Position numbers and translations under genes: made by a program
From: a virus
Length of the DNA: 59,281 bases
Reading direction: 5' to 3' (one strand)
IMG/VR virus record: IMGVR_UViG_3300025070_000034
Span: 1 to 59,281 of that record
In this document: positions 1-59,281 of the stretch, piece after piece
Numbering within the stretch: the first letter of the stretch is position 1
Layout: every line of letters begins with the position of its first letter
Notes under the pieces: model-generated
What the model was told of the DNA's origin: nothing
What the model saw: the letters and a program-made list of their open reading frames with translations, nothing else
Databases searched by the model: none

Positions 1-1758
1 AGCAGGTGAGAACCAAGGTTCTGCGACTTCAGTTGTCTGTAAGCAAAGACCAGCAACGTCACCGTTACAAGGGACATAACGATAAACATCATTGTACTTA
101 TCGTAGATGTACTTATAACCAGAATCATATACTGCGTAAGAGGAGGAAGGCAGTTGATCGAAGAAATCGATGATATTTGATGTTGCAGTTGTAGAGTTAG
201 AAACTCCAATGACATTTCCTCTACGAGGAGAAACAAATACCATGCAGTCACGACGCTCTTCAACGATATTAACCAATGAAGTAACCTTGGCAATAGCGGA
301 GGGATCATCAGCACCAGAAGGACCTGCCAAGATGAAGTCAACAGTCTGTGATTCTGGATCAGCAATTAATTCGTATGAAGTAGCAAGATCGCTGTTGGCG
401 ACTGAATATGTACCACCAGATAGTGTATAGTCAGCACCATTGGCAAGACGATAGTATGCGGTAGCATTGCTAGCAGAACCAATTGTTGTGCGACCAGCAG
501 GATAGTCTGTTGTACCAGCAACGGAACGCACCAGATTAAACTGACGAGAAGATGCTGCTAAACCCCAAGTACCATCGGAAGCACTTGCGCCTGCAGAGAA
601 CAATGTGGTCTCGTGCTCACCCCAGTAGATATACGCTGAACGCTGCTTGATAACTTCTGCATAATAGTTGGTCTCACCAACAGAAGTTTTGGCATCCGAT
701 GCTTTGGAAACACCAATGAAACGCTCAAGAAGAGCACCTGCTGTTCCTGTGATAGCACCGTCAATGTCAATAACTAAGACGTGCATCTCATCACGGAAAC
801 CACCAGCAGTAGTTGTCCACTGGGAAGTACCAGGACGAGCAGCAGTGTTGATCCACTTTACACCAGGCAGATACTCACGCTCATCATACTCACCACGAAC
901 GGAAGTAATAACAGCAGCGTTGCTGTTTGTATCTTCGATGCTATCTGCAGCAGCAAAGTCGATGCTATCCTTATTCTTGGCAACATACAATCTGCGTTCG
1001 ATGCCAGCAGTAGCAACTTCAGCAGTATTAGTGCCCTGAGTTACAACTTGTGCATCAGCAATGATACCAGTTACACCACCAGCAGGAAGACCGATTTCCA
1101 GTTTTTTGTTAGCAGGATCCCAAGCAAGAACATTAACAGTCTCGTTAGAACCAGAAATGGCAACAGTTGTACTAGTGCCAGGAACGAAGTCGCCAACAAC
1201 AGATGTGACAGTTAATACAATACTATACTTGAAGACTTTACCAGCAGCACCAGAAGCAGCAGTTACTGCAGCGTCGTTAACAAACTCAAACTCATTACCT
1301 GAACCTGGAGCAGGAATAACTGCAATCTGGTCAGCACCAGCATCAGTTACGAAGACACCGATAGAATTACCTTTGGTTCCTGCAGTTTTTGCTGCCCAAG
1401 ACCAAGTGTTGTTTGCATTTTCAATAGTGGTTTCATAATCTGTAAGATTTTTAATCAGGGGAGCAGAACCTGTATCAACTGCATTTTTCAAAGCGGTCGA
1501 GTTGACACGAACGGTCTTAAGGATGCCACCGTAGTTCAAATACTGAGCAGCAGTGTACCAGTACTCGTAGTTGTAGTCATTTGGCTTACCAAATTGCTCA
1601 ACTAATTCTCTTTCGGTAGAGATGTTTACAATCTCTTCTACTGGACCAAGTTCAAATGGTGCTGCAAGAACTCCAACGTTTGCGCTTGATAGTGAAGTGA
1701 TTGTCGTCAGGTCTCTTTCCTGAATGACTACCCCTGGCGAGGATTGATTGACTGCCAT
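1..1758 (-). CDS. 18: Tail sheath protein gp18 (3' end cut by window edge)
   Basis: This gene encodes the contractile tail sheath subunit, which polymerises around the tail tube and contracts during DNA injection. The reading frame is open from the ATG at 1758 to the first base of the window (586 codons), so the C-terminal part is missing. The N-terminus (MAVNQSSPGVVIQERDLT) and the region around residues 30-80 are typical of T4-like cyanophage sheaths. The last visible residues, EPWFSPA, match the conserved start of the sheath core near the C-terminal third. It lies directly downstream of gp17, the T4 order 17-18. A Shine-Dalgarno AGGAG precedes the ATG, and a TATAAATA late promoter and a stem-loop lie in the 63-nt leader. 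Identification rests on recognised family sequence and gene order and is secure. Confidence 0.95.
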   Translation of the reverse strand, partial: MAVNQSSPGVVIQERDLTTITSLSSANVGVLAAPFELGPVEEIVNISTERELVEQFGKPNDYNYEYWYTAAQYLNYGGILKTVRVNSTALKNAVDTGSAPLIKNLTDYETTIENANNTWSWAAKTAGTKGNSIGVFVTDAGADQIAVIPAPGSGNEFEFVNDAAVTAASGAAGKVFKYSIVLTVTSVVGDFVPGTSTTVAISGSNETVNVLAWDPANKKLEIGLPAGGVTGIIADAQVVTQGTNTAEVATAGIERRLYVAKNKDSIDFAAADSIEDTNSNAAVITSVRGEYDEREYLPGVKWINTAARPGTSQWTTTAGGFRDEMHVLVIDIDGAITGTAGALLERFIGVSKASDAKTSVGETNYYAEVIKQRSAYIYWGEHETTLFSAGASASDGTWGLAASSRQFNLVRSVAGTTDYPAGRTTIGSASNATAYYRLANGADYTLSGGTYSVANSDLATSYELIADPESQTVDFILAGPSGADDPSAIAKVTSLVNIVEERRDCMVFVSPRRGNVIGVSNSTTATSNIIDFFDQLPSSSYAVYDSGYKYIYDKYNDVYRYVPCNGDVAGLCLQTTEVAEPWFSPA

Positions 1759-1769
1759 TGTTTAAGTCT

Positions 1770-1800
1770 CCTAGATTAATTCCAACATCGGTTGTCTAGG
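1770..1800 (-). promoter_or_regulatory. Stem-loop in the gp18 leader
   Basis: CCTAGA at 1770-1775 is the perfect inverted repeat of TCTAGG at 1795-1800. Inside it, CAAC (1783-1786) pairs with GTTG (1791-1794) around a 4-nt loop. The leader RNA could therefore form a 10-bp stem with one 7-nt bulge. The closing side runs straight into the gp18 ribosome-binding sequence AGGAG, so the fold may partly mask it. That effect is inference from base pairing only. Confidence 0.5.
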
Positions 1801-1802
1801 AT

Positions 1803-1810
1803 TATTTATA
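1803..1810 (-). promoter_or_regulatory. T4-type late promoter ahead of gp18
   Basis: Read on the minus strand the sequence is TATAAATA, an exact match to the T4 late promoter core, which is recognised by the gp55-type sigma factor with the sliding clamp. It lies in the gp17-gp18 gap, about 45 nt before the gp18 ATG. This gives the abundant sheath protein its own transcription start. Confidence 0.8.
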
Positions 1811-1821
1811 TTTTTGGATCC

Positions 1822-3471
1822 TTACCTAAACTCCCACATATAAGACTTATCCCCATATTCCGCAACCTGCCAAACATCTCCCTGTGCATCCGCAAAGTAT
1901 TCATCTTCCATACCATCACTAATAAAACCGAATGGTGACATATCTTGTTCAATCGATTCTCTCTGATCATCATAGATGCGTTGCCTCACATCATTATCAT
2001 GCATCTGTTTGAAATACTCTTGCATTGCCATCCAGGCAAAAATAACCAAACACATAGCAAGGTCATCATTACAACCATCTTCTGCAGCAAACGACTGTCC
2101 CTTGACAATAAAGGTAGTCAATTCGGCAATGGTTTCATAATCAGGAATGATAAGTTTATCCTCTTCAATCAATGCTTTGAGGTTAGAACATCCAACCTGC
2201 TTAACAGCACTAGACATCTTGACACCTAGTTGTGTCTTCTTACCAGAGAACCCTTGACCTAATTGTTGTCCAGCACGACCACGCATTGCTGCCATTAAAA
2301 GGTTTTCGTACTCTAAATCAAACTGAATAATATCTGCTACTTGCCCACCAATATCATTTACCTCACATAGAATATATGCTTGATTATAATTTCTTGCAAC
2401 ATCAATAATGATGTTGGGAAAAATGATAGGTTTGATCTCGTTATTTCTATATCTTGCAACTACTTTATATGGCATAGTTGTCGTATCTACTACAACAAAT
2501 GCACTGTAATCATTAGATGTTCCTCTAGCAACGTCAACCGTAATAATATAGTTATGCTCTGGAATCACTCTCTCATAAATTGCAAGTCCCTTATTTTGTG
2601 CTATAGGATCTACATATGGCATAGTCCTTAACTTAGTAGGACTAATCAGTGTATCAACAGAACCAAGAAACTCACACTCAAACTCAACCTTGAACTGCTG
2701 CTCTGAGGTGTTCTTAATAGTCTGCTCTTTCCATGCAGCATCTCTACCAGGAACTTGTGACCAATGTACTTCAGTTGGGAGATATTCGTTCTTGCCTTTT
2801 TCTGCATCATGCCACAACTTATAGAACATGTTCATCCCATGTGGCGTGGAGATGATAATTACCTTTGTAGACTTACCAGAAGATACAGTAGGATACACAG
2901 ATGAAAAGAACTGGTCAGCAATATGGTTCGGAACAAACGCGAATTCGTCCAGAAAAATGACATTAAAAGACATGCCCCTGACGGCACTAGCGGAAGTAGA
3001 TGCAGCCAGAATTTTACTGCCATTCTCCAGTTCCAATGATCCCCTGTTCCATTGGAGGATACCTTGCTGGAGCCATTTGGGAAGATTTTCATAACTAAGT
3101 TGCAAGCGACCTAACATCTCACGAGCAGTCGCTGCTTTGTTTGCGAGGATTGCTACATTAACATTGGGATTGAATAGAACATACCAAAGAAGATATGCTG
3201 TAACGATAGTAGACTTACCAGACTGCCGAGGCAACTTGGCAATATTAAATCTATTGTCATGAAAACTCTTTACCATATCGACTTGAAAGTCGTACATAGT
3301 AAAAGGTATGACACCATCATCTAGAGAAACGATCTTGATATAATTAAGAATAAAATGTACGGGATCATCTGCACATTTTAAATATTCTTCTACTTCCTCA
3401 GGAGAAAACTCCTGAGCAATATTCGCTTTCTTTAGATTGGGATTACCAAGATATACGTCAGAGGTACTCAT
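1822..3471 (-). CDS. 17: Terminase large subunit gp17 (DNA packaging ATPase/nuclease)
   Basis: This is the packaging motor. Its N-terminal ATPase drives DNA into the prohead and its C-terminal RNase-H-fold nuclease cuts the concatemer. Visible motifs are Walker A RQSGKST (82-88), Walker B VIFLDE (171-176) and coupling motif STP (208-210). Likely nuclease acids are D313 in TVDVARG, E370 in ILCEVND and D469/D470 in CNDDLAM. The order and spacing match T4 gp17. At 549 aa it is slightly shorter than T4 gp17 (about 610 aa). It is uninterrupted: no intein, intron or homing endonuclease. The ATG overlaps the stop of a 57-aa gene (TAATG). The partner gp16 is not adjacent but about 5.6 kb upstream, separated by the accessory island. 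Confidence 0.97.
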   Translation of the reverse strand: MSTSDVYLGNPNLKKANIAQEFSPEEVEEYLKCADDPVHFILNYIKIVSLDDGVIPFTMYDFQVDMVKSFHDNRFNIAKLPRQSGKSTIVTAYLLWYVLFNPNVNVAILANKAATAREMLGRLQLSYENLPKWLQQGILQWNRGSLELENGSKILAASTSASAVRGMSFNVIFLDEFAFVPNHIADQFFSSVYPTVSSGKSTKVIIISTPHGMNMFYKLWHDAEKGKNEYLPTEVHWSQVPGRDAAWKEQTIKNTSEQQFKVEFECEFLGSVDTLISPTKLRTMPYVDPIAQNKGLAIYERVIPEHNYIITVDVARGTSNDYSAFVVVDTTTMPYKVVARYRNNEIKPIIFPNIIIDVARNYNQAYILCEVNDIGGQVADIIQFDLEYENLLMAAMRGRAGQQLGQGFSGKKTQLGVKMSSAVKQVGCSNLKALIEEDKLIIPDYETIAELTTFIVKGQSFAAEDGCNDDLAMCLVIFAWMAMQEYFKQMHDNDVRQRIYDDQRESIEQDMSPFGFISDGMEDEYFADAQGDVWQVAEYGDKSYMWEFR

Positions 3472-3644
3472 TATGTCGGTTCACTTTCAGGACTAGGGAT
3501 AAGTTGATACGCCATTTTATCCCTTAATTTATTTATTCTCTCCTCATTATACTGTTTGAAATTACCTTTCTTCTCAGTTTTTTTATAGTAATGTAATGCA
3601 TTTAGGATGATTGCATAGTCATCCACACTCAAGTCAAAGATCAT
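3471..3644 (-). CDS. 57-aa hypothetical protein coupled to gp17
   Basis: This short open frame starts MIFDLSVDDYAIILNAL and is lysine- and tyrosine-rich in its middle part. It has no signal or membrane segment and a largely helical look. The ATG overlaps the stop of the glycine-rich adhesin gene (ATGA at 3641-3644). Its TAA shares a base with the gp17 ATG (TAATG at 3469-3473). Filling the gap exactly with both overlaps is strong evidence that it is translated. I do not recognise the family. A packaging accessory role is possible from position alone. Confidence 0.75.
   Translation of the reverse strand: MIFDLSVDDYAIILNALHYYKKTEKKGNFKQYNEERINKLRDKMAYQLIPSPESEPT
3530..3537 (-). promoter_or_regulatory. 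Candidate late promoter for gp17
   Basis: The minus strand reads AATAAATA, which fits the NATAAATA late motif. It lies inside the 57-aa gene, 59 nt before the gp17 start. Because it is in coding, A/T-rich sequence, chance occurrence is possible. Confidence 0.45.
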
Positions 3645-4702
3645 GGTACTGTTATAGTTACATCCGAACCTGTATATGTATAAGTTGTTACTGTCCCATT
3701 AGCATCTGTAATTCTACAGTATCCATGACCACCAGCAGATGCATTAGAATTACCGCCAAATGAAAGACCACCACCAGGATATCCAGCTTCACCAGCACCA
3801 GCTGGCATACGATATTCTCCACGATAGTTTCGCACATCATTACAATATGTGGAATCTGCATATCCAGATCCACCGCCACCACCTGCCATTGTGTGCTGTT
3901 CAGAGTAACCTCCAGCACTGCCGCCATAATATCCTCCGCCACCAGCGCCACCATAACCATTAGATGCAGCAGATCCTCCCTCTAATGCTTGAGCTGAATA
4001 CGAAGCTCCCTGCTGGTTATTTCTACCACCTTCAGTTGCTCCACCACCTCTGCCACGATATTGCCACTTATCATCATAAGCAGAAACGCCATCTTGACCA
4101 GTAGGACCACCACCAGCACCACCAATATTACCCTCTTGGTTTCTGGATGATCCGCCGCCACCTCCACCACCAGCAATCAGTATTGTATTACCATGAGCTA
4201 CAGATCCAAGGAATACCCCAGTTGCACCACCACCATTAGAACCATACCTATTATCACCACCAGCGCGGTTTGCTTCACCGCCACCACCATACGACATACG
4301 AGTACCATTAACTAATCCACCTTCACCGACACGAATGTAAAGAGTGTTTCCTGACGTCAGTCCCGATACATTTGCTTCAATATATCCACCACCGCCACCT
4401 TCGGCACCATAACTCCATCCACCACTAGTTCCACCGCCACCACCAGCACCCCAGCATTGAATCTTATATTGGGTAGCAACTATATCTCCACCAATAGTTT
4501 TCCATTCAGTACCATTATAAACTTGCTGCTTATCCTCTTCGGTGTTATGAATAACTGTACCTGTAGGAGGTGCTGATGGACGAGTACTATTAGTCTTATT
4601 GGGAATAGTAAAGTCCCCATCAACATCAACGTCACTCGTAGCACTTACATTAGAAGTGTTGACATTAGTAGCATTAATTGTTCCTACATTTAATTCCGAC
4701 AT
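3641..4702 (-). CDS. Glycine-rich tail-fibre adhesin-like protein
   Basis: This 353-aa protein has two parts. The N-terminal ~75 residues (starting MSELNVGTINATNV, with the short phrase QQVYNGTEWKTIGG) look like cyanophage fibre attachment sequence. Residues ~80-335 are extremely glycine-rich, with runs such as AGGGGGTSGGW, AGGGGGGGSS and AGGGGGSGYAD. They end with a GGHGYCRITD strand typical of glycine-rich cell-surface domains. Glycine-rich motifs alternating with variable loops form the polyglycine-II sandwich of phage adhesins such as Salmonella phage S16 gp38, where the loops between glycine runs bind the receptor. A receptor-binding tip role is inferred from composition. The gene has its own late promoter (4730-4737) and sits in the variable island just before gp17. 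Confidence 0.7.
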   Translation of the reverse strand: MSELNVGTINATNVNTSNVSATSDVDVDGDFTIPNKTNSTRPSAPPTGTVIHNTEEDKQQVYNGTEWKTIGGDIVATQYKIQCWGAGGGGGTSGGWSYGAEGGGGGYIEANVSGLTSGNTLYIRVGEGGLVNGTRMSYGGGGEANRAGGDNRYGSNGGGATGVFLGSVAHGNTILIAGGGGGGGSSRNQEGNIGGAGGGPTGQDGVSAYDDKWQYRGRGGGATEGGRNNQQGASYSAQALEGGSAASNGYGGAGGGGYYGGSAGGYSEQHTMAGGGGGSGYADSTYCNDVRNYRGEYRMPAGAGEAGYPGGGLSFGGNSNASAGGHGYCRITDANGTVTTYTYTGSDVTITVP

Positions 4703-4729
4703 GCAAATAAACCTGGGACTTCTCCAAGG

Positions 4730-4737
4730 TATTTATA
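4730..4737 (-). promoter_or_regulatory. T4-type late promoter ahead of the adhesin gene
   Basis: The minus strand reads TATAAATA, an exact late-promoter core. It lies between the nuclease stop (4741) and the adhesin ATG (4702), 28 nt ahead of the start codon. The transcript probably continues through the 57-aa gene into gp17. Confidence 0.8.
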
Positions 4738-4740
4738 TTA

Positions 4741-5202
4741 TTACTCTACTAATGTGCCGTGCTCACGACGAATCTCTTTCAGTGCTTCGAGATTCATATC
4801 CTTAGTGCCTCCATCATAGGCATGAGCATAACCCTCTTCGATCATTTGCTCGTTGAGCGACACTGACTCGTCCCCAATGTATAACCAGCCAAGAAGACGC
4901 CCATATTTGCCAACCCCACCAACAAGTTCAGTCCTAACAGACAACTCATCATCACCAGCGATAGTCGATTCCAGTTTCTCTTTGAGCCAGTTGGTTGCGT
5001 CGATTCCAAGTGCTTTCTCCTCTAGGTTTCGCGTCCTCTTTTCTGGCGTATCAACGCCTGCAACTCTAACTCTTTCTTTCTTGTATAGATCAAACCCGAG
5101 GTCGATAGTAACATCAATAGTATCACCATCAAGGACACGGTTGATCTCCGTCACTCGGAAGTTGTAGCAGCTCTTTCTGCTCGGTGGTGTCATTGCGCCC
5201 AT
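4741..5202 (-). CDS. SNase-family thermonuclease
   Basis: This is a staphylococcal-nuclease-type endonuclease that would hydrolyse DNA or RNA with Ca2+. All key residues can be aligned: DGDT (25-28), R46 and E54 in RVAGVDTPE, and R102 in KYGRLLGWLY. These correspond to R35, E43 and R87 of the staphylococcal enzyme. At 153 aa it is a complete single domain. There is no signal peptide, so it should act in the host cytoplasm, perhaps in host nucleic acid breakdown (inference). The start used overlaps the preceding gene by 74 nt. A second ATG (MTPPSRK, 5193) and a possible internal start closer to the fold mean the N-terminus is uncertain. It is the last gene of the petE/petF cassette before the late adhesin promoter. 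Confidence 0.88.
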   Translation of the reverse strand: MGAMTPPSRKSCYNFRVTEINRVLDGDTIDVTIDLGFDLYKKERVRVAGVDTPEKRTRNLEEKALGIDATNWLKEKLESTIAGDDELSVRTELVGGVGKYGRLLGWLYIGDESVSLNEQMIEEGYAHAYDGGTKDMNLEALKEIRREHGTLVE

Positions 5203-5338
5203 CTTCTAATTCTGCAAATGCTTCTCTTAGTATGTATACAACTACAAACAATGCACCTGCAACAGCAAGTATCACACATATGATTACAGACCACACAGGG
5301 TCATTGGCATTCTCAAGAGGACGTAATAGTAAATTCAT
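5129..5338 (-). CDS. Small single-pass membrane protein (69 aa)
   Basis: The protein starts MNLLLRPLENANDP and has one strong hydrophobic segment at about residues 16-38 (VWSVIICVILAVAGALFVVV). An acidic, soluble C-terminal tail follows. By the positive-inside rule the orientation is unclear. Its ATG shares a base with the stop of the 32-aa gene (TAATG at 5336-5340), and its 3' end overlaps the nuclease gene. I do not recognise the family. It is one of three consecutive tiny membrane proteins downstream of petF. Confidence 0.75.
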   Translation of the reverse strand: MNLLLRPLENANDPVWSVIICVILAVAGALFVVVYILREAFAELEDGRNDTTEQKELLQLPSDGDQPCP

Positions 5339-5436
5339 TATTCATCATTTATAGATTTAATCCAGAGAGACAGTTTCATCACTATAAGGATTAAAGAGAG
5401 TGGTATTAGCAGACCAAATACAATAAACAAACTCAT
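5338..5436 (-). CDS. 32-aa membrane peptide
   Basis: This reading frame encodes essentially one transmembrane helix (MSLFIVFGLLIPLSLILIVM) followed by a short KLSLWIKSINDE tail. Its ATG overlaps the TGA of the upstream gene (ATGA at 5433-5436), and its TAA overlaps the ATG of the downstream one (TAATG). This double coupling, together with a hydrophobic product, argues that it is real despite its size. Function is unknown. A NATAAATA motif lies 31 nt upstream. Confidence 0.65.
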   Translation of the reverse strand: MSLFIVFGLLIPLSLILIVMKLSLWIKSINDE

Positions 5437-5585
5437 TTGTGGAATGGTTCCCAATGTTGCCAATCGTATTTATGTACTGCCCACATACCAATAATGGGGA
5501 CGAAGACTAGGCACCATGCCAAGACTCCAACTCCCCAAGGATTGTTTAATACTGTTCCGCAAAATCTAGCAAACTGTAACATCAT
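5433..5585 (-). CDS. Small membrane protein (about 50 aa)
   Basis: The frame is open from a TTG at 5630 to the stop at 5433. I chose the first ATG (5585, with a second ATG at 5582), giving MMLQFARFCGTVLNNPWG. A hydrophobic segment follows (VGVLAWCLVFVPIIGMWAV) with a Trp- and His-rich tail. No clear Shine-Dalgarno decides between the ATG and TTG starts, and the longer form would add 15 mostly hydrophobic residues. The stop overlaps the next ATG (ATGA). Family not recognised. Confidence 0.65.
   Translation of the reverse strand: MMLQFARFCGTVLNNPWGVGVLAWCLVFVPIIGMWAVHKYDWQHWEPFHK
5467..5474 (-). promoter_or_regulatory. Candidate late promoter inside the small membrane gene cluster
   Basis: The minus strand reads CATAAATA (NATAAATA), 31 nt before the 32-aa membrane peptide ATG. 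That spacing is the same as at well-placed late promoters in this window. It lies inside the upstream coding region, so it may be fortuitous. Confidence 0.4.
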
Positions 5586-5637
5586 TCTTGTAAAACCGAT
5601 AGGATGAATAGAAATAATCCAAATAAACAATAGATTA

Positions 5638-5946
5638 TTATGATGCTGATTTCAATAACCATGCTTTCCAAAGTTCTAAGAAATATCTATCGACCAGATA
5701 TAAATCTCCCTGAGGTGGTTGCTCTTCAATCTGAGACCATTCATTACAAAGATCTCTCATCTCCAGTGTAATATGATCTGGTCGAAACATCCTCCCAAAG
5801 GAGGACATTGCAAACGCATATCTCATTCTAATGCGCTGTTCCATTTCCGTCGTACTTGTCGCTTTCATAATAGATATTCTCACCTTTTCTGTGCCCGAAA
5901 TAAATGGTGGCACATATGAAGGGTAGTGATCCGAAAAGTAAGACAT
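5638..5946 (-). CDS. 102-aa hypothetical protein
   Basis: The product starts MSYFSDHYPSYVPPFISG. It is soluble and aromatic-rich, and its middle part is probably helical (METs and ARGs around residues 28-55). No catalytic motif, signal peptide or membrane span is seen. It lies 9 nt after the petF stop, so it is part of the petE-petF transcription unit. Function unknown. Confidence 0.7.
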   Translation of the reverse strand: MSYFSDHYPSYVPPFISGTEKVRISIMKATSTTEMEQRIRMRYAFAMSSFGRMFRPDHITLEMRDLCNEWSQIEEQPPQGDLYLVDRYFLELWKAWLLKSAS

Positions 5947-5955
5947 GGGCGAAGG

Positions 5956-6246
5956 TCATAGATTTTCTTCTTGTTCGGTTAAAATTACGCAATCGCTAGT
6001 AGGATATGCCACACAAGTGAGAACCCACCCGTCTTCAAGTTGATCATCATCGAGGAAAGATTGCTCTTCATTATCTACGGTGCCAGAGACGAGTTTGCCA
6101 GCGCACGCTGAACAAGCCCCTGCTTTACACGAAGAAGGTAAATCAACACCTGCTTCTTCTGCCGCTTCGAGAATGTATTGGTCTGCCTCGCATTGAATGA
6201 CAGCTTCGGTGCCGTCAGGAGACTGGAGAGTAACATTGTATGTCAT
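5956..6246 (-). CDS. petF: Ferredoxin, plant-type [2Fe-2S]
   Basis: This is a one-electron carrier that takes electrons from photosystem I and passes them to partners such as FNR, phycobilin reductases or ribonucleotide metabolism in infected cyanobacteria. The 96-aa protein has the four cluster cysteines C40, C45, C48 and C78 (C-x4-C-x2-C-x29-C), the canonical plant-type spacing, in [12 protein letters not shown] and LTCVAYP. The ATG at 6246 ([12 protein letters not shown]) is chosen because it starts exactly where the domain begins; an upstream TTG frame would overlap petE. Only 2 nt separate it from the petE stop, so the two are co-transcribed and probably translationally coupled. Similar ferredoxins are known auxiliary metabolic genes of cyanophages. 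Confidence 0.95.
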
Positions 6247-6248
6247 AA

Positions 6249-6572
6249 TTAATTTACGTGAATAATACCTGTCATGCCTGCTCCTTGATGAGGACCACAA
6301 AAGAAATTGTAATCTCCAGCATCAGCAAACAAAATGTCTTGAGATTCTCCAGGAGCAAACATTAAAGATTCTCTGGAAAGATCTGCACGACCCTCAACAA
6401 TAATGTTGTGAGGAGGCAACATGTCATTTATAAAATGTACAGTATCGCCTGCATCAATTGTAACATCGGATGGATCAAAAATCAAGTTCCCGTTTGAACC
6501 CATTTTAATGTCAACTGCCCATACTGGCGCAGCAAAAAACATCACAGTAAGAAGTGTAATAAAAAACTTCAT
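6249..6572 (-). CDS. petE: Plastocyanin (lumenal blue copper protein)
   Basis: Plastocyanin carries electrons from cytochrome b6f to photosystem I in the thylakoid lumen. The 107-aa precursor has a Sec signal peptide ([19 protein letters not shown], cleavage likely after A19), so export to the lumen is expected. Copper ligands are H55 ([10 protein letters not shown]), C92, H95 and M100 in CGPHQGAGM, the plastocyanin spacing C-x2-H-x4-M. The mature form is about 88 aa, slightly shorter than typical cyanobacterial plastocyanin (about 97-99). I chose the ATG at 6572 over a TTG two codons upstream. It is followed directly by petF. The island has a host-type promoter at 7159-7187, and a weak TATACT (6606-6611) also precedes the gene without a clear -35. 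Confidence 0.95.
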
Positions 6573-6639
6573 AAACAAATAGTAACTGAATCTATTTACT
6601 CATGAAGTATAAAATTTAACTATGATTTAATAGTCTATG

Positions 6640-6933
6640 TCAGGGATTCATCATGTTATTGAGTCCATCTAAAGCATCTCTCTTTGCCTTTATTGCACCA
6701 TCGACAAATCCAGATCTATACTCCCAAGTTTGTCCTCCGTCTTGCCCTTTCTTTGGGTTGATGCATTGCTCATTTCCGTACTTATTACATACCAGACCAG
6801 CAAGATCTAGTTCACTATTGTCATATGAAGCAGCAGTTCCACTGAATACGTGCTTTCCATTAATCCAAATAGCACCACATTTTCCACATTCTACTCTAGA
6901 CAGAGATAATTCTGATACTTCTTTACTTTCCAT
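6640..6933 (-). CDS. 97-aa hypothetical protein with Cys pairs
   Basis: The protein starts MESKEVSELSLSRVECGKCG. It contains a CGKC pair near residues 16-19 and further cysteines in VCNKYGNEQCINP. This would fit a small metal-binding or disulfide-stabilised domain, but no family is recognised. It overlaps the end of the upstream membrane protein gene by 11 nt and precedes petE by about 67 nt. Its repeated Gly/Trp phrase (GQDGGQTWEYRSGF) is distinctive. Function unknown. Confidence 0.7.
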   Translation of the reverse strand: MESKEVSELSLSRVECGKCGAIWINGKHVFSGTAASYDNSELDLAGLVCNKYGNEQCINPKKGQDGGQTWEYRSGFVDGAIKAKRDALDGLNNMMNP

Positions 6934-7135
6934 ATGTTTTGTAGTGTTGTATAAAACTTGTCTTGGGAAATCCTAGTCGAACTTCTAAATCTCTTCTGAT
7001 AAAATAACTACGGAATATAACCCAATGCCAACGCAGTTCTAAATCTAGGAATGCAAATAACCTCATTACATTTTCGGTGCCTGCATACGCTACAAACAAA
7101 ATGAAAATAGTAACGGATAGGTAAAATGAAACCAT
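6923..7135 (-). CDS. Small membrane protein (70 aa)
   Basis: I start this at the ATG at 7135 (MVSFYLSVTIFILFVAYAGT) because AAGGTGG lies about 10 nt upstream as ribosome-binding site and the upstream TTG alternative lacks one. The first ~20 residues form one hydrophobic segment. The rest is rich in Arg, Trp and Phe (LELRWHWVIFRSYFIRRDLE), suggesting an amphipathic, membrane-hugging tail. The type looks familiar from other cyanophages as a conserved hypothetical. It is the first gene after the host-type promoter at 7159-7187, heading the petE/petF cassette. Confidence 0.75.
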   Translation of the reverse strand: MVSFYLSVTIFILFVAYAGTENVMRLFAFLDLELRWHWVIFRSYFIRRDLEVRLGFPKTSFIQHYKTYGK

Positions 7136-7158
7136 AATAGTACCACCTTGTTGAGACA

Positions 7159-7187
7159 AGTATAGTACTATTTACCCAAGTTGTCAG
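7159..7187 (-). promoter_or_regulatory. Sigma70-like promoter of the petE/petF cassette
   Basis: On the minus strand, CTGACA (7182-7187) is followed by a 17-nt spacer and TATACT (7159-7164). Each hexamer matches 5 of 6 consensus bases and the spacing is optimal. The predicted start near 7152 leaves a short leader containing the AAGGTGG ribosome-binding site of the next gene. It differs in type from the NATAAATA late promoters on both sides. Confidence 0.7.
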
Positions 7188-7205
7188 TTACACAGTGTTA
7201 AGATA

Positions 7206-8486
7206 TCAGCAATTCCACTTCCTAAGTGACTTCGACAGACGGTCATCACCAGTGTTGTTGGATGCTTTCTGTCTCTTTCTCATGCCTTTCATTCTAGCGC
7301 AGAAGGATGCCCTGCGGGGATTTCCAACCTTTGTGCTTGGTGCTTTGAGGTCAGATCCTGGATTTTCCTTTTCGTAAGACTTTCGTCCTTTTTCATTAAG
7401 TCCTCCTTCGGAGTTTTTTCCTGATTTTTTTGTCCAGGCTGCTCCTTCATTTGTTACTTGTTCTGGGACGCAATTTGGTACTAGTTTGCCACCTTTCTTT
7501 TTCATACCAACTTTTTTATATCCCTGCCAACACTTCTCTTGAAACTGTTGGAATGACATTCCTTCAGACTTATTACCATAGTTAGCAGCACCTTTCTTAC
7601 GGCACTGGACTAATCTACCACTAGCATATGCAGAAGGCCAGACCTTCGCACTTGCTTTTACTTTCTTATAGCAAGCATCTTTCTCGCCTGCTTTCTCATT
7701 GACAAATTCTTCTTTCTTCATCTTATTTGCTTTCTGACGTTTGTTCCAATCCATGTAAGATTCACCTGGTCTTAGTTTCTTAGAGTCTGTTTTTGGTTTA
7801 GATGCTGCAGCACGATCTTCACGAGCACGCTGGTTTGCACCAGGACCACCCAACTTACGATCTTCCTTAGGATCGGGATGCCAGAAATCGCCTCTTTCGC
7901 TAATAGTTTCTTCTTTCTTCATCTTCTTTAGATGTTTTTTGATGCGCTCAGACTGACCCTTGTGCATCTTAGATGCGCCATCAAGTTCTTTAGACATCAA
8001 TTTAAGGTCGAGATCTTCTGTCTTCACGTTTTTTGCCTTCCCTTTACGATCTGGATTTGGATCTTCAGCATTTTTGCGACGGAATGCTGCTTCTTCCTCG
8101 CCTTTATTTAGGTTTCTTTTCATCTTACTAGACCCGCATTTGGGTTTAGTAGTCTGACCAGGTTGCTTTGCACAAGGTTTTCCTGCATACTTACCACCAA
8201 GTTGTACCCAACCAGGTGTTCCATCAGATGATTTACTCTTACCAAACCAGTCACGAAGAGAATTATCTCCTGACTTATTTGCTTCTCCGAATAGATCGTT
8301 ATATGTTGGTGGCATTTTAGACATCTCTCCCATAGCCATTTTGTTTGCAGTCTTATGCATCACCTCTTTGGAGCGACCCCCATAGAGTTTACTCCACCTA
8401 TCTTTACGCTTCATCATACCCCTAATGTATTTCTTAGCAGTACCATTAACGGCAGGTGGAATATCTGATGCAAAACCTTTCGCCAT
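7206..8486 (-). CDS. Large basic protein with three conserved phage modules
   Basis: This 426-aa protein is very Lys/Arg-rich and hydrophilic, so nucleic acid binding and a place inside the capsid are plausible (inference). I see three recognisable blocks. SLRDWFGKSKSSDGTPGWVQ to about residue 155 resembles the DUF5872 type. A short KVKASAKVWPSAYASGRLVQ block lies near residues 275-305. The C-terminal ~75 residues (TKKSGKNSEGGLNEKGRKSY to SLRKWNC) resemble DUF6321. A CWQGYKKVGMKKKGGKLVPN phrase lies between the last two. Family names are from memory. Start: the ATG at 8486 follows AGGTG at suitable spacing; a GTG three codons upstream is the alternative. It follows the 179-aa virion gene by 1 nt, so it is in the late unit. 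Confidence 0.8.
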   Translation of the reverse strand: MAKGFASDIPPAVNGTAKKYIRGMMKRKDRWSKLYGGRSKEVMHKTANKMAMGEMSKMPPTYNDLFGEANKSGDNSLRDWFGKSKSSDGTPGWVQLGGKYAGKPCAKQPGQTTKPKCGSSKMKRNLNKGEEEAAFRRKNAEDPNPDRKGKAKNVKTEDLDLKLMSKELDGASKMHKGQSERIKKHLKKMKKEETISERGDFWHPDPKEDRKLGGPGANQRAREDRAAASKPKTDSKKLRPGESYMDWNKRQKANKMKKEEFVNEKAGEKDACYKKVKASAKVWPSAYASGRLVQCRKKGAANYGNKSEGMSFQQFQEKCWQGYKKVGMKKKGGKLVPNCVPEQVTNEGAAWTKKSGKNSEGGLNEKGRKSYEKENPGSDLKAPSTKVGNPRRASFCARMKGMRKRQKASNNTGDDRLSKSLRKWNC

Positions 8487-8487
8487 A

Positions 8488-9027
8488 TCAGGCACCTACG
8501 ACCTGTACTTCTTCGACGACAATAGCACCAGAACCTGCTGTGATTTGTACACAACGCTTGACTACTGCTTGAGGTCCACTGTAAGCATAAGTGTAATCAG
8601 CAGATGCAGCAGAAGAATCAATATCAGTGCTAATAGAATTGGAAGTTGTTGCAGTAACTTTCTTACCTACTGTTCCTGCTGACAAGAAAGCAGCATCAAT
8701 TGCAGGAGATGTACTAGCATCTTCTACAGCAATGAAGTCATCTACTGAGAATGGATGTGTGTTGCTAACTTCACCAAGATTAGTTCCAAGTTGATAATCT
8801 GCAGTGGCATCATCGACACCCTTTACAATTCTTGCTTGACCAGGTTTTGCTCCCGACTTAAGTAGAAGTGCTTCATTCTGTACCAGTGTGATAGCAGGTC
8901 CACCGTTGAATGATACAGTAGATGCTGCTGCTGTAGCAAGCACTCTATAGTATCCAGTTTGCACTACTTGATATTCAGTTGCAGATCCTGCAACAGCGTT
9001 CGTATTTAATACTTTTAATACAGGCAT
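8488..9027 (-). CDS. Probable virion structural protein (179 aa)
   Basis: The product (MPVLKVLNTNAVAGSATEYQ) is rich in Ala, Ser, Thr and Val, with alternating beta-prone stretches. It lacks signal and membrane segments. This composition and its own late promoter (9057-9064) fit a minor head or tail protein, and similar small proteins are annotated as structural in cyanophages. The partner gene downstream encodes the basic three-module protein, so both would be made late. No specific function can be assigned. Confidence 0.65.
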   Translation of the reverse strand: MPVLKVLNTNAVAGSATEYQVVQTGYYRVLATAAASTVSFNGGPAITLVQNEALLLKSGAKPGQARIVKGVDDATADYQLGTNLGEVSNTHPFSVDDFIAVEDASTSPAIDAAFLSAGTVGKKVTATTSNSISTDIDSSAASADYTYAYSGPQAVVKRCVQITAGSGAIVVEEVQVVGA

Positions 9028-9039
9028 TGTCGTGTCGAG

Positions 9040-9471
9040 TTATTTCGTGTCAGTATTATTTATCTCCTTTTGCTTCTTTAACATCTTCTGTAAGTCCGCA
9101 GTACTGCCAATAAACATCGTGTTATTAACAGTAGACGGGCCTGACTTCTTCTCATCGGCATCTAACTCCTTCATCTTCTTTTGTAGGTCAATGAGTTTAT
9201 CAGCAGTATCTGCTACGTTCTTAATGAGTTGGCCTGCAACTTCATAAGCACGAGGATGATCTGACGCTCGTGCCACATCAAGAATGCCATCTACTGCCTC
9301 CTGTCCTTTCATGACTAGATTGTGAAGTTGGGCGCGAGTAATCTCATAATCCTGCTTCACTTCAGGAGTATCAGTTTTCTTTATTTCAGTTTTCACTTTT
9401 TCCACATGTTTTTGGAGTTCAGTAGGTTCTGCCCCAAACGCATCATTCAAACCATCAAAAGGAGTTGTCAT
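9040..9471 (-). CDS. 16: Terminase small subunit gp16
   Basis: gp16 recognises phage DNA and stimulates the gp17 motor. The 143-aa product (T4 gp16 is 164 aa) starts MTTPFDGLNDAFGAEPTELQ. It has long charged helices (residues ~18-110) fitting the coiled-coil oligomerisation core, then a flexible end. The start TAATG overlaps the gp15 stop, giving the order 13-14-15-16 as in T4. Assignment depends mainly on gene order and general resemblance to cyanophage gp16. Unlike in T4, gp17 does not follow immediately. Confidence 0.88.
   Translation of the reverse strand: MTTPFDGLNDAFGAEPTELQKHVEKVKTEIKKTDTPEVKQDYEITRAQLHNLVMKGQEAVDGILDVARASDHPRAYEVAGQLIKNVADTADKLIDLQKKMKELDADEKKSGPSTVNNTMFIGSTADLQKMLKKQKEINNTDTK
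9057..9064 (-). promoter_or_regulatory. Late promoter ahead of the 179-aa virion gene
   Basis: The minus strand reads GATAAATA (NATAAATA), 30 nt before the ATG at 9027. It lies in the last codons of gp16, separating the terminase small subunit from the accessory island unit. Confidence 0.7.
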
Positions 9472-10256
9472 TAGATTGCCTCGTCAGCGCCACTTACAGG
9501 ATTACGTTTCTTATTGTCGGTGAAGTCTTCATCAACAATACCAAATCCAAAATCGTCATCTGCATCTGCATCCAACGGATCTGGTTGAATAGTGTACCGA
9601 ACTTCTCTGGGTGCAGAAGAAGTATTTGTATCGGTGTACATATCGGTGATGACCTTTTTGATGGTCTTCGCATCGGTAATAGGACCGTATAGATATGTCT
9701 TTGCAGTAAACTGTAGTGTATAAATGATTGCTCTACGACTAGAGAAGTCTCCCTCATACTCATCCTCATAGTCAACACTAGTCAAAGTAACAGGAACATC
9801 CTTAATTTCATTTACATCAGGAAGTAACTTAACGGTTAGATTGAAATGAGGTTGGAAGAATGGTAAAATTTGTTCTAAAATTTGCAATCCATCTTCTTGA
9901 TTTTTAGAGATAATTGCTAATTCAAATGATAAGTTATAAGGAACGGGCATATACACGTTCTTATTTTCGTCAGTATCCTTTGCAAATTTAATCTTCTGTG
10001 TAGGTGATACCTTCCTACTAGAATCATATTGAATACCATTAATCTCAAAAGAGATTCTAGGAACAGTAATCTGAACTCTCTTGTTTGTAGGGTCTGGATT
10101 TTGATCAAGACGTGCTAAAAACTTTTGCTTTGGACCATATGCCAAAGGAACTTTCATCACTTCAGTCGAACGACGAAGTTCGATATTATTGAACAGCGTA
10201 CCAAACGCTACAATAGTTTTTCTGAAAACTTCGTGATATGAATATGTACCTAACAT
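9471..10256 (-). CDS. 15: Tail sheath stabiliser/completion protein gp15
   Basis: gp15 forms the hexameric ring that caps the tail and joins it to the neck. The 261-aa protein (T4: 272) starts MLGTYSYHEVFRKTIVAFGT. It carries ILEQILPFFQPHFN near residues 124-137, closely matching the IVEQILPYFQPHFN of T4 gp15, and the conserved FSSRRAIIYTLQF strand after it. The C-terminus is acidic. It shares the TAATG junctions with gp14 and gp16. Confidence 0.95.
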   Translation of the reverse strand: MLGTYSYHEVFRKTIVAFGTLFNNIELRRSTEVMKVPLAYGPKQKFLARLDQNPDPTNKRVQITVPRISFEINGIQYDSSRKVSPTQKIKFAKDTDENKNVYMPVPYNLSFELAIISKNQEDGLQILEQILPFFQPHFNLTVKLLPDVNEIKDVPVTLTSVDYEDEYEGDFSSRRAIIYTLQFTAKTYLYGPITDAKTIKKVITDMYTDTNTSSAPREVRYTIQPDPLDADADDDFGFGIVDEDFTDNKKRNPVSGADEAI

Positions 10257-11428
10257 CAGATTGTAGTATCAGTAGTGGAACCAATGGTGCCGAAGGGATT
10301 CCCCTCAGTGAAATCTATAATATCGTCATCAGCAGTTTCAAAACTATAGTTCTGGTCGATGCTATCAGCGGTATTAGTATTATTTAGAGTGTTAAAGGAT
10401 TCAGGACTCCAAAGAGCATTAGATGTCAATCCCTTAATTGTTTCTGAAGTATTGAAGGTTCCTGTTCTATTGATGACTTGGAGTTCTCTTGAAGAACTAT
10501 TCCAGGACTTGACTTCTGCTCTGGAGTCTTTTGGAGAGTAATCAATAGTAACAGTTGGGGCACTAGTGTAGCCAGTACCACCAGCTGAAACAGTGATACC
10601 AGTAACAATCCCTGTAGACGAAACCACCGCTGTTCCTGTCGCTCCACTTCCACCACCTCCTGTAATAGTAACTGTAGGTGGCAATGCTGATTTATAATGC
10701 TCACCACCATCAGTGATTGTAAAGGAACTTACTGCGTCCCCAGTGATTGCTGCTGTTGCTGAAGCAAGATATAGGTCACCGACAATTTCTTCACCAACTG
10801 TGAAGTCTCCCGAACCGCCAGCATCCATAACCAACTTAATGGAATTAGCAAAGGCAGTTTCGATAGCATCAATCTCGGCAACGCCAGTATCAATTTTTTC
10901 GTCGCTGTATTCAAACAGTTCGCACTGACATTCCCAAACATAACCCTTACCTAACTGATAGAAAGGTCTTTCTGCTTCTACAAACTTAATCTCAAACAAA
11001 TGTTTTGTTGTTGGAAACCAAATAAGGTCACCCTCATTAGGACGACCCTCCACATTTAATGCTGCATTATCATCTACCTTCTCAGTAAATTTAGTTCTAG
11101 AGAAGATAAAGGTTGTCTTATCTTCAATACGAACACCAAACTTACTTAAAAGTTCTCCTTGACCTTCCCACCCATCTACATTATTAACATATGCTCTGAT
11201 AGAAAGTGCTTGTGTGAAATTACTACTTTCTACTTCTTGAAAGATCGTGTCTTTATTTACGTATGTTCTGGGTAGATAATAGATATCTTGACCATAGAGT
11301 TCAATACTCTCGATGATCAGATTTCCCATAAACATTTGTTCCTGGGAAGAACCATTTAGATTTAGTCGGCAACTACTAGTGTAGTCCGACTGAATGCAAT
11401 TTTCTGGGGGATCGTTTCTATAAGTCAT
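10256..11428 (-). CDS. 14: Neck protein gp14 with extra GxGY insert
   Basis: gp14 forms part of the neck joining head and tail. The N-terminal ~190 residues (MTYRNDPPENCIQSDYTS..., GVRIEDKTTFIFSRTKF) match cyanophage gp14. At 390 aa it is much longer than T4 gp14 (256). Residues ~220-300 contain a module of the type GGxxYxSxxPPTVTITGGGGSG and AGGTGYTSAPTVTIDY, the same repeat seen in the fibres of this phage. This is probably an inserted surface domain. The gene lies 1 nt after gp13 and shares a base with the gp15 start. Confidence 0.92.
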   Translation of the reverse strand: MTYRNDPPENCIQSDYTSSCRLNLNGSSQEQMFMGNLIIESIELYGQDIYYLPRTYVNKDTIFQEVESSNFTQALSIRAYVNNVDGWEGQGELLSKFGVRIEDKTTFIFSRTKFTEKVDDNAALNVEGRPNEGDLIWFPTTKHLFEIKFVEAERPFYQLGKGYVWECQCELFEYSDEKIDTGVAEIDAIETAFANSIKLVMDAGGSGDFTVGEEIVGDLYLASATAAITGDAVSSFTITDGGEHYKSALPPTVTITGGGGSGATGTAVVSSTGIVTGITVSAGGTGYTSAPTVTIDYSPKDSRAEVKSWNSSSRELQVINRTGTFNTSETIKGLTSNALWSPESFNTLNNTNTADSIDQNYSFETADDDIIDFTEGNPFGTIGSTTDTTI

Positions 11429-11429
11429 A

Positions 11430-12236
11430 TCAACCGATTAAATCCATTGGAGGGAGTTCGTAAGTCTTGCGAATATCTGCTTCAAGATCTTTCTTGAACT
11501 GACTCGCATCTTCGAGAATCTGGCGACCATTCAGAGTCACACCACCAAGCATTTGAATTCCATCATACTTACTGAGGTTGCGACCCCATTGCTGTTGGAA
11601 TAATGATTCTACATAATCTTTCAACCAGGCATCATTGTACATTGCAGTGTATGTATCAGGGTCTTGACGCATCAAAACTTCTACCACAATTTGATTGCCT
11701 GCTTGTAAATTTGCCCAATCAAAATCTAAATACAATCTTCCTTGATATTCATTATATCTAACTCTACGATTTCTATCTGAGTTTGTGACCCAATCAAGAG
11801 TCTCAAGATATTGTGAAGTCATAAAGTAATGTAGGATATGTCCATGCGTCATTGCATAGATATCATTCAAGAAAATCTGATACTTAATATTAAAAATATT
11901 ACCAGGAGTTACACTAGAAGCACCAATCTGACTATAGACATGATTGACTGCCAAGACTCCAGGGGGAAGTGATACATATTCATTTCCTTCTGTCCAATCA
12001 GTAGAACCTAAAGCACTACCAGTTTTAGCCGCAGTTTTAATGGCATCGGTTACTTCAATTTTGATGAATGCTTTGTAACTGCCGTTATATGCAAACTCTT
12101 GATAGTAATCGATTGCTTCTTCGATTAGGTCATCCAACTGCTCATCACATACATTGATATCAATAGCAGGAAAACCTAATCTACGAAGAGCGTAGTTTTT
12201 TAACTCTGTTTTAGAAGCGGGTCTTGTAGCGGTCAT
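11430..12236 (-). CDS. 13: Neck protein gp13
   Basis: gp13 joins gp14 to close the filled head and prepare it for tail docking. The 268-aa protein (T4 gp13: 309) has the N-terminal helical block ELKNYALRRLGFPAIDINVC and EEAIDYYQEFAYNGSYKAF typical of cyanophage gp13. It directly follows the 1907-aa fibre gene (6-nt gap) and precedes gp14. No promoter of its own is seen, so it is expressed with the fibre gene. Confidence 0.93.
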   Translation of the reverse strand: MTATRPASKTELKNYALRRLGFPAIDINVCDEQLDDLIEEAIDYYQEFAYNGSYKAFIKIEVTDAIKTAAKTGSALGSTDWTEGNEYVSLPPGVLAVNHVYSQIGASSVTPGNIFNIKYQIFLNDIYAMTHGHILHYFMTSQYLETLDWVTNSDRNRRVRYNEYQGRLYLDFDWANLQAGNQIVVEVLMRQDPDTYTAMYNDAWLKDYVESLFQQQWGRNLSKYDGIQMLGGVTLNGRQILEDASQFKKDLEADIRKTYELPPMDLIG

Positions 12237-12242
12237 TTGTTA

Positions 12243-15200
12243 TCAGGCGAATGAAGTGATTGTTAATGTAGAAACATCTCCAGCAGATACTGTCTCAGTC
12301 TTCTTAAAGAATCCGTCAACAGTGTCAACAGTAACTGAACTTGCACCAACAGCAGTGATAACACCTGTGGTGCCTGATGTACTGCCTGTGACAGTATCTC
12401 CAACTGCCATCTCAGTAACAGCAGAGACATCGATAGTAGCGTCTCCGCCACCACCTGTGATTGTAATAGTCTCACCAACAACATAACCAGAACCATCACC
12501 ATTGATAGCAACTGCAGTGATAGCACCACCAGATGCAGTGATATCTACTGTTAATCCAGTGCCACTACCGCTTGAGGTGGTAGCGACTCCAGTAGCAGTG
12601 TTATACAATGTGCCACCAGCAAGAGAAGCATTGTTAAGCGCAGTCACGTCACCAGGGGTAGGATCACCAGACAGATTCAAGACAAGAGTTGTAGTAGTTG
12701 CAAGATTGTTGAGCATTGCTGTGAGTTGAGCAAATGCATTATCAAGTTTATCTTGAACTCTTGCTTCAGTGTAGTACTGGTTAGTTCCTTCAGAAAGATC
12801 AGAAGTAGACTTCTCTGAAAGATCGAGGTTACTACCTGTAGCAGCAGCAACTCTTAAGTTAGCGCGAGTATCTGCACGAGTATTAGTGAAGTACAGATTT
12901 GTGGAACCTTCAGTTACATCATCAGTATCTTTACTTGCAAGACTTGTATCAAATCGTGCTTCTGTGTAGAAGATGTTAGTAGAACCTTCTGTTACATTGT
13001 CGGTATTAATGTCTGCCTGAGTGACGCTCAGAGCACCTGCACCGCTAAGTTCAATACCTGTACCATATGTGAAGTGTGTACGGGTCCTAGCAGCGGTTGT
13101 AAAGAGGTTTGTGGAACCTTCTGTTACATTGTCGGTATCGATGTCTACCTGCGTTACAGTAAGCGTATAGGTGCCTGCTGCGTCATTGTATGCTTTGGTG
13201 ATACCTGTGCCAGCAACAATAAGAGCATTAACTCTATCATCGACACGCTCATTCGTGAAATATAGATTAGATCCTTCGGAGAGATCTCCAGTATCGTGAT
13301 TGCTAATATCAGATACTTGACCAGTGACATTACCAACTAATGCTGCAGTAATAATTCCAGCAGCAAAGTCGCCAGATGCGTCACGAAGAACAAGGTTGTT
13401 TGCTGAGTTGCTTGCTGTAGAAGCAACGTTAATGGTTGGGTTACCAGCAACACCATCAGCATTCGTCAGTGTAATACCAGAAGATGCTGTGACAGCGAGT
13501 GTACGCTGAGCATATGTGTTAGCAGCAGTCCTGGAAACAAAACCAGTTCCTGCCATAGCGGCGAGTGCAGTAATGTCTGCGTCAACATATGTCGTAGTGA
13601 TTGTAATATCACCAGCACCATTAAACTCAGCATCACCAGCAACAACACCAGCAACTGCAATATTTCTTGCTGTTTTGAGTGTATCAGCAGTAAGAGCATT
13701 ACCTTGAATACCAGCAGCAGCACCTACACCAGAAGCAACTGTGATGATATTTGCAGCAAAGTCTCCACTACCGTCACGAGCAACAACAGTAGTTGCAGTT
13801 GCCGCAGAAGCAGTTGTCATGCTGTCCAGAAGGTCAGCATTGAGGTTGTTAATCTTAGTCGTGTTAGGAATGACTAGAGCAGCACCAGAAGCAACCTGGG
13901 AGATGATTTGACCATCTACAGTCAGAGTGCCGTCAATGTTGGCGTTAGCATCAACATCGAGTGCAGTGCCAGCACCAGTAAGATTCAAACTACCAGCACG
14001 AAGGTTGCCGTCAGTACCTGAAAGAACTTCTGATGAATTGGTTGCGTCTACTACGAATGCGAATTGGTTGGCGGATCTATCGTATCCGAAGAAACCAACT
14101 TTCGCAGAGCTGTCGTAATAACGGAACTCAACACCACGGTCCTTACCGTCGTTAGTTGTCGGTGCTGTGTCACCACCCACAGTAATAATAGGGTCATCGA
14201 GAGTTGTGACCGTAGAATTAACAGTAGTCGTTGTTCCATTAACAGTAAGGTTTCCAGTAACAGTAAGGTTAGACTCGGCAGTTACGTCACCGCCAACATC
14301 CAGGGTTCCACGAATATCAGTATTGCCATTGTCCGTATCTACTGTGAACTTATTAACAGAACCAGCAGTCTGGATTGCAAAGGTCTTATTGTCTGCAGTA
14401 ATAGTAACATTATCATGCGTTACTAAAGCACCAGAAATGTCTGCACTATTATTAAGATCAAGAGTACCAGTCAGTTCAGTGTTGCCATAGACTCTTGCAG
14501 CACCACCAACAGCGAGGTTTCTTTGGACAGCAGCACCACCAGTAAGTCTTAGAGCACCATCAGCACCATAACTACCTGTCAGAGTTTGCTCGGTGTTGTT
14601 AGTAAGTGTGACAATACCAGATGCACCCAAGGTGTCATTAATCTGAGTTGCATCACCAACGGTCAGTGTGCCAATGATGTTTGTGTTGCCATTGTCTGCA
14701 TCAACACCAAACTTCTCTACAGCAGATCCATTTCTGATGGAGAAGACTTCATTAGAAGCATCAACAATCAGAGAATCGTTAATAGTTGTCTGACCTTGAA
14801 CAACTAATGTACCGTCAGTTGCGATGTTACCTGATGCAGAAGCAACAGTCATCTTATCCGTGCTACCACTTCTAACAGCGAAGTTGGCATCAATATCAAC
14901 AGTACCGTTAAACTCGGAGTTGCCTTGGACTAACAGTGTCTGATCGAATGTAACAGCATTGCTAACATCCAGAGTATTTGTAATCTCAGTTGCACCATTG
15001 ACATCCAGAGTGCCATCGATATAGGTGTTACCAGTTACATTATCAACGAAGAATCTATCCGTTGTACCGTCTCTAACAGCAAAGTCTGCATCAACATCCA
15101 GAGTGCCATTGAAGTTTACGTTATCTTCAACCAGAAGAGTGCCTTCAATTGTTGTATCACCAGTTGCACCGATAACAATGAACTTCTCAGTATCACCACT

Positions 15201-17966
15201 TTCTTTTTTACCAACAGAGAATCTTTCGCCAGTTCCAGTAGCACCAACATACAGGGATTTCATAATACCTGCACCACCGTGTGCTTTTAGGGTGGAGAAG
15301 TTGTGAGATGCATAAGAAGGAGATGCCTGATAAGTGTCACCGAAACGACCTCTGTATCTAACTCTCAACCAGTTAAGTCTAGATTCAGTCTCTGTCGCAC
15401 TATCCTTAACTTCAATAGCGCCGTTAACATGGAGTGTGCCATCGATTAGAGCAGATCCTGCAACATATGCACCACCATCAACTTTCAGAGATCCATAGTC
15501 ATTAGACTGAATCTCCCATATACCAGTGCTGCCATTCTTAGCAGTGGTGATATCGTTAGTGCTTTCGGAGTGAATGTTACCAGCGATTGCAACATCGCCG
15601 TTAGCATCAATATTATTAGAGAATGTTGCAACATCTGTGACACCTAATGTGCCAGCAATAGTTGTGTTGCCTGAGGCAGCAACAACATTAAACTTATCGG
15701 TATTGACATTGAGGTTTCCAGTTACATCCAGAATACCAGCAAGAGATCCGTTACCAGTTGTAGATTGGAATTCAATCTTGGTTGTGCCACTACCATTGTT
15801 TAGTTGCAGTGTCTTAGAAGCACCTTGGATGACCATGTTGTCATCAAAGCGAGAGGTGTTATGAACACGCAATGTGCTGTCAATATCAACCAGACCGCCG
15901 ATGTTTACATCTTGAGTAATACCAACACCACCAGCAACTACCAAGTCGCCAGTTGTATTAGTAGTTGAGTTAGTGCCTGTTGTAAGTTTTACGTTACCTG
16001 CAATGATACCAGAGTCAGTACCAGTAAAGACTTCAGCAGTATTTGTAGCAGCATGAAGGAAACGATATCCACCGCCATGACCACCCAAATCAGTGTAATT
16101 AGTATCCCAACCGTAGAAACCTAAGCGTGCTTCGGTATCATAATAGTTGAATTCAATACCACGATCCAGATTGTCATCAGTTGTAGGAACAGTATCACCA
16201 CCAAGTAGAATAGTGACATCATCTACACTCAGTTGTGTTGAATTAACTGTGGTAGTTGTACCATCAATCTGAAGGTTACCGAAGATGCGAACCAACCCAG
16301 TAGCGGCACGATCATCGCCAGGGTCAAGATTCATCGTCGCATTCGATGTTGCGATGTAGTTATCTTGGAATCTTGCATCTTCGACCCAAACTTTACCAGT
16401 TGCTTCAGTTGCCTTGATATCAACTATGTCGTCTCCAGTGATAACAACATATGCAGTACCAGCACCAGCATTGGTTGAGGTGATATTGAGGAATCTAGCA
16501 GTTGAAGCGTCTTGAGTTAACTGGAAGGTAAGGTTACCATCCCCAGTCTTATCCAATGTCTGAGCAACAGTGCCGTCAAGAGTAATGTCAGGGTCAGAGA
16601 AATACGACCGTACATTAACATCAAGTTCGCCAGCTCCGCTGTCCCCCGTATTATTAGCGCCAACAAGTAAATTACCGCTCGTATCATTAACTTTAAGATA
16701 GTTAAGATAATTGAATCCTCTGTATCCAGTGGTTGCAGTAAGTTCTTGATCAAGTTCAAAATCTTCTTTTGTATTTCCATCAGCAAAAGAAACTCTATTA
16801 TTCTGTAGTTGTGTATTATCAACACCAACAGCAGCAATAGTTACATGTCCGTTGCTGTCAACATCAAAATCTTCTTGTGCAAAAGAAGCAAGTCCTTTCT
16901 GTTCTACTGCTGCTGCACCGAGATATCTCCATCCGCCAGTATCAGAAGTATCAGTATGAGTTGGAGCACCACCACCTGAAGCAATTGCTGTGATTGATTG
17001 ATATACTCTACTGCTATCTTCAATAATCTGGTATCTAGCATATGTTGTACCTGCTGCATATGCCGCATACTTACTACCCTCGGTAGCAGTAGCAATAGGT
17101 ACATTCGTTACGGTTGTTAAACGCCCTTTATCGTCAACAGAGAACTTAGAAGCATTAACAGTCTCTGTACCAAAAGGTTCTCCACCACTACCAGCTTGAG
17201 ATACTGAAGTGAGAGATTCTGTATTATAATCTCCAGGAACAACGTTTGATTGAACCGACAGTGAGATAAGAGGATTACCACTAATACCACCACCGTCAGT
17301 AATAACAATCTGACCAGCAGCACCAGTAATAAGTCTGGTCTCAACAACACCTGCTGCAGTTTTTGAATATAAACCAGTACCAGTTTCGTCTGAGATTGCT
17401 TCTAAGTTTGCATTCCAAGGTTGTGCTAAAGTTGTATCACTAGTTGCAGAACCATCAAGACCATAATCCGTAAGATTTAGTTGAGCAGGAGTTCTAGCAT
17501 TTATAACTCTACCCTTCTGGTCAACAGTAACTTCAGTAAATGTTCTAGTAGTAGTACTTAAACCACCTTCCAAGTAATGAGGAAGAGTATTGATCAGTGA
17601 TAAAGAAGTACTTAAGTTTAAGTTTTGGGAACCATCAAAGTTGCCAGTTGCTGTTACATCACTAGATAACTGAATCTGTCTAGTCTGTTCAAGTCTAGTT
17701 GATGTTGAAGCATTACCAATAAGAGTTGACGTGATAGTACCCGCAGAAAAACTTCCATCTGCGTCTCTTTGTACAAGAGTATTTGGAGTATTAGTGTTGG
17801 ACTCTACAGGGCGCTCATATCTTAGCGTGTTCCATGCCGTTGCACCATCACCGATTTTGAACCGACCAGTATCGAGTTCAATTCCAAGTTCACCCTGTGC
17901 AAGAGTTGGATTCGCGTTTGCCCATTCCTGAGCACCACCGCGTCTTAACTGTATTCTATTTGCCAT
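12243..17966 (-). CDS. Long tail fibre protein (1907 aa)
   Basis: The first ~50 residues (MANRIQLRRGGAQEWANANP, then GELGIELDTGRFKIGDGATA) form the phage fibre N-terminal domain also found in major tropism determinants. The body is low-complexity beta sequence with repeated phrases on 'DGTLxVNGxTEI' and 'VDxDNGNTxIxGTL'. A ~75-residue block occurs twice (about 569-640 and 1244-1320), each starting GTTTTVNST and containing DRGIEFNYYD or DRGVEFRYYD. About 1555-1735 holds repeats of the form DNVTEGSTNLYFTxxR. The last ~110 residues carry a GSGYVVGETITITGGGG module. A fibre with repeated rod units is the best reading. It has a late promoter (18004-18011) and leads into gp13-gp16. Confidence 0.85.
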   Translation of the reverse strand: MANRIQLRRGGAQEWANANPTLAQGELGIELDTGRFKIGDGATAWNTLRYERPVESNTNTPNTLVQRDADGSFSAGTITSTLIGNASTSTRLEQTRQIQLSSDVTATGNFDGSQNLNLSTSLSLINTLPHYLEGGLSTTTRTFTEVTVDQKGRVINARTPAQLNLTDYGLDGSATSDTTLAQPWNANLEAISDETGTGLYSKTAAGVVETRLITGAAGQIVITDGGGISGNPLISLSVQSNVVPGDYNTESLTSVSQAGSGGEPFGTETVNASKFSVDDKGRLTTVTNVPIATATEGSKYAAYAAGTTYARYQIIEDSSRVYQSITAIASGGGAPTHTDTSDTGGWRYLGAAAVEQKGLASFAQEDFDVDSNGHVTIAAVGVDNTQLQNNRVSFADGNTKEDFELDQELTATTGYRGFNYLNYLKVNDTSGNLLVGANNTGDSGAGELDVNVRSYFSDPDITLDGTVAQTLDKTGDGNLTFQLTQDASTARFLNITSTNAGAGTAYVVITGDDIVDIKATEATGKVWVEDARFQDNYIATSNATMNLDPGDDRAATGLVRIFGNLQIDGTTTTVNSTQLSVDDVTILLGGDTVPTTDDNLDRGIEFNYYDTEARLGFYGWDTNYTDLGGHGGGYRFLHAATNTAEVFTGTDSGIIAGNVKLTTGTNSTTNTTGDLVVAGGVGITQDVNIGGLVDIDSTLRVHNTSRFDDNMVIQGASKTLQLNNGSGTTKIEFQSTTGNGSLAGILDVTGNLNVNTDKFNVVAASGNTTIAGTLGVTDVATFSNNIDANGDVAIAGNIHSESTNDITTAKNGSTGIWEIQSNDYGSLKVDGGAYVAGSALIDGTLHVNGAIEVKDSATETESRLNWLRVRYRGRFGDTYQASPSYASHNFSTLKAHGGAGIMKSLYVGATGTGERFSVGKKESGDTEKFIVIGATGDTTIEGTLLVEDNVNFNGTLDVDADFAVRDGTTDRFFVDNVTGNTYIDGTLDVNGATEITNTLDVSNAVTFDQTLLVQGNSEFNGTVDIDANFAVRSGSTDKMTVASASGNIATDGTLVVQGQTTINDSLIVDASNEVFSIRNGSAVEKFGVDADNGNTNIIGTLTVGDATQINDTLGASGIVTLTNNTEQTLTGSYGADGALRLTGGAAVQRNLAVGGAARVYGNTELTGTLDLNNSADISGALVTHDNVTITADNKTFAIQTAGSVNKFTVDTDNGNTDIRGTLDVGGDVTAESNLTVTGNLTVNGTTTTVNSTVTTLDDPIITVGGDTAPTTNDGKDRGVEFRYYDSSAKVGFFGYDRSANQFAFVVDATNSSEVLSGTDGNLRAGSLNLTGAGTALDVDANANIDGTLTVDGQIISQVASGAALVIPNTTKINNLNADLLDSMTTASAATATTVVARDGSGDFAANIITVASGVGAAAGIQGNALTADTLKTARNIAVAGVVAGDAEFNGAGDITITTTYVDADITALAAMAGTGFVSRTAANTYAQRTLAVTASSGITLTNADGVAGNPTINVASTASNSANNLVLRDASGDFAAGIITAALVGNVTGQVSDISNHDTGDLSEGSNLYFTNERVDDRVNALIVAGTGITKAYNDAAGTYTLTVTQVDIDTDNVTEGSTNLFTTAARTRTHFTYGTGIELSGAGALSVTQADINTDNVTEGSTNIFYTEARFDTSLASKDTDDVTEGSTNLYFTNTRADTRANLRVAAATGSNLDLSEKSTSDLSEGTNQYYTEARVQDKLDNAFAQLTAMLNNLATTTTLVLNLSGDPTPGDVTALNNASLAGGTLYNTATGVATTSSGSGTGLTVDITASGGAITAVAINGDGSGYVVGETITITGGGGDATIDVSAVTEMAVGDTVTGSTSGTTGVITAVGASSVTVDTVDGFFKKTETVSAGDVSTLTITSFA

Positions 17967-18003
17967 TTTTTACGACAACTCGATAGTGATTATGCTTCCA
18001 AGT

Positions 18004-18011
18004 TATTTATG
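18004..18011 (-). promoter_or_regulatory. Late promoter of the fibre-neck unit
   Basis: The minus strand reads CATAAATA, 38 nt before the ATG of the 1907-aa fibre and just after a terminator. It starts the transcript for fibre, gp13, gp14, gp15 and gp16. Confidence 0.78.
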
Positions 18012-18018
18012 CGTAATA

Positions 18019-18040
18019 GAAAAGGGGCATTTCTGCCCCC
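18019..18040 (-). terminator. Rho-independent terminator
   Basis: On the minus strand GGGGCA and TGCCCC (18034-18039 and 18024-18029) form a perfect 6-bp GC-rich stem closed by a GAAA loop, followed by TTTTC. It lies 7 nt after the stop of the 72-aa gene and before the next late promoter, ending the gp8 to 72-aa unit. Confidence 0.85.
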
Positions 18041-18046
18041 ATTGTA

Positions 18047-18265
18047 TCACTCTTCAGTTTCTTCTTCTTCTGGAGGTTGGGAAGCGGTTTCTTCCTCCTG
18101 AGGGTTATAATATTCAAGTGCCTCAATAGCACCCTGAAGTTTCAGTCCCGTTGTTTCATTTTCTTTAATTTTAGCAGCAAGTTGCTGATTCTCAGTAATG
18201 ATTGCTTGAAGACGCTCTTTAAATTGAGAGAGCATGTCAACCTGAGGAACTTGTTCAATCGTCAT
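18047..18265 (-). CDS. 72-aa coiled-coil protein with acidic tail
   Basis: The product has a helical middle (QFKERLQAIITENQQLAAKI) with heptad-like spacing and a very acidic C-terminus (PPEEEETEE). Its ATG overlaps the stop of the 78-aa gene (4 nt). The pair follows the 2402-aa virion gene and ends at a terminator. A small assembly chaperone for the large protein is a possible role from position and coiled-coil character only. Confidence 0.7.
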   Translation of the reverse strand: MTIEQVPQVDMLSQFKERLQAIITENQQLAAKIKENETTGLKLQGAIEALEYYNPQEEETASQPPEEEETEE

Positions 18266-18498
18266 AATTTGTTCTCTTTACTTTGGACTAACGTTAGTAA
18301 AAGTGATTTGATATCACTCAGATCCGATTTTAACTCAGAAACTTCGTTTTGTAAAGTGGTGAACTCTTCCTGCTTCATCTTATCTGCTTTATATGCTGCC
18401 ATATATTTCTGATATGTATCAGAATCAGAACACAGTACAGAACCCGTTTCCGAGTTTCTGTACCAGTTATCTTTATTTTTTACAGGAATGTGTGACAT
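18262..18498 (-). CDS. 78-aa coiled-coil protein
   Basis: The N-terminus (MSHIPVKNKDNWYRNSETGS) resembles conserved cyanophage small proteins. Residues ~38-72 form a clear heptad coiled coil (LQNEVSELKSDLSDIKSLLL). The ATG shares a base with the stop of the 2402-aa gene (TAATG), and the stop overlaps the next ATG. Function unknown. Candidate assembly helper together with the 72-aa product. Confidence 0.72.
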   Translation of the reverse strand: MSHIPVKNKDNWYRNSETGSVLCSDSDTYQKYMAAYKADKMKQEEFTTLQNEVSELKSDLSDIKSLLLTLVQSKENKL

Positions 18499-21400
18499 TA
18501 TACAGCAAGAGCAATTGCTCTCAAATCTTTGATTATAGGAACCAAGGATTGGTTTGGAGATACAAACAGTACCTTGATTTGATACTGATCGAAGTTCAGA
18601 CCACTTACCTCGTACTCATATTCACTGAAAATTTGAGTCTCCGATGTAACTGGTATGTTGGAACCTTCTGCGGGGAAGAAGTTAAATCCTAATTCTTCAA
18701 TAGGAGTTGTAGAACCAATCGGTCGTACTCTATATAGGACCTTAATCGTTGTGTTAGGAGGACGGTATCCTGTAAAATACAATTTGATAGAACCTGAAGG
18801 ATTCTTCAAATCAGCAGTTCTTGTAATGTAAACTGCCTCATGCTTATCACCAACGGCAAGGTTTGCACTGTTGACATCGGCAGGATTATTAATCCTATTA
18901 GATACCAATGTGGCAGATAATCTATCAGTATCAATGACAGGACTGATGTTAGTCTTTTCACTAATCATCGTTAGGTCTAGTCTGAATGACTTAGCGCCAC
19001 TCAGTTCTGCAGATTCATTGACTGTAGAACAAATCAATGCAGGTTTTTCGAGATAGTTATCTGTTCCTAAGATAACATCATTGAATACCCCATCGTTAGC
19101 AAATGATGCTTGTGCCAGAGACGTGCCATCATTGATTGATGTACCACTGATCGTATTAATTCGAGCAGTAATATCTGTCTTAGGTAGCAACATTCTCTCA
19201 ATCTGAGGAACGAGAACATTATATTGAACATTTTGTGTAGCAGTAATATTAGTACCACCACCAATAATACCCAATCTAGCAATAGACGAGGTGCTCAATT
19301 CATAGTAATCAAGAGTAGGATTCAAGATTCCTGTATGAGTCTTATTAAGTTGAGGTAGTGGAATACCATCTAAGTTATAGCATTCAACAACTGATTCATC
19401 TGCATGAGATACAGCAGTCGTACCATCAACACCTCTTTCGTATACAGTAATAGTTTTATTATCACCGCTGATTGCACTATAAGAAATAATCTCATCGCCA
19501 ATCTTAATAAATCCAACATTACTTACAGAAACTGCAAGACCGTTAATAACTTTATGGAATGCTGTAGCATCCGATACCGAAATACTAACATCAGATGCAG
19601 AAAGTGATGCGGTTAATGAAGTATCACTAACCTCAGAAACTATACCGCTAATAACTACATTGTTAGAACTGCTATGCATACAGTGATTACTGTGATAAAC
19701 ACGAACCTTTCTTTGTGCAGTGCTATAAGTAGGTGTTGCACTAACGAACGAATCGCTAACTGCAGAAGCTTCAACAGCATCTCCACTGTAAACAATTGAA
19801 CTAACTGTTGCTGTGATAGAAGAAGTTCCACCAGAGATAGTCTCTGTGGTAGGAGTAAAGTCAGTAGATACATAACGAAGTGTCAATGTATTGGTTCCTG
19901 AGTTCCAAGTTACAACTTCTGCAGTTGGTGCATCAGCACTATTACCAGTAATAGTTTCACCAGGAGTAAAGTCTCCTGTGGGAGTACTAACAACCATAGT
20001 TGCTAGTGTCTTAGATGAAACTACACGGTTAGAAATGGATCCACCAGTGTTAGAACCTGCTGCCCAAGTACCATTAATATCATTGATTGTCAATAGAACT
20101 CCAGCAACAGTAGTTGTTACAGCGGAGATAGTACCTTCTGCTAAAGTCGTTTTCTGGTAGATACGAGATCCAACGGTATAAGGTAATGTAGTTGAGTTTA
20201 ATGTCAGAACTAACTCAGGAGTGAATGTTTGAATAGCATCTCTGCGAAGATTCAACTCACCACCATTACCTCTTGCTAATGCTGAATTATTAACAACCAA
20301 TCTACTGTTCAATGTATTGGTGAAGTCTGCACGGTTAACGATAAACTTGAGATCTTCATACTGGTCAGCAGTCCATGTAGATGCGTTCTGTGATTTGAAT
20401 AGAACACCAGCATATGGTTGCTCAGAAATTGTTCTGTCTCCAGTAATATCTTGCTCACCCATTCTAGAGATCCAGATCTGATAAGAGTTGGAGTCTGATA
20501 GGAGAACAAAACAATGTTCAACTGACTGAGGAATGAATACTGGTGCATCAAACGTAAACTTAGTAGGAACAGCAGCAGTTTCTGATAACTGAACAGTATC
20601 AGGTTCAAGGGTTACATCGGAGAATGGCAGAATGGTTGTTGTTGGATAACCATTTTCCATAGTTCTGATTTGCATCGAAACAGGAATATTGTCATCTTTC
20701 TTGAAGAAATATACATCAATAGAAGTCAGGAATACACCATCAGTTTCATCAACAATGAATGATTGTGCCAGAGGGTCATACCAACCAATCTGTCTAATCT
20801 CAGTTCTAGTAGAACGAACTGTTCTATTCTGAGTTACAGTATCACGAACAACTTCAGCATTACGAACAGCAAGAACATTTTCTTGGATAGTGTTCAAAGT
20901 ACCAGATGCTTCATAATTAGTTTCAGCAGCAGATGCAACAGCACCCCCAAGACGTGAATCGGTGTCAGATGTAGACAATCTCAATGTTCTAGTACCAGTT
21001 GCCCATCTAGGATTGGTGTCAAGAGATGGAGACGGAATAAAGAATGAAGATCTGAGTTTACCGAAACGATCTGAAATTAAACGACGGTCTCTTACAACTG
21101 CTGTTGCACCAGAAGTACCAACTAGAACTTCCTGAACTTGGAAGTTACCATAGTAATCACCAGTTGCCTGCTTCGATAGTTCAACAGTATCAATATTCAG
21201 GAATGCTGTTGTAGATGCATAAGACTCAGGAAGTACACTGTCATCATATGGATTGAATCTATAGAAGTCATTTGGTGCAGCAACTTTAAACTTACATCCA
21301 GAGGTCAAACCTGTTACAGTTTCACCGATAACGAATGGTGTTGAGTTTGTTCTGGTATCAATCGATGGATCCTTAATGATTTCAATCATTTTAGGAATTT

Positions 21401-24400
21401 GATAATCGACTGTAGATCTACCATCAAAGAATGAATAGAAACGAGTTCTTGGCTTTAAACGAGCAACATCAACATCAATGTTTCTAGAACGAATCCAAGG
21501 AATACTAGTACTAGAAAGAATACTATCACCTAAGGATTGTCTGTCAATTCTAGGAATAACTCTACTTCTTACACCCTGACGAGTTTGTGAACCTGTCGTT
21601 TCAAGTGTTGTTGTTCTATTAATACGACGCATACCACGACCACCCCAGACACCAGGGTTAGGTGATCTACCTCTATCTTGTGCCAACCATCCGCTGTTTC
21701 TGGTAGTTCTAGAACCAAGAGTTCTTTCACCAGTCCAATTAGTTTGCCATGCTCTCCATTGAATAGGAGCAAAACCATTCTGGTCAACATTCAGTTCAGA
21801 AGAAACTTGTTGGAAATCTCCTTCAATTTGTGTGACTCTTGCAGGAACTCTGGAAGTATCCAACCAATCATCAGAACCAGGAGTTAATGTAATACGTCCA
21901 ATATATGTGAAGACATTAAATGGGTTGATATTTTCAACTCTAGATGCATATGGTTGCTCAATAATCTTGAGTTCAGTGTAAGGTAATGTAATTAGAGGAC
22001 CAGTCTGCTGATAATTTGTTGATAGACTCTCATTAATAATTAAAGGCACATTGGTTGTGTAGTGCGCTGGACGACATTCTCCAAACTCAAAATCAAGTGC
22101 TGCTGAGAAATCTTCATGAGCAGTATCAGATTTGCCGTGATCACTAAAGTCGTCAACAATAAATCCATTCTTTAAACGATTCTTTCCACTAGAATCCAAA
22201 ATCTGACTATTAAAAGTATCACTTTCAAGTAGATTGAGTGATGTGTAATATTCAACTTGATCTAGACGACGCTCAATAGCACCGATATCACGCATTGTAT
22301 AGCGTCTGTTATCGGAACGAACAATTACAGTGTCATTTTCAGGATCAAAACCATATGGTTTGTGACTAATAGTAGCAAGAAGCATACCATCTTTCAAATC
22401 ATCGGGTTCTTCTGGAGTATCCGAAGACTTACCTTTGATAATCTGGAACTCACCATCTGGTGTGATGAATGCTTTATCCTTTCTAGGCAGATACCAATTA
22501 AAGTCACAGCGGAAATTGCTGTTCAACTTAGGAATATCAAAAACAGTTGCGTTCGGAGTGCCTGAGATATTAAAGACTCGTGACTTGAAGTCGAATGTAG
22601 AGCAGTTTACGTATGCTGGAGATGATACAGTACCAGTTCCACTATACAAATTCTTTACACCTGGACGGAAATCTAGGTAATCTGCGAGGAATTTGAACTT
22701 GAAGAAGGGAATATCAGTATAATCAGTATTCAGATATGACTGTCCACTAAAATAATCACCAGTTGAAGAATGTGTATAGTAGTCAAGAACAAGTTTCAGT
22801 TTTCTGATAGGGGCAATAGTGCCTTTCTTACGAATTACTCTTGAGATATTATAGATAAATCCAGTCTGTGCAACTTCTAGGAAGTAATTATCGGTTACCA
22901 CTTTAGAACCAGCTACAACAGAACCTTCGCTGTCATTGATGATAGCAGAAATTGCTGCTCCAGTACTGTCAAAACCATCTACAGTTTCGCCAGGTAATAA
23001 GGATCCAGTAATATAAACCAAACTAAGTTTTAAACTACCTGATGCAAAATCGACAACCTTTGCTCTTGCTTTGGATGTTCTACCAGTTACAATAGTGCCA
23101 TTGGCAAAGAATACAGGTTCAACTAAAACTACTGATGGAATGACAGGATCGTTATCATCATTAGACTCATATACGGCATGTAATCTATAACTATCTGTCA
23201 GACCGAGTGATAATTCCCTATCTTCGATTCTAGTACCATAAAGGTTAGAATAAGTTAAACTATAATTTTGCTTATCTAAATTAGCAATAGTGTTTGTTAC
23301 TTTTAAAACAAACATCTCATTGCCAGATTTAGTTTTTCTGACAGTTACATTCTTAGAAATCGTAGCAGTTACTTTAACTGATGTGATATTTGTAAGATTT
23401 TCAATCTGCAGAGTAGTTCTATCTGCTGATGTGAATGAGATATAACCAAGAGCACTAGTAGTAACAGTATCTAGTGTGATTTGATCTCCAACAGGATGAG
23501 TGGAATTTGTACCTGCTAATACAGTTACAGTATATGTTTGATCAGTAATACTTTCAAACTGCTCATTCTCTGGTAATGTGATTGAGATTGAATCTGAAGA
23601 AACTGTTTGAGCATCAAAAGTTCTTCTAACGATCATAGATTCGTCAGAGATACTCTTAATATACTTCTTAGGCATATCACTAAGAAGATCTGCATTAGCA
23701 ACATCAAATAATTGAGTTCTATATCTAAGTAAAGTATTATAAGTTCCTGCACTAGGGAAGTTGCTGCTAGGAGGAGTTACATTAACAGTCTGAGATGCAT
23801 AATTGAAGATTGATGCGACACCTCCAGTAGCAAGATTGCCAGGAGTAACTAGATCAACAGTTACAAATTCAGTACTATTAAAGAAGATTTTGTCTCCAGG
23901 ACGAAGATCCAGAGCAAAGTTTGACTGAAGACCTGTGATAGTTTCAGATCCACCAGTTGCATCATAAGTGAAAGTACTACCTTCCACCAATTGAACATCT
24001 TCAAGAACTACATCAGCAGTAAATTCAATAGCAAGAGTTGATTCATCTCTTGCAACAAACTGACGTGTATCAGAATACTGATAAGTATGGATATGATTGA
24101 TAGTATCAAGGAATGATCCATCAAGCAGAAGCATTTCATTCTGTAGGAATGTTCCTTCTACTTGATATACATCAACTCTATCACTAGAAGTTGTGGCAGA
24201 TACAATATATGCTCTAGCACCAGAAGTTCCACCAACTACCAAAGAACCCTGAGGGATACTCTTAGCACTAGCGAGTTCTAATACAGTGAACATCTGAACA
24301 TCCATGATATTCAGTTTGTACTGATCATCAGTGTTACCGAAGGTGTTATCAGGATCGGCAAGATGCTCGATTGATGTGACTCTGGCATATCCAATCAAAT

Positions 24401-25706
24401 CTCCTGCAGCAGAACCTGCAGAAGAAGTGGCAACATCTCTCAGTTCTACAGTGTGATACGCATTAGTAATAGTGGAACCCGATGTATTAGGGAATCCAAA
24501 GATGTTATTAACATTGCTATAGTTACCCATTTCAAATGGGACAATAACATTTTGTGCATCTAAAGTTTCACGAGGTTTATCTAAATCTACATACGATGGA
24601 GAAAGACGTTTAACTCTATAACCTCTAATGTATGCAACACCAGCACCAAATTCAACAGCATACTTATCATCAGAGGTAACAGTTCCATTGGAAGTTGTCA
24701 TCCCTGCAGGATATACACCATTATTGAATCCATCGTCAAGACTTTCTCTGACAGTGATTTCAAAATCTTTTACAACATAGTTGCCAGATTCTTCATAAGT
24801 CCTTAATGCAAGACCCTTTTCTAATTCATTTAATGCAGTTCTATCAACTAACTTCTCTACCTTAGAGTTGTTGATACGAAGGAGTTCGATAAAGTTCTTA
24901 TCGGCATCATCAGTTAGAAGTTTCTTGATTAATGTTGTCTTGATTCTAAATCTATGAGAACCAGGAGCAGCATAGTTAGATGTTCCAGCAGCGTTATCGT
25001 TAAGACTAAGGTCGTCTTCTGGGGTAACAATCGATTCTTGAATGTTGAGACCGATACGATAGGAGGGGTTACTTCCATACTGGTCAAGAAGGATATACTG
25101 ATAATCTACATCGACAAAGAAACCTCTGATGAAGTACACACCTTGCTGTACATACGAAACAGAACCTTGCTGTAGTGCATCTGTAGGCAGTAACTGAGCG
25201 AAGGGAGAACCCACCTCAATTAGAGTTGTGCCGAAAGTAATTTCTGTATTTGTAACTAACTGTTCATTACTTGCAAACAGTTCAGTTGAATTATCAGTAC
25301 CACCAGATTCAATATACTTTACATATAAGGTAATATATCCTTTATCAGATTCGGTAGAAGAGATGCTGTATAGAACTTTTGCCTTAACACCAGTTGACAG
25401 ACCTTCAATAATCAATCCATTTAATTGAGACCTGTAAGACTCAACATCGGCACCAAGGAATGACTCCTGAAGCATGATAGCGTCAACTGTCAGGTCATAA
25501 CCTACTTGACCTGGAATGACCATTGCGCCATCCTTGAACAGGTGAGAACCTACATTCTCAACCTGGTTTTGCAGAATGCTCTGCATCGTGGTAAGTTCTC
25601 TTGCCTGAATTGGAAAACCAGGACGAAATAGAACTCGATAAAAATTCTTATCTTTATCGAAATCGTCGTAATAGGGTGTAACGTTTAGATTGGTATTTTG
25701 TGCCAT
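18498..25706 (-). CDS. Large virion structural protein, DUF4815-type N-terminus (2402 aa)
   Basis: The N-terminus (MAQNTNLNVTPYYDDFDKDK, then FRPGFPIQARELTTMQSI) is the hallmark of DUF4815 proteins, large structural proteins of cyanophages and related phages. The assignment is from memory of the family. The ~700-residue N-terminal part is followed by long beta-rich sequence, an Arg-rich stretch near residues 1360-1440 (RTTRNSGWLAQDRGR, RGMRRINRTTT), and repeated short phrases such as GETVTGLTSG and GETITGNSAD. No enzyme motif is seen. It shares a base with the gp8 stop (TAATG), so it is co-expressed with a baseplate wedge protein. A baseplate-linked fibre or wedge extension is the likely role. 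Confidence 0.82.
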   Translation of the reverse strand: MAQNTNLNVTPYYDDFDKDKNFYRVLFRPGFPIQARELTTMQSILQNQVENVGSHLFKDGAMVIPGQVGYDLTVDAIMLQESFLGADVESYRSQLNGLIIEGLSTGVKAKVLYSISSTESDKGYITLYVKYIESGGTDNSTELFASNEQLVTNTEITFGTTLIEVGSPFAQLLPTDALQQGSVSYVQQGVYFIRGFFVDVDYQYILLDQYGSNPSYRIGLNIQESIVTPEDDLSLNDNAAGTSNYAAPGSHRFRIKTTLIKKLLTDDADKNFIELLRINNSKVEKLVDRTALNELEKGLALRTYEESGNYVVKDFEITVRESLDDGFNNGVYPAGMTTSNGTVTSDDKYAVEFGAGVAYIRGYRVKRLSPSYVDLDKPRETLDAQNVIVPFEMGNYSNVNNIFGFPNTSGSTITNAYHTVELRDVATSSAGSAAGDLIGYARVTSIEHLADPDNTFGNTDDQYKLNIMDVQMFTVLELASAKSIPQGSLVVGGTSGARAYIVSATTSSDRVDVYQVEGTFLQNEMLLLDGSFLDTINHIHTYQYSDTRQFVARDESTLAIEFTADVVLEDVQLVEGSTFTYDATGGSETITGLQSNFALDLRPGDKIFFNSTEFVTVDLVTPGNLATGGVASIFNYASQTVNVTPPSSNFPSAGTYNTLLRYRTQLFDVANADLLSDMPKKYIKSISDESMIVRRTFDAQTVSSDSISITLPENEQFESITDQTYTVTVLAGTNSTHPVGDQITLDTVTTSALGYISFTSADRTTLQIENLTNITSVKVTATISKNVTVRKTKSGNEMFVLKVTNTIANLDKQNYSLTYSNLYGTRIEDRELSLGLTDSYRLHAVYESNDDNDPVIPSVVLVEPVFFANGTIVTGRTSKARAKVVDFASGSLKLSLVYITGSLLPGETVDGFDSTGAAISAIINDSEGSVVAGSKVVTDNYFLEVAQTGFIYNISRVIRKKGTIAPIRKLKLVLDYYTHSSTGDYFSGQSYLNTDYTDIPFFKFKFLADYLDFRPGVKNLYSGTGTVSSPAYVNCSTFDFKSRVFNISGTPNATVFDIPKLNSNFRCDFNWYLPRKDKAFITPDGEFQIIKGKSSDTPEEPDDLKDGMLLATISHKPYGFDPENDTVIVRSDNRRYTMRDIGAIERRLDQVEYYTSLNLLESDTFNSQILDSSGKNRLKNGFIVDDFSDHGKSDTAHEDFSAALDFEFGECRPAHYTTNVPLIINESLSTNYQQTGPLITLPYTELKIIEQPYASRVENINPFNVFTYIGRITLTPGSDDWLDTSRVPARVTQIEGDFQQVSSELNVDQNGFAPIQWRAWQTNWTGERTLGSRTTRNSGWLAQDRGRSPNPGVWGGRGMRRINRTTTLETTGSQTRQGVRSRVIPRIDRQSLGDSILSSTSIPWIRSRNIDVDVARLKPRTRFYSFFDGRSTVDYQIPKMIEIIKDPSIDTRTNSTPFVIGETVTGLTSGCKFKVAAPNDFYRFNPYDDSVLPESYASTTAFLNIDTVELSKQATGDYYGNFQVQEVLVGTSGATAVVRDRRLISDRFGKLRSSFFIPSPSLDTNPRWATGTRTLRLSTSDTDSRLGGAVASAAETNYEASGTLNTIQENVLAVRNAEVVRDTVTQNRTVRSTRTEIRQIGWYDPLAQSFIVDETDGVFLTSIDVYFFKKDDNIPVSMQIRTMENGYPTTTILPFSDVTLEPDTVQLSETAAVPTKFTFDAPVFIPQSVEHCFVLLSDSNSYQIWISRMGEQDITGDRTISEQPYAGVLFKSQNASTWTADQYEDLKFIVNRADFTNTLNSRLVVNNSALARGNGGELNLRRDAIQTFTPELVLTLNSTTLPYTVGSRIYQKTTLAEGTISAVTTTVAGVLLTINDINGTWAAGSNTGGSISNRVVSSKTLATMVVSTPTGDFTPGETITGNSADAPTAEVVTWNSGTNTLTLRYVSTDFTPTTETISGGTSSITATVSSIVYSGDAVEASAVSDSFVSATPTYSTAQRKVRVYHSNHCMHSSSNNVVISGIVSEVSDTSLTASLSASDVSISVSDATAFHKVINGLAVSVSNVGFIKIGDEIISYSAISGDNKTITVYERGVDGTTAVSHADESVVECYNLDGIPLPQLNKTHTGILNPTLDYYELSTSSIARLGIIGGGTNITATQNVQYNVLVPQIERMLLPKTDITARINTISGTSINDGTSLAQASFANDGVFNDVILGTDNYLEKPALICSTVNESAELSGAKSFRLDLTMISEKTNISPVIDTDRLSATLVSNRINNPADVNSANLAVGDKHEAVYITRTADLKNPSGSIKLYFTGYRPPNTTIKVLYRVRPIGSTTPIEELGFNFFPAEGSNIPVTSETQIFSEYEYEVSGLNFDQYQIKVLFVSPNQSLVPIIKDLRAIALAV

Positions 25707-27238
25707 TAGAATTCGATTACGATTTTGATGTCTTCTACCTGGTCGTTTGCACGACTGATTGCCCGTCTATTATCTATGTAAACAACGTTACCGCTGTTTG
25801 ACTTGATTTCGGGTTTTCCATATCCATTATTGAACTTCATGCCCAAATCATATTCCGTATTATTAATTGTTCTGGAAGATGAGTTGGGAACAGCAGGGAA
25901 GTTTACATCTGGTTGCCCAGCAGCACCAGAAGTTGCCCCACTAATAACATTAGAACCGTCAAGTTCGTTTTGCGTGCCTGTAACTTCAGGGAAAATACCA
26001 TCAATTGAGTTCTGATAGTACTTCAATACTTTAGTAGTAGGATTCCATGAAATCACTCTGCCACGACCAGTGATACTTACACCACCAACAACTCTTGTTT
26101 GAGTAATAATTTCATCAGGAACATAGTTGCCTTGAAATGTTGGAGAGAAGATAACTGCTTTAGCAGCAGAAACTGTCAAATCAGAAATGAGTTCTTCAGT
26201 ACCAAACTTTAGAGGATTGGTAACAAGACCAATACGACGGTAGTCGTTATCGATAGGGAAATCACCAGCACCTTCATCATAAGAAAGTTTGGCATTAACC
26301 ATGACTCGGAAGGCACCAAGTTCTACAACAGAATCAGAACCATGCCCACCAGGAGGAGGCATGATAACATCAACAATACCGCTAGCACCAGTACCAATAC
26401 CAGTGATAGAATCAATACTGAGTTTACCGAATGTATATCCAGTACCACCAGAAGTTACAGTAGCAGAAATAATTCTACCACCGTCAATAACAATAGAAAC
26501 TCTACCGCCAGTACCATCGCCATTGATAGCGACATTATCATAAGTTCCGTTATTATATCCAGAACCTGCAGAACTGATGACTACTGTGTCAATTTCTCCA
26601 GCAACTGCATTGGTTTTTACCGCGTCATTTGTAAAGACGGGCATATAATCATTGGAGAAAAACTTAAGGACCGAGGCAACGGGAATCGTATACATGTACT
26701 TCCAACGATATCCATCACCTGTAGTGATGATACTAGTAGAAGAACCTGTAGGTTCAACTGTAGAGGGTTTGCCGTTAGGATCCGAGGGAGATGTTCCGTT
26801 ATAGATTACCTTGTAAACTTGATATTGTGAGTTTACAACATAAAAATCTGAATCATAAAGTTTGGTAGCACCTGAGGAAGCAGTCTTGCTAGGAGAATAA
26901 TCATGACGATACATGTCATAGGTGAAACCAAGTCCACCCGTAGTCTGCTCTGGAGAAACCCAGTCAATACGACGAACAACCTGAACCGTATCAGAAGCGA
27001 GGACGCGCTTCAGAGAGATCATGTCATCATAAGAACCAGAAAATTCCTGGAAGGAATCTACTGCTTGAGGAGGAGAATTTTCATTATCCCACGTTTGAGG
27101 ACGACCAATGAACAGATACAAACGATCTCTCGTAGTACCTGCTACATCATCACTCTGAGTGGCATCGGGTCCTTCCAATGCCTTAATGAACTTTCTCGCT
27201 GAGAAAATCCTAAATTGATCAGTTAATAGAGCTGCCAT
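25706..27238 (-). CDS. 8: Baseplate wedge protein gp8 with extra GxGY insert
   Basis: gp8 is a dimeric wedge component of the contractile baseplate. Matches to T4 gp8 include FIGRPQTWDNENSPP near residues 43-57 (T4 FGRSEPWSSNEN), TTGDGYRWKYMYTIP (T4 EPGDGYVWEYLFEIP), the block RRIGLVTNPL (T4 RQISIITNPL) and the C-terminal IDNRRAISRANDQVEDIKIV (T4 MENRPPIIMAMDQTEEINIL). At 510 aa it is far longer than T4 gp8 (334). Part of the excess is a GxGY-type module at ~220-300 (AGSGYNNGTYD, SGGTGYTFGKLSI). Late promoter at 27266-27273. Confidence 0.92.
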   Translation of the reverse strand: MAALLTDQFRIFSARKFIKALEGPDATQSDDVAGTTRDRLYLFIGRPQTWDNENSPPQAVDSFQEFSGSYDDMISLKRVLASDTVQVVRRIDWVSPEQTTGGLGFTYDMYRHDYSPSKTASSGATKLYDSDFYVVNSQYQVYKVIYNGTSPSDPNGKPSTVEPTGSSTSIITTGDGYRWKYMYTIPVASVLKFFSNDYMPVFTNDAVKTNAVAGEIDTVVISSAGSGYNNGTYDNVAINGDGTGGRVSIVIDGGRIISATVTSGGTGYTFGKLSIDSITGIGTGASGIVDVIMPPPGGHGSDSVVELGAFRVMVNAKLSYDEGAGDFPIDNDYRRIGLVTNPLKFGTEELISDLTVSAAKAVIFSPTFQGNYVPDEIITQTRVVGGVSITGRGRVISWNPTTKVLKYYQNSIDGIFPEVTGTQNELDGSNVISGATSGAAGQPDVNFPAVPNSSSRTINNTEYDLGMKFNNGYGKPEIKSNSGNVVYIDNRRAISRANDQVEDIKIVIEF

Positions 27239-27265
27239 TTCCTAAGGGATTATTGTCCTCTTGTT

Positions 27266-27273
27266 TATTTATG
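27266..27273 (-). promoter_or_regulatory. Late promoter ahead of gp8
   Basis: The minus strand reads CATAAATA, 28 nt before the gp8 ATG, in the 39-nt gap after the 1405-aa gene. Confidence 0.78.
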
Positions 27274-27277
27274 AAGG

Positions 27278-30200
27278 TTACGAGCGAACTAATGTCGAGT
27301 ATTCAACAGATTTGATGCGGTAGGTTGCTCCACCATTACCAGTTATATTTTCTCCACCCAAAACTGCCTGAGCCGCTGCACCAGAACCAGTGGTATCACC
27401 ACCAGTATTTGTAAATGTAATCGTTGGGTGTAGATTGTAACTATTGTCCACTGTTTGATCAATTCCGTAACCTCCATTTGTGATGGTTATGGAATCTACT
27501 CGGTCACCAGATGTTGACATTACAGCAGTACCAGTCGCTTGAATGTCGCCAGTACTTTCAATAACAATATTTGGAACTGCGGTATAGTTTGTTCCGTTAT
27601 TTACAATAACCATATCAACAACTGTACTGTTACTTGAGAACTCATACAGATATCCATTTACACCAATATTGACATTATTTGTATTATAAGGAACAATATC
27701 CTTCAATACTAATTTTGATGTAGTAATATCCCAAGATACTACCGTTCCTTGAATACCTGAGATGGCACCAGTTACAATTTCATTTGTACTATAATTTTGA
27801 CCATTTCCATTAGCAGAATCTAAAGTAAGTGTCAAAAGAATGGGGTGTTCAACACCATCACTCAATCCACCTGCAGCAGTAATTGTGGCATATTTGAATG
27901 GTATATCTGCGTCTTTGATATTATCTCCAACCTGAAGTAGTGTGGTATTTTGTCCACCTTGTGTTTCTTCGATACCATATAACGAATCATAAATGCCGCC
28001 ATCTAGATTGATTTGACTTGCATAATCTGTAGCAGTATTAATTAAATCTGCAATACCATCTCCTAGGAATGTTCCTGGATTTAATGGATCTTCGTTCTCA
28101 TCATTATCTTCAAATGCCTTATCTACAATTGATCCAATAGGTACTGTTAAAGTAGATATGTTACTGCCAACTGCATCAATAATTGTATGTGGAAGAACAC
28201 CTGTTCCACTACTATTTGCAACACCAGCATCAAACTGAACAATAGCATCAGTCGTTGAAGGAATTCCAGCATCAATAAATGCAAGTTCGTCAACTTCAAA
28301 AGTAACTAAAAGTTCCCTGGTACTAGGATCCCAATCATATACTTTAGCAATCTTACTAGTAGCATTCTCAACCCTACGAATTACTCTATCACCAACATTA
28401 AACTGATAGTTGGAATCTCCATTAGCATCATTCTGCCCATCATCTAATATAACTCTTTGGTCATATTTAAAATTAACACCTCTAGTAATTCCAGTAAATC
28501 TACCTCTACTCTTGGAAGTATATGAAATAGTTTCCTTATCAATAATAAGAGAACCAGATCCTGGATATGCATCTGTAGAAGTAACATATACCGTAGTATC
28601 ACTAGGTCCAAGTGCTTTAGCCAGACCTGTCAAGTAAATATCAGAAGAATTGAATGCCTGACGAGATCTAGTTTTACGCTTAAGATTTACAAGTCTAGTG
28701 AAGACAATATTTGGAGGAGATGTATATCCTTTGCCAGGATCAGTAATATCAATTCCAGTAATTGCACCTTGACTGATAACTGCTTTTGCCTTTGCGCCAA
28801 GTCCACCACCACCAGTCACAAGAATGTATGGTTCTGTCTGATAGAATTCGCCACCATCAACAATATTAATTGACGTGACTTTACCTAGAGTATCAATTGA
28901 TGCTGCACCTTCAGCATCTTGTCCACCACCACCTTCAAAAATAAGGTTTGGTGGTGTTGCATAACTTCTACCTTCATTTAGCAATGATAAACCAGTAACA
29001 GTTTGAGTGACAGGAGTTGCTGTAGCACCACTTCCTTCACCTCCAAGAATAACTGCTTTTGCAGTACCAAAGAAGTTATCACCATTTCGAGTCATCTTAA
29101 TATATGAAACGGTGCCATCATCATTAAGAACAACATCACCTTCTGCTTCCGTTGGGAACACTGCAACCTGCTCAGGAACAGCATCACCTTCAAATATAGG
29201 TGACCCATAGTACTGAGGACCAATCACATATGGATAAACTGGATTCCCACTACCATCTTCGGTCATAAAATATGCATAAGTACCGTTCGGATATTCGGGA
29301 GTAACAACATACTTACCGTTATATTCGTCAAGATTACCTACACCAGAATCATAGATATAATCCTGAGTCAAATCACCAAGAATATATCCTTCATTGACAA
29401 GACGAGATCCATAACCAGAATTTGAATATGAGAAAATATAAGCAACACGAGGTGCATTTACAGGAATAGTGATACGAATTTCTCTTGTCGTCGCACTAGA
29501 AAATCCTCCCAGATATGTGGCATATGGTGTTAGAACTCCATCCAAATAATATTCAACTGAACCTTCACCATCATATAGGTATGAAGTTGTTCCGATATCA
29601 AGTGAACTTCCTGTATTATGCCAACCATCTTCGGTCAAGGAGAACATCAAGAAGTTGCCATTAGCAGTATTGCTGGCATCATCTTGATTAAAGATATAAG
29701 TTTTTCCTCTTTTCAGATTCAGTAACTCTTGCTCTTGACCATCAAAATAAAATTTAGAATTTGAAACAGTAACAGCATACGTTATTGTACTAGCAGTTAC
29801 AACCTCCTCTCTAGTACCAGGAAGTTCAGTAGTAGTTTTAAACCTATACGAACTAGTCATTCTGCCAGGGGTTCTGCCAGTAACATATCCAAATGGTCCG
29901 TAAATGGGATATCCATCAAAGGACATACCAAGAACTTTAGAGTGACCGTCTACATGCCTAGATCTATCAATAGTGCTTGGATCATTTGAATCAGTTTGAT
30001 AGTAATCCTTGTAAAAGTAATTATTTTCATGCTCTTCTTCTTCCTCAATCTCGGGATCGAGATACATATATCCTTCATCACCTTCGTATCCCGACATATA
30101 GCGGTGAAACTTGCAGTAATAATAGATACGATTATTCTCATCCTCATTCATAATGAATAAGGGTGTAAACTCGTTTTCATAATCAGTAGCAGGTGCAGCA

Positions 30201-31495
30201 GATGCACCTGTACTATTGTAATATAGAGTACCGCCGTTTAGTGTACCATCTTGAGTGGTACTAAGTTGCATTGGATGTCCTTGAAGATGGTGAGCGGACG
30301 GTTGATTTGATGGATCGGATTGATCCCAAATAATTAAGTAATTTCTTTGAACCTTAATACTTTCTGGGGAAAGGTAATAGACTCCAGGAATGAAATCACC
30401 AAACTCATGAGAATCAACACCAAAATCAATATAGAAGAGACCATTGGGGAATAGAACTGGATCACCAGCGACTCTAAATTGGAATCCAGTCGAACCTAGA
30501 ATAAAATCAGTTGCTTCAAATGATCCTATAACCTGCCTTAAATAAATTCTAACAATTTGGTTCTGAGCATTCCTGACAATCTTTGCAATTTCTCCCGAAG
30601 CAGTTCCTCCTACTTCATTTATTGTCCTGCCTACTTCAATTGGATTTAAAGTTTCGTCTATGTTATCAACATAAAGCATGATATTGTCATACTCTACCTT
30701 AATATACCAAACGAACTGCTCTAAAGATCCCCACTGGAATACTCCATTAGCACTATTGAACTCATCAATTGTCTTACTAGTTTGATAATAATGAGTAGTG
30801 CCATCAAGAACTACATCATTTGCATTAGTTCCTTTAACATAATCATATTTTACAGTATCAATAGAAAAGTTTGTTGGGGCATTACCAGAAGTACCAAATT
30901 CTGGAGTATGCAACAAACCACCGTTTGCCAGAATTCCCAAAACCTTGTTATTTTGAAAAGTTCTATCTCCCTGAAAAGGGACATCTTTACCACCGCGATA
31001 TACAAAAACTTGATCAAAAGATCTATCTACAATATTTCCAGAACCTCCAGGTTCTGACTCTTCAAATATCCAAGTAGGTTTGGGATGATTGTCAGACTCA
31101 ATACGGAGTCTATCGTTTTTAACAGGAGGTGTACCTGAGGTCTGAAAGGTGCCTCTTGTTAATGCATTTGGATGGTCTTGCCAGATTCTATTGACGTCAA
31201 AAGAATCTAAAACATTTGGTGTTTCAGATGTAGGAACAATCTTAAGTCTTAAAGGATCATATCCGCTACCTCTTTCAAGAACACGGACATGGATAATTTT
31301 ACCCGAATCAGCATCGATGATCGGATATAGTAATGCTTCTTGAGCGGGGGTGCCACAACCATCGATTGTTAATCTTGGAGGGTCGGTAGGATCATATCCA
31401 GTTCCACCACTAATTAATTCTACAGCGCGAACACCGAAAACTTCATCGAAGATCGGATTAATTATCGCTCCTGATCCAGGTACGGTTCTTGTCAT
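27278..31495 (-). CDS. Fibre/baseplate-associated protein with cupredoxin-like and YHYH-like modules (1405 aa)
   Basis: Modules read in order: GxGY repeats at ~28-90; a cupredoxin-like domain at ~380-475, with possible copper ligands H407 (QGHPMQL), C461, H464 and M467 ([10 protein letters not shown]); a YHYH-type first half at ~512-540 ([12 protein letters not shown]); a second, ligand-less cupredoxin-like region at ~575-700; the YHYH-type second half at ~720-760 ([21 protein letters not shown]); then many GxGY repeats ([36 protein letters not shown]). The last ~500 residues are beta-rich. The order suggests domain insertion. Metal binding is inference from ligand spacing. It follows the 406-aa fibre gene by 3 nt. 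Confidence 0.78.
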
Positions 31496-31498
31496 TTA

Positions 31499-32719
31499 TC
31501 AGTTTACGACGGTAAAGGTGCCATTCATCCCAGAGTGCAGAGTACATTGATAGTACAATGTATTAGGTGCATCATGAGGAATTGTCCAATAAAGAACGTT
31601 AGTTATACTTCCACTCTGACCAGTGGTATACGGTGTGCCTGTCAGTCCTTGAGTAGATTGAATCCTAAAGGGATGCCCACCACCTTCAACACTATTATCG
31701 AAGGCATATGTAAATCCTCTATGAACATAAACATTAGGATTTTGAGCAAGTCCATCAAATCCAGGTCCTGCTATTGTATAGTAACTGGAATTGTTTCCTG
31801 GAGGCGCTCCAAGTTCATACCAAATCATCGGACTACGAGTTGGTATCCAGTTAGAACCATTCCAATAGAGCATATCGCCCTGAGTAAGACCAGCAGTTTC
31901 AGTATCAGTTAATGCTGCCAGAGTAGTGGTAAGAGTACCACTAAAGTTTACCGTTACGGTATCGCCAGAAACTGCTGTAGTAATATTAGTACCACCAGCA
32001 ATAGTAAGTGTATCTGCTTGACTGTTTGCTGTAGTAGTTCCTGAATCTGCATTAACAGTCTGGAAAACATTAATGGCACTTACACCTGCTTGATCATCTC
32101 CAGGAACCCAATTAGATCCATCCCACTTAAGAATTTGATTTGTTGTTGGTGCTGCTGTTGTAACATCAACATTACTCAAGTCATCAATACTTGAATACTC
32201 AGTAAGAAGTTTTGCTCTAACATCACCAAGACCACCCTCAGTGATATTGATGTTTACATAAGGATCATCAGTACCATCTACGGTAAAGAAATAACCAGGA
32301 TAGGATGCTGCAGCAGGAGCAGCTGCTAAGGATGCATACTCATTCTTATATTTTACACTAGTAGGAATGTCAACAGTAGCACCAAATGTCGAAGTGACCG
32401 AGTTAGATGCTAGTGTAATTAGACCAGTTCCATTTGCAGCAATTGGAATATTGCCATCACTAGAGGAGATAATTGAGTTACCATTTACATCCAAAGCAGA
32501 TGTAAGATTACTATAATCTGAAGGAAGAAAGGTAGATCCGTTATAACGAAGAACTTGCCCCGATATGGGGTTCAATGTATTAACAGTTAAACTTACCCCA
32601 TTACCTAAAGCGGTATATAGTTCGTTAAAATTATCATTAATTTTATCACCACCAATACGGAGGGTATCCCCCGTATTGTCATTAGCAGAAGCTCCAAGGT
32701 TTAGTGCTTGTTTAGCCAT
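31499..32719 (-). CDS. Tail fibre protein with C-terminal cupredoxin-like domain (406 aa)
   Basis: The N-terminus (LGASANDNTGDTLRIGGDKI, then NFNELYTALG) is a common phage fibre attachment motif. The middle has repeated phrases LRYNGSTFLPSD, LKWDGSNWVPGD and LYWNGSNWIPTR, typical of fibre shafts. Residues ~298-406 look like a single cupredoxin fold ending in LYYQCTLHSGMNGTFTVV. H349 (GGGHPFRI), C392, H395 and M398 would supply a full type-1 copper site, with C-x2-H-x2-M instead of plastocyanin's C-x2-H-x4-M. There is no signal peptide, as expected for a virion protein. Late promoter at 32739-32746. Confidence 0.82.
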   Translation of the reverse strand: MAKQALNLGASANDNTGDTLRIGGDKINDNFNELYTALGNGVSLTVNTLNPISGQVLRYNGSTFLPSDYSNLTSALDVNGNSIISSSDGNIPIAANGTGLITLASNSVTSTFGATVDIPTSVKYKNEYASLAAAPAAASYPGYFFTVDGTDDPYVNINITEGGLGDVRAKLLTEYSSIDDLSNVDVTTAAPTTNQILKWDGSNWVPGDDQAGVSAINVFQTVNADSGTTTANSQADTLTIAGGTNITTAVSGDTVTVNFSGTLTTTLAALTDTETAGLTQGDMLYWNGSNWIPTRSPMIWYELGAPPGNNSSYYTIAGPGFDGLAQNPNVYVHRGFTYAFDNSVEGGGHPFRIQSTQGLTGTPYTTGQSGSITNVLYWTIPHDAPNTLYYQCTLHSGMNGTFTVVN

Positions 32720-32738
32720 TACTTACTACGTTTTTAGT

Positions 32739-32746
32739 TATTTATG
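32739..32746 (-). promoter_or_regulatory. Late promoter ahead of the 406-aa fibre
   Basis: The minus strand reads CATAAATA, 20 nt before the ATG at 32719. It overlaps the stop codon region of the 6375-aa gene. Confidence 0.75.
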
Positions 32747-35700
32747 CGATCTCTGGATCAACTAGTTCTTCACCATAATCTGCGAGATTTGGTGCGGTCC
32801 AATCATCGGGAACTTCACTCTCAATAACGATAACTGGATTTTGATATCCAGAACCATACTCGTTCATTTGAACCGTAGAGATGCCAACCAATGCGCGGAT
32901 ATTGCCATCGAAACCAGAGATAGAGTCGATTCTAACTGTAGGTCTGCTTGTGTAACCAGAACCTCCAGAAGTGACTTGGACAGTGTTAATAAATCCGCTC
33001 GTAAGTGCAGATTGCCCGATGGCACCTTGACCAAAGACTGACCCAAGATAATCGAAGGTGATGAGAGAGTTAGACGATTCAATAACCGCTACCTCACGAT
33101 CTTCAGTTTCTCCCTCAATCTCGATGAAGTCTCCTGCTTCGATTGGTGGAACTACCTCAGCAGCATCAACGTCTGCTTCAGAACCAACATAAGAGAATGC
33201 GACAAATGTGGAATCTACGCGAGGAATTTCGGAGAAGATGATTCGTGAACCAACAATCTCAAAACCAACTCCAGGTTCCTGAACAACACCATTGAGAGAA
33301 ACAATAATATTATTTTCGGGTCTAATCACAGTAGATTGAACACCTTCTGTAAGCGTGAGTGAATAGAATACTTCATTACGCTTGAGGTTGAATGACTGGC
33401 GTAAGGAATCAAATTCAAACGAGATATCATCCAACTGTCTCATCTTACCAATATAGAATCCAGTAAATGAGGACCCAAGTTCTGGTGCCTCAGCGAATTG
33501 AATTTGGTCGGAGAACGCTGTATATGCGTTAGTTGCTCCAGGAGGTTGAAGAATACCATTGACGAAAATCATCATGTGTCCTTCTGGATCGGGCAGATAT
33601 GGAGTTCCATTTTCAATGGTGAGAGAGAAGTTAGTTTGTGTACCATCAAATCCTTTGGATGCTCTCTTCACGCGAGCTTTAAGATCTACGACATCCGTGA
33701 TGACTGCTTTATAAGAAGAAGACCCGATAATAGCATCCTTGCTCGTAAATGCTCCTGCGATATCTGTAAGATATATTCTCTTACTCAATCCTGCTGCTCT
33801 GACGTCTTGGACGCGAGCAGATGCTGCACCATCAACCGTAACCTTTGTATTGATTGTGGCGAAACCTTGAGGGAAAATATCAACTCCATAATCTCCGATG
33901 TAGTCACCATTTTGGAACTCACCTTGAATCATGGTAATGTAGATATAGTTGTTATCTAGATCTACTTCAGTGATAACACCATATACACTGTTATCTTGAA
34001 GATTATTAACAACCTTATAGATCCTATTTCCAACAATGAATACATTTGAAGTTGAAATAACAGAGACACCCAATCTAATGTATCCATCAGACGCGATGCG
34101 ATCACCAACCGATACCTGAAGACCAGAAACCTGAGATACATCAATGTACTTTCTAGACGATGCTGGATAGACTACTGAGTTTTTCTCAAAAGTCCCTACC
34201 AAACTCTCAGTGTCAACTGTCAGGAGACCTCCACTATTGGAAGTAACAGATGCTTCTGTTTTGATGAATGAAGTAGGTTCAGCAACTGCTCCAGAAGTAT
34301 AACCAAGGAATTGAATATCCTCAACAAAGTCTCCCTGAAGATCGATGATATGAATGCGATCTTCGATGGCACTAATTTGTGCAGTTGTTGAGTTCTCCCC
34401 ACCAACGATAAAGTCTGTAACCGCCCAAGGACCAGCAGTAACTTCAACATCGAGATACTTAAAGTTCTCATCCTCATAGAATCCGTAAACTACACCAGTG
34501 ATACTAGGAGCACCCTGCTTAGCAACAGTTTCATTCATGGTGAATGGACCATCAGTAATATCTCCGTCTATACGGAATCTTCTGTAAACTTTAACGATCA
34601 GACCCTCGTTAGTAGTGAGATTAGCAAGTTCAGCATTTGAATCAGAACTCAATCCATAGAAATAATCAGAGGCATTTAGTCCTCCAGTAATTCCTACAGG
34701 AATATCTCTAACACCATAGTTTTTAGAACCGAAAGTTACAGCATTATATTGAGTGAGATTTGTATAGTATGAATCATTAATAAACTGATTCTTAATTGTA
34801 CTAGTACCATAACGAATCAATCTAGCGATAGATTCATTGCTGTAGTTACCATCAGGAAGAGCAGCTGCTGATGTTGGATCCTGGTAGAACGAACCTACAA
34901 CAGCAAGAGGAGAAGGGACAACAAGTTCATTAGAAATTGAAGCAATCATGTACTCAGTCAGAAGATCCAGTGCATATGTCTTAATGTTATATTCGGTATT
35001 TGAATAGAACAACTTGCCAGATCCAGCAGTATAAGGATCAAGGAAACCAGAGTTGAGTTTAATACCCCAAACATAGAAACCTTGATTTCCTGAAGCAGCG
35101 ATAGCTGAACGATTATAGATAGCGAAGTCTCCTTGAAGATTGTCGATACCAAAACCGAAGGTGATAGTTGCATATACACGGAACCAATCACCACCAACAG
35201 GTGTTACTCCATATTCATTAAGAGTAATGCCAGGACTTGTAAACACTGTTCCTACGTCAACCTGACCTGTGGAAAGGTTGACATTGAAGTTAATATTCTT
35301 CGACTGATTATCCAAAGAAAGTTTAAAGTTGAGACTATCAAGTTCTGCTTTCTTAAAGAATGCCGACAATGTAAATGACTGCTGCTCATTAATACCACCA
35401 AATCCAGTATCGAATGTTTCAGTGCCACTATCAAATGTTACCGTTGAGTTATCAAAGGTTTCAAATGAAGTTAGGTTGAAATCTCTAGTTAGTGAGTGTA
35501 CTCCAGTACCTGTGGCATAGAGTTTTTCAGCAGTTTGTGTTCCATCAGGAGCACTGGTAGCATTATTGTAATAACCTACTAAGTTAGAGGTATAATTAGA
35601 TGCATTTAGATTTTCTGGATTAGTCCAGAGATTTGCACTGCTAACTTCTCCTGTGACTGGCGAACTGATTGCCCTTGCTTGAGCAAGAATCTCAACATTA

Positions 35701-38700
35701 GTGACACTGTTATACCAATCAAAGGAATTAGAAACGCCAGGGAAAGTACCAAATGGTGATATTGTAGCAGGAGCAGCATCACCATAAGCAGTTACAGAGA
35801 CCGTGTTAGGTCCATTATCTTGAATAGTATTACCTTGACATAATAGAAGTTCAGTTTCAGTAACGTCTGCTGCAACAAATGGTCTTGTAGGAAGCGCGAA
35901 CAGTTTTTCTCCAATTGCCGTAGTTCCTTTCGGATAAACAGCAACGCTAGACAATCTCCAGTCGGAAATGTTTCCAGCGGAATATTCAGTAGTAGTCGTA
36001 CTCGAACCTACGAGGATTGCAGTAGAACCATAGTTAGTTGCTACAGTTCCACTACCTTGAAGAATACCGTCGATATAGATTGAAGTTTGGTTAGCACCCG
36101 TTCCTTCTCTTACGACAGCAACATGATACCATCTACCACCAGAAACATTGATAGTAGTGTTAGTGAGATTAACAAAGTTAGCACTACTTCCACCGTAGAA
36201 ACCGATATTAGAAGAACCTGCTCCCACGAAGAATCCAAAGTCATTAGTGGTTGACCCAGATACGTAGAAGTTTGTATTTGTGTCAACACGACGGATCCAT
36301 CCTTCAAGAGTAAAGTTGCTAGTTCCAAGTGCAATACCAGCAGTTTGCAAGTAGTCGCCAGTTCCATCAAATACTACAGATCCATATGGTGCAGCAATAG
36401 TTGCAGTTGCAGTACTACTTCCGCCCGTCAGAGTATTAGCAACTGCCCAAGCAGTAGATGAGAAAGTACCAACATACATTGACTGATTGTCTTTATCAAA
36501 CTCAAGTACTTGAGCAGTGGTGCCATTACTAGATGTTACGGTTTCTCCTACTGTGAAGTCTCCAACAATGTTAGAAAGTGAGATTTCGTAAGCAACAATA
36601 GTATTTGCAGAACTTGTATCTGTTGTGATACTATCTGCTGCAATATTGTTTGCAGTTTCTTCAAGGAACGAATCATATATCCAAGAACCAGAACCAAACT
36701 GACTATCAATCTGTGCTCCAATTTCATCCTTATAGTACTTAAGATTGAAGTAGAAGTTCTTGACGGCATTTCTAACTGAATTACCTGAAGGCGCAAGACC
36801 CTTGGTAACAATATCAACTAGATCGCGAAGTCTCCAAACTGCTTGATCGATATCTGTAGGAATTTCAGTATCTCTATATGCAGTGTTATCACTGAAAATA
36901 GCAGAATATTGATTTCCCGTTACAGTTGCACCTGAATCATATAGAAGATTTCTTATTGCTTTTTCACCAAGTGTTCTAATCTGCTCAAAGGCAAATACTG
37001 TAGGAAGAAGTTCTTCTTCTACATGATTCAGTTCTCCATTAGCAGTTAAGTACAGATTCATGTTATCAACTGTACTGTTATTACCACCTGTCTGTAGGTC
37101 GGAGATGATTGCAGTAATCAGTAACTTAATATCACGCTCACACTTAGCAGTGTCATATGTGTATGCTACTTGATTTGAGTTATCGACTTGATATGTCAAA
37201 TATGCTGCAGTAAGACCTGTAATTTCTTCTGCAATATATTCGCGGTTGAAGTACAGTCTGTCACCAGCAATATTGAAGTCTTCGCTAGTTGGAGCGATGA
37301 TATCATTGATAGTGCTAACTAATGTATCGATAGCGGATTGGACATTTGCACAGTTGCCTGCGTCATTAGTAATACCCCAATCACCAACGATAATATTGTC
37401 AGTATTGTCATAAGTTAGATCGCCTGTAACTGCTTGCTTAGCGTAGAATCCAAGTCTCTCATGAGCATATACCGACTGCCATACTTGCAGACGAATATGT
37501 CTAAGTTCATCGTTTTCACCAATATAGAAGTTAGCAGCCTGAACAGTGAAGAAGTTTCCTCCATCGTAAATATCTTTCGCCATTCCTGATAAGATCAGAC
37601 CTAAGTCAGTCTTACAGCGAAGAGTTCCATCGGTGCTGCCACCAGCAGCGTTTCTAGGCATATCAACAGCAAGATCTGGATACCTAGTGAGCATATCATG
37701 TGCTGCTTTATCAACAATAACTGCAGCATTTGAATTGATAAGATTTGAAGCATCACGGAATCTTCCACGAGCAGAAACGTCAATCCTATTGGTATATAAG
37801 ATATCCGAAGCAGCACTATGATATGTGGTGGTAAACGGAACTTCGAGGAATGCATTTACAGTAGCGCCAACAAATTCATAATTGGTTTCTACCTTAGTGA
37901 TAGTTGCCAAGTGATCTACAGGAGTACCAAGATCTGCTTGCTCAAGGGTATCTGTAAGGATATCCAGAAGGTTGCCAATCGTGGAATATACATCAGCACA
38001 ATCACCTGTACTGTAATCAAGAACTGTAACCGCATTAGAAGATGCACTTACAAATGTATGACCATACTGCTGCTCAGTTGGAGATGCTCCGACATTGACA
38101 GTGAAAGTATCGGTTGTAACCGCAGTGATTGCAAGAACCTGATTATATGCTCTAGTATCACTCACACGAGGATGAACCAATTCTCTCTCATTACCATCAC
38201 TGGCACATGTGAATGTCAATGACTCTGCAGCAATAGCGATTGTATTTGCTGTCGTTAATCCATGACCGCCTGATGTCATAACCATATCACCAGTAGCAGC
38301 ATCATACGAAATTGCTGATGGTTGAATTGTGGTAAAGGATGATGTTGAAGAATCAGTAATTGTGGTATCAGTGATTTGTCTTACGCCATGACTGCCAGAA
38401 ACAGACCAGAGAGTATTATTGATGATATATTGAAGAATATCTTTGACTTTATCGTAAGCCCAGACAGTTTCTGTAACTTCTGTATCAACATGACTAATTG
38501 TCACAGGATTAACAGTTCTATTAACATACAATGCCGAAGCATCCCAGATGTGACTATTACATCCGTTACGGAGATCCTCAATCAAAGCAGTAAGGATATC
38601 GCGAACATCATCTTCACAATTTACGTTACCACCAGGAATTACGAGTGATGGATACTGTTGAGTCAGTAAGTAAACTGCTTCCTTAGCAACGAATTCTTTA

Positions 38701-41700
38701 TTAGATTCGATTAAGTTGGCAGCATCATAATATCGTTGTGACTTACCTGCGAATCCAGCAGGAAGATTTGCGGAATTTTCATTCCAGTTCTTGAGAATGG
38801 CATCATTGTTGAAGTCTTCGTTGTCTGTAAACGACTCACCACCAGACCAATCCTCAATGTATGTTTGAGTGTCAGCACCTTCAAAGTGAAGTAGTAACTT
38901 AGTATTAGCATCACCCTGGAAGATTCCTGTAGGGGCAGTAAATGTCGTCTGATAGCGCGAAGTGTTAGATACTCTGAACTCATCGATATGACCAGCGAAA
39001 CCGTCTCCAAAGGCATAGGAGGCACCTATGATGATTGGTTTAGTGGATCCGTAGTTGCCACCATCAGCAAAATCTCCACCATCCTGTGTTCCATTAACAA
39101 ATAACTTAGTTGTAGCAGCATTTCTTGAGATAGCGACATGATACCAAGTATCTACTTCAAGAGTTGCCGTTCCAGTGATTGTAGTAGAACCGTTAACTCT
39201 GTAGTTAAGATTTGTTCCTACAAGTAGCAGTTCTGAAGAAACTTCAGTGGCAGTCGCTCTAAAATCAAAGATTTGCTGAGTTCCTGTAACGCTTGAAGGA
39301 CGAATCCAACATTCGATTGTAAATGCACCCGTACCAAAACCAAATTCAGTAGAAGTTGGGATAGACAGATAATCTCCAGTACCGTCAAGCAGTAGAGACG
39401 TCAATCCATAATGACTTTGATCGGTATCTAATTGAGCATTGTTCGCAAAAGTAACCTGATGGTAATCTTCGCCAGTAGAAAGAGTTCTACCTACTTTACC
39501 CAGATAGATTGTGGAAAGTGCTTGATTGTATCCAATAACCTCACCTTTAGTATCTTGAGTTCTAATGACTTGTCCGAGTTGGAAGAATCCAGACCCAACT
39601 CTACCATCAAAAGCAAGTTTCTTGGTGACCATATCCTCAGCAGAGTTGAAACTGCCTGTTACATTGCCATATCCAAGTTTGTAGTTGCGAATAACTTCGT
39701 TTTCTTGGAATGTACCTGTAGCATTGTCATAAGGGATAACTAAATTGCTAATAAACTCAGTTCCAGGGAACTTGGCATCAAAGTCTGTAGTGTTATCGGT
39801 AAAATCGACAATATTTACTTGAGACTCGGAAATATTATCAAGAATAACATTAGGATATGAAGCAGACGTCAATCTGTTGAACAATAGACCAAAGAAAGAT
39901 GATCCATCAGAAATATTAACCTGTTCAATAAACTCGCTTGTGACGGGATCTTGATATGCAGATGTTGAGGTAATTCTAGCAACAACACCTGACTGAGATC
40001 CAATAATGACATCATCGAGTTGAATATCGAATAGACCAGGTTTTGACTGATATGTACCTACGGTCTTACTCAATGCCAATTCATTAGTAATATTAATGTC
40101 AGTACCATATACAGGCAGATCTTCTTGGTGAGAAGTTGCAGTTGTTCCTAATTGTCCTCTCTGTACAGTCAGCGTAGTTGAATCGGGTCCAACTGTAACA
40201 TCGGATACAGTAACAATCTCTGCTCCCAGTTGATAGTTAGCACCTATAGTAAATACTCCTTCTGGAACTGCAGTATCATAGAGTGCAGAAGAAGCAATAA
40301 TTTCAATAGAAGTTGTTCCTGCACCAATAGTGTATCTTAAATCTGCAAGAGGAACAGCGTCCCCTGTTTCCAGGTTAACTTCTTCAACTATAGCAATTTT
40401 ACCCGTCAGATTCTTAATCTGTTCATTGAAACTAAACAGATTGAGATTGGATATTGGAGTAATTTCTGTGAGAGTTGCAGTAAATCCAGTTGCACCAACA
40501 CTGATCAGTTCGTTGATATTGAATCCACTAACACTAGTGACTGCAATAGTTGCTGATGTAGTACCACCTGTGATTGTGATAACTTCGGAGGATGCATATC
40601 CAACACCAACACTGTTGATACTTGCCTGTGTTACAGCACCAGAAGCAACAGTAATATTGACAGTAAGTCCTGTACCGACACCACTAGAAGTTGTAGAGAC
40701 ATTTGTATAAGTTCCATCAGTATAACCAGCACCACCAGTTAGTGTGGCATTATCAAGTGCAGTAACAATACCAACATTACCTTCGGCAATAAAACCGAAG
40801 ATATCATCACCAACAACACTAGTAACAGTAAGTCTTGATCCAGACTGTGTTCCTAGGACAGTGTTATTAGTGCTTGGGAAAATACCACTATTATTAGTGA
40901 TTGTAAATTTATAAACCTGAATTGGTTGAATAGTTACATTTACATACTTGACACTAGCAGGAGGTTGAGGTGGTTCGGCAAAGACAATAGAATCGTTTTG
41001 AACTTCAAATGCTGTATCTGGAGTTTGTACAACACCATTCAAAATGATCATCAACTGATTTGCGTTTGCAACAACGTTTGATCCATCAATTTGTAGTGGG
41101 AATGCAATTCTCTCACCATCAAATAGATTAGAAATATCGTCAAGTCTTTGAACAACTGATGTTAAGATGTTCTCCGAAGAAGTCAGTCGTTTCTGACGGA
41201 ACAATACCTCAGTATTATCGAACGCAGTATATACAGGTTCAACCAGAGCAAAACTTTGAATATTTGGAACAGTTGCTTGTCTTGCAAGTTCAACTGATTT
41301 TGTCAGTTGGAAGAATGTTTCCTTATTAGGAACAAATCCATACTCATTTAGATTAAGTTCACCAAAAACTTTGAATGATGCAGGGTGAACATTCTTGATA
41401 AGGATATCTTTCCAATCATTGATTGAAATTGCAGACTTAACTGCATAAGAGAAGTCCTGATAATAATAGGAGTCTTGGATCTTCTGAATGATCTCAGAGG
41501 GTTTACCAACATCATCAATAAATTGACCAGAGGTTTCTGTAATAGATCCAACATCCAGAACACCAGTAGCGATATTCAAGGAACTAATAGTACCAGAAGA
41601 TTTAGAAATAACACCTGTTACAGATTCACCGATGTTGAAGTCTCCAGTGTAATCAACGATTTTTACAATTCTAGGTCCAACTTGCCAACCGTTATTTGTA

Positions 41701-44700
41701 GAGACAAATCCAAATGCAGTAGCATTTTCAAAGGAACTGCCTTGATAAACTTGCTCACCCTCAAGGAAAGTTGATGTAATAACATTTGCTGTTGCTGCAC
41801 CACCGAAAGATGTTGTAAGAACTTGCTGACGACCTGTACCAGCATTAGTAAATGCTAATGCATCACCAAGTGCTGCGTTTGCTGGAGTAATCGCAAATTT
41901 TAACTGATCATCTTCAAGAGAATTTGCCGTTCCAGCAATTGCATAATAAGTAGTAAGACCGTTCAATCTACCAACTGCACCAGCAGCGATTGGGAAATCT
42001 GCACCATCGCCAGTATCTACTACATTAAGAGTAATTTCTGAACCTTGTGCAATACCATGTGGGAAGGAGAACTGTAAGAGTCCCAAATCTAGGTTAACAA
42101 CATAGTTAAAGGAAGATTTCAGTTCTACAGCTGGTGTAGACGAATAACCAAGACCAGGATCTTTAACTTCAATCCTATCCAAACGACCATTCTTAATAGT
42201 GGATTGGGCAATAGCACCACTACCGCCACCACCAGTAATAATAACTGCAGGTGCCTGAGAATAACCAGAACCAGGATCAGTGACTGTAACACTATCCAAA
42301 ATACTAGTAGATGTTAACTGTGCATTGATCGGGAATGTAATTTCAGGACGTAATGTATAGTCATGGGGATAATCATAACCAAAGTTATTATTTTTCAGTT
42401 TTTTGATCTTACCAACACTAGAACCTACAGTAAAGATAGATGCCGCTGTTCCAAATGGGGGGATGACTACAGTAACTTCAGCACCAGAACCAGTTAGACC
42501 AGCACCAAGAATGCCTGGTATAGAATCAATGTCAACAGATGCTGTGGTATATCCTTTTCCTGCTGATGTAACAAGAACGCTTTGAACTTGTCCAGGAATT
42601 GCACCGCCTTCGCTATCAGTTCCATCAGCAACTGTAATTGTGACGAAACCACCTTCACCATCACCAGCAATAGGAACGCCTGTATATTGTCCTACAGCAT
42701 ATTCAGTACCAGGTTCGTTGATGGTAACTCTTTCAATCTGTCTTGTAGATTGAATGCTGGAAACAATCGGAAGTCTTGTGTAGAATCCACCAGGATTAAC
42801 AATACGAATGCTATCGATCGAACCAACTGCTCTTCTAGAACTAGTTGAATAAGATACTCTAGAGACGTCAGCATTACCTTCGGGTTCATTTACTAGAGGG
42901 AATTTGATCTGATCTGCTCCTCTAGTAATAGTTGCACCATCAATACCACTAACTTGGAATGTTCCTCTATATGGAGATCCAACAACATCAAGATAACTAC
43001 CTTGAATGATAGGTGAATCGTTGTCACCAACCCTAGAGGGATCGAAGTAGTACGAAATGTTTGTTACAATATCTTCATCAACTTTGAACTTAACGGTAGG
43101 TGTAGTGGCACCTTCGCCAGTTACTCCAGGAATTCCAACTCTTTCAATAGAGTTGAATGAATACTCAAGTTTGTAAAGAGGATCTTTTGCGAAAGATAAA
43201 TTACCACCAACCATTGAAGAGTGACTAAGGTCAAACAAATACTGGTGACCATAATACATTTTCAAAACAGGTGATTTGATGTAGATGCTAACATCACTAG
43301 CACTAGTAGCAGGACTTGTAATTGCTGCCTGTGGAAGTTTGTATGTGAACTCTAGAGGACTAATTACAGTATCTACAGGGAATGAACCATCATATTCATC
43401 ATAAACAGTTCCACCAACAGTTTCAGATGGATTTCCATCCAAGTTCAACATAGATCCAGGAGTCAAATAGTGTCTAGTACCTGTGATGACATAGACTTCA
43501 TCACTATTTGCTACAGCAGTAACTCTAAGAATCTTTGTTAGATTAGCAACTAACGTAATCTTAAGTACACCAGTGAGATTAGTAATAGTTGCTGTGCTGT
43601 ATGCAGCATTATAACTAATGTCTCCACCGTTTATAGTAACTACAGATCCTACAATGAATGTAGAAGATCCTGAGATTTCATCAATTCTAACTGCATAATC
43701 ATCGTCGGAATATGGTTTGAACTGAGCAAAGGAATCTAGATTCTGACCACCTGCTGCATTGAAAGTACCATCCAAGTTATACTTGTCGAGATCGATAGTA
43801 AAAGTTCCAGGAGTAGTATTATCTACTTGAGCAAATGTATATGAATCGATTTGGTTGATATCAAGAGGAATTGGTCCAACAATACCATAGGTATCTTGCT
43901 CACTAAATTGAGATGTGGAAAGTTGACCCGCATTTAAGTCATTAGTCCAAGAATTGTTATTAATTGCAAGATATACTTTATTGTTTTCATTATCAACTTT
44001 TGTAATATAACCGCTATTGACAAAAGCTCCACTAGAGTCATTCAAAGTTAACTTTGTACCGACAGTGAATCTAAACGCCTGATTAATAGTTAAAATTTGA
44101 ACATTGTCAATTTTAACGGTGTCAGTAATTTTAAAGTAATACCTATCCTTAACAACTGCACTAATAATCAGTTTCTGTGATCCAGGAGAAGGAATCGTGG
44201 CAGTTCTGGTACTCCAAATATCTTTAGTATATGTCAATGTTTCGGTATCTTCTACCATTACAGTTGATGCGTCATCAAAATCTAAAGATTGAAGACCTAA
44301 AGAACCTAAAGCGAATCCTGTATTACCAATAGTTAAGGCACTACCTGTTACAGGAGTAACTGCAGTACGAACATACCCAAGTTGAGTAGTTAGTTGAATA
44401 CCTTGATCACCAATTCTTGCGGCATCAGCATCTTTATCAACTTTTACACCCCAACCAGAAAAATCAATATAATCATATACATCATTGTATGCACTGAACC
44501 ATGCTGTATCAGTCCAACTATAACTTAAAGCAAATGCACCATTAGTAGGTAGAACAGATACGTCAGAAGGAACTGTAGGAACAATTGCACGATTTCTCAG
44601 TTTGAGATTATCTACAAAATACTGACCTTGCTCATCTTTTCTGTAACTTCCAGGTGTTCCATCTCTACCAGCAATATTACCGATATAAAGTTTCTTGGAT

Positions 44701-47700
44701 GTGAAGGATGTATCAGCAACAGTAGCAGTAATGACACTAATACCATTTACATAAACTGTAAATACATTACCTTCCTTCTTCAATCCAATAAATTGCCAAG
44801 TATCATCAGCAAACATTGTAGACAGCGTAGACTGTACTGCACCGCTAGAAGAATTGATAGATGTGGTGTTGTTAGTTACAACCAACTCCAATTTTCCAGA
44901 TGGACCTGCTGAAGTGCGATCATAATACAACCAGAGACCACCAGTTGCATCGGTAGCATCACCAATAGCAACTAAAGTTTGTTGATCTTGATTATGTGTA
45001 TCAGTAGAAGCAGAATCCTGATATAACATGAACTCTAAAGTCCAGTTTTCATTAAGTGAATTGCCTAAGGTGTTGTTGGGGAATTCAATATATGCATTTT
45101 CCCAATTAGCAGGAGTTGCAATATCTCTACCATAAAGTTTTGCAAGTCCACCATCTAAATGCAGTGACTGTGTTGCATCATTACCAACAAACGTCGGGGT
45201 ATAGTTACCAAAGGTATCTGTAGTAGCACCACCAGTAAACTCAAGTAAAAATTCGTTTCTGTTCCATGAAGTTTGACCAAAGACATATACATCACCAGAG
45301 TTGTCCACATCCATAGCATTTGCTGTAATGCCAACAACTCTATTCTCATTAAACTCATTAGTTGTATGATTTTTGACTACACCATCATATCCAATCTTAA
45401 CTGTATCTACAGTTTTAAGACCAGTGGTATTATCTACTCTATTGAAAGCAATATTTAAATCGCCAAAAATATCGATAGCACATTGTCCAATAGCATTTAC
45501 ATCTCTACCTGGAGCAAGATACCTGTAGTTCCAAACAAAATCACCAGTAACATCAACTTTACCAACCCAAACACTGTCTCTAGTGACATTATCACTCTTT
45601 GCTCTAAGTGTGGCATTGATATAAAGTTCATTAAATTCATCAATAGCAAGACTACTATCTAAGAATGAATATCCAGCATTACTATACTCTTTAATAAAGT
45701 CAATCTCAATTGCATTGACTCCTACAAGTGCTTTACCAAAGGCAACATTAACATTGTTATCATTGATAGTATTAGAAGTTTCTAAGGTGAAGTAAATATC
45801 ATCACCACTTACAACAATATCGGTAAGTTTTTCAGAATCATCTACAGAAGCAATTTTTCTCTTAATTGCAAAACTACCAGCAGTATCAACTAAAGCAATA
45901 AATGCATCAAAAGGACTTCCTGAGTTAGTATTAGTAAATCCTCCAATTACATATCGAGTATCTGAGTATTTCTTAATACATGTAATATTATCAGCTCTAG
46001 TAGAACCAGAGATTCCTGAATATCCTTTTTGGAACTGAAGTGATGCACTCAATCCATTGGCAGATTGTGTATACTTCACTAAAATGATATCTGGATTATA
46101 TGCATCCAAAACTAAGATATTTGGACGGTTGACACCAACTACCCAGATATCATCGCCATCAACATAAAGTTTCTGGAACTCTGCATATTCGGTTCCAGAA
46201 GTAAGTTCTAACGTTTTTTCCCATTCTTTAACACCTGTCGTGGAAAGTTTGGAAACAAATGCAACACTGTTGCCACTAGAATCTAAAGTTTTACCACAGA
46301 TGAAAATTTCTTTACCACTGTTTACAAATACATCATTAACTTTTACATTCTCATTGTTTTCAATTTTAGAAACAATATATTCTGCTTTTTTGAATACTTG
46401 AGGATGGCTAGTAATAACTCTAGGATTAGCACTGTATCCAGAACCAGAATTAAGAATATTTACCGTATCAATCGATCCGACACTAGTAACAATTGCTTCA
46501 AGATCTCCCGAAACGCCATCTCCATCAATAATGAGAGAAGGAGGAATATCTTCGTTATATCCAGAACCAGATTGTGTAATTACAATCTCTTCAATACCTT
46601 TATATTGGCGAACTACAAATGATTTATTTGTGTTATCCATTATAGGAGTATAATCTACAAAAACGGAATCACCGAGTTGTAAGTTATGTGGAACACTAGT
46701 AGTTAGTACTCCGAAATTATCACCACTAACATTCTCAAAGGTATATCCAGAAACTGATTCTCCCTTAATTCTGGAAATTCGTGCAGAAGCACCATCGCCA
46801 CCAGTATCTGTATTATCAAAGATAAGTCTATCGTCTACTTGATAGTTGATACCAGAATTTTCAACAACAAATCCTGTAATTGAAGCATCCTCAAATTTAG
46901 TAATAGTTTCAACTTCAATATCAACCTTAGAGTCCAGTTTTACTGTTGGGAAGTAATCAAACAGTTGTAATGGAGATTCTTCAAAGATTTGATCTGGATC
47001 TGCAATTTCGTCTGCAGTGATAACACCATCTCTATTTTCGTCTTCTACGTCAAAGGTTAGAAGATCTCCATTTTCCAATGTCAATCCATTAGTAGATGCA
47101 TTTGGTGCTCTCTCAACATCAATATCTACATTCTCATAGGGATCGCGATAACGAACAACACCAACAGGAATATTTTGCTGAACAGCACTCGTAGAAAGAT
47201 TCCAGGTATCAACAACCGAGTTAAAACTTGGTCCGAGAATATATGGGAATACAGGATTGCCTGCCTCTGTAGCATCAATAGTTACAAAGTAGCAATATCT
47301 ACCGTTAGGATACTCTGGAGTCTTACAGAATCTACCATTGTATTGATCGAGATCTCCTAAACCGAAAGTATACTCATAATCTTCTACAAACTTACCTGCA
47401 ATCTCATCTGATAGGAGAGGTCCAGCAGTTCTGGTAGGAGTTGGATTAGTAATCTCGTCATAAACTAAATTTGTCTTTAATCTGAAAGACGTCGCCAATC
47501 TAGAAACTGAAGAAGCCTGATTAGTAGGATCTGAATATCCATAAGGTCCATAAATTGGGTTGCCATCAAATGCCCAACCAATAATAGGAGAGTGTGCTAA
47601 CTGATCATCCTGCTCAAGAATTTGTCCATTTACATTGACAAATAAGTTATCACCTAAAATATATCTAAGTCGTTGAGGATTGGAAAGGTGTGCATATTCT

Positions 47701-50700
47701 CCACCATACTGATTATTGAATCCCTCAAATACAGATCCCTTAGCGGCATCAACAGTTGTCGTCTCTTGTAAGTTATAAGTCCATTGGAATACATTTGCTG
47801 CAAAAGTAGCACCTTGACCAACAGAGTTCAGGTTGATAATAGTCGTACCTTGACTATATCCAATACCTCTATTGATAATTTCAATCCTAGTAACTTTACC
47901 AGCATTTTCTCCGTCAACATCAATAGTTGCTCTAGCAACAGCACCAAAACCATCTCCTTGGATAGTTACCTCTGGTGCTGTAGTATACCCAGAACCTGCA
48001 GAAATGATAGCAATTGAAATGATACGACCATCGTTGACAATTGCCTGTGCAACGGCACCAGTACCAGAACTAAGGACAATAGAAGGATTAGATGTATAGG
48101 ATTCTCCACCATCAGTGATAGTGACTGATTGAATTGGTCCTCTAACCGCTGCAGTACCCTCAGCACCAGATCCCCCACCACCAACAACCGTAATAGATGG
48201 TTGTGATGTATATCCAGTTCCTCCAGAGTTAACAAGAATACTAGAAACTACACCCTTTGTGATAATTGCTGTTGCTGACGCTCCAGAACCGCCTCCACCA
48301 ACAATAGATACCAATGGAGAGGAAGTATACCCAGAACCGCCCTCAGTTACTGTAACCCCACTAATAGAACCATTAACAGTCGCAGTTGCTGCTGCTCCAG
48401 TCCCTTCACCACCACTAATAGTAATTGCTGGTGGGAATGCAGCATCATATCCAGATCCTGCATTAGTGATATCAACTGATGTTACAGAACCAAAGATTTT
48501 AGTGACATCAGACTTATAAGACCAAATAGAGACACCATTAACCCATGTTCCAATAGGACCAGGTACAATTAAGTTTTTGGTTGAGATTGTAACAGGAACG
48601 ATTGGGAATCTATTTAATTTACGTTGGTTGCCAGGTAGTAACGCAGATCCAGGGAAAGGTCCAATATTATAGTTTGGAATACCTGTAGATGCAATATAGG
48701 TATTTGTGGTATTGAAGAATGTATTCTGAATATTAGTTGTATAAGGACTAATTGCATTATTAACTGCAGAACTATCCGACTTACCTTTGTTCAAATCAAT
48801 AGAGACAAGGATATTACCTTGAGGAACTACTGTTGCAGGTTGAGGAAGTTGATACTGGAATACAGTAGTACTATCTCTGGATGTTACAAGGAAAGATCCG
48901 TTATAAACGATTGGATTTGCACCATAAATCGTAACCTGGTCTCCGACTAACAAACCATGAGGATTGTTACAAGTCACAGTGGCAGATTGATTATTAATTC
49001 CACCAAAAGTGATTGATCCTACTTCGATCAACTTTTTAACATTATACAACCAAGTTGTGAGTTCTGGACCTGATCCAGTACCACCCAATTTAGAGATTAA
49101 TAGTTTATCACCTGGTAAGTAATAAGAACCAGTATCGGTGAGTGTTGTTTGTTGAGCATCAACAATACCAACAATATTCAATACTACTTCTTGAGCAGTC
49201 CCTTTATTAATGAATACGTTAAAGTTGGACGATACCTGAGTAGCAGAGTCCCAATCTTCTACAACACCGTTAACAGAACGAGTACACTCAATAAACTGGT
49301 TTAATGATTTTTCTTTATATTGAACAACTTCAGAACCAACACCTGTTGAAATTACAAATTCGCCGTTTCTTTCTGGCCAACCAATAGTAGAGTCAACAGT
49401 GATGATACCTTCTGTAGTATTAAGAGGTTCTGCAAGTTTTGTTTTATATGGAACTACGAATGTACCTTGAATCGTTTCTTCTGAAAGTGCAAGTTCGTAG
49501 ATTGTATCTTGGGCAGTTTGAATTGAGATAAAGTTCTCAATCAATGCCGTTGCTTGTAAAATATTTGGATCTGAGATATCAGCAACTTGCTCAAGAAGAC
49601 CATCTTGAATATTTTCAGGAAGACCACTGACCAAAGTTGCACGCAAAACAGTATCAACAGACCAGGTTGCTGCAGAAGGTTTGATGATTTGATCTTTAGG
49701 ATATGAAACTGTTACAGTTTCTCCATAAAGAAGTTTGAACAGATATGCAATACTAAAAGATGTGCCTTTTGCAGAATAAAAGTCTTTAATAGTCTTAATC
49801 GATGTTCGTACATCAATTTTAGTATAATCAAGTGCAGGAACATCAGGTAAGAACTGTTCAGTATACTTGTCAAGTAATCTCTTAACAAACAGTGCATCTA
49901 GACACTTCACAGGGGCATCAACAGATCCTTCTGCTGCTACAGTGCTATTAGAGAATACTGCATTACCATCTTGCGTATATTGAGTAATACCTGAAGCGGC
50001 TCTGGCACAACCAAGGAATTGTGCTTTAGTATATTCGGTTCCTGATTTAAGAACAGAGAAACCTGTAACTTCCTGTAGTCCAACTTCTGCAGACGCTTTG
50101 GCATCAACAGGTTTTTGAATTACAATTTGAGGAGGATTATCTGCACTATAACCAGAACCAAAGTTGGTGATATTGATATCAGTGATTTGTCCATTGAAGA
50201 TTGCTGCTACTGCAGTAGCACCTGTTCCCCCAATGTAAGTACCAACATCATTTTGGCGATTATCTACAATATACACAGATGGAACGTCTGTGTATCCGCT
50301 ACCGCCAAACAAAAGTTCGACAGAAATAACTCTACCATCTCCATCAACTATGGTTTCGAGAACTTGTGCTCCAACAGGATCAATAACAGCAATTCTGGGT
50401 ACAGTTTCATAACCTTGACCAGCATTTAAAATATTTACAGCAGTAATTTCACCATCGGTCAATACAGTTGTAAATGATGCTTTAATACCATCAGTTCCAG
50501 TGGGTTCGTCAATGTACACCAAAGGAGGAGTAGTATATCCTTGACCAGGATTAGTAATACTAATAGTACCACTAATAGAACCGTTAGAAATGGTCGGAGC
50601 GGCAACTGTAGCACCACCAGGTTGTTCAAAAGTGATTCTAGGAGTAAATGTGTATCCACTACCAGAACTAACAATGTCAATAGCACTAACCTCTCCGTTA

Positions 50701-51869
50701 GTTACTGTTGCTTTTAAAGTTGGTTCTGTATATCCCTCTTTTGTGGGAAATTGTACTTTTACAGTGGGAGGATTACTTTCACTATATCCAGCACCACCAC
50801 TAAGTAGTGAAACTTCCTTAATTCCATCTACCAGTGTTTTTACAGAAGCACTAGAACCTACACTAGAGTTTACACTAACCTTAGGAGGATAATCGAATCT
50901 ATACCCAGAACCATTGGTACTTGGGATTACAGAACTAATATTTCCATTATCATTTACCCTAGCATATCCAATAGCACCAGAACCAAAAGATGGAATGGGT
51001 GCCTCAATTGAATATAAAGATAGAGATCTACCATTCAATGGTGGTGTATTGAATACAAAAATAGATCCATCAGTAAAATAATCTACCTTAGGTACAAGTA
51101 GTCTATTGTCATAAATGGCAAGTAAGAACTCATCTGCAACAGGTTCATACTTTTGGTTATTGACAGTCAGTTCAAACGTAGTTTTGTTATCACCAAAAGC
51201 AGTAGAAACATCATCAACTTTTACAATAGAATTTTCGCTAAAACCATTTAAATATGTGATACTAGTAGTACTGATATCATCAGAAGCTAATGCTGTCCTA
51301 GGAGCAGTTTCATAAACAATATTAGTTCCACTAATAGTATAATCTACTACTGGAGTTAAAGTTTTTCCGTAAACTTTTACAATAAGGTGTTGTGGTGAAG
51401 AAGGACCAATAGGATTATCTTGAGATACTAAAGGGAAGATGGTTCTCGTACCATCAAAGTCTCCCATATTGTTGGCAAGCAAAACCCACTTAAGTTGAAC
51501 CTGAGGATAAGAAATACCAGGGGTTAATGCGATGTTTGGAGAAGATACGGTCTTCTCATAGTAAATTACTTCATCACCAATTAGAATAGAACCATTTTTC
51601 TCAAGGAAAGGATCTACAGTCTCAACAGTAATTGTTGTATCAGTTACACTAATAGGTTCAACAAGTTTACTAGCACCATCAAGAATACTGATATCCAACT
51701 TATCAATATTAAGATATTGAAGAAAATTATTGACGATATTTTGTCCTAATCCAGTCTTTTCTTGAGACTGGTAATAGTATTCAATAAATTTATTGAATAG
51801 GGGATACTCACTCTCTATAAACTGAGGAGTTTGATACGAGGAGACGTTTGAAACCTTATTGATATCCAT
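32742..51869 (-). CDS. Giant baseplate/fibre protein (6375 aa)
   Basis: One uninterrupted 19-kb frame follows gp6, where T4 has gp7. The N-terminal ~720 residues (FIESEYPLFNKFIEYYYQSQ; SIKTIKDFYSAKGTSFSIAY) look like a baseplate-anchoring part. Further modules: GxGY repeats at ~318-580, ~1140-1330, ~1760, ~3040-3255, ~3760 and ~6310-6360; a YHYH-like domain ~1420-1550 (FDGNPIYGPYGY; TPEYPNGRYCYF); a propeller-like repeat region ~1840-2200 (GKEIFICGKTLD, DDIWVVGVN, GDVYVFGQTSW); LamG/ConA-like domains ~2220-2430, ~4150-4320 and ~5160-5310 (FDGTGDYLQT, WYHVAVVREG); and helical repeats ~4370-5060. LamG domains suggest glycan binding. The frame is intact, so it is under selection. It could be the gp7 equivalent or an additional fibre. 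Confidence 0.85.
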   Translation of the reverse strand: MDINKVSNVSSYQTPQFIESEYPLFNKFIEYYYQSQEKTGLGQNIVNNFLQYLNIDKLDISILDGASKLVEPISVTDTTITVETVDPFLEKNGSILIGDEVIYYEKTVSSPNIALTPGISYPQVQLKWVLLANNMGDFDGTRTIFPLVSQDNPIGPSSPQHLIVKVYGKTLTPVVDYTISGTNIVYETAPRTALASDDISTTSITYLNGFSENSIVKVDDVSTAFGDNKTTFELTVNNQKYEPVADEFLLAIYDNRLLVPKVDYFTDGSIFVFNTPPLNGRSLSLYSIEAPIPSFGSGAIGYARVNDNGNISSVIPSTNGSGYRFDYPPKVSVNSSVGSSASVKTLVDGIKEVSLLSGGAGYSESNPPTVKVQFPTKEGYTEPTLKATVTNGEVSAIDIVSSGSGYTFTPRITFEQPGGATVAAPTISNGSISGTISITNPGQGYTTPPLVYIDEPTGTDGIKASFTTVLTDGEITAVNILNAGQGYETVPRIAVIDPVGAQVLETIVDGDGRVISVELLFGGSGYTDVPSVYIVDNRQNDVGTYIGGTGATAVAAIFNGQITDINITNFGSGYSADNPPQIVIQKPVDAKASAEVGLQEVTGFSVLKSGTEYTKAQFLGCARAASGITQYTQDGNAVFSNSTVAAEGSVDAPVKCLDALFVKRLLDKYTEQFLPDVPALDYTKIDVRTSIKTIKDFYSAKGTSFSIAYLFKLLYGETVTVSYPKDQIIKPSAATWSVDTVLRATLVSGLPENIQDGLLEQVADISDPNILQATALIENFISIQTAQDTIYELALSEETIQGTFVVPYKTKLAEPLNTTEGIITVDSTIGWPERNGEFVISTGVGSEVVQYKEKSLNQFIECTRSVNGVVEDWDSATQVSSNFNVFINKGTAQEVVLNIVGIVDAQQTTLTDTGSYYLPGDKLLISKLGGTGSGPELTTWLYNVKKLIEVGSITFGGINNQSATVTCNNPHGLLVGDQVTIYGANPIVYNGSFLVTSRDSTTVFQYQLPQPATVVPQGNILVSIDLNKGKSDSSAVNNAISPYTTNIQNTFFNTTNTYIASTGIPNYNIGPFPGSALLPGNQRKLNRFPIVPVTISTKNLIVPGPIGTWVNGVSIWSYKSDVTKIFGSVTSVDITNAGSGYDAAFPPAITISGGEGTGAAATATVNGSISGVTVTEGGSGYTSSPLVSIVGGGGSGASATAIITKGVVSSILVNSGGTGYTSQPSITVVGGGGSGAEGTAAVRGPIQSVTITDGGESYTSNPSIVLSSGTGAVAQAIVNDGRIISIAIISAGSGYTTAPEVTIQGDGFGAVARATIDVDGENAGKVTRIEIINRGIGYSQGTTIINLNSVGQGATFAANVFQWTYNLQETTTVDAAKGSVFEGFNNQYGGEYAHLSNPQRLRYILGDNLFVNVNGQILEQDDQLAHSPIIGWAFDGNPIYGPYGYSDPTNQASSVSRLATSFRLKTNLVYDEITNPTPTRTAGPLLSDEIAGKFVEDYEYTFGLGDLDQYNGRFCKTPEYPNGRYCYFVTIDATEAGNPVFPYILGPSFNSVVDTWNLSTSAVQQNIPVGVVRYRDPYENVDIDVERAPNASTNGLTLENGDLLTFDVEDENRDGVITADEIADPDQIFEESPLQLFDYFPTVKLDSKVDIEVETITKFEDASITGFVVENSGINYQVDDRLIFDNTDTGGDGASARISRIKGESVSGYTFENVSGDNFGVLTTSVPHNLQLGDSVFVDYTPIMDNTNKSFVVRQYKGIEEIVITQSGSGYNEDIPPSLIIDGDGVSGDLEAIVTSVGSIDTVNILNSGSGYSANPRVITSHPQVFKKAEYIVSKIENNENVKVNDVFVNSGKEIFICGKTLDSSGNSVAFVSKLSTTGVKEWEKTLELTSGTEYAEFQKLYVDGDDIWVVGVNRPNILVLDAYNPDIILVKYTQSANGLSASLQFQKGYSGISGSTRADNITCIKKYSDTRYVIGGFTNTNSGSPFDAFIALVDTAGSFAIKRKIASVDDSEKLTDIVVSGDDIYFTLETSNTINDNNVNVAFGKALVGVNAIEIDFIKEYSNAGYSFLDSSLAIDEFNELYINATLRAKSDNVTRDSVWVGKVDVTGDFVWNYRYLAPGRDVNAIGQCAIDIFGDLNIAFNRVDNTTGLKTVDTVKIGYDGVVKNHTTNEFNENRVVGITANAMDVDNSGDVYVFGQTSWNRNEFLLEFTGGATTDTFGNYTPTFVGNDATQSLHLDGGLAKLYGRDIATPANWENAYIEFPNNTLGNSLNENWTLEFMLYQDSASTDTHNQDQQTLVAIGDATDATGGLWLYYDRTSAGPSGKLELVVTNNTTSINSSSGAVQSTLSTMFADDTWQFIGLKKEGNVFTVYVNGISVITATVADTSFTSKKLYIGNIAGRDGTPGSYRKDEQGQYFVDNLKLRNRAIVPTVPSDVSVLPTNGAFALSYSWTDTAWFSAYNDVYDYIDFSGWGVKVDKDADAARIGDQGIQLTTQLGYVRTAVTPVTGSALTIGNTGFALGSLGLQSLDFDDASTVMVEDTETLTYTKDIWSTRTATIPSPGSQKLIISAVVKDRYYFKITDTVKIDNVQILTINQAFRFTVGTKLTLNDSSGAFVNSGYITKVDNENNKVYLAINNNSWTNDLNAGQLSTSQFSEQDTYGIVGPIPLDINQIDSYTFAQVDNTTPGTFTIDLDKYNLDGTFNAAGGQNLDSFAQFKPYSDDDYAVRIDEISGSSTFIVGSVVTINGGDISYNAAYSTATITNLTGVLKITLVANLTKILRVTAVANSDEVYVITGTRHYLTPGSMLNLDGNPSETVGGTVYDEYDGSFPVDTVISPLEFTYKLPQAAITSPATSASDVSIYIKSPVLKMYYGHQYLFDLSHSSMVGGNLSFAKDPLYKLEYSFNSIERVGIPGVTGEGATTPTVKFKVDEDIVTNISYYFDPSRVGDNDSPIIQGSYLDVVGSPYRGTFQVSGIDGATITRGADQIKFPLVNEPEGNADVSRVSYSTSSRRAVGSIDSIRIVNPGGFYTRLPIVSSIQSTRQIERVTINEPGTEYAVGQYTGVPIAGDGEGGFVTITVADGTDSEGGAIPGQVQSVLVTSAGKGYTTASVDIDSIPGILGAGLTGSGAEVTVVIPPFGTAASIFTVGSSVGKIKKLKNNNFGYDYPHDYTLRPEITFPINAQLTSTSILDSVTVTDPGSGYSQAPAVIITGGGGSGAIAQSTIKNGRLDRIEVKDPGLGYSSTPAVELKSSFNYVVNLDLGLLQFSFPHGIAQGSEITLNVVDTGDGADFPIAAGAVGRLNGLTTYYAIAGTANSLEDDQLKFAITPANAALGDALAFTNAGTGRQQVLTTSFGGAATANVITSTFLEGEQVYQGSSFENATAFGFVSTNNGWQVGPRIVKIVDYTGDFNIGESVTGVISKSSGTISSLNIATGVLDVGSITETSGQFIDDVGKPSEIIQKIQDSYYYQDFSYAVKSAISINDWKDILIKNVHPASFKVFGELNLNEYGFVPNKETFFQLTKSVELARQATVPNIQSFALVEPVYTAFDNTEVLFRQKRLTSSENILTSVVQRLDDISNLFDGERIAFPLQIDGSNVVANANQLMIILNGVVQTPDTAFEVQNDSIVFAEPPQPPASVKYVNVTIQPIQVYKFTITNNSGIFPSTNNTVLGTQSGSRLTVTSVVGDDIFGFIAEGNVGIVTALDNATLTGGAGYTDGTYTNVSTTSSGVGTGLTVNITVASGAVTQASINSVGVGYASSEVITITGGTTSATIAVTSVSGFNINELISVGATGFTATLTEITPISNLNLFSFNEQIKNLTGKIAIVEEVNLETGDAVPLADLRYTIGAGTTSIEIIASSALYDTAVPEGVFTIGANYQLGAEIVTVSDVTVGPDSTTLTVQRGQLGTTATSHQEDLPVYGTDINITNELALSKTVGTYQSKPGLFDIQLDDVIIGSQSGVVARITSTSAYQDPVTSEFIEQVNISDGSSFFGLLFNRLTSASYPNVILDNISESQVNIVDFTDNTTDFDAKFPGTEFISNLVIPYDNATGTFQENEVIRNYKLGYGNVTGSFNSAEDMVTKKLAFDGRVGSGFFQLGQVIRTQDTKGEVIGYNQALSTIYLGKVGRTLSTGEDYHQVTFANNAQLDTDQSHYGLTSLLLDGTGDYLSIPTSTEFGFGTGAFTIECWIRPSSVTGTQQIFDFRATATEVSSELLLVGTNLNYRVNGSTTITGTATLEVDTWYHVAISRNAATTKLFVNGTQDGGDFADGGNYGSTKPIIIGASYAFGDGFAGHIDEFRVSNTSRYQTTFTAPTGIFQGDANTKLLLHFEGADTQTYIEDWSGGESFTDNEDFNNDAILKNWNENSANLPAGFAGKSQRYYDAANLIESNKEFVAKEAVYLLTQQYPSLVIPGGNVNCEDDVRDILTALIEDLRNGCNSHIWDASALYVNRTVNPVTISHVDTEVTETVWAYDKVKDILQYIINNTLWSVSGSHGVRQITDTTITDSSTSSFTTIQPSAISYDAATGDMVMTSGGHGLTTANTIAIAAESLTFTCASDGNERELVHPRVSDTRAYNQVLAITAVTTDTFTVNVGASPTEQQYGHTFVSASSNAVTVLDYSTGDCADVYSTIGNLLDILTDTLEQADLGTPVDHLATITKVETNYEFVGATVNAFLEVPFTTTYHSAASDILYTNRIDVSARGRFRDASNLINSNAAVIVDKAAHDMLTRYPDLAVDMPRNAAGGSTDGTLRCKTDLGLILSGMAKDIYDGGNFFTVQAANFYIGENDELRHIRLQVWQSVYAHERLGFYAKQAVTGDLTYDNTDNIIVGDWGITNDAGNCANVQSAIDTLVSTINDIIAPTSEDFNIAGDRLYFNREYIAEEITGLTAAYLTYQVDNSNQVAYTYDTAKCERDIKLLITAIISDLQTGGNNSTVDNMNLYLTANGELNHVEEELLPTVFAFEQIRTLGEKAIRNLLYDSGATVTGNQYSAIFSDNTAYRDTEIPTDIDQAVWRLRDLVDIVTKGLAPSGNSVRNAVKNFYFNLKYYKDEIGAQIDSQFGSGSWIYDSFLEETANNIAADSITTDTSSANTIVAYEISLSNIVGDFTVGETVTSSNGTTAQVLEFDKDNQSMYVGTFSSTAWAVANTLTGGSSTATATIAAPYGSVVFDGTGDYLQTAGIALGTSNFTLEGWIRRVDTNTNFYVSGSTTNDFGFFVGAGSSNIGFYGGSSANFVNLTNTTINVSGGRWYHVAVVREGTGANQTSIYIDGILQGSGTVATNYGSTAILVGSSTTTTEYSAGNISDWRLSSVAVYPKGTTAIGEKLFALPTRPFVAADVTETELLLCQGNTIQDNGPNTVSVTAYGDAAPATISPFGTFPGVSNSFDWYNSVTNVEILAQARAISSPVTGEVSSANLWTNPENLNASNYTSNLVGYYNNATSAPDGTQTAEKLYATGTGVHSLTRDFNLTSFETFDNSTVTFDSGTETFDTGFGGINEQQSFTLSAFFKKAELDSLNFKLSLDNQSKNINFNVNLSTGQVDVGTVFTSPGITLNEYGVTPVGGDWFRVYATITFGFGIDNLQGDFAIYNRSAIAASGNQGFYVWGIKLNSGFLDPYTAGSGKLFYSNTEYNIKTYALDLLTEYMIASISNELVVPSPLAVVGSFYQDPTSAAALPDGNYSNESIARLIRYGTSTIKNQFINDSYYTNLTQYNAVTFGSKNYGVRDIPVGITGGLNASDYFYGLSSDSNAELANLTTNEGLIVKVYRRFRIDGDITDGPFTMNETVAKQGAPSITGVVYGFYEDENFKYLDVEVTAGPWAVTDFIVGGENSTTAQISAIEDRIHIIDLQGDFVEDIQFLGYTSGAVAEPTSFIKTEASVTSNSGGLLTVDTESLVGTFEKNSVVYPASSRKYIDVSQVSGLQVSVGDRIASDGYIRLGVSVISTSNVFIVGNRIYKVVNNLQDNSVYGVITEVDLDNNYIYITMIQGEFQNGDYIGDYGVDIFPQGFATINTKVTVDGAASARVQDVRAAGLSKRIYLTDIAGAFTSKDAIIGSSSYKAVITDVVDLKARVKRASKGFDGTQTNFSLTIENGTPYLPDPEGHMMIFVNGILQPPGATNAYTAFSDQIQFAEAPELGSSFTGFYIGKMRQLDDISFEFDSLRQSFNLKRNEVFYSLTLTEGVQSTVIRPENNIIVSLNGVVQEPGVGFEIVGSRIIFSEIPRVDSTFVAFSYVGSEADVDAAEVVPPIEAGDFIEIEGETEDREVAVIESSNSLITFDYLGSVFGQGAIGQSALTSGFINTVQVTSGGSGYTSRPTVRIDSISGFDGNIRALVGISTVQMNEYGSGYQNPVIVIESEVPDDWTAPNLADYGEELVDPEIA

Positions 51870-51875
51870 CTATTT

Positions 51876-53912
51876 TTAAAAACAACTAGAAGTGTTTACG
51901 GAGCCGCTATTGTCTAATGGTGTAAGTTCAATGGTAGTTGGAATAGCATTGAATACACTTGGCGTCAAACTATTTAGAGGTATAGTAGTAGGGGGAGTAG
52001 TGCCGATTGGGGCAACTGTAACCTCAGGATTGATGATGTTAATAATCGTTCCAGGAGTAGATGCAGGAATGGTTGTACTGTTTGCTGGAATGAGCAGTAC
52101 TGGGATTTTAAGACCAGTTGGAAGTAGATCTAGATCAATAACCAATCCTGATCCAGTAACAGAATCTGAAAGATTGAGATTAGTAGATGGAGTGGTATTT
52201 ACTCCTGCACCGATAAGATTGATAGGACCGAAACAAACTTCACCAGTATCATAATTTACAGTTCCTGCACTATCACTCGTATAGACCTTTTTAGTGCCAC
52301 TATTGTAATATGTTCTAAGATTTCCATATCCATCATCCTCAAACTGTTGATCGACACCAGGTCTATCAAAAGTCCTGAAAGTTCCCGATGATAGAATAGG
52401 TTCTTTTTTACATCCATCAGAACCATCAGAACCATCTTGACTGGGAGCACTATTATAAAGAGCGTTTCCAGTTGAAATGCAATATGTGTTTGTTTGATTT
52501 GTAGTAGGTTCAATATACTTCAAAAGAGTTGTTTGAACAGAAACGTCACTAATTGCAGAATCTGAAAGACTAATTGCTCTTTGAAAGTCCTGATTCTTAA
52601 ATGTGGAGTTAAAGTTATTGATAGCAACTTGACTAGCCCACTCACCTATAGCATTCTGGATATTGGTTTTAATTGCAGATGAATTTGATCCACTTCCAGT
52701 ATCATAGAGTGCAAAGATTTTATTATAAATGTAGATATTATCAGGATCAATAATAACTGGATCGATAGCAGCCATTGCATACTTTCTTAAATCGGCAGAA
52801 AGTTGCTTTTTAGTAATATCATTAAGTGTAGAACCTGTTTTTGTCCTTACTGTAATGAATACTTTTCCATAAACGGGAGGATTTAGAGAATCTCCACCAT
52901 AGGCAACAACACTATCAGCATTGGTGTATAGTTTCTTTGCAATCAATGCATAATCTTGCGCTGTAACCGCCCTATACTGCGATGCATAGAACCTTGGAGC
53001 ATTGTACTTAATAGACTCAATACTCTCTGCTGGAGACCCTTGCTGCGATCTCTCCTTGACTGTTACTGTTGCGACTGAACCAGAATATGCAGTATCAAAG
53101 GAATCTACCAATCTACCTATGAATGAGAATCTAGCAACTTCATTTGCAATTGAACCAACAGTAGTCAAATACTGAAGATCAATAACCTCACCATCTTTTA
53201 CTGCTCTACCGACACTATCATCTCCAAATTTAACTTCATATCTCATATCTTCGCCTTCTGATACGAAATATGATTTGCTAGTAGAAGTTAAATTAGTAAC
53301 AATATCAACTTTACTATAAATGTCTGATGCTGTAGATGATTCGTTAGATCTAATTCTAACAGTAAGAGTATCGATATCTACATCTTGAGATGGGATCGTA
53401 TATACTTGTCTAGCAAACGTATTTACGATATAAGTGAAATTGAGGAGAGAACCCTCTAAAACTGTAACATTGTCAAATTCTGCAGAACCATCAGTTGTAT
53501 TAACTGCAACGGTAATATCATTGAGAATATTCCAAATAAAACTACCACCTGTGCAAACTGCGCCAGCTTTTACTGTAATAGAACTAGGATAAACACCATT
53601 AACCTGAGTGGTCTGTACCTTAAATTTCAAACATGCTTTAGACGCCGAAATTGATCTTGGTGTATAATTTAAAAGTTTAGAGATATTAATAACATTATCT
53701 CTAACTGTAGACGACTGCAAAAATGCCTCATTCAATGCCATGTTTGCATTAAATGAGGTGTAGTAAGTATTATATGCCAGCATATCAATAAGATATGTCA
53801 AGGCAGAACCATCGAAGTCGTAATCTGAAAACTCGGTTCTTGTTCTTAGGTATGACTTGATAGAGGCTTTAATGTCCTCAAAATCTAAAGCTGTTAAATT
53901 ATTTGGTTGCAT
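51876..53912 (-). CDS. 6: Baseplate wedge protein gp6
   Basis: gp6 forms the continuous ring of the baseplate wedges and is the T4 member of the baseplate J family. The 678-aa protein (T4: 660) starts with LTALDFEDIKASIKSYLRTR, then FDGSALTYLIDMLAYNTYY and NEAFLQSSTVRDNVINISKL, the conserved N-terminal helical block. The C-terminal ~100 residues are Pro/Thr-rich low complexity ending NTSSCF. It shares the TAATG junction with gp25 and is followed 6 nt later by the giant gene. Confidence 0.95.
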   Translation of the reverse strand: MQPNNLTALDFEDIKASIKSYLRTRTEFSDYDFDGSALTYLIDMLAYNTYYTSFNANMALNEAFLQSSTVRDNVINISKLLNYTPRSISASKACLKFKVQTTQVNGVYPSSITVKAGAVCTGGSFIWNILNDITVAVNTTDGSAEFDNVTVLEGSLLNFTYIVNTFARQVYTIPSQDVDIDTLTVRIRSNESSTASDIYSKVDIVTNLTSTSKSYFVSEGEDMRYEVKFGDDSVGRAVKDGEVIDLQYLTTVGSIANEVARFSFIGRLVDSFDTAYSGSVATVTVKERSQQGSPAESIESIKYNAPRFYASQYRAVTAQDYALIAKKLYTNADSVVAYGGDSLNPPVYGKVFITVRTKTGSTLNDITKKQLSADLRKYAMAAIDPVIIDPDNIYIYNKIFALYDTGSGSNSSAIKTNIQNAIGEWASQVAINNFNSTFKNQDFQRAISLSDSAISDVSVQTTLLKYIEPTTNQTNTYCISTGNALYNSAPSQDGSDGSDGCKKEPILSSGTFRTFDRPGVDQQFEDDGYGNLRTYYNSGTKKVYTSDSAGTVNYDTGEVCFGPINLIGAGVNTTPSTNLNLSDSVTGSGLVIDLDLLPTGLKIPVLLIPANSTTIPASTPGTIINIINPEVTVAPIGTTPPTTIPLNSLTPSVFNAIPTTIELTPLDNSGSVNTSSCF

Positions 53913-54331
53913 TATTCAGGTCTCTGTAAAACAAATGAAATTGTTTCAACAATCGGTAACCCTACAATCCTATACTCAATAGTAACATTTAATTTGTTAT
54001 TCTCGGTAATAGCAGTAACATCTACAGTTGTAAGTTCTACCCTAGGTTCATACTGATTAATGGTATTTATGATCTCATCCTTGATACTATCTGCTGTAAA
54101 TGCATCTAGAGGTTCAAAGAGGAGATTATAAACTTTAGATCCGACTAACGGTTGAAAAGGTTTCTCACCTGGTTGCGTAAGTACTAAATTCTTAACTGCT
54201 TGTTTGATGGCATTATCATCTTTAATGACAGAGGTATCATCCGTAAAAGGATTCCTTTGCATTGAAATTAAAATGTCGGAGAAAGATCGAGACTTTTTAA
54301 AGTCCTTTCCCCCTAGTTCCTTTAATGCCAT
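53912..54331 (-). CDS. 25: Baseplate wedge protein gp25
   Basis: gp25 is the lysozyme-like-fold wedge protein that starts sheath assembly; it is related to TssE of type VI secretion. The 139-aa product (T4: 132) has the expected N-terminal RSFSDILISMQRNPFTDD, the block PGEKPFQPLVGSKVYNLLFE and the diagnostic EPR near residue 95 (INQYEPRVEL). It precedes gp6 as in other T4-like phages. Late promoter at 54356-54363. A second CATAAATA inside it (54064-54071) might serve gp6 but is in coding sequence. Confidence 0.95.
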   Translation of the reverse strand: MALKELGGKDFKKSRSFSDILISMQRNPFTDDTSVIKDDNAIKQAVKNLVLTQPGEKPFQPLVGSKVYNLLFEPLDAFTADSIKDEIINTINQYEPRVELTTVDVTAITENNKLNVTIEYRIVGLPIVETISFVLQRPE

Positions 54332-54355
54332 CTACACGATGAGATATATCTTATC

Positions 54356-54363
54356 TATTTATT
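54356..54363 (-). promoter_or_regulatory. Late promoter ahead of gp25
   Basis: The minus strand reads AATAAATA, 25 nt before the gp25 ATG, in the gap after the small basic protein gene. Confidence 0.75.
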
Positions 54364-54509
54364 CACCTTCCCTGACCACGATAACGCTTCTTGGCGCTAT
54401 TCCTTGAGGTTGCAGCATATTTTGTATGCTTTCCCCTTCCTTGCCTACTTTTCTTAGGTGTTGCTTCAATCATGTTTGCCCCAGTAGGGGACTTTGCTCG
54501 TGTTGCCAT
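54363..54509 (-). CDS. 48-aa very basic protein
   Basis: The frame extends upstream into the spike gene through a non-standard start, but the ATG at 54509 (MATRAKSPTGANMIEATPKK) begins 1 nt after the spike stop and is preferred. The product is Lys/Arg-rich with RQGRGKHTKYAA and ends AKKRYRGQGR. Similar short basic proteins occur near baseplate genes of cyanophages. It could be an RNA- or DNA-binding or virion peptide. Function unknown. Confidence 0.75.
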   Translation of the reverse strand: MATRAKSPTGANMIEATPKKSRQGRGKHTKYAATSRNSAKKRYRGQGR

Positions 54510-54510
54510 T

Positions 54511-55065
54511 TTAAACTCCGATAATAACGTTGGGTGACCCGCCACCAATAAGAGACCTGCATGGGAATAGAGTTGTACCATCCCCTAAAGGATCTCCTAC
54601 CTTACAAGCACGCCTACCATTAATCCAGACAGATTTAGTAGTTGCTAATGCTTTACGAGCATGACCAGTAGGTGGCTCTCTACCAGCTACTGATCCTACT
54701 CCAGTATATGTATGACACCACCAGGCATTTGTTGGTGCCACAATGGTACATTTACCAACTGTTCTAGTTGCTTGATAAACTGTTAGTGTTGGGTGAGGTG
54801 TGAGTAGATCTTGGTCTACAATAGGAATTATACCATTAATAAAGACATTTCGGGCTGCTCCCAATGGAGTTAATGGTAATAGTGGCGTTGGTAACCATTG
54901 TCCCATAACATCATGGACAGGACCTGGTAAATGTGTGATCGAAGGTAGATTACCAGGAGAACAAGGTGTAACAGGTCCTCCTCCAGGTCCTGGGTGCCAA
55001 GAACCTGCAGCACCTGCTCCATGTCCAGAACAGGATCCCATGTATATTGCGGCAAATGCTGTCAT
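54511..55065 (-). CDS. PAAR-type tail spike tip protein
   Basis: PAAR proteins form the sharp, metal-stabilised tip on the central spike, as T4 gp5.4 does. The 184-aa product is about twice the usual ~95 aa. It is rich in Gly, Pro and His, carries two related phrases NVFINGI (73-79) and SVWINGR (145-151), and ends GSPNVIIGV, the usual closing strand. Histidines (PSITHLPG, PTGHARKA) and cysteines are available as metal ligands. The extra length contains a CTIVAPTNAWWCH segment of unknown role. It lies between the 852-aa virion protein and gp25. Confidence 0.85.
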   Translation of the reverse strand: MTAFAAIYMGSCSGHGAGAAGSWHPGPGGGPVTPCSPGNLPSITHLPGPVHDVMGQWLPTPLLPLTPLGAARNVFINGIIPIVDQDLLTPHPTLTVYQATRTVGKCTIVAPTNAWWCHTYTGVGSVAGREPPTGHARKALATTKSVWINGRRACKVGDPLGDGTTLFPCRSLIGGGSPNVIIGV

Positions 55066-55071
55066 AGTAGT

Positions 55072-57630
55072 CTAAGTGGTGTAAGGATTTCCATATGCAT
55101 CACATGCTTCACGAAAAGTATTACCAGAACCCGTCATATCATGTAGTATATCTAAACCCCCAGTTGCACTCCAGTTCCTACAACCGCCTCCCAGAGGTCC
55201 TACAGGAGCAGCATATGTAGTTGTCGTGGTAGATCCATCAGCGTTGGTTGTACTGCTTCCTACAGATGGTACAGGGGTGCATGGTACATGAGCGCAACCT
55301 GGTTGAGCAACCTCACAACTAAGAGTAACGTCAATCATAATAGATGAAGTTGAGTCTGGTCGAAATTGTTTCATCAAGTATTTAGTGTAGGTTGACGCAA
55401 CTGGAAGGTCATTAAATGTACCTTGGACTGTTTCAATCAATGCTTCGGGACCAATTGTAACATCAGGGATCTGTTCTTGCACCAATGCATCGGAATGTGC
55501 GATCCTTTCGTTGGTTTCATCTAAGTGACCTTTCAAAACAGCATCCGTAATACTACTATCAAAGTCAACAGCAAGGATTTGTTCCGTCAAATCCTCTTTT
55601 AACTCATAAGTTTCCCTATATTCATCAACTGCTTCCTTAGAATATAGTCTCTGCGGTTGTGTATCGATCTTTAATCGCTCAGGATCGCGTTTTTGAGTGA
55701 GATTTGCTCTCGGAATGTCATCAGCATACTGAACTTTCATGTCAAATCCGCTAGAAATCTCATTTGTGAGTTCTGGAGAGATATCTTGAGGAAATTTACT
55801 CAAAGTATCCATGTGATCTGCCGCGTCTTCGGGTCGATACGCTGCATTTGGGGTAGTTTGCGTTTTATAATTGACAATATCCGCTACAAATACGATAGGA
55901 GGGTTATCTTCGACGTATTCGTTGCCATCTCCGTCAACATTTGTGATCGTTGCGTTGTATCCTCTCCCTCTATCGATAATATCTACCGCAGTTAGCACTC
56001 CACCACTGAAAGTTCCCTTCAATTTCGCGATTTTAGAGCTGTTTTGATCTTTAAAAATCACTTTTTCGACATTGCCGTCCTCATTTAAGATAAACTTTGT
56101 ACTTTCCTGCGGAGAACTGACCACAAGATTAGCATTATCACTCCATCCAGAACCTCCAGAGACGATTGTGGCACCAGTTATCCTCCCTTTATTGTTTACT
56201 GTGATATCAACTACGGGTTGTACAAGTGTATTAAACACATCGGGTGCATTCTTATCAACATCTACAGTGTTATATTGTATAGACTTGTCGTTGAATTCAT
56301 ACTTGCCTACTAATATTGCTCTATCTACAATACCAAACCCTGCTTTTGCAGTAACTACATGATTCCTATCGGATGTATATTGAGTTTCTTTAACAAAATT
56401 ATTACCATTGCCATCCAAATAAATGACATGATAAGGAAAATTATCAATATCAGTATGGTATGCCCGAGTTACTACATGACCATTAAGAGTATCACCCTTT
56501 CTTAAGATTTCAAATCCTGCTTGAGATGCTACTGATACAGTAGGACCAACCCCAGTAATCTTTAAATTCATTGTCAGAGTCACTACAGTATTACTTGGAG
56601 TCGTATAATCATACGTCAAAGGAATCACTGTACCTACTGTATACCCTGCTCCAGGGTCCATAAGTTCTGTAATCTGCCATCTGACACCAGAGTAAGTGGG
56701 TCCAGGCGTTACAGTGTCATCTGCAATGGATGTAATCCTAATTTTGATTCGTAATCCCGTTGCTAGACCAACATCTAAATTATAAACTTCAAAATCGGTT
56801 AACTGATTCTGACCAGTTACAAATGGATTCTGTGGTGATTCGTACTCAACACCTCCTTGTATTGTCTGATCCCATACATCAGTATAAGTTACACCATCAT
56901 ATGAAAACTCCATATCAGTAACACCATCTGGTATGGTAGTACTTAACGAATCATATGATACTACAACTTTATTTGTATCAGTACCAACTGCAAATAACGT
57001 GGCGTGCGGCGCGTCGGGGTCACCCGTCTCGTCTTCTACACCAGAATAACTCATGTTTGTCTTAGTTGGAGCACACGAAAACGCTGTACATGGTTTACAA
57101 ATAGTACCACTGGTTGTAGTTGATGTACCAGGACTGCCTGGATTATAACCAGGATCACCTGGTGCTCCACCACTAGGAGGAGTACTTGCTGACGTATTTG
57201 TGGTGGTTTCGTCCTCTAAGTAATAACACGCAATACCAACATGACCAGCATTCACTGCAGTGTCATACATATACGAAAAATATCGATCACTAAATCCTAA
57301 GTCAAACGATAACTCATTAGGTACATAATCATATACCCATCGACTAATATCAACACATCCAGCTGGTCTAAACACTTTTCCACATGTTGCACCACTTGCT
57401 TCAGGCGGCGACGGTTGTGCGGGTAACGCAATACTGGGATGCATAATCGCAACACTATCTCTCCTATCAATCTTATAATTGATATTACTATCACGAATCT
57501 CTGAAAGTGGATACTCACGAAATTCTACAGTGGTTGCTTGATTTGCTGGTAACGGTACACTCGTCTGACAATGATCGTCCCTAAAACATGGACTACCTTC
57601 TCCTGAAGAATAACTAGTTTTACACCCCAT
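55072..57630 (-). CDS. Virion structural protein, probable spike/baseplate component (852 aa)
   Basis: The N-terminus is Cys-rich (MGCKTSYSSGEGSPCFRDDH). The middle has beta-rich sequence with GxGY-like elements (DPGAGYTVGTVIPLTYDY, VSGGSGWSDNANLVV, DRGRGYNATI). A predicted helical region lies near residues 620-720 (KEAVDEYRETYELKEDLTEQ). The C-terminus again has cysteines (CEVAQPGCAHVPCTPVP). No lysozyme or peptidase motif is visible, so it is not a plain gp5. Being just upstream of the PAAR tip it may help hold the spike. The specific role is not established. Confidence 0.78.
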   Translation of the reverse strand: MGCKTSYSSGEGSPCFRDDHCQTSVPLPANQATTVEFREYPLSEIRDSNINYKIDRRDSVAIMHPSIALPAQPSPPEASGATCGKVFRPAGCVDISRWVYDYVPNELSFDLGFSDRYFSYMYDTAVNAGHVGIACYYLEDETTTNTSASTPPSGGAPGDPGYNPGSPGTSTTTSGTICKPCTAFSCAPTKTNMSYSGVEDETGDPDAPHATLFAVGTDTNKVVVSYDSLSTTIPDGVTDMEFSYDGVTYTDVWDQTIQGGVEYESPQNPFVTGQNQLTDFEVYNLDVGLATGLRIKIRITSIADDTVTPGPTYSGVRWQITELMDPGAGYTVGTVIPLTYDYTTPSNTVVTLTMNLKITGVGPTVSVASQAGFEILRKGDTLNGHVVTRAYHTDIDNFPYHVIYLDGNGNNFVKETQYTSDRNHVVTAKAGFGIVDRAILVGKYEFNDKSIQYNTVDVDKNAPDVFNTLVQPVVDITVNNKGRITGATIVSGGSGWSDNANLVVSSPQESTKFILNEDGNVEKVIFKDQNSSKIAKLKGTFSGGVLTAVDIIDRGRGYNATITNVDGDGNEYVEDNPPIVFVADIVNYKTQTTPNAAYRPEDAADHMDTLSKFPQDISPELTNEISSGFDMKVQYADDIPRANLTQKRDPERLKIDTQPQRLYSKEAVDEYRETYELKEDLTEQILAVDFDSSITDAVLKGHLDETNERIAHSDALVQEQIPDVTIGPEALIETVQGTFNDLPVASTYTKYLMKQFRPDSTSSIMIDVTLSCEVAQPGCAHVPCTPVPSVGSSTTNADGSTTTTTYAAPVGPLGGGCRNWSATGGLDILHDMTGSGNTFREACDAYGNPYTT

Positions 57631-57853
57631 CTTGTAATTCCTTTATACTCTTGTAAATTAAATCATAATTCTCTTTTAAATTTAAATACTCCTCTTCACC
57701 ACTCGGTTTATATAAAATCTTATCTGGCGTTGGAATATTTATTACATACTCTTCTAGTTTCTTTAACCTCTCGGCTAATGATACTAAACATTCATTAATA
57801 ATCTTGTGTGCTTCGGAATTATCTTCCCAGCGATCAATTTTCGGACTCGTCAT
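57620..57853 (-). CDS. 77-aa helical hypothetical protein
   Basis: The product starts MTSPKIDRWEDNSEAHKIIN. It has a predicted coiled coil at residues ~15-38 (IINECLVSLAERLKKLEEYV) and a second helix at the end. It overlaps both neighbours (20 nt with the AbrB-like gene, 11 nt with the 852-aa gene), so it belongs to their transcript. Family not recognised. Confidence 0.7.
   Translation of the reverse strand: MTSPKIDRWEDNSEAHKIINECLVSLAERLKKLEEYVINIPTPDKILYKPSGEEEYLNLKENYDLIYKSIKELQDGV
57736..57743 (-). promoter_or_regulatory. Candidate late promoter at the early/late boundary
   Basis: The minus strand reads AATAAATA, 106 nt before the 852-aa gene, inside the 77-aa gene. If used it would be the first late start of the baseplate cluster. 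Confidence 0.4.
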
Positions 57854-58004
57854 GTCTTTTTAAAATAAACGATTGTTCATCAAGTTCATACTCTAATTCT
57901 GTACCAATATCCCACCCCATCTCCTCACATACCTCATAGGGTATTGTTAATATCAAATCTCCTAAATCATCCTCTTCTAACGTTGTTGTGAATCTCTGGG
58001 ACAT
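57834..58004 (-). CDS. AbrB-like small protein (56 aa)
   Basis: The open frame starts MSQRFTTTLEEDDLGDLILT and continues IPYEVCEEMGWDIGTELEYE. The pattern 'DGDLILTIPxE..EE.GW..G..LEYE' with a closing FILKR strand is that of a SpoVT/AbrB swapped-hairpin domain, used by transition-state regulators and antitoxins to bind DNA. Strongly similar small proteins occur in cyanophages, from memory. It begins 4 nt after the preceding gene's stop and overlaps the next start by 20 nt. Regulatory function is inferred from fold only; no partner toxin is visible. Confidence 0.75.
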   Translation of the reverse strand: MSQRFTTTLEEDDLGDLILTIPYEVCEEMGWDIGTELEYELDEQSFILKRHDESEN

Positions 58005-58008
58005 AACT

Positions 58009-58227
58009 CTACATACGGTTTATTACTTGGGGATTACTCGTGGGATTATCTTCTTTCCACTCAACCCATAGTGTATATAGATCTTCTACAACCTGAGAAG
58101 CATAAGATGATGCGTAATAGTCTGCACACTCGTACATCCGAGGGTCTAGAAATGCCTCTAACCTTATTAATTGCTCAATTGCCCATACACGAGTCTCTTG
58201 TCTCTCTACGCGGGTCTTAGCATCCAT
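58009..58227 (-). CDS. 72-aa hypothetical protein
   Basis: The product starts MDAKTRVERQETRVWAIEQL. It is helical and rich in Glu, Tyr and Trp (ADYYASSYASQVVEDLYTLW). It has no membrane segment or motif. It follows an A/T-rich leader and a sigma70-like promoter at 58416-58445, and is followed 4 nt later by the AbrB-like gene. Function unknown. Confidence 0.7.
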   Translation of the reverse strand: MDAKTRVERQETRVWAIEQLIRLEAFLDPRMYECADYYASSYASQVVEDLYTLWVEWKEDNPTSNPQVINRM

Positions 58228-58413
58228 TTTTTACCTCAGAAATTTTTTTGAATCTTGTGGAATTAATCTTTGAAATAATATAGAACTCGCTCTGGGGAAC
58301 CTTTGTAGGTTAGGTTATGGCCCTTTTTTATATTTAAGGGGCCCAATAAACTGCCTATATGACATTTAGCAACTGTCGCTAAGTGTTACTCAAAGGACCT
58401 CCGATAACCTCTA
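58228..58413 (-). other. Non-coding leader with inverted repeats
   Basis: No convincing gene is seen. Inverted repeats on the transcribed strand are AACCT-ACAA-AGGTT (58298-58311) and an A/T-rich-loop hairpin GGCCCCTT...AAGGGCC (58319-58343, one bulged base). The predicted transcript start near 58409 would give a ~180-nt structured 5' leader for the 72-aa gene. Confidence 0.45.
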
Positions 58414-58620
58414 CTAGTATACACTAACCTCTGCTGTTTTGTCAATAACCTCCCAGTACCATCCGATAGACTTGATGTAATCAAAGGTAGACATTCTCGG
58501 AGTATTTGGGTAACTATCTCCCCGAGAGTTTCTAACACCATCGATGTACTTCTCAAGGTCGTAGACACTTACGAAGGTTGCTCTAAGTGTCTCTGTGTTG
58601 TCGTAGATAATGTACTGCAT
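58414..58620 (-). CDS. 68-aa hypothetical protein
   Basis: I use the ATG at 58620 (MQYIIYDNTETLRATFVSVY); a TTG three codons upstream is an alternative. The product is rich in Tyr and Asp, ends DKTAEVSVY, and looks like a small alpha/beta domain. Host-type promoter at 58666-58694, about 40 nt upstream, suggests early expression. The next promoter overlaps its 3' end. Function unknown. Confidence 0.7.
   Translation of the reverse strand: MQYIIYDNTETLRATFVSVYDLEKYIDGVRNSRGDSYPNTPRMSTFDYIKSIGWYWEVIDKTAEVSVY
58416..58445 (-). promoter_or_regulatory. Sigma70-like early promoter
   Basis: On the minus strand TTGACA (58440-58445, perfect) is followed by an 18-nt spacer and TATACT (58416-58421). It points to the 72-aa gene and the AbrB-like gene through a structured leader. 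Confidence 0.75.
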
Positions 58621-58846
58621 AAGTCTCAAAGATACAAGGAGTGTTTCTGAACCTCTACAAGGTTAATTGTAGCATCTATTTGATAGTTTGTCAAGTGCCT
58701 CTGTATGACCCTCAGAGGGGAATGATTAGCAATGGTGATGAGAGTATCCTCCGAGTATTTCAGAGGGGTTGACATCTCTTAGAGAACATGCTAAGAGTAC
58801 AACTCTGAAGGACATTAAAGGCAAATAAGTAACACAAATAGATTTA
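58621..58846 (-). other. Intergenic region with inverted repeats
   Basis: No gene is supported in these 226 bases. It holds the promoter at 58666-58694, a perfect 7-bp inverted repeat CTCTTAG/CTAAGAG (58776-58782 and 58791-58797, 8-nt loop), and several short CCTC...GAGG palindromes (about 58709-58719 and 58748-58767) that could be protein-binding or RNA structures. Confidence 0.4.
58666..58694 (-). promoter_or_regulatory. Strong sigma70-like early promoter
   Basis: TTGACA (58689-58694), a 17-nt spacer and TACAAT (58666-58671) are read on the minus strand, a near-perfect host housekeeping promoter. The start near 58659 would transcribe the 68-aa gene. Confidence 0.85.
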
Positions 58847-59104
58847 TTAATAGTTTTCCACAATTTCCGCATTATCTGTGGAAAAAGTATTATCAACCTG
58901 TGTAGGGACTAAATGAATGTTACTCCATTGTTCTCTGTATACACATAGGTTAACTTGATTAGTGTTACGTTTAGCGTTTTCTTGTTCCTGCGGGAGTTTA
59001 TCCCATTCTCTAATAGTTAGTGTTACATAGTGATCACCGATAAAGTTAACTTTACCTGTATGGTGTTGATAAGTAACTTGTTGCCCTTGAATGAAGTCTT
59101 TCAT
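58847..59104 (-). CDS. 85-aa conserved cyanophage-type hypothetical protein
   Basis: The start MKDFIQGQQVTYQHHTGKVN with following FIGDHYVTLTIRE looks like a small SH3-like beta barrel. TNQVNLCVYREQW in the middle is a phrase I associate with conserved cyanophage proteins of unknown function. The C-terminus is acidic. It precedes the intergenic region with the early promoter. Confidence 0.75.
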   Translation of the reverse strand: MKDFIQGQQVTYQHHTGKVNFIGDHYVTLTIREWDKLPQEQENAKRNTNQVNLCVYREQWSNIHLVPTQVDNTFSTDNAEIVENY

Positions 59105-59137
59105 CTGTGGAAAACTAATAGGAATGGGAGTGACTAG

Positions 59138-59215
59138 TTATAGTACAATAAGGATGAAGATGATTGAATAGAATTTGGCATAGATTTGTGCCCATTCTTT
59201 CTTAGATTTAATCAT
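59138..59215 (-). CDS. 25-aa membrane peptide
   Basis: The frame is MIKSKKEWAQIYAKF followed by hydrophobic YSIIFILIVL. The ATG overlaps the TGA of the gene before it (ATGA at 59212-59215), which argues for translation by coupling. It would insert with the Lys-rich end inside. Very short, so uncertain. Confidence 0.5.
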   Translation of the reverse strand: MIKSKKEWAQIYAKFYSIIFILIVL

Positions 59216-59281
59216 GCGAAGATGTAACCGTTAGAGAATTCTTCGTTCTTGAAATACTTTTGATCGCCAAACTGTCCCACG
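59212..59281 (-). CDS. Hypothetical protein, C-terminal fragment (cut by window edge)
   Basis: Only the last ~22 codons are present, ending GQFGDQKYFKNEEFSNGYIF plus one residue and TGA. The start lies beyond the window. The open frame and coupling to the next ATG support a real gene, but it is too short to identify. Confidence 0.5.
   Translation of the reverse strand, partial: VGQFGDQKYFKNEEFSNGYIFA

Follow-up and report, generated by a model that had tools for sequence, protein, structure and literature searches.

What does the C-terminal end of a virion protein of a marine cyanophage do with four residues that are spaced like the ligands of a blue copper site? The question arises from an open reading frame in IMG/VR virus record IMGVR_UViG_3300025070_000034, of which positions 1 to 59,281 (59,281 nucleotides) make up the stretch of DNA analysed here, referred to as the window. 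A preliminary description had called the product a virion fibre protein; the reading frame, its length of 406 residues and the residue numbers H349, C392, H395 and M398 given there are all recovered on re-translation.

31499-32719, minus strand: gp9 homologue, T4-like cyanophage baseplate wedge/tail-fibre connector, 406 residues

The protein with the putative copper site is a gp9 connector

We find that phrog_677 (baseplate wedge tail fiber protein connector) matches this protein over residues 1-405 with an E-value of 1.9e-195, and that the Pfam family T4_gp9_10_N (PF07880) scores above its cut-off at the N-terminus (E = 5.9e-10). The gp9 proteins of Syn33 and S-RIM12 are 92.9% identical to it, and its gene is flanked by a 6375-residue reading frame and by the gene of a 1405-residue baseplate wedge subunit. 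These two family matches, together with the position between structural reading frames, identify the product at the sequence level as a gp9 connector and not a tail fibre proper, and the fibre label is replaced here. The whole protein has matches in 344 phage records and its C-terminal domain alone in 338, the latter being nearly all from cyanophages. A single-chain model of full-length gp9 is poor before residue ~270 and good only in the C-terminal ~130 residues. The frame directly upstream of gp9 is a single 19-kb frame of 6375 residues (32742-51869, minus strand), the S-RIM12 counterpart of which is annotated as a structural protein.

The gp9 C-terminus is predicted to adopt a cupredoxin fold

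31502-31828, minus strand: predicted C-terminal cupredoxin domain, residues 298-406

An AF2 model of the last 109 residues of gp9, computed from an alignment with 63 relatives, has a mean pLDDT of 96.1 and a pTM of 0.88, with a Greek-key β-sandwich of the cupredoxin superfamily extending over the whole predicted domain. The top matches to this model in a Foldseek search of the PDB are the cupredoxin domain of a Hyphomicrobium nitrite reductase, rusticyanin, AcoP and amicyanin (E from 1e-4 to about 1e-3, probability about 1). VIA-align gives its best Z-score of 9.9 to both 2dv6 (rmsd 2.8 Å) and rusticyanin 2cal (2.4 Å) over 94 residues, followed by auracyanin, laccases and other copper proteins; a family missing from that listing was not counted as evidence. 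Scores of Z near 8-10 are middling when taken alone, and the PDB match list is almost uniformly made up of copper cupredoxins. The cupredoxin layout that had been proposed for the last ~110 residues is thus borne out, both by structure prediction and by comparison with known cupredoxins. In BFVD, the same domain recurs in many cyanophage tail and structural proteins.

Domain libraries respond to the family only faintly. The window domain has no match to Pfam PF00127 (plastocyanin/azurin family), and 18 of 64 relatives match it weakly (best E 8e-5); nor does the window domain match any NCBIfam model at E 0.1, with weak matches to amicyanin TIGR02657 in 14 of the 64 (best E 2e-4) and to halocyanin in 12. 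The gp9 domain of the window falls below every Pfam and NCBIfam cut-off for cupredoxins, and full-text searches of open-licence literature turned up no paper that reports a cupredoxin in phage tails or baseplates, in cyanophages or in virions. The preliminary description had treated the family resemblance as known biology, a view that neither of these searches supports.

Four putative ligands align with those of type-1 copper proteins

31673-31675, minus strand: predicted ligand His349, in GGGHPFRI
31544-31546, minus strand: predicted ligand Cys392
31535-31537, minus strand: predicted ligand His395
31526-31528, minus strand: predicted axial ligand Met398

All four residues are invariant in our alignments A1, A2 and A4, and they occur in the order and spacing of type-1 ligands, H349 followed by C392-x2-H395-x2-M398. 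A profile of 64 relatives (A2) finds 11 PDB sequences at E-values up to 1, and each of these is a plastocyanin, an amicyanin, an auracyanin, a copper nitrite reductase or a copper oxidase. The E-values run from 0.12, the best, to 1, and none is significant singly, so that the weight rests on the coherence of the set of matches and not on any one of them. In the alignments displayed, His395 and Met398 coincide with residues of solved blue copper proteins, Cys392 with the cysteine of plastocyanin and nitrite reductase, and His349 with the upstream histidine of plastocyanin 1kdi; the histidine and the Cys-His-Met of fern plastocyanin align with all four gp9 ligands. The gp9 loop reads CTLHSGM, against CTLHPWM in 9cck, a chain labelled as a copper-containing nitrite reductase.

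The earlier claim of a complete four-ligand set therefore stands, with one correction to the spacing of the loop. The gp9 loop has the C-x2-H-x2-M form of amicyanin, the ligands of which are His53, Cys92, His95 and Met98 (PMC12723479), and not the C-x2-H-x4-M form of plastocyanin. The models are free of copper, and the ligand geometry is that suggested by the fold together with the sequence alignment.

A chance motif is ruled out by shuffling and by conservation of the four residues: the pattern H-x30..55-C-x2-H-x2-M occurs in two reading frames of the window, those of gp9 and of the next baseplate protein, whereas shuffling predicts 0.007 such frames per window and yields none in 20,000 shuffles of the gp9 frame. 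An intrachain disulfide at C392 is likewise ruled out, as this is the sole cysteine of the chain.

A second baseplate protein carries one intact and one ligand-less stretch

27278-31495, minus strand: 1405-residue baseplate wedge subunit, next gene to gp9 (phrog_708)
30086-30385, minus strand: intact cupredoxin-like stretch of that protein, residues 371-470 (GHPM ...)
29396-29779, minus strand: ligand-less cupredoxin-like stretch, residues 573-700

The 1405-residue protein has matches to YHYH and, in addition, these two cupredoxin-like stretches. The intact one is found with an HMM i-E of 1.6e-12, or 8e-4 with profile A2, and its C-x2-H-x2-M is retained in relatives. The second, with an HMM i-E of 5e-17, has N, S, N and Y at the four ligand positions; the corresponding stretches of two other loci (L086 and L094) keep H, C, H and M, making this a concrete case of loss. 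The S-B05 fibre is another.

The ligands tend to be retained together or lost together

The four ligands do not vary freely among gp9 homologues, a point on which the preliminary description had asked for an alignment. None of them changes across 29 gp9 representatives, drawn from 66 distinct IMG/VR sequences that had been gathered with a pattern requiring the ligands. The ligands are also kept in 73 distinct C-termini gathered by profile alone, where the two exceptions to the regular expression are an archaeal HPI and an unread base.

We also searched IMG/VR and GTDB genomes blind to the ligands, using a DNA pattern for P-x-D-A-P-x-T-L-Y-Y, which includes none of them, and accepting members by an HMM with the columns of the ligands and of the pattern masked out; this HMM removed, as false positives, 10 of the 181 matches listed. 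Among the 171 related domains then listed, 129 have all four ligands, 34 jointly lack the first His, the Cys and the second His, and 8 are mixed, 2 of these because the contig is cut. In the listed ligand-less domains the Cys is mostly replaced by Ser and the second His by Gln or Thr, while Met is still present in 35%, consistent with a weaker axial role of Met. The fold signature is kept in these same listed domains (R334 in 76%, G335 in 76%, Y338 in 82%, F340 in 79%, Y364 in 88% and G367 in 100%), which indicates that the cupredoxin fold can exist without the ligands and that not every relative needs copper in order to fold. A large ligand-less subfamily (FPFWIKT ... YYVSQNQTNLRG) occurs in long viral reading frames of IMG/VR, at loci L098, L101, L130, L135, L158, L168 and others like them.

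The alternative that best survives these data is that the cupredoxin fold has been reused purely as a structural or adhesive module, with the four residues kept for packing or surface and no metal in the virion. Assembly in the cytoplasm makes copper loading uncertain, and a fold that works without metal is found in the 34 listed relatives that keep the fold signature without ligands and, within the window itself, in the second copy of the 1405-residue protein. We nevertheless consider this reading unlikely, since all four residues are invariant in gp9 while many surrounding residues vary, and since the wider family keeps or loses the two His and the Cys almost always together, which packing alone would not predict. 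Judged from the sequences, the ligands mostly stay or disappear together. On a poorly supported tree of the domain (~100 residues), with 8-13 changes per residue on the best tree, only 1-3 independent pairs of co-loss are supported, a number that is not significant, and none runs in the opposite direction. Co-loss of the ligands thus appears as a strong pattern and not as a proven series of independent events, because the tree of so short a domain is too weakly resolved.

The model, the fold search, the profile alignment, the invariance in gp9 and the near all-or-none retention of the ligands together strongly support a predicted cupredoxin fold with a complete type-1 ligand set.

The domain behaves as an exchangeable end module

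Two cyanophage gp9 proteins do without the cupredoxin. That of S-CREM1 (L277:4001-5326) has a homologous N-terminus and a different C-terminal domain, which recurs in further structural proteins of cyanophages, among them the S-SCSM1 'long tail fiber proximal subunit', at its end; that of RN05-S (L278:4001-5332) also lacks it. In S-SCSM1 and P-SSM5 the cupredoxin domain is instead located near the N-terminus of longer proteins, and the S-SCSM1 protein is flagged in its record as a virion protein; mass spectrometry of S-SCSM1 virions detected 45 proteins (PMC9602691). Cellular relatives (L218, L224, L246 and L256), from Bacteroidota, a marine archaeon and an actinomycete, have the domain C-terminal to collagen repeats, and one flavobacterial relative has it after Lipoprotein_15 secreted repeats. 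No relative of the domain was found on plasmids at the sensitivity used. From these sequences, a module at the end of a fibre appears to be a recurring theme, though not the sole arrangement, and the gp9 cupredoxin is best read as a module that can be exchanged at the end of a trimeric, fibre-like protein of the virion.

The gp9 domain is independent of the phage plastocyanin

6249-6578, minus strand: plastocyanin (petE), a separate metabolic gene

The window does encode a genuine plastocyanin, as previously noted (Pfam Copper-bind, E = 5e-18), with matches in 401 phage records. Descent of the gp9 domain from this protein is rejected: hhalign of the two gives a weak probability of 10%, though the ligands align, the loop spacing differs, and the gp9 domain is present in P-SSM4 and P-RSM4, both of which lack petE (Table 3, PMC3037559), indicating that the two are independent. 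A ferredoxin (Fer2) reading frame (5956-6300, minus strand) lies beside the plastocyanin gene, and a homologue of SNase is found at 4741-5202.

A copper ion may stiffen the end of the connector

We favour, with a probability of roughly 0.6, the reading that the gp9 domain is an exchangeable end module with a complete type-1 site (H349, C392, H395 and M398) that binds one copper per chain, as suggested by its sequence and predicted structure; marine cyanophage particles may, on the same grounds, carry copper. Free copper is scarce in the cytoplasm, where virions assemble, so that the site could be unoccupied or contain a metal other than copper, and loading perhaps follows release. In the mechanism that we propose, gp9 would be assembled in the host cytoplasm and acquire copper there or after release; the copper would tie the strand bearing the upstream His to the C-terminal ligand loop, and the tied strand and loop would stiffen the end of the connector at its contact with a tail fibre or with the surface of the host. 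At one copper per chain, a virion would hold 18 if it has six gp9 trimers, as in T4.

A second alternative accepts the metal and gives it another job, with copper-loaded gp9 ends engaging a component of the outer membrane in the manner of the iron 'Trojan horse'. The domain does sit at the connector end, in a position where it is swapped for a module of other cyanophage structural proteins, but in S-SCSM1 and P-SSM5 it lies near the N-terminus, far from the fibre tip, and the role of gp9 in T4 is to anchor the long fibre, not to bind the host; even with the precedent of a published proposal for iron-loaded tail fibres (PMC11705849), we regard this role as quite improbable. That the site serves the virion in electron transfer or in redox sensing is highly improbable: type-1 sites of other proteins are mostly electron carriers and one flavobacterial relative joins the domain to Lipoprotein_15 secreted repeats, but no redox partner is evident in the baseplate, no path for electrons to or from a lone site on a structural protein suggests itself, and the domain is unrelated to the phage petE, being present in P-SSM4 and P-RSM4, which have none.

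Under the preferred reading, of one copper bound per gp9 chain, a metalloprotein site of the electron-transfer type would be built into the virions of widespread ocean myoviruses. The carriage of trace metals by viruses becomes concretely checkable, and the structure of phages is connected with the supply of copper. The analysis further delimits a so far unnamed family of cupredoxins, a fibre-end module of phages, bacteria and archaea, that includes natural ligand-free relatives for comparison. A far-reaching extension, which we consider rather improbable, is that the baseplates of most T4-like cyanophages in the sea hold tens of blue-copper sites, contributed by gp9 and the second wedge protein; their copper would come from seawater or the lysing host and be needed for fibre attachment or host contact. 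In that case, infection of Synechococcus and Prochlorococcus would be influenced by how much copper is available.

Comparison with known systems

The closest likeness of the predicted gp9 site is to the small type-1 cupredoxins amicyanin, plastocyanin, auracyanin and rusticyanin, with which it shares the predicted fold, one upstream His and a C-terminal Cys-His-Met loop. It differs from these soluble electron carriers, to which it is roughly 20% identical in structural alignment, in being part of a baseplate protein of a cytoplasm-assembled virion and in having a metal site that is predicted. The YHYH domain, a predicted Zn site in phage baseplate and tail proteins (PMC7824862), is comparable as a predicted metal domain of baseplate proteins and adjoins the cupredoxin-like stretches in the 1405-residue protein; it is a separate domain that has His/Asp ligands and is predicted to act as a hydrolase (PMC7824862). 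The HxH motifs of Alteromonas phage R22Y, for which the iron-loaded tail fibres were proposed (PMC11705849), share with it the notion of a marine phage that has metal in a tail protein, likewise from prediction, with a metal and ligands that differ from those of the gp9 site. T4 gp9 resembles the window protein in its N-terminal T4_gp9_10 domain, its position in the baseplate operon and its annotation. The sequence match between the two is limited to about the first 60 residues, and the cyanophage protein is longer, at 406 residues against 288 in T4, with the cupredoxin at its end.
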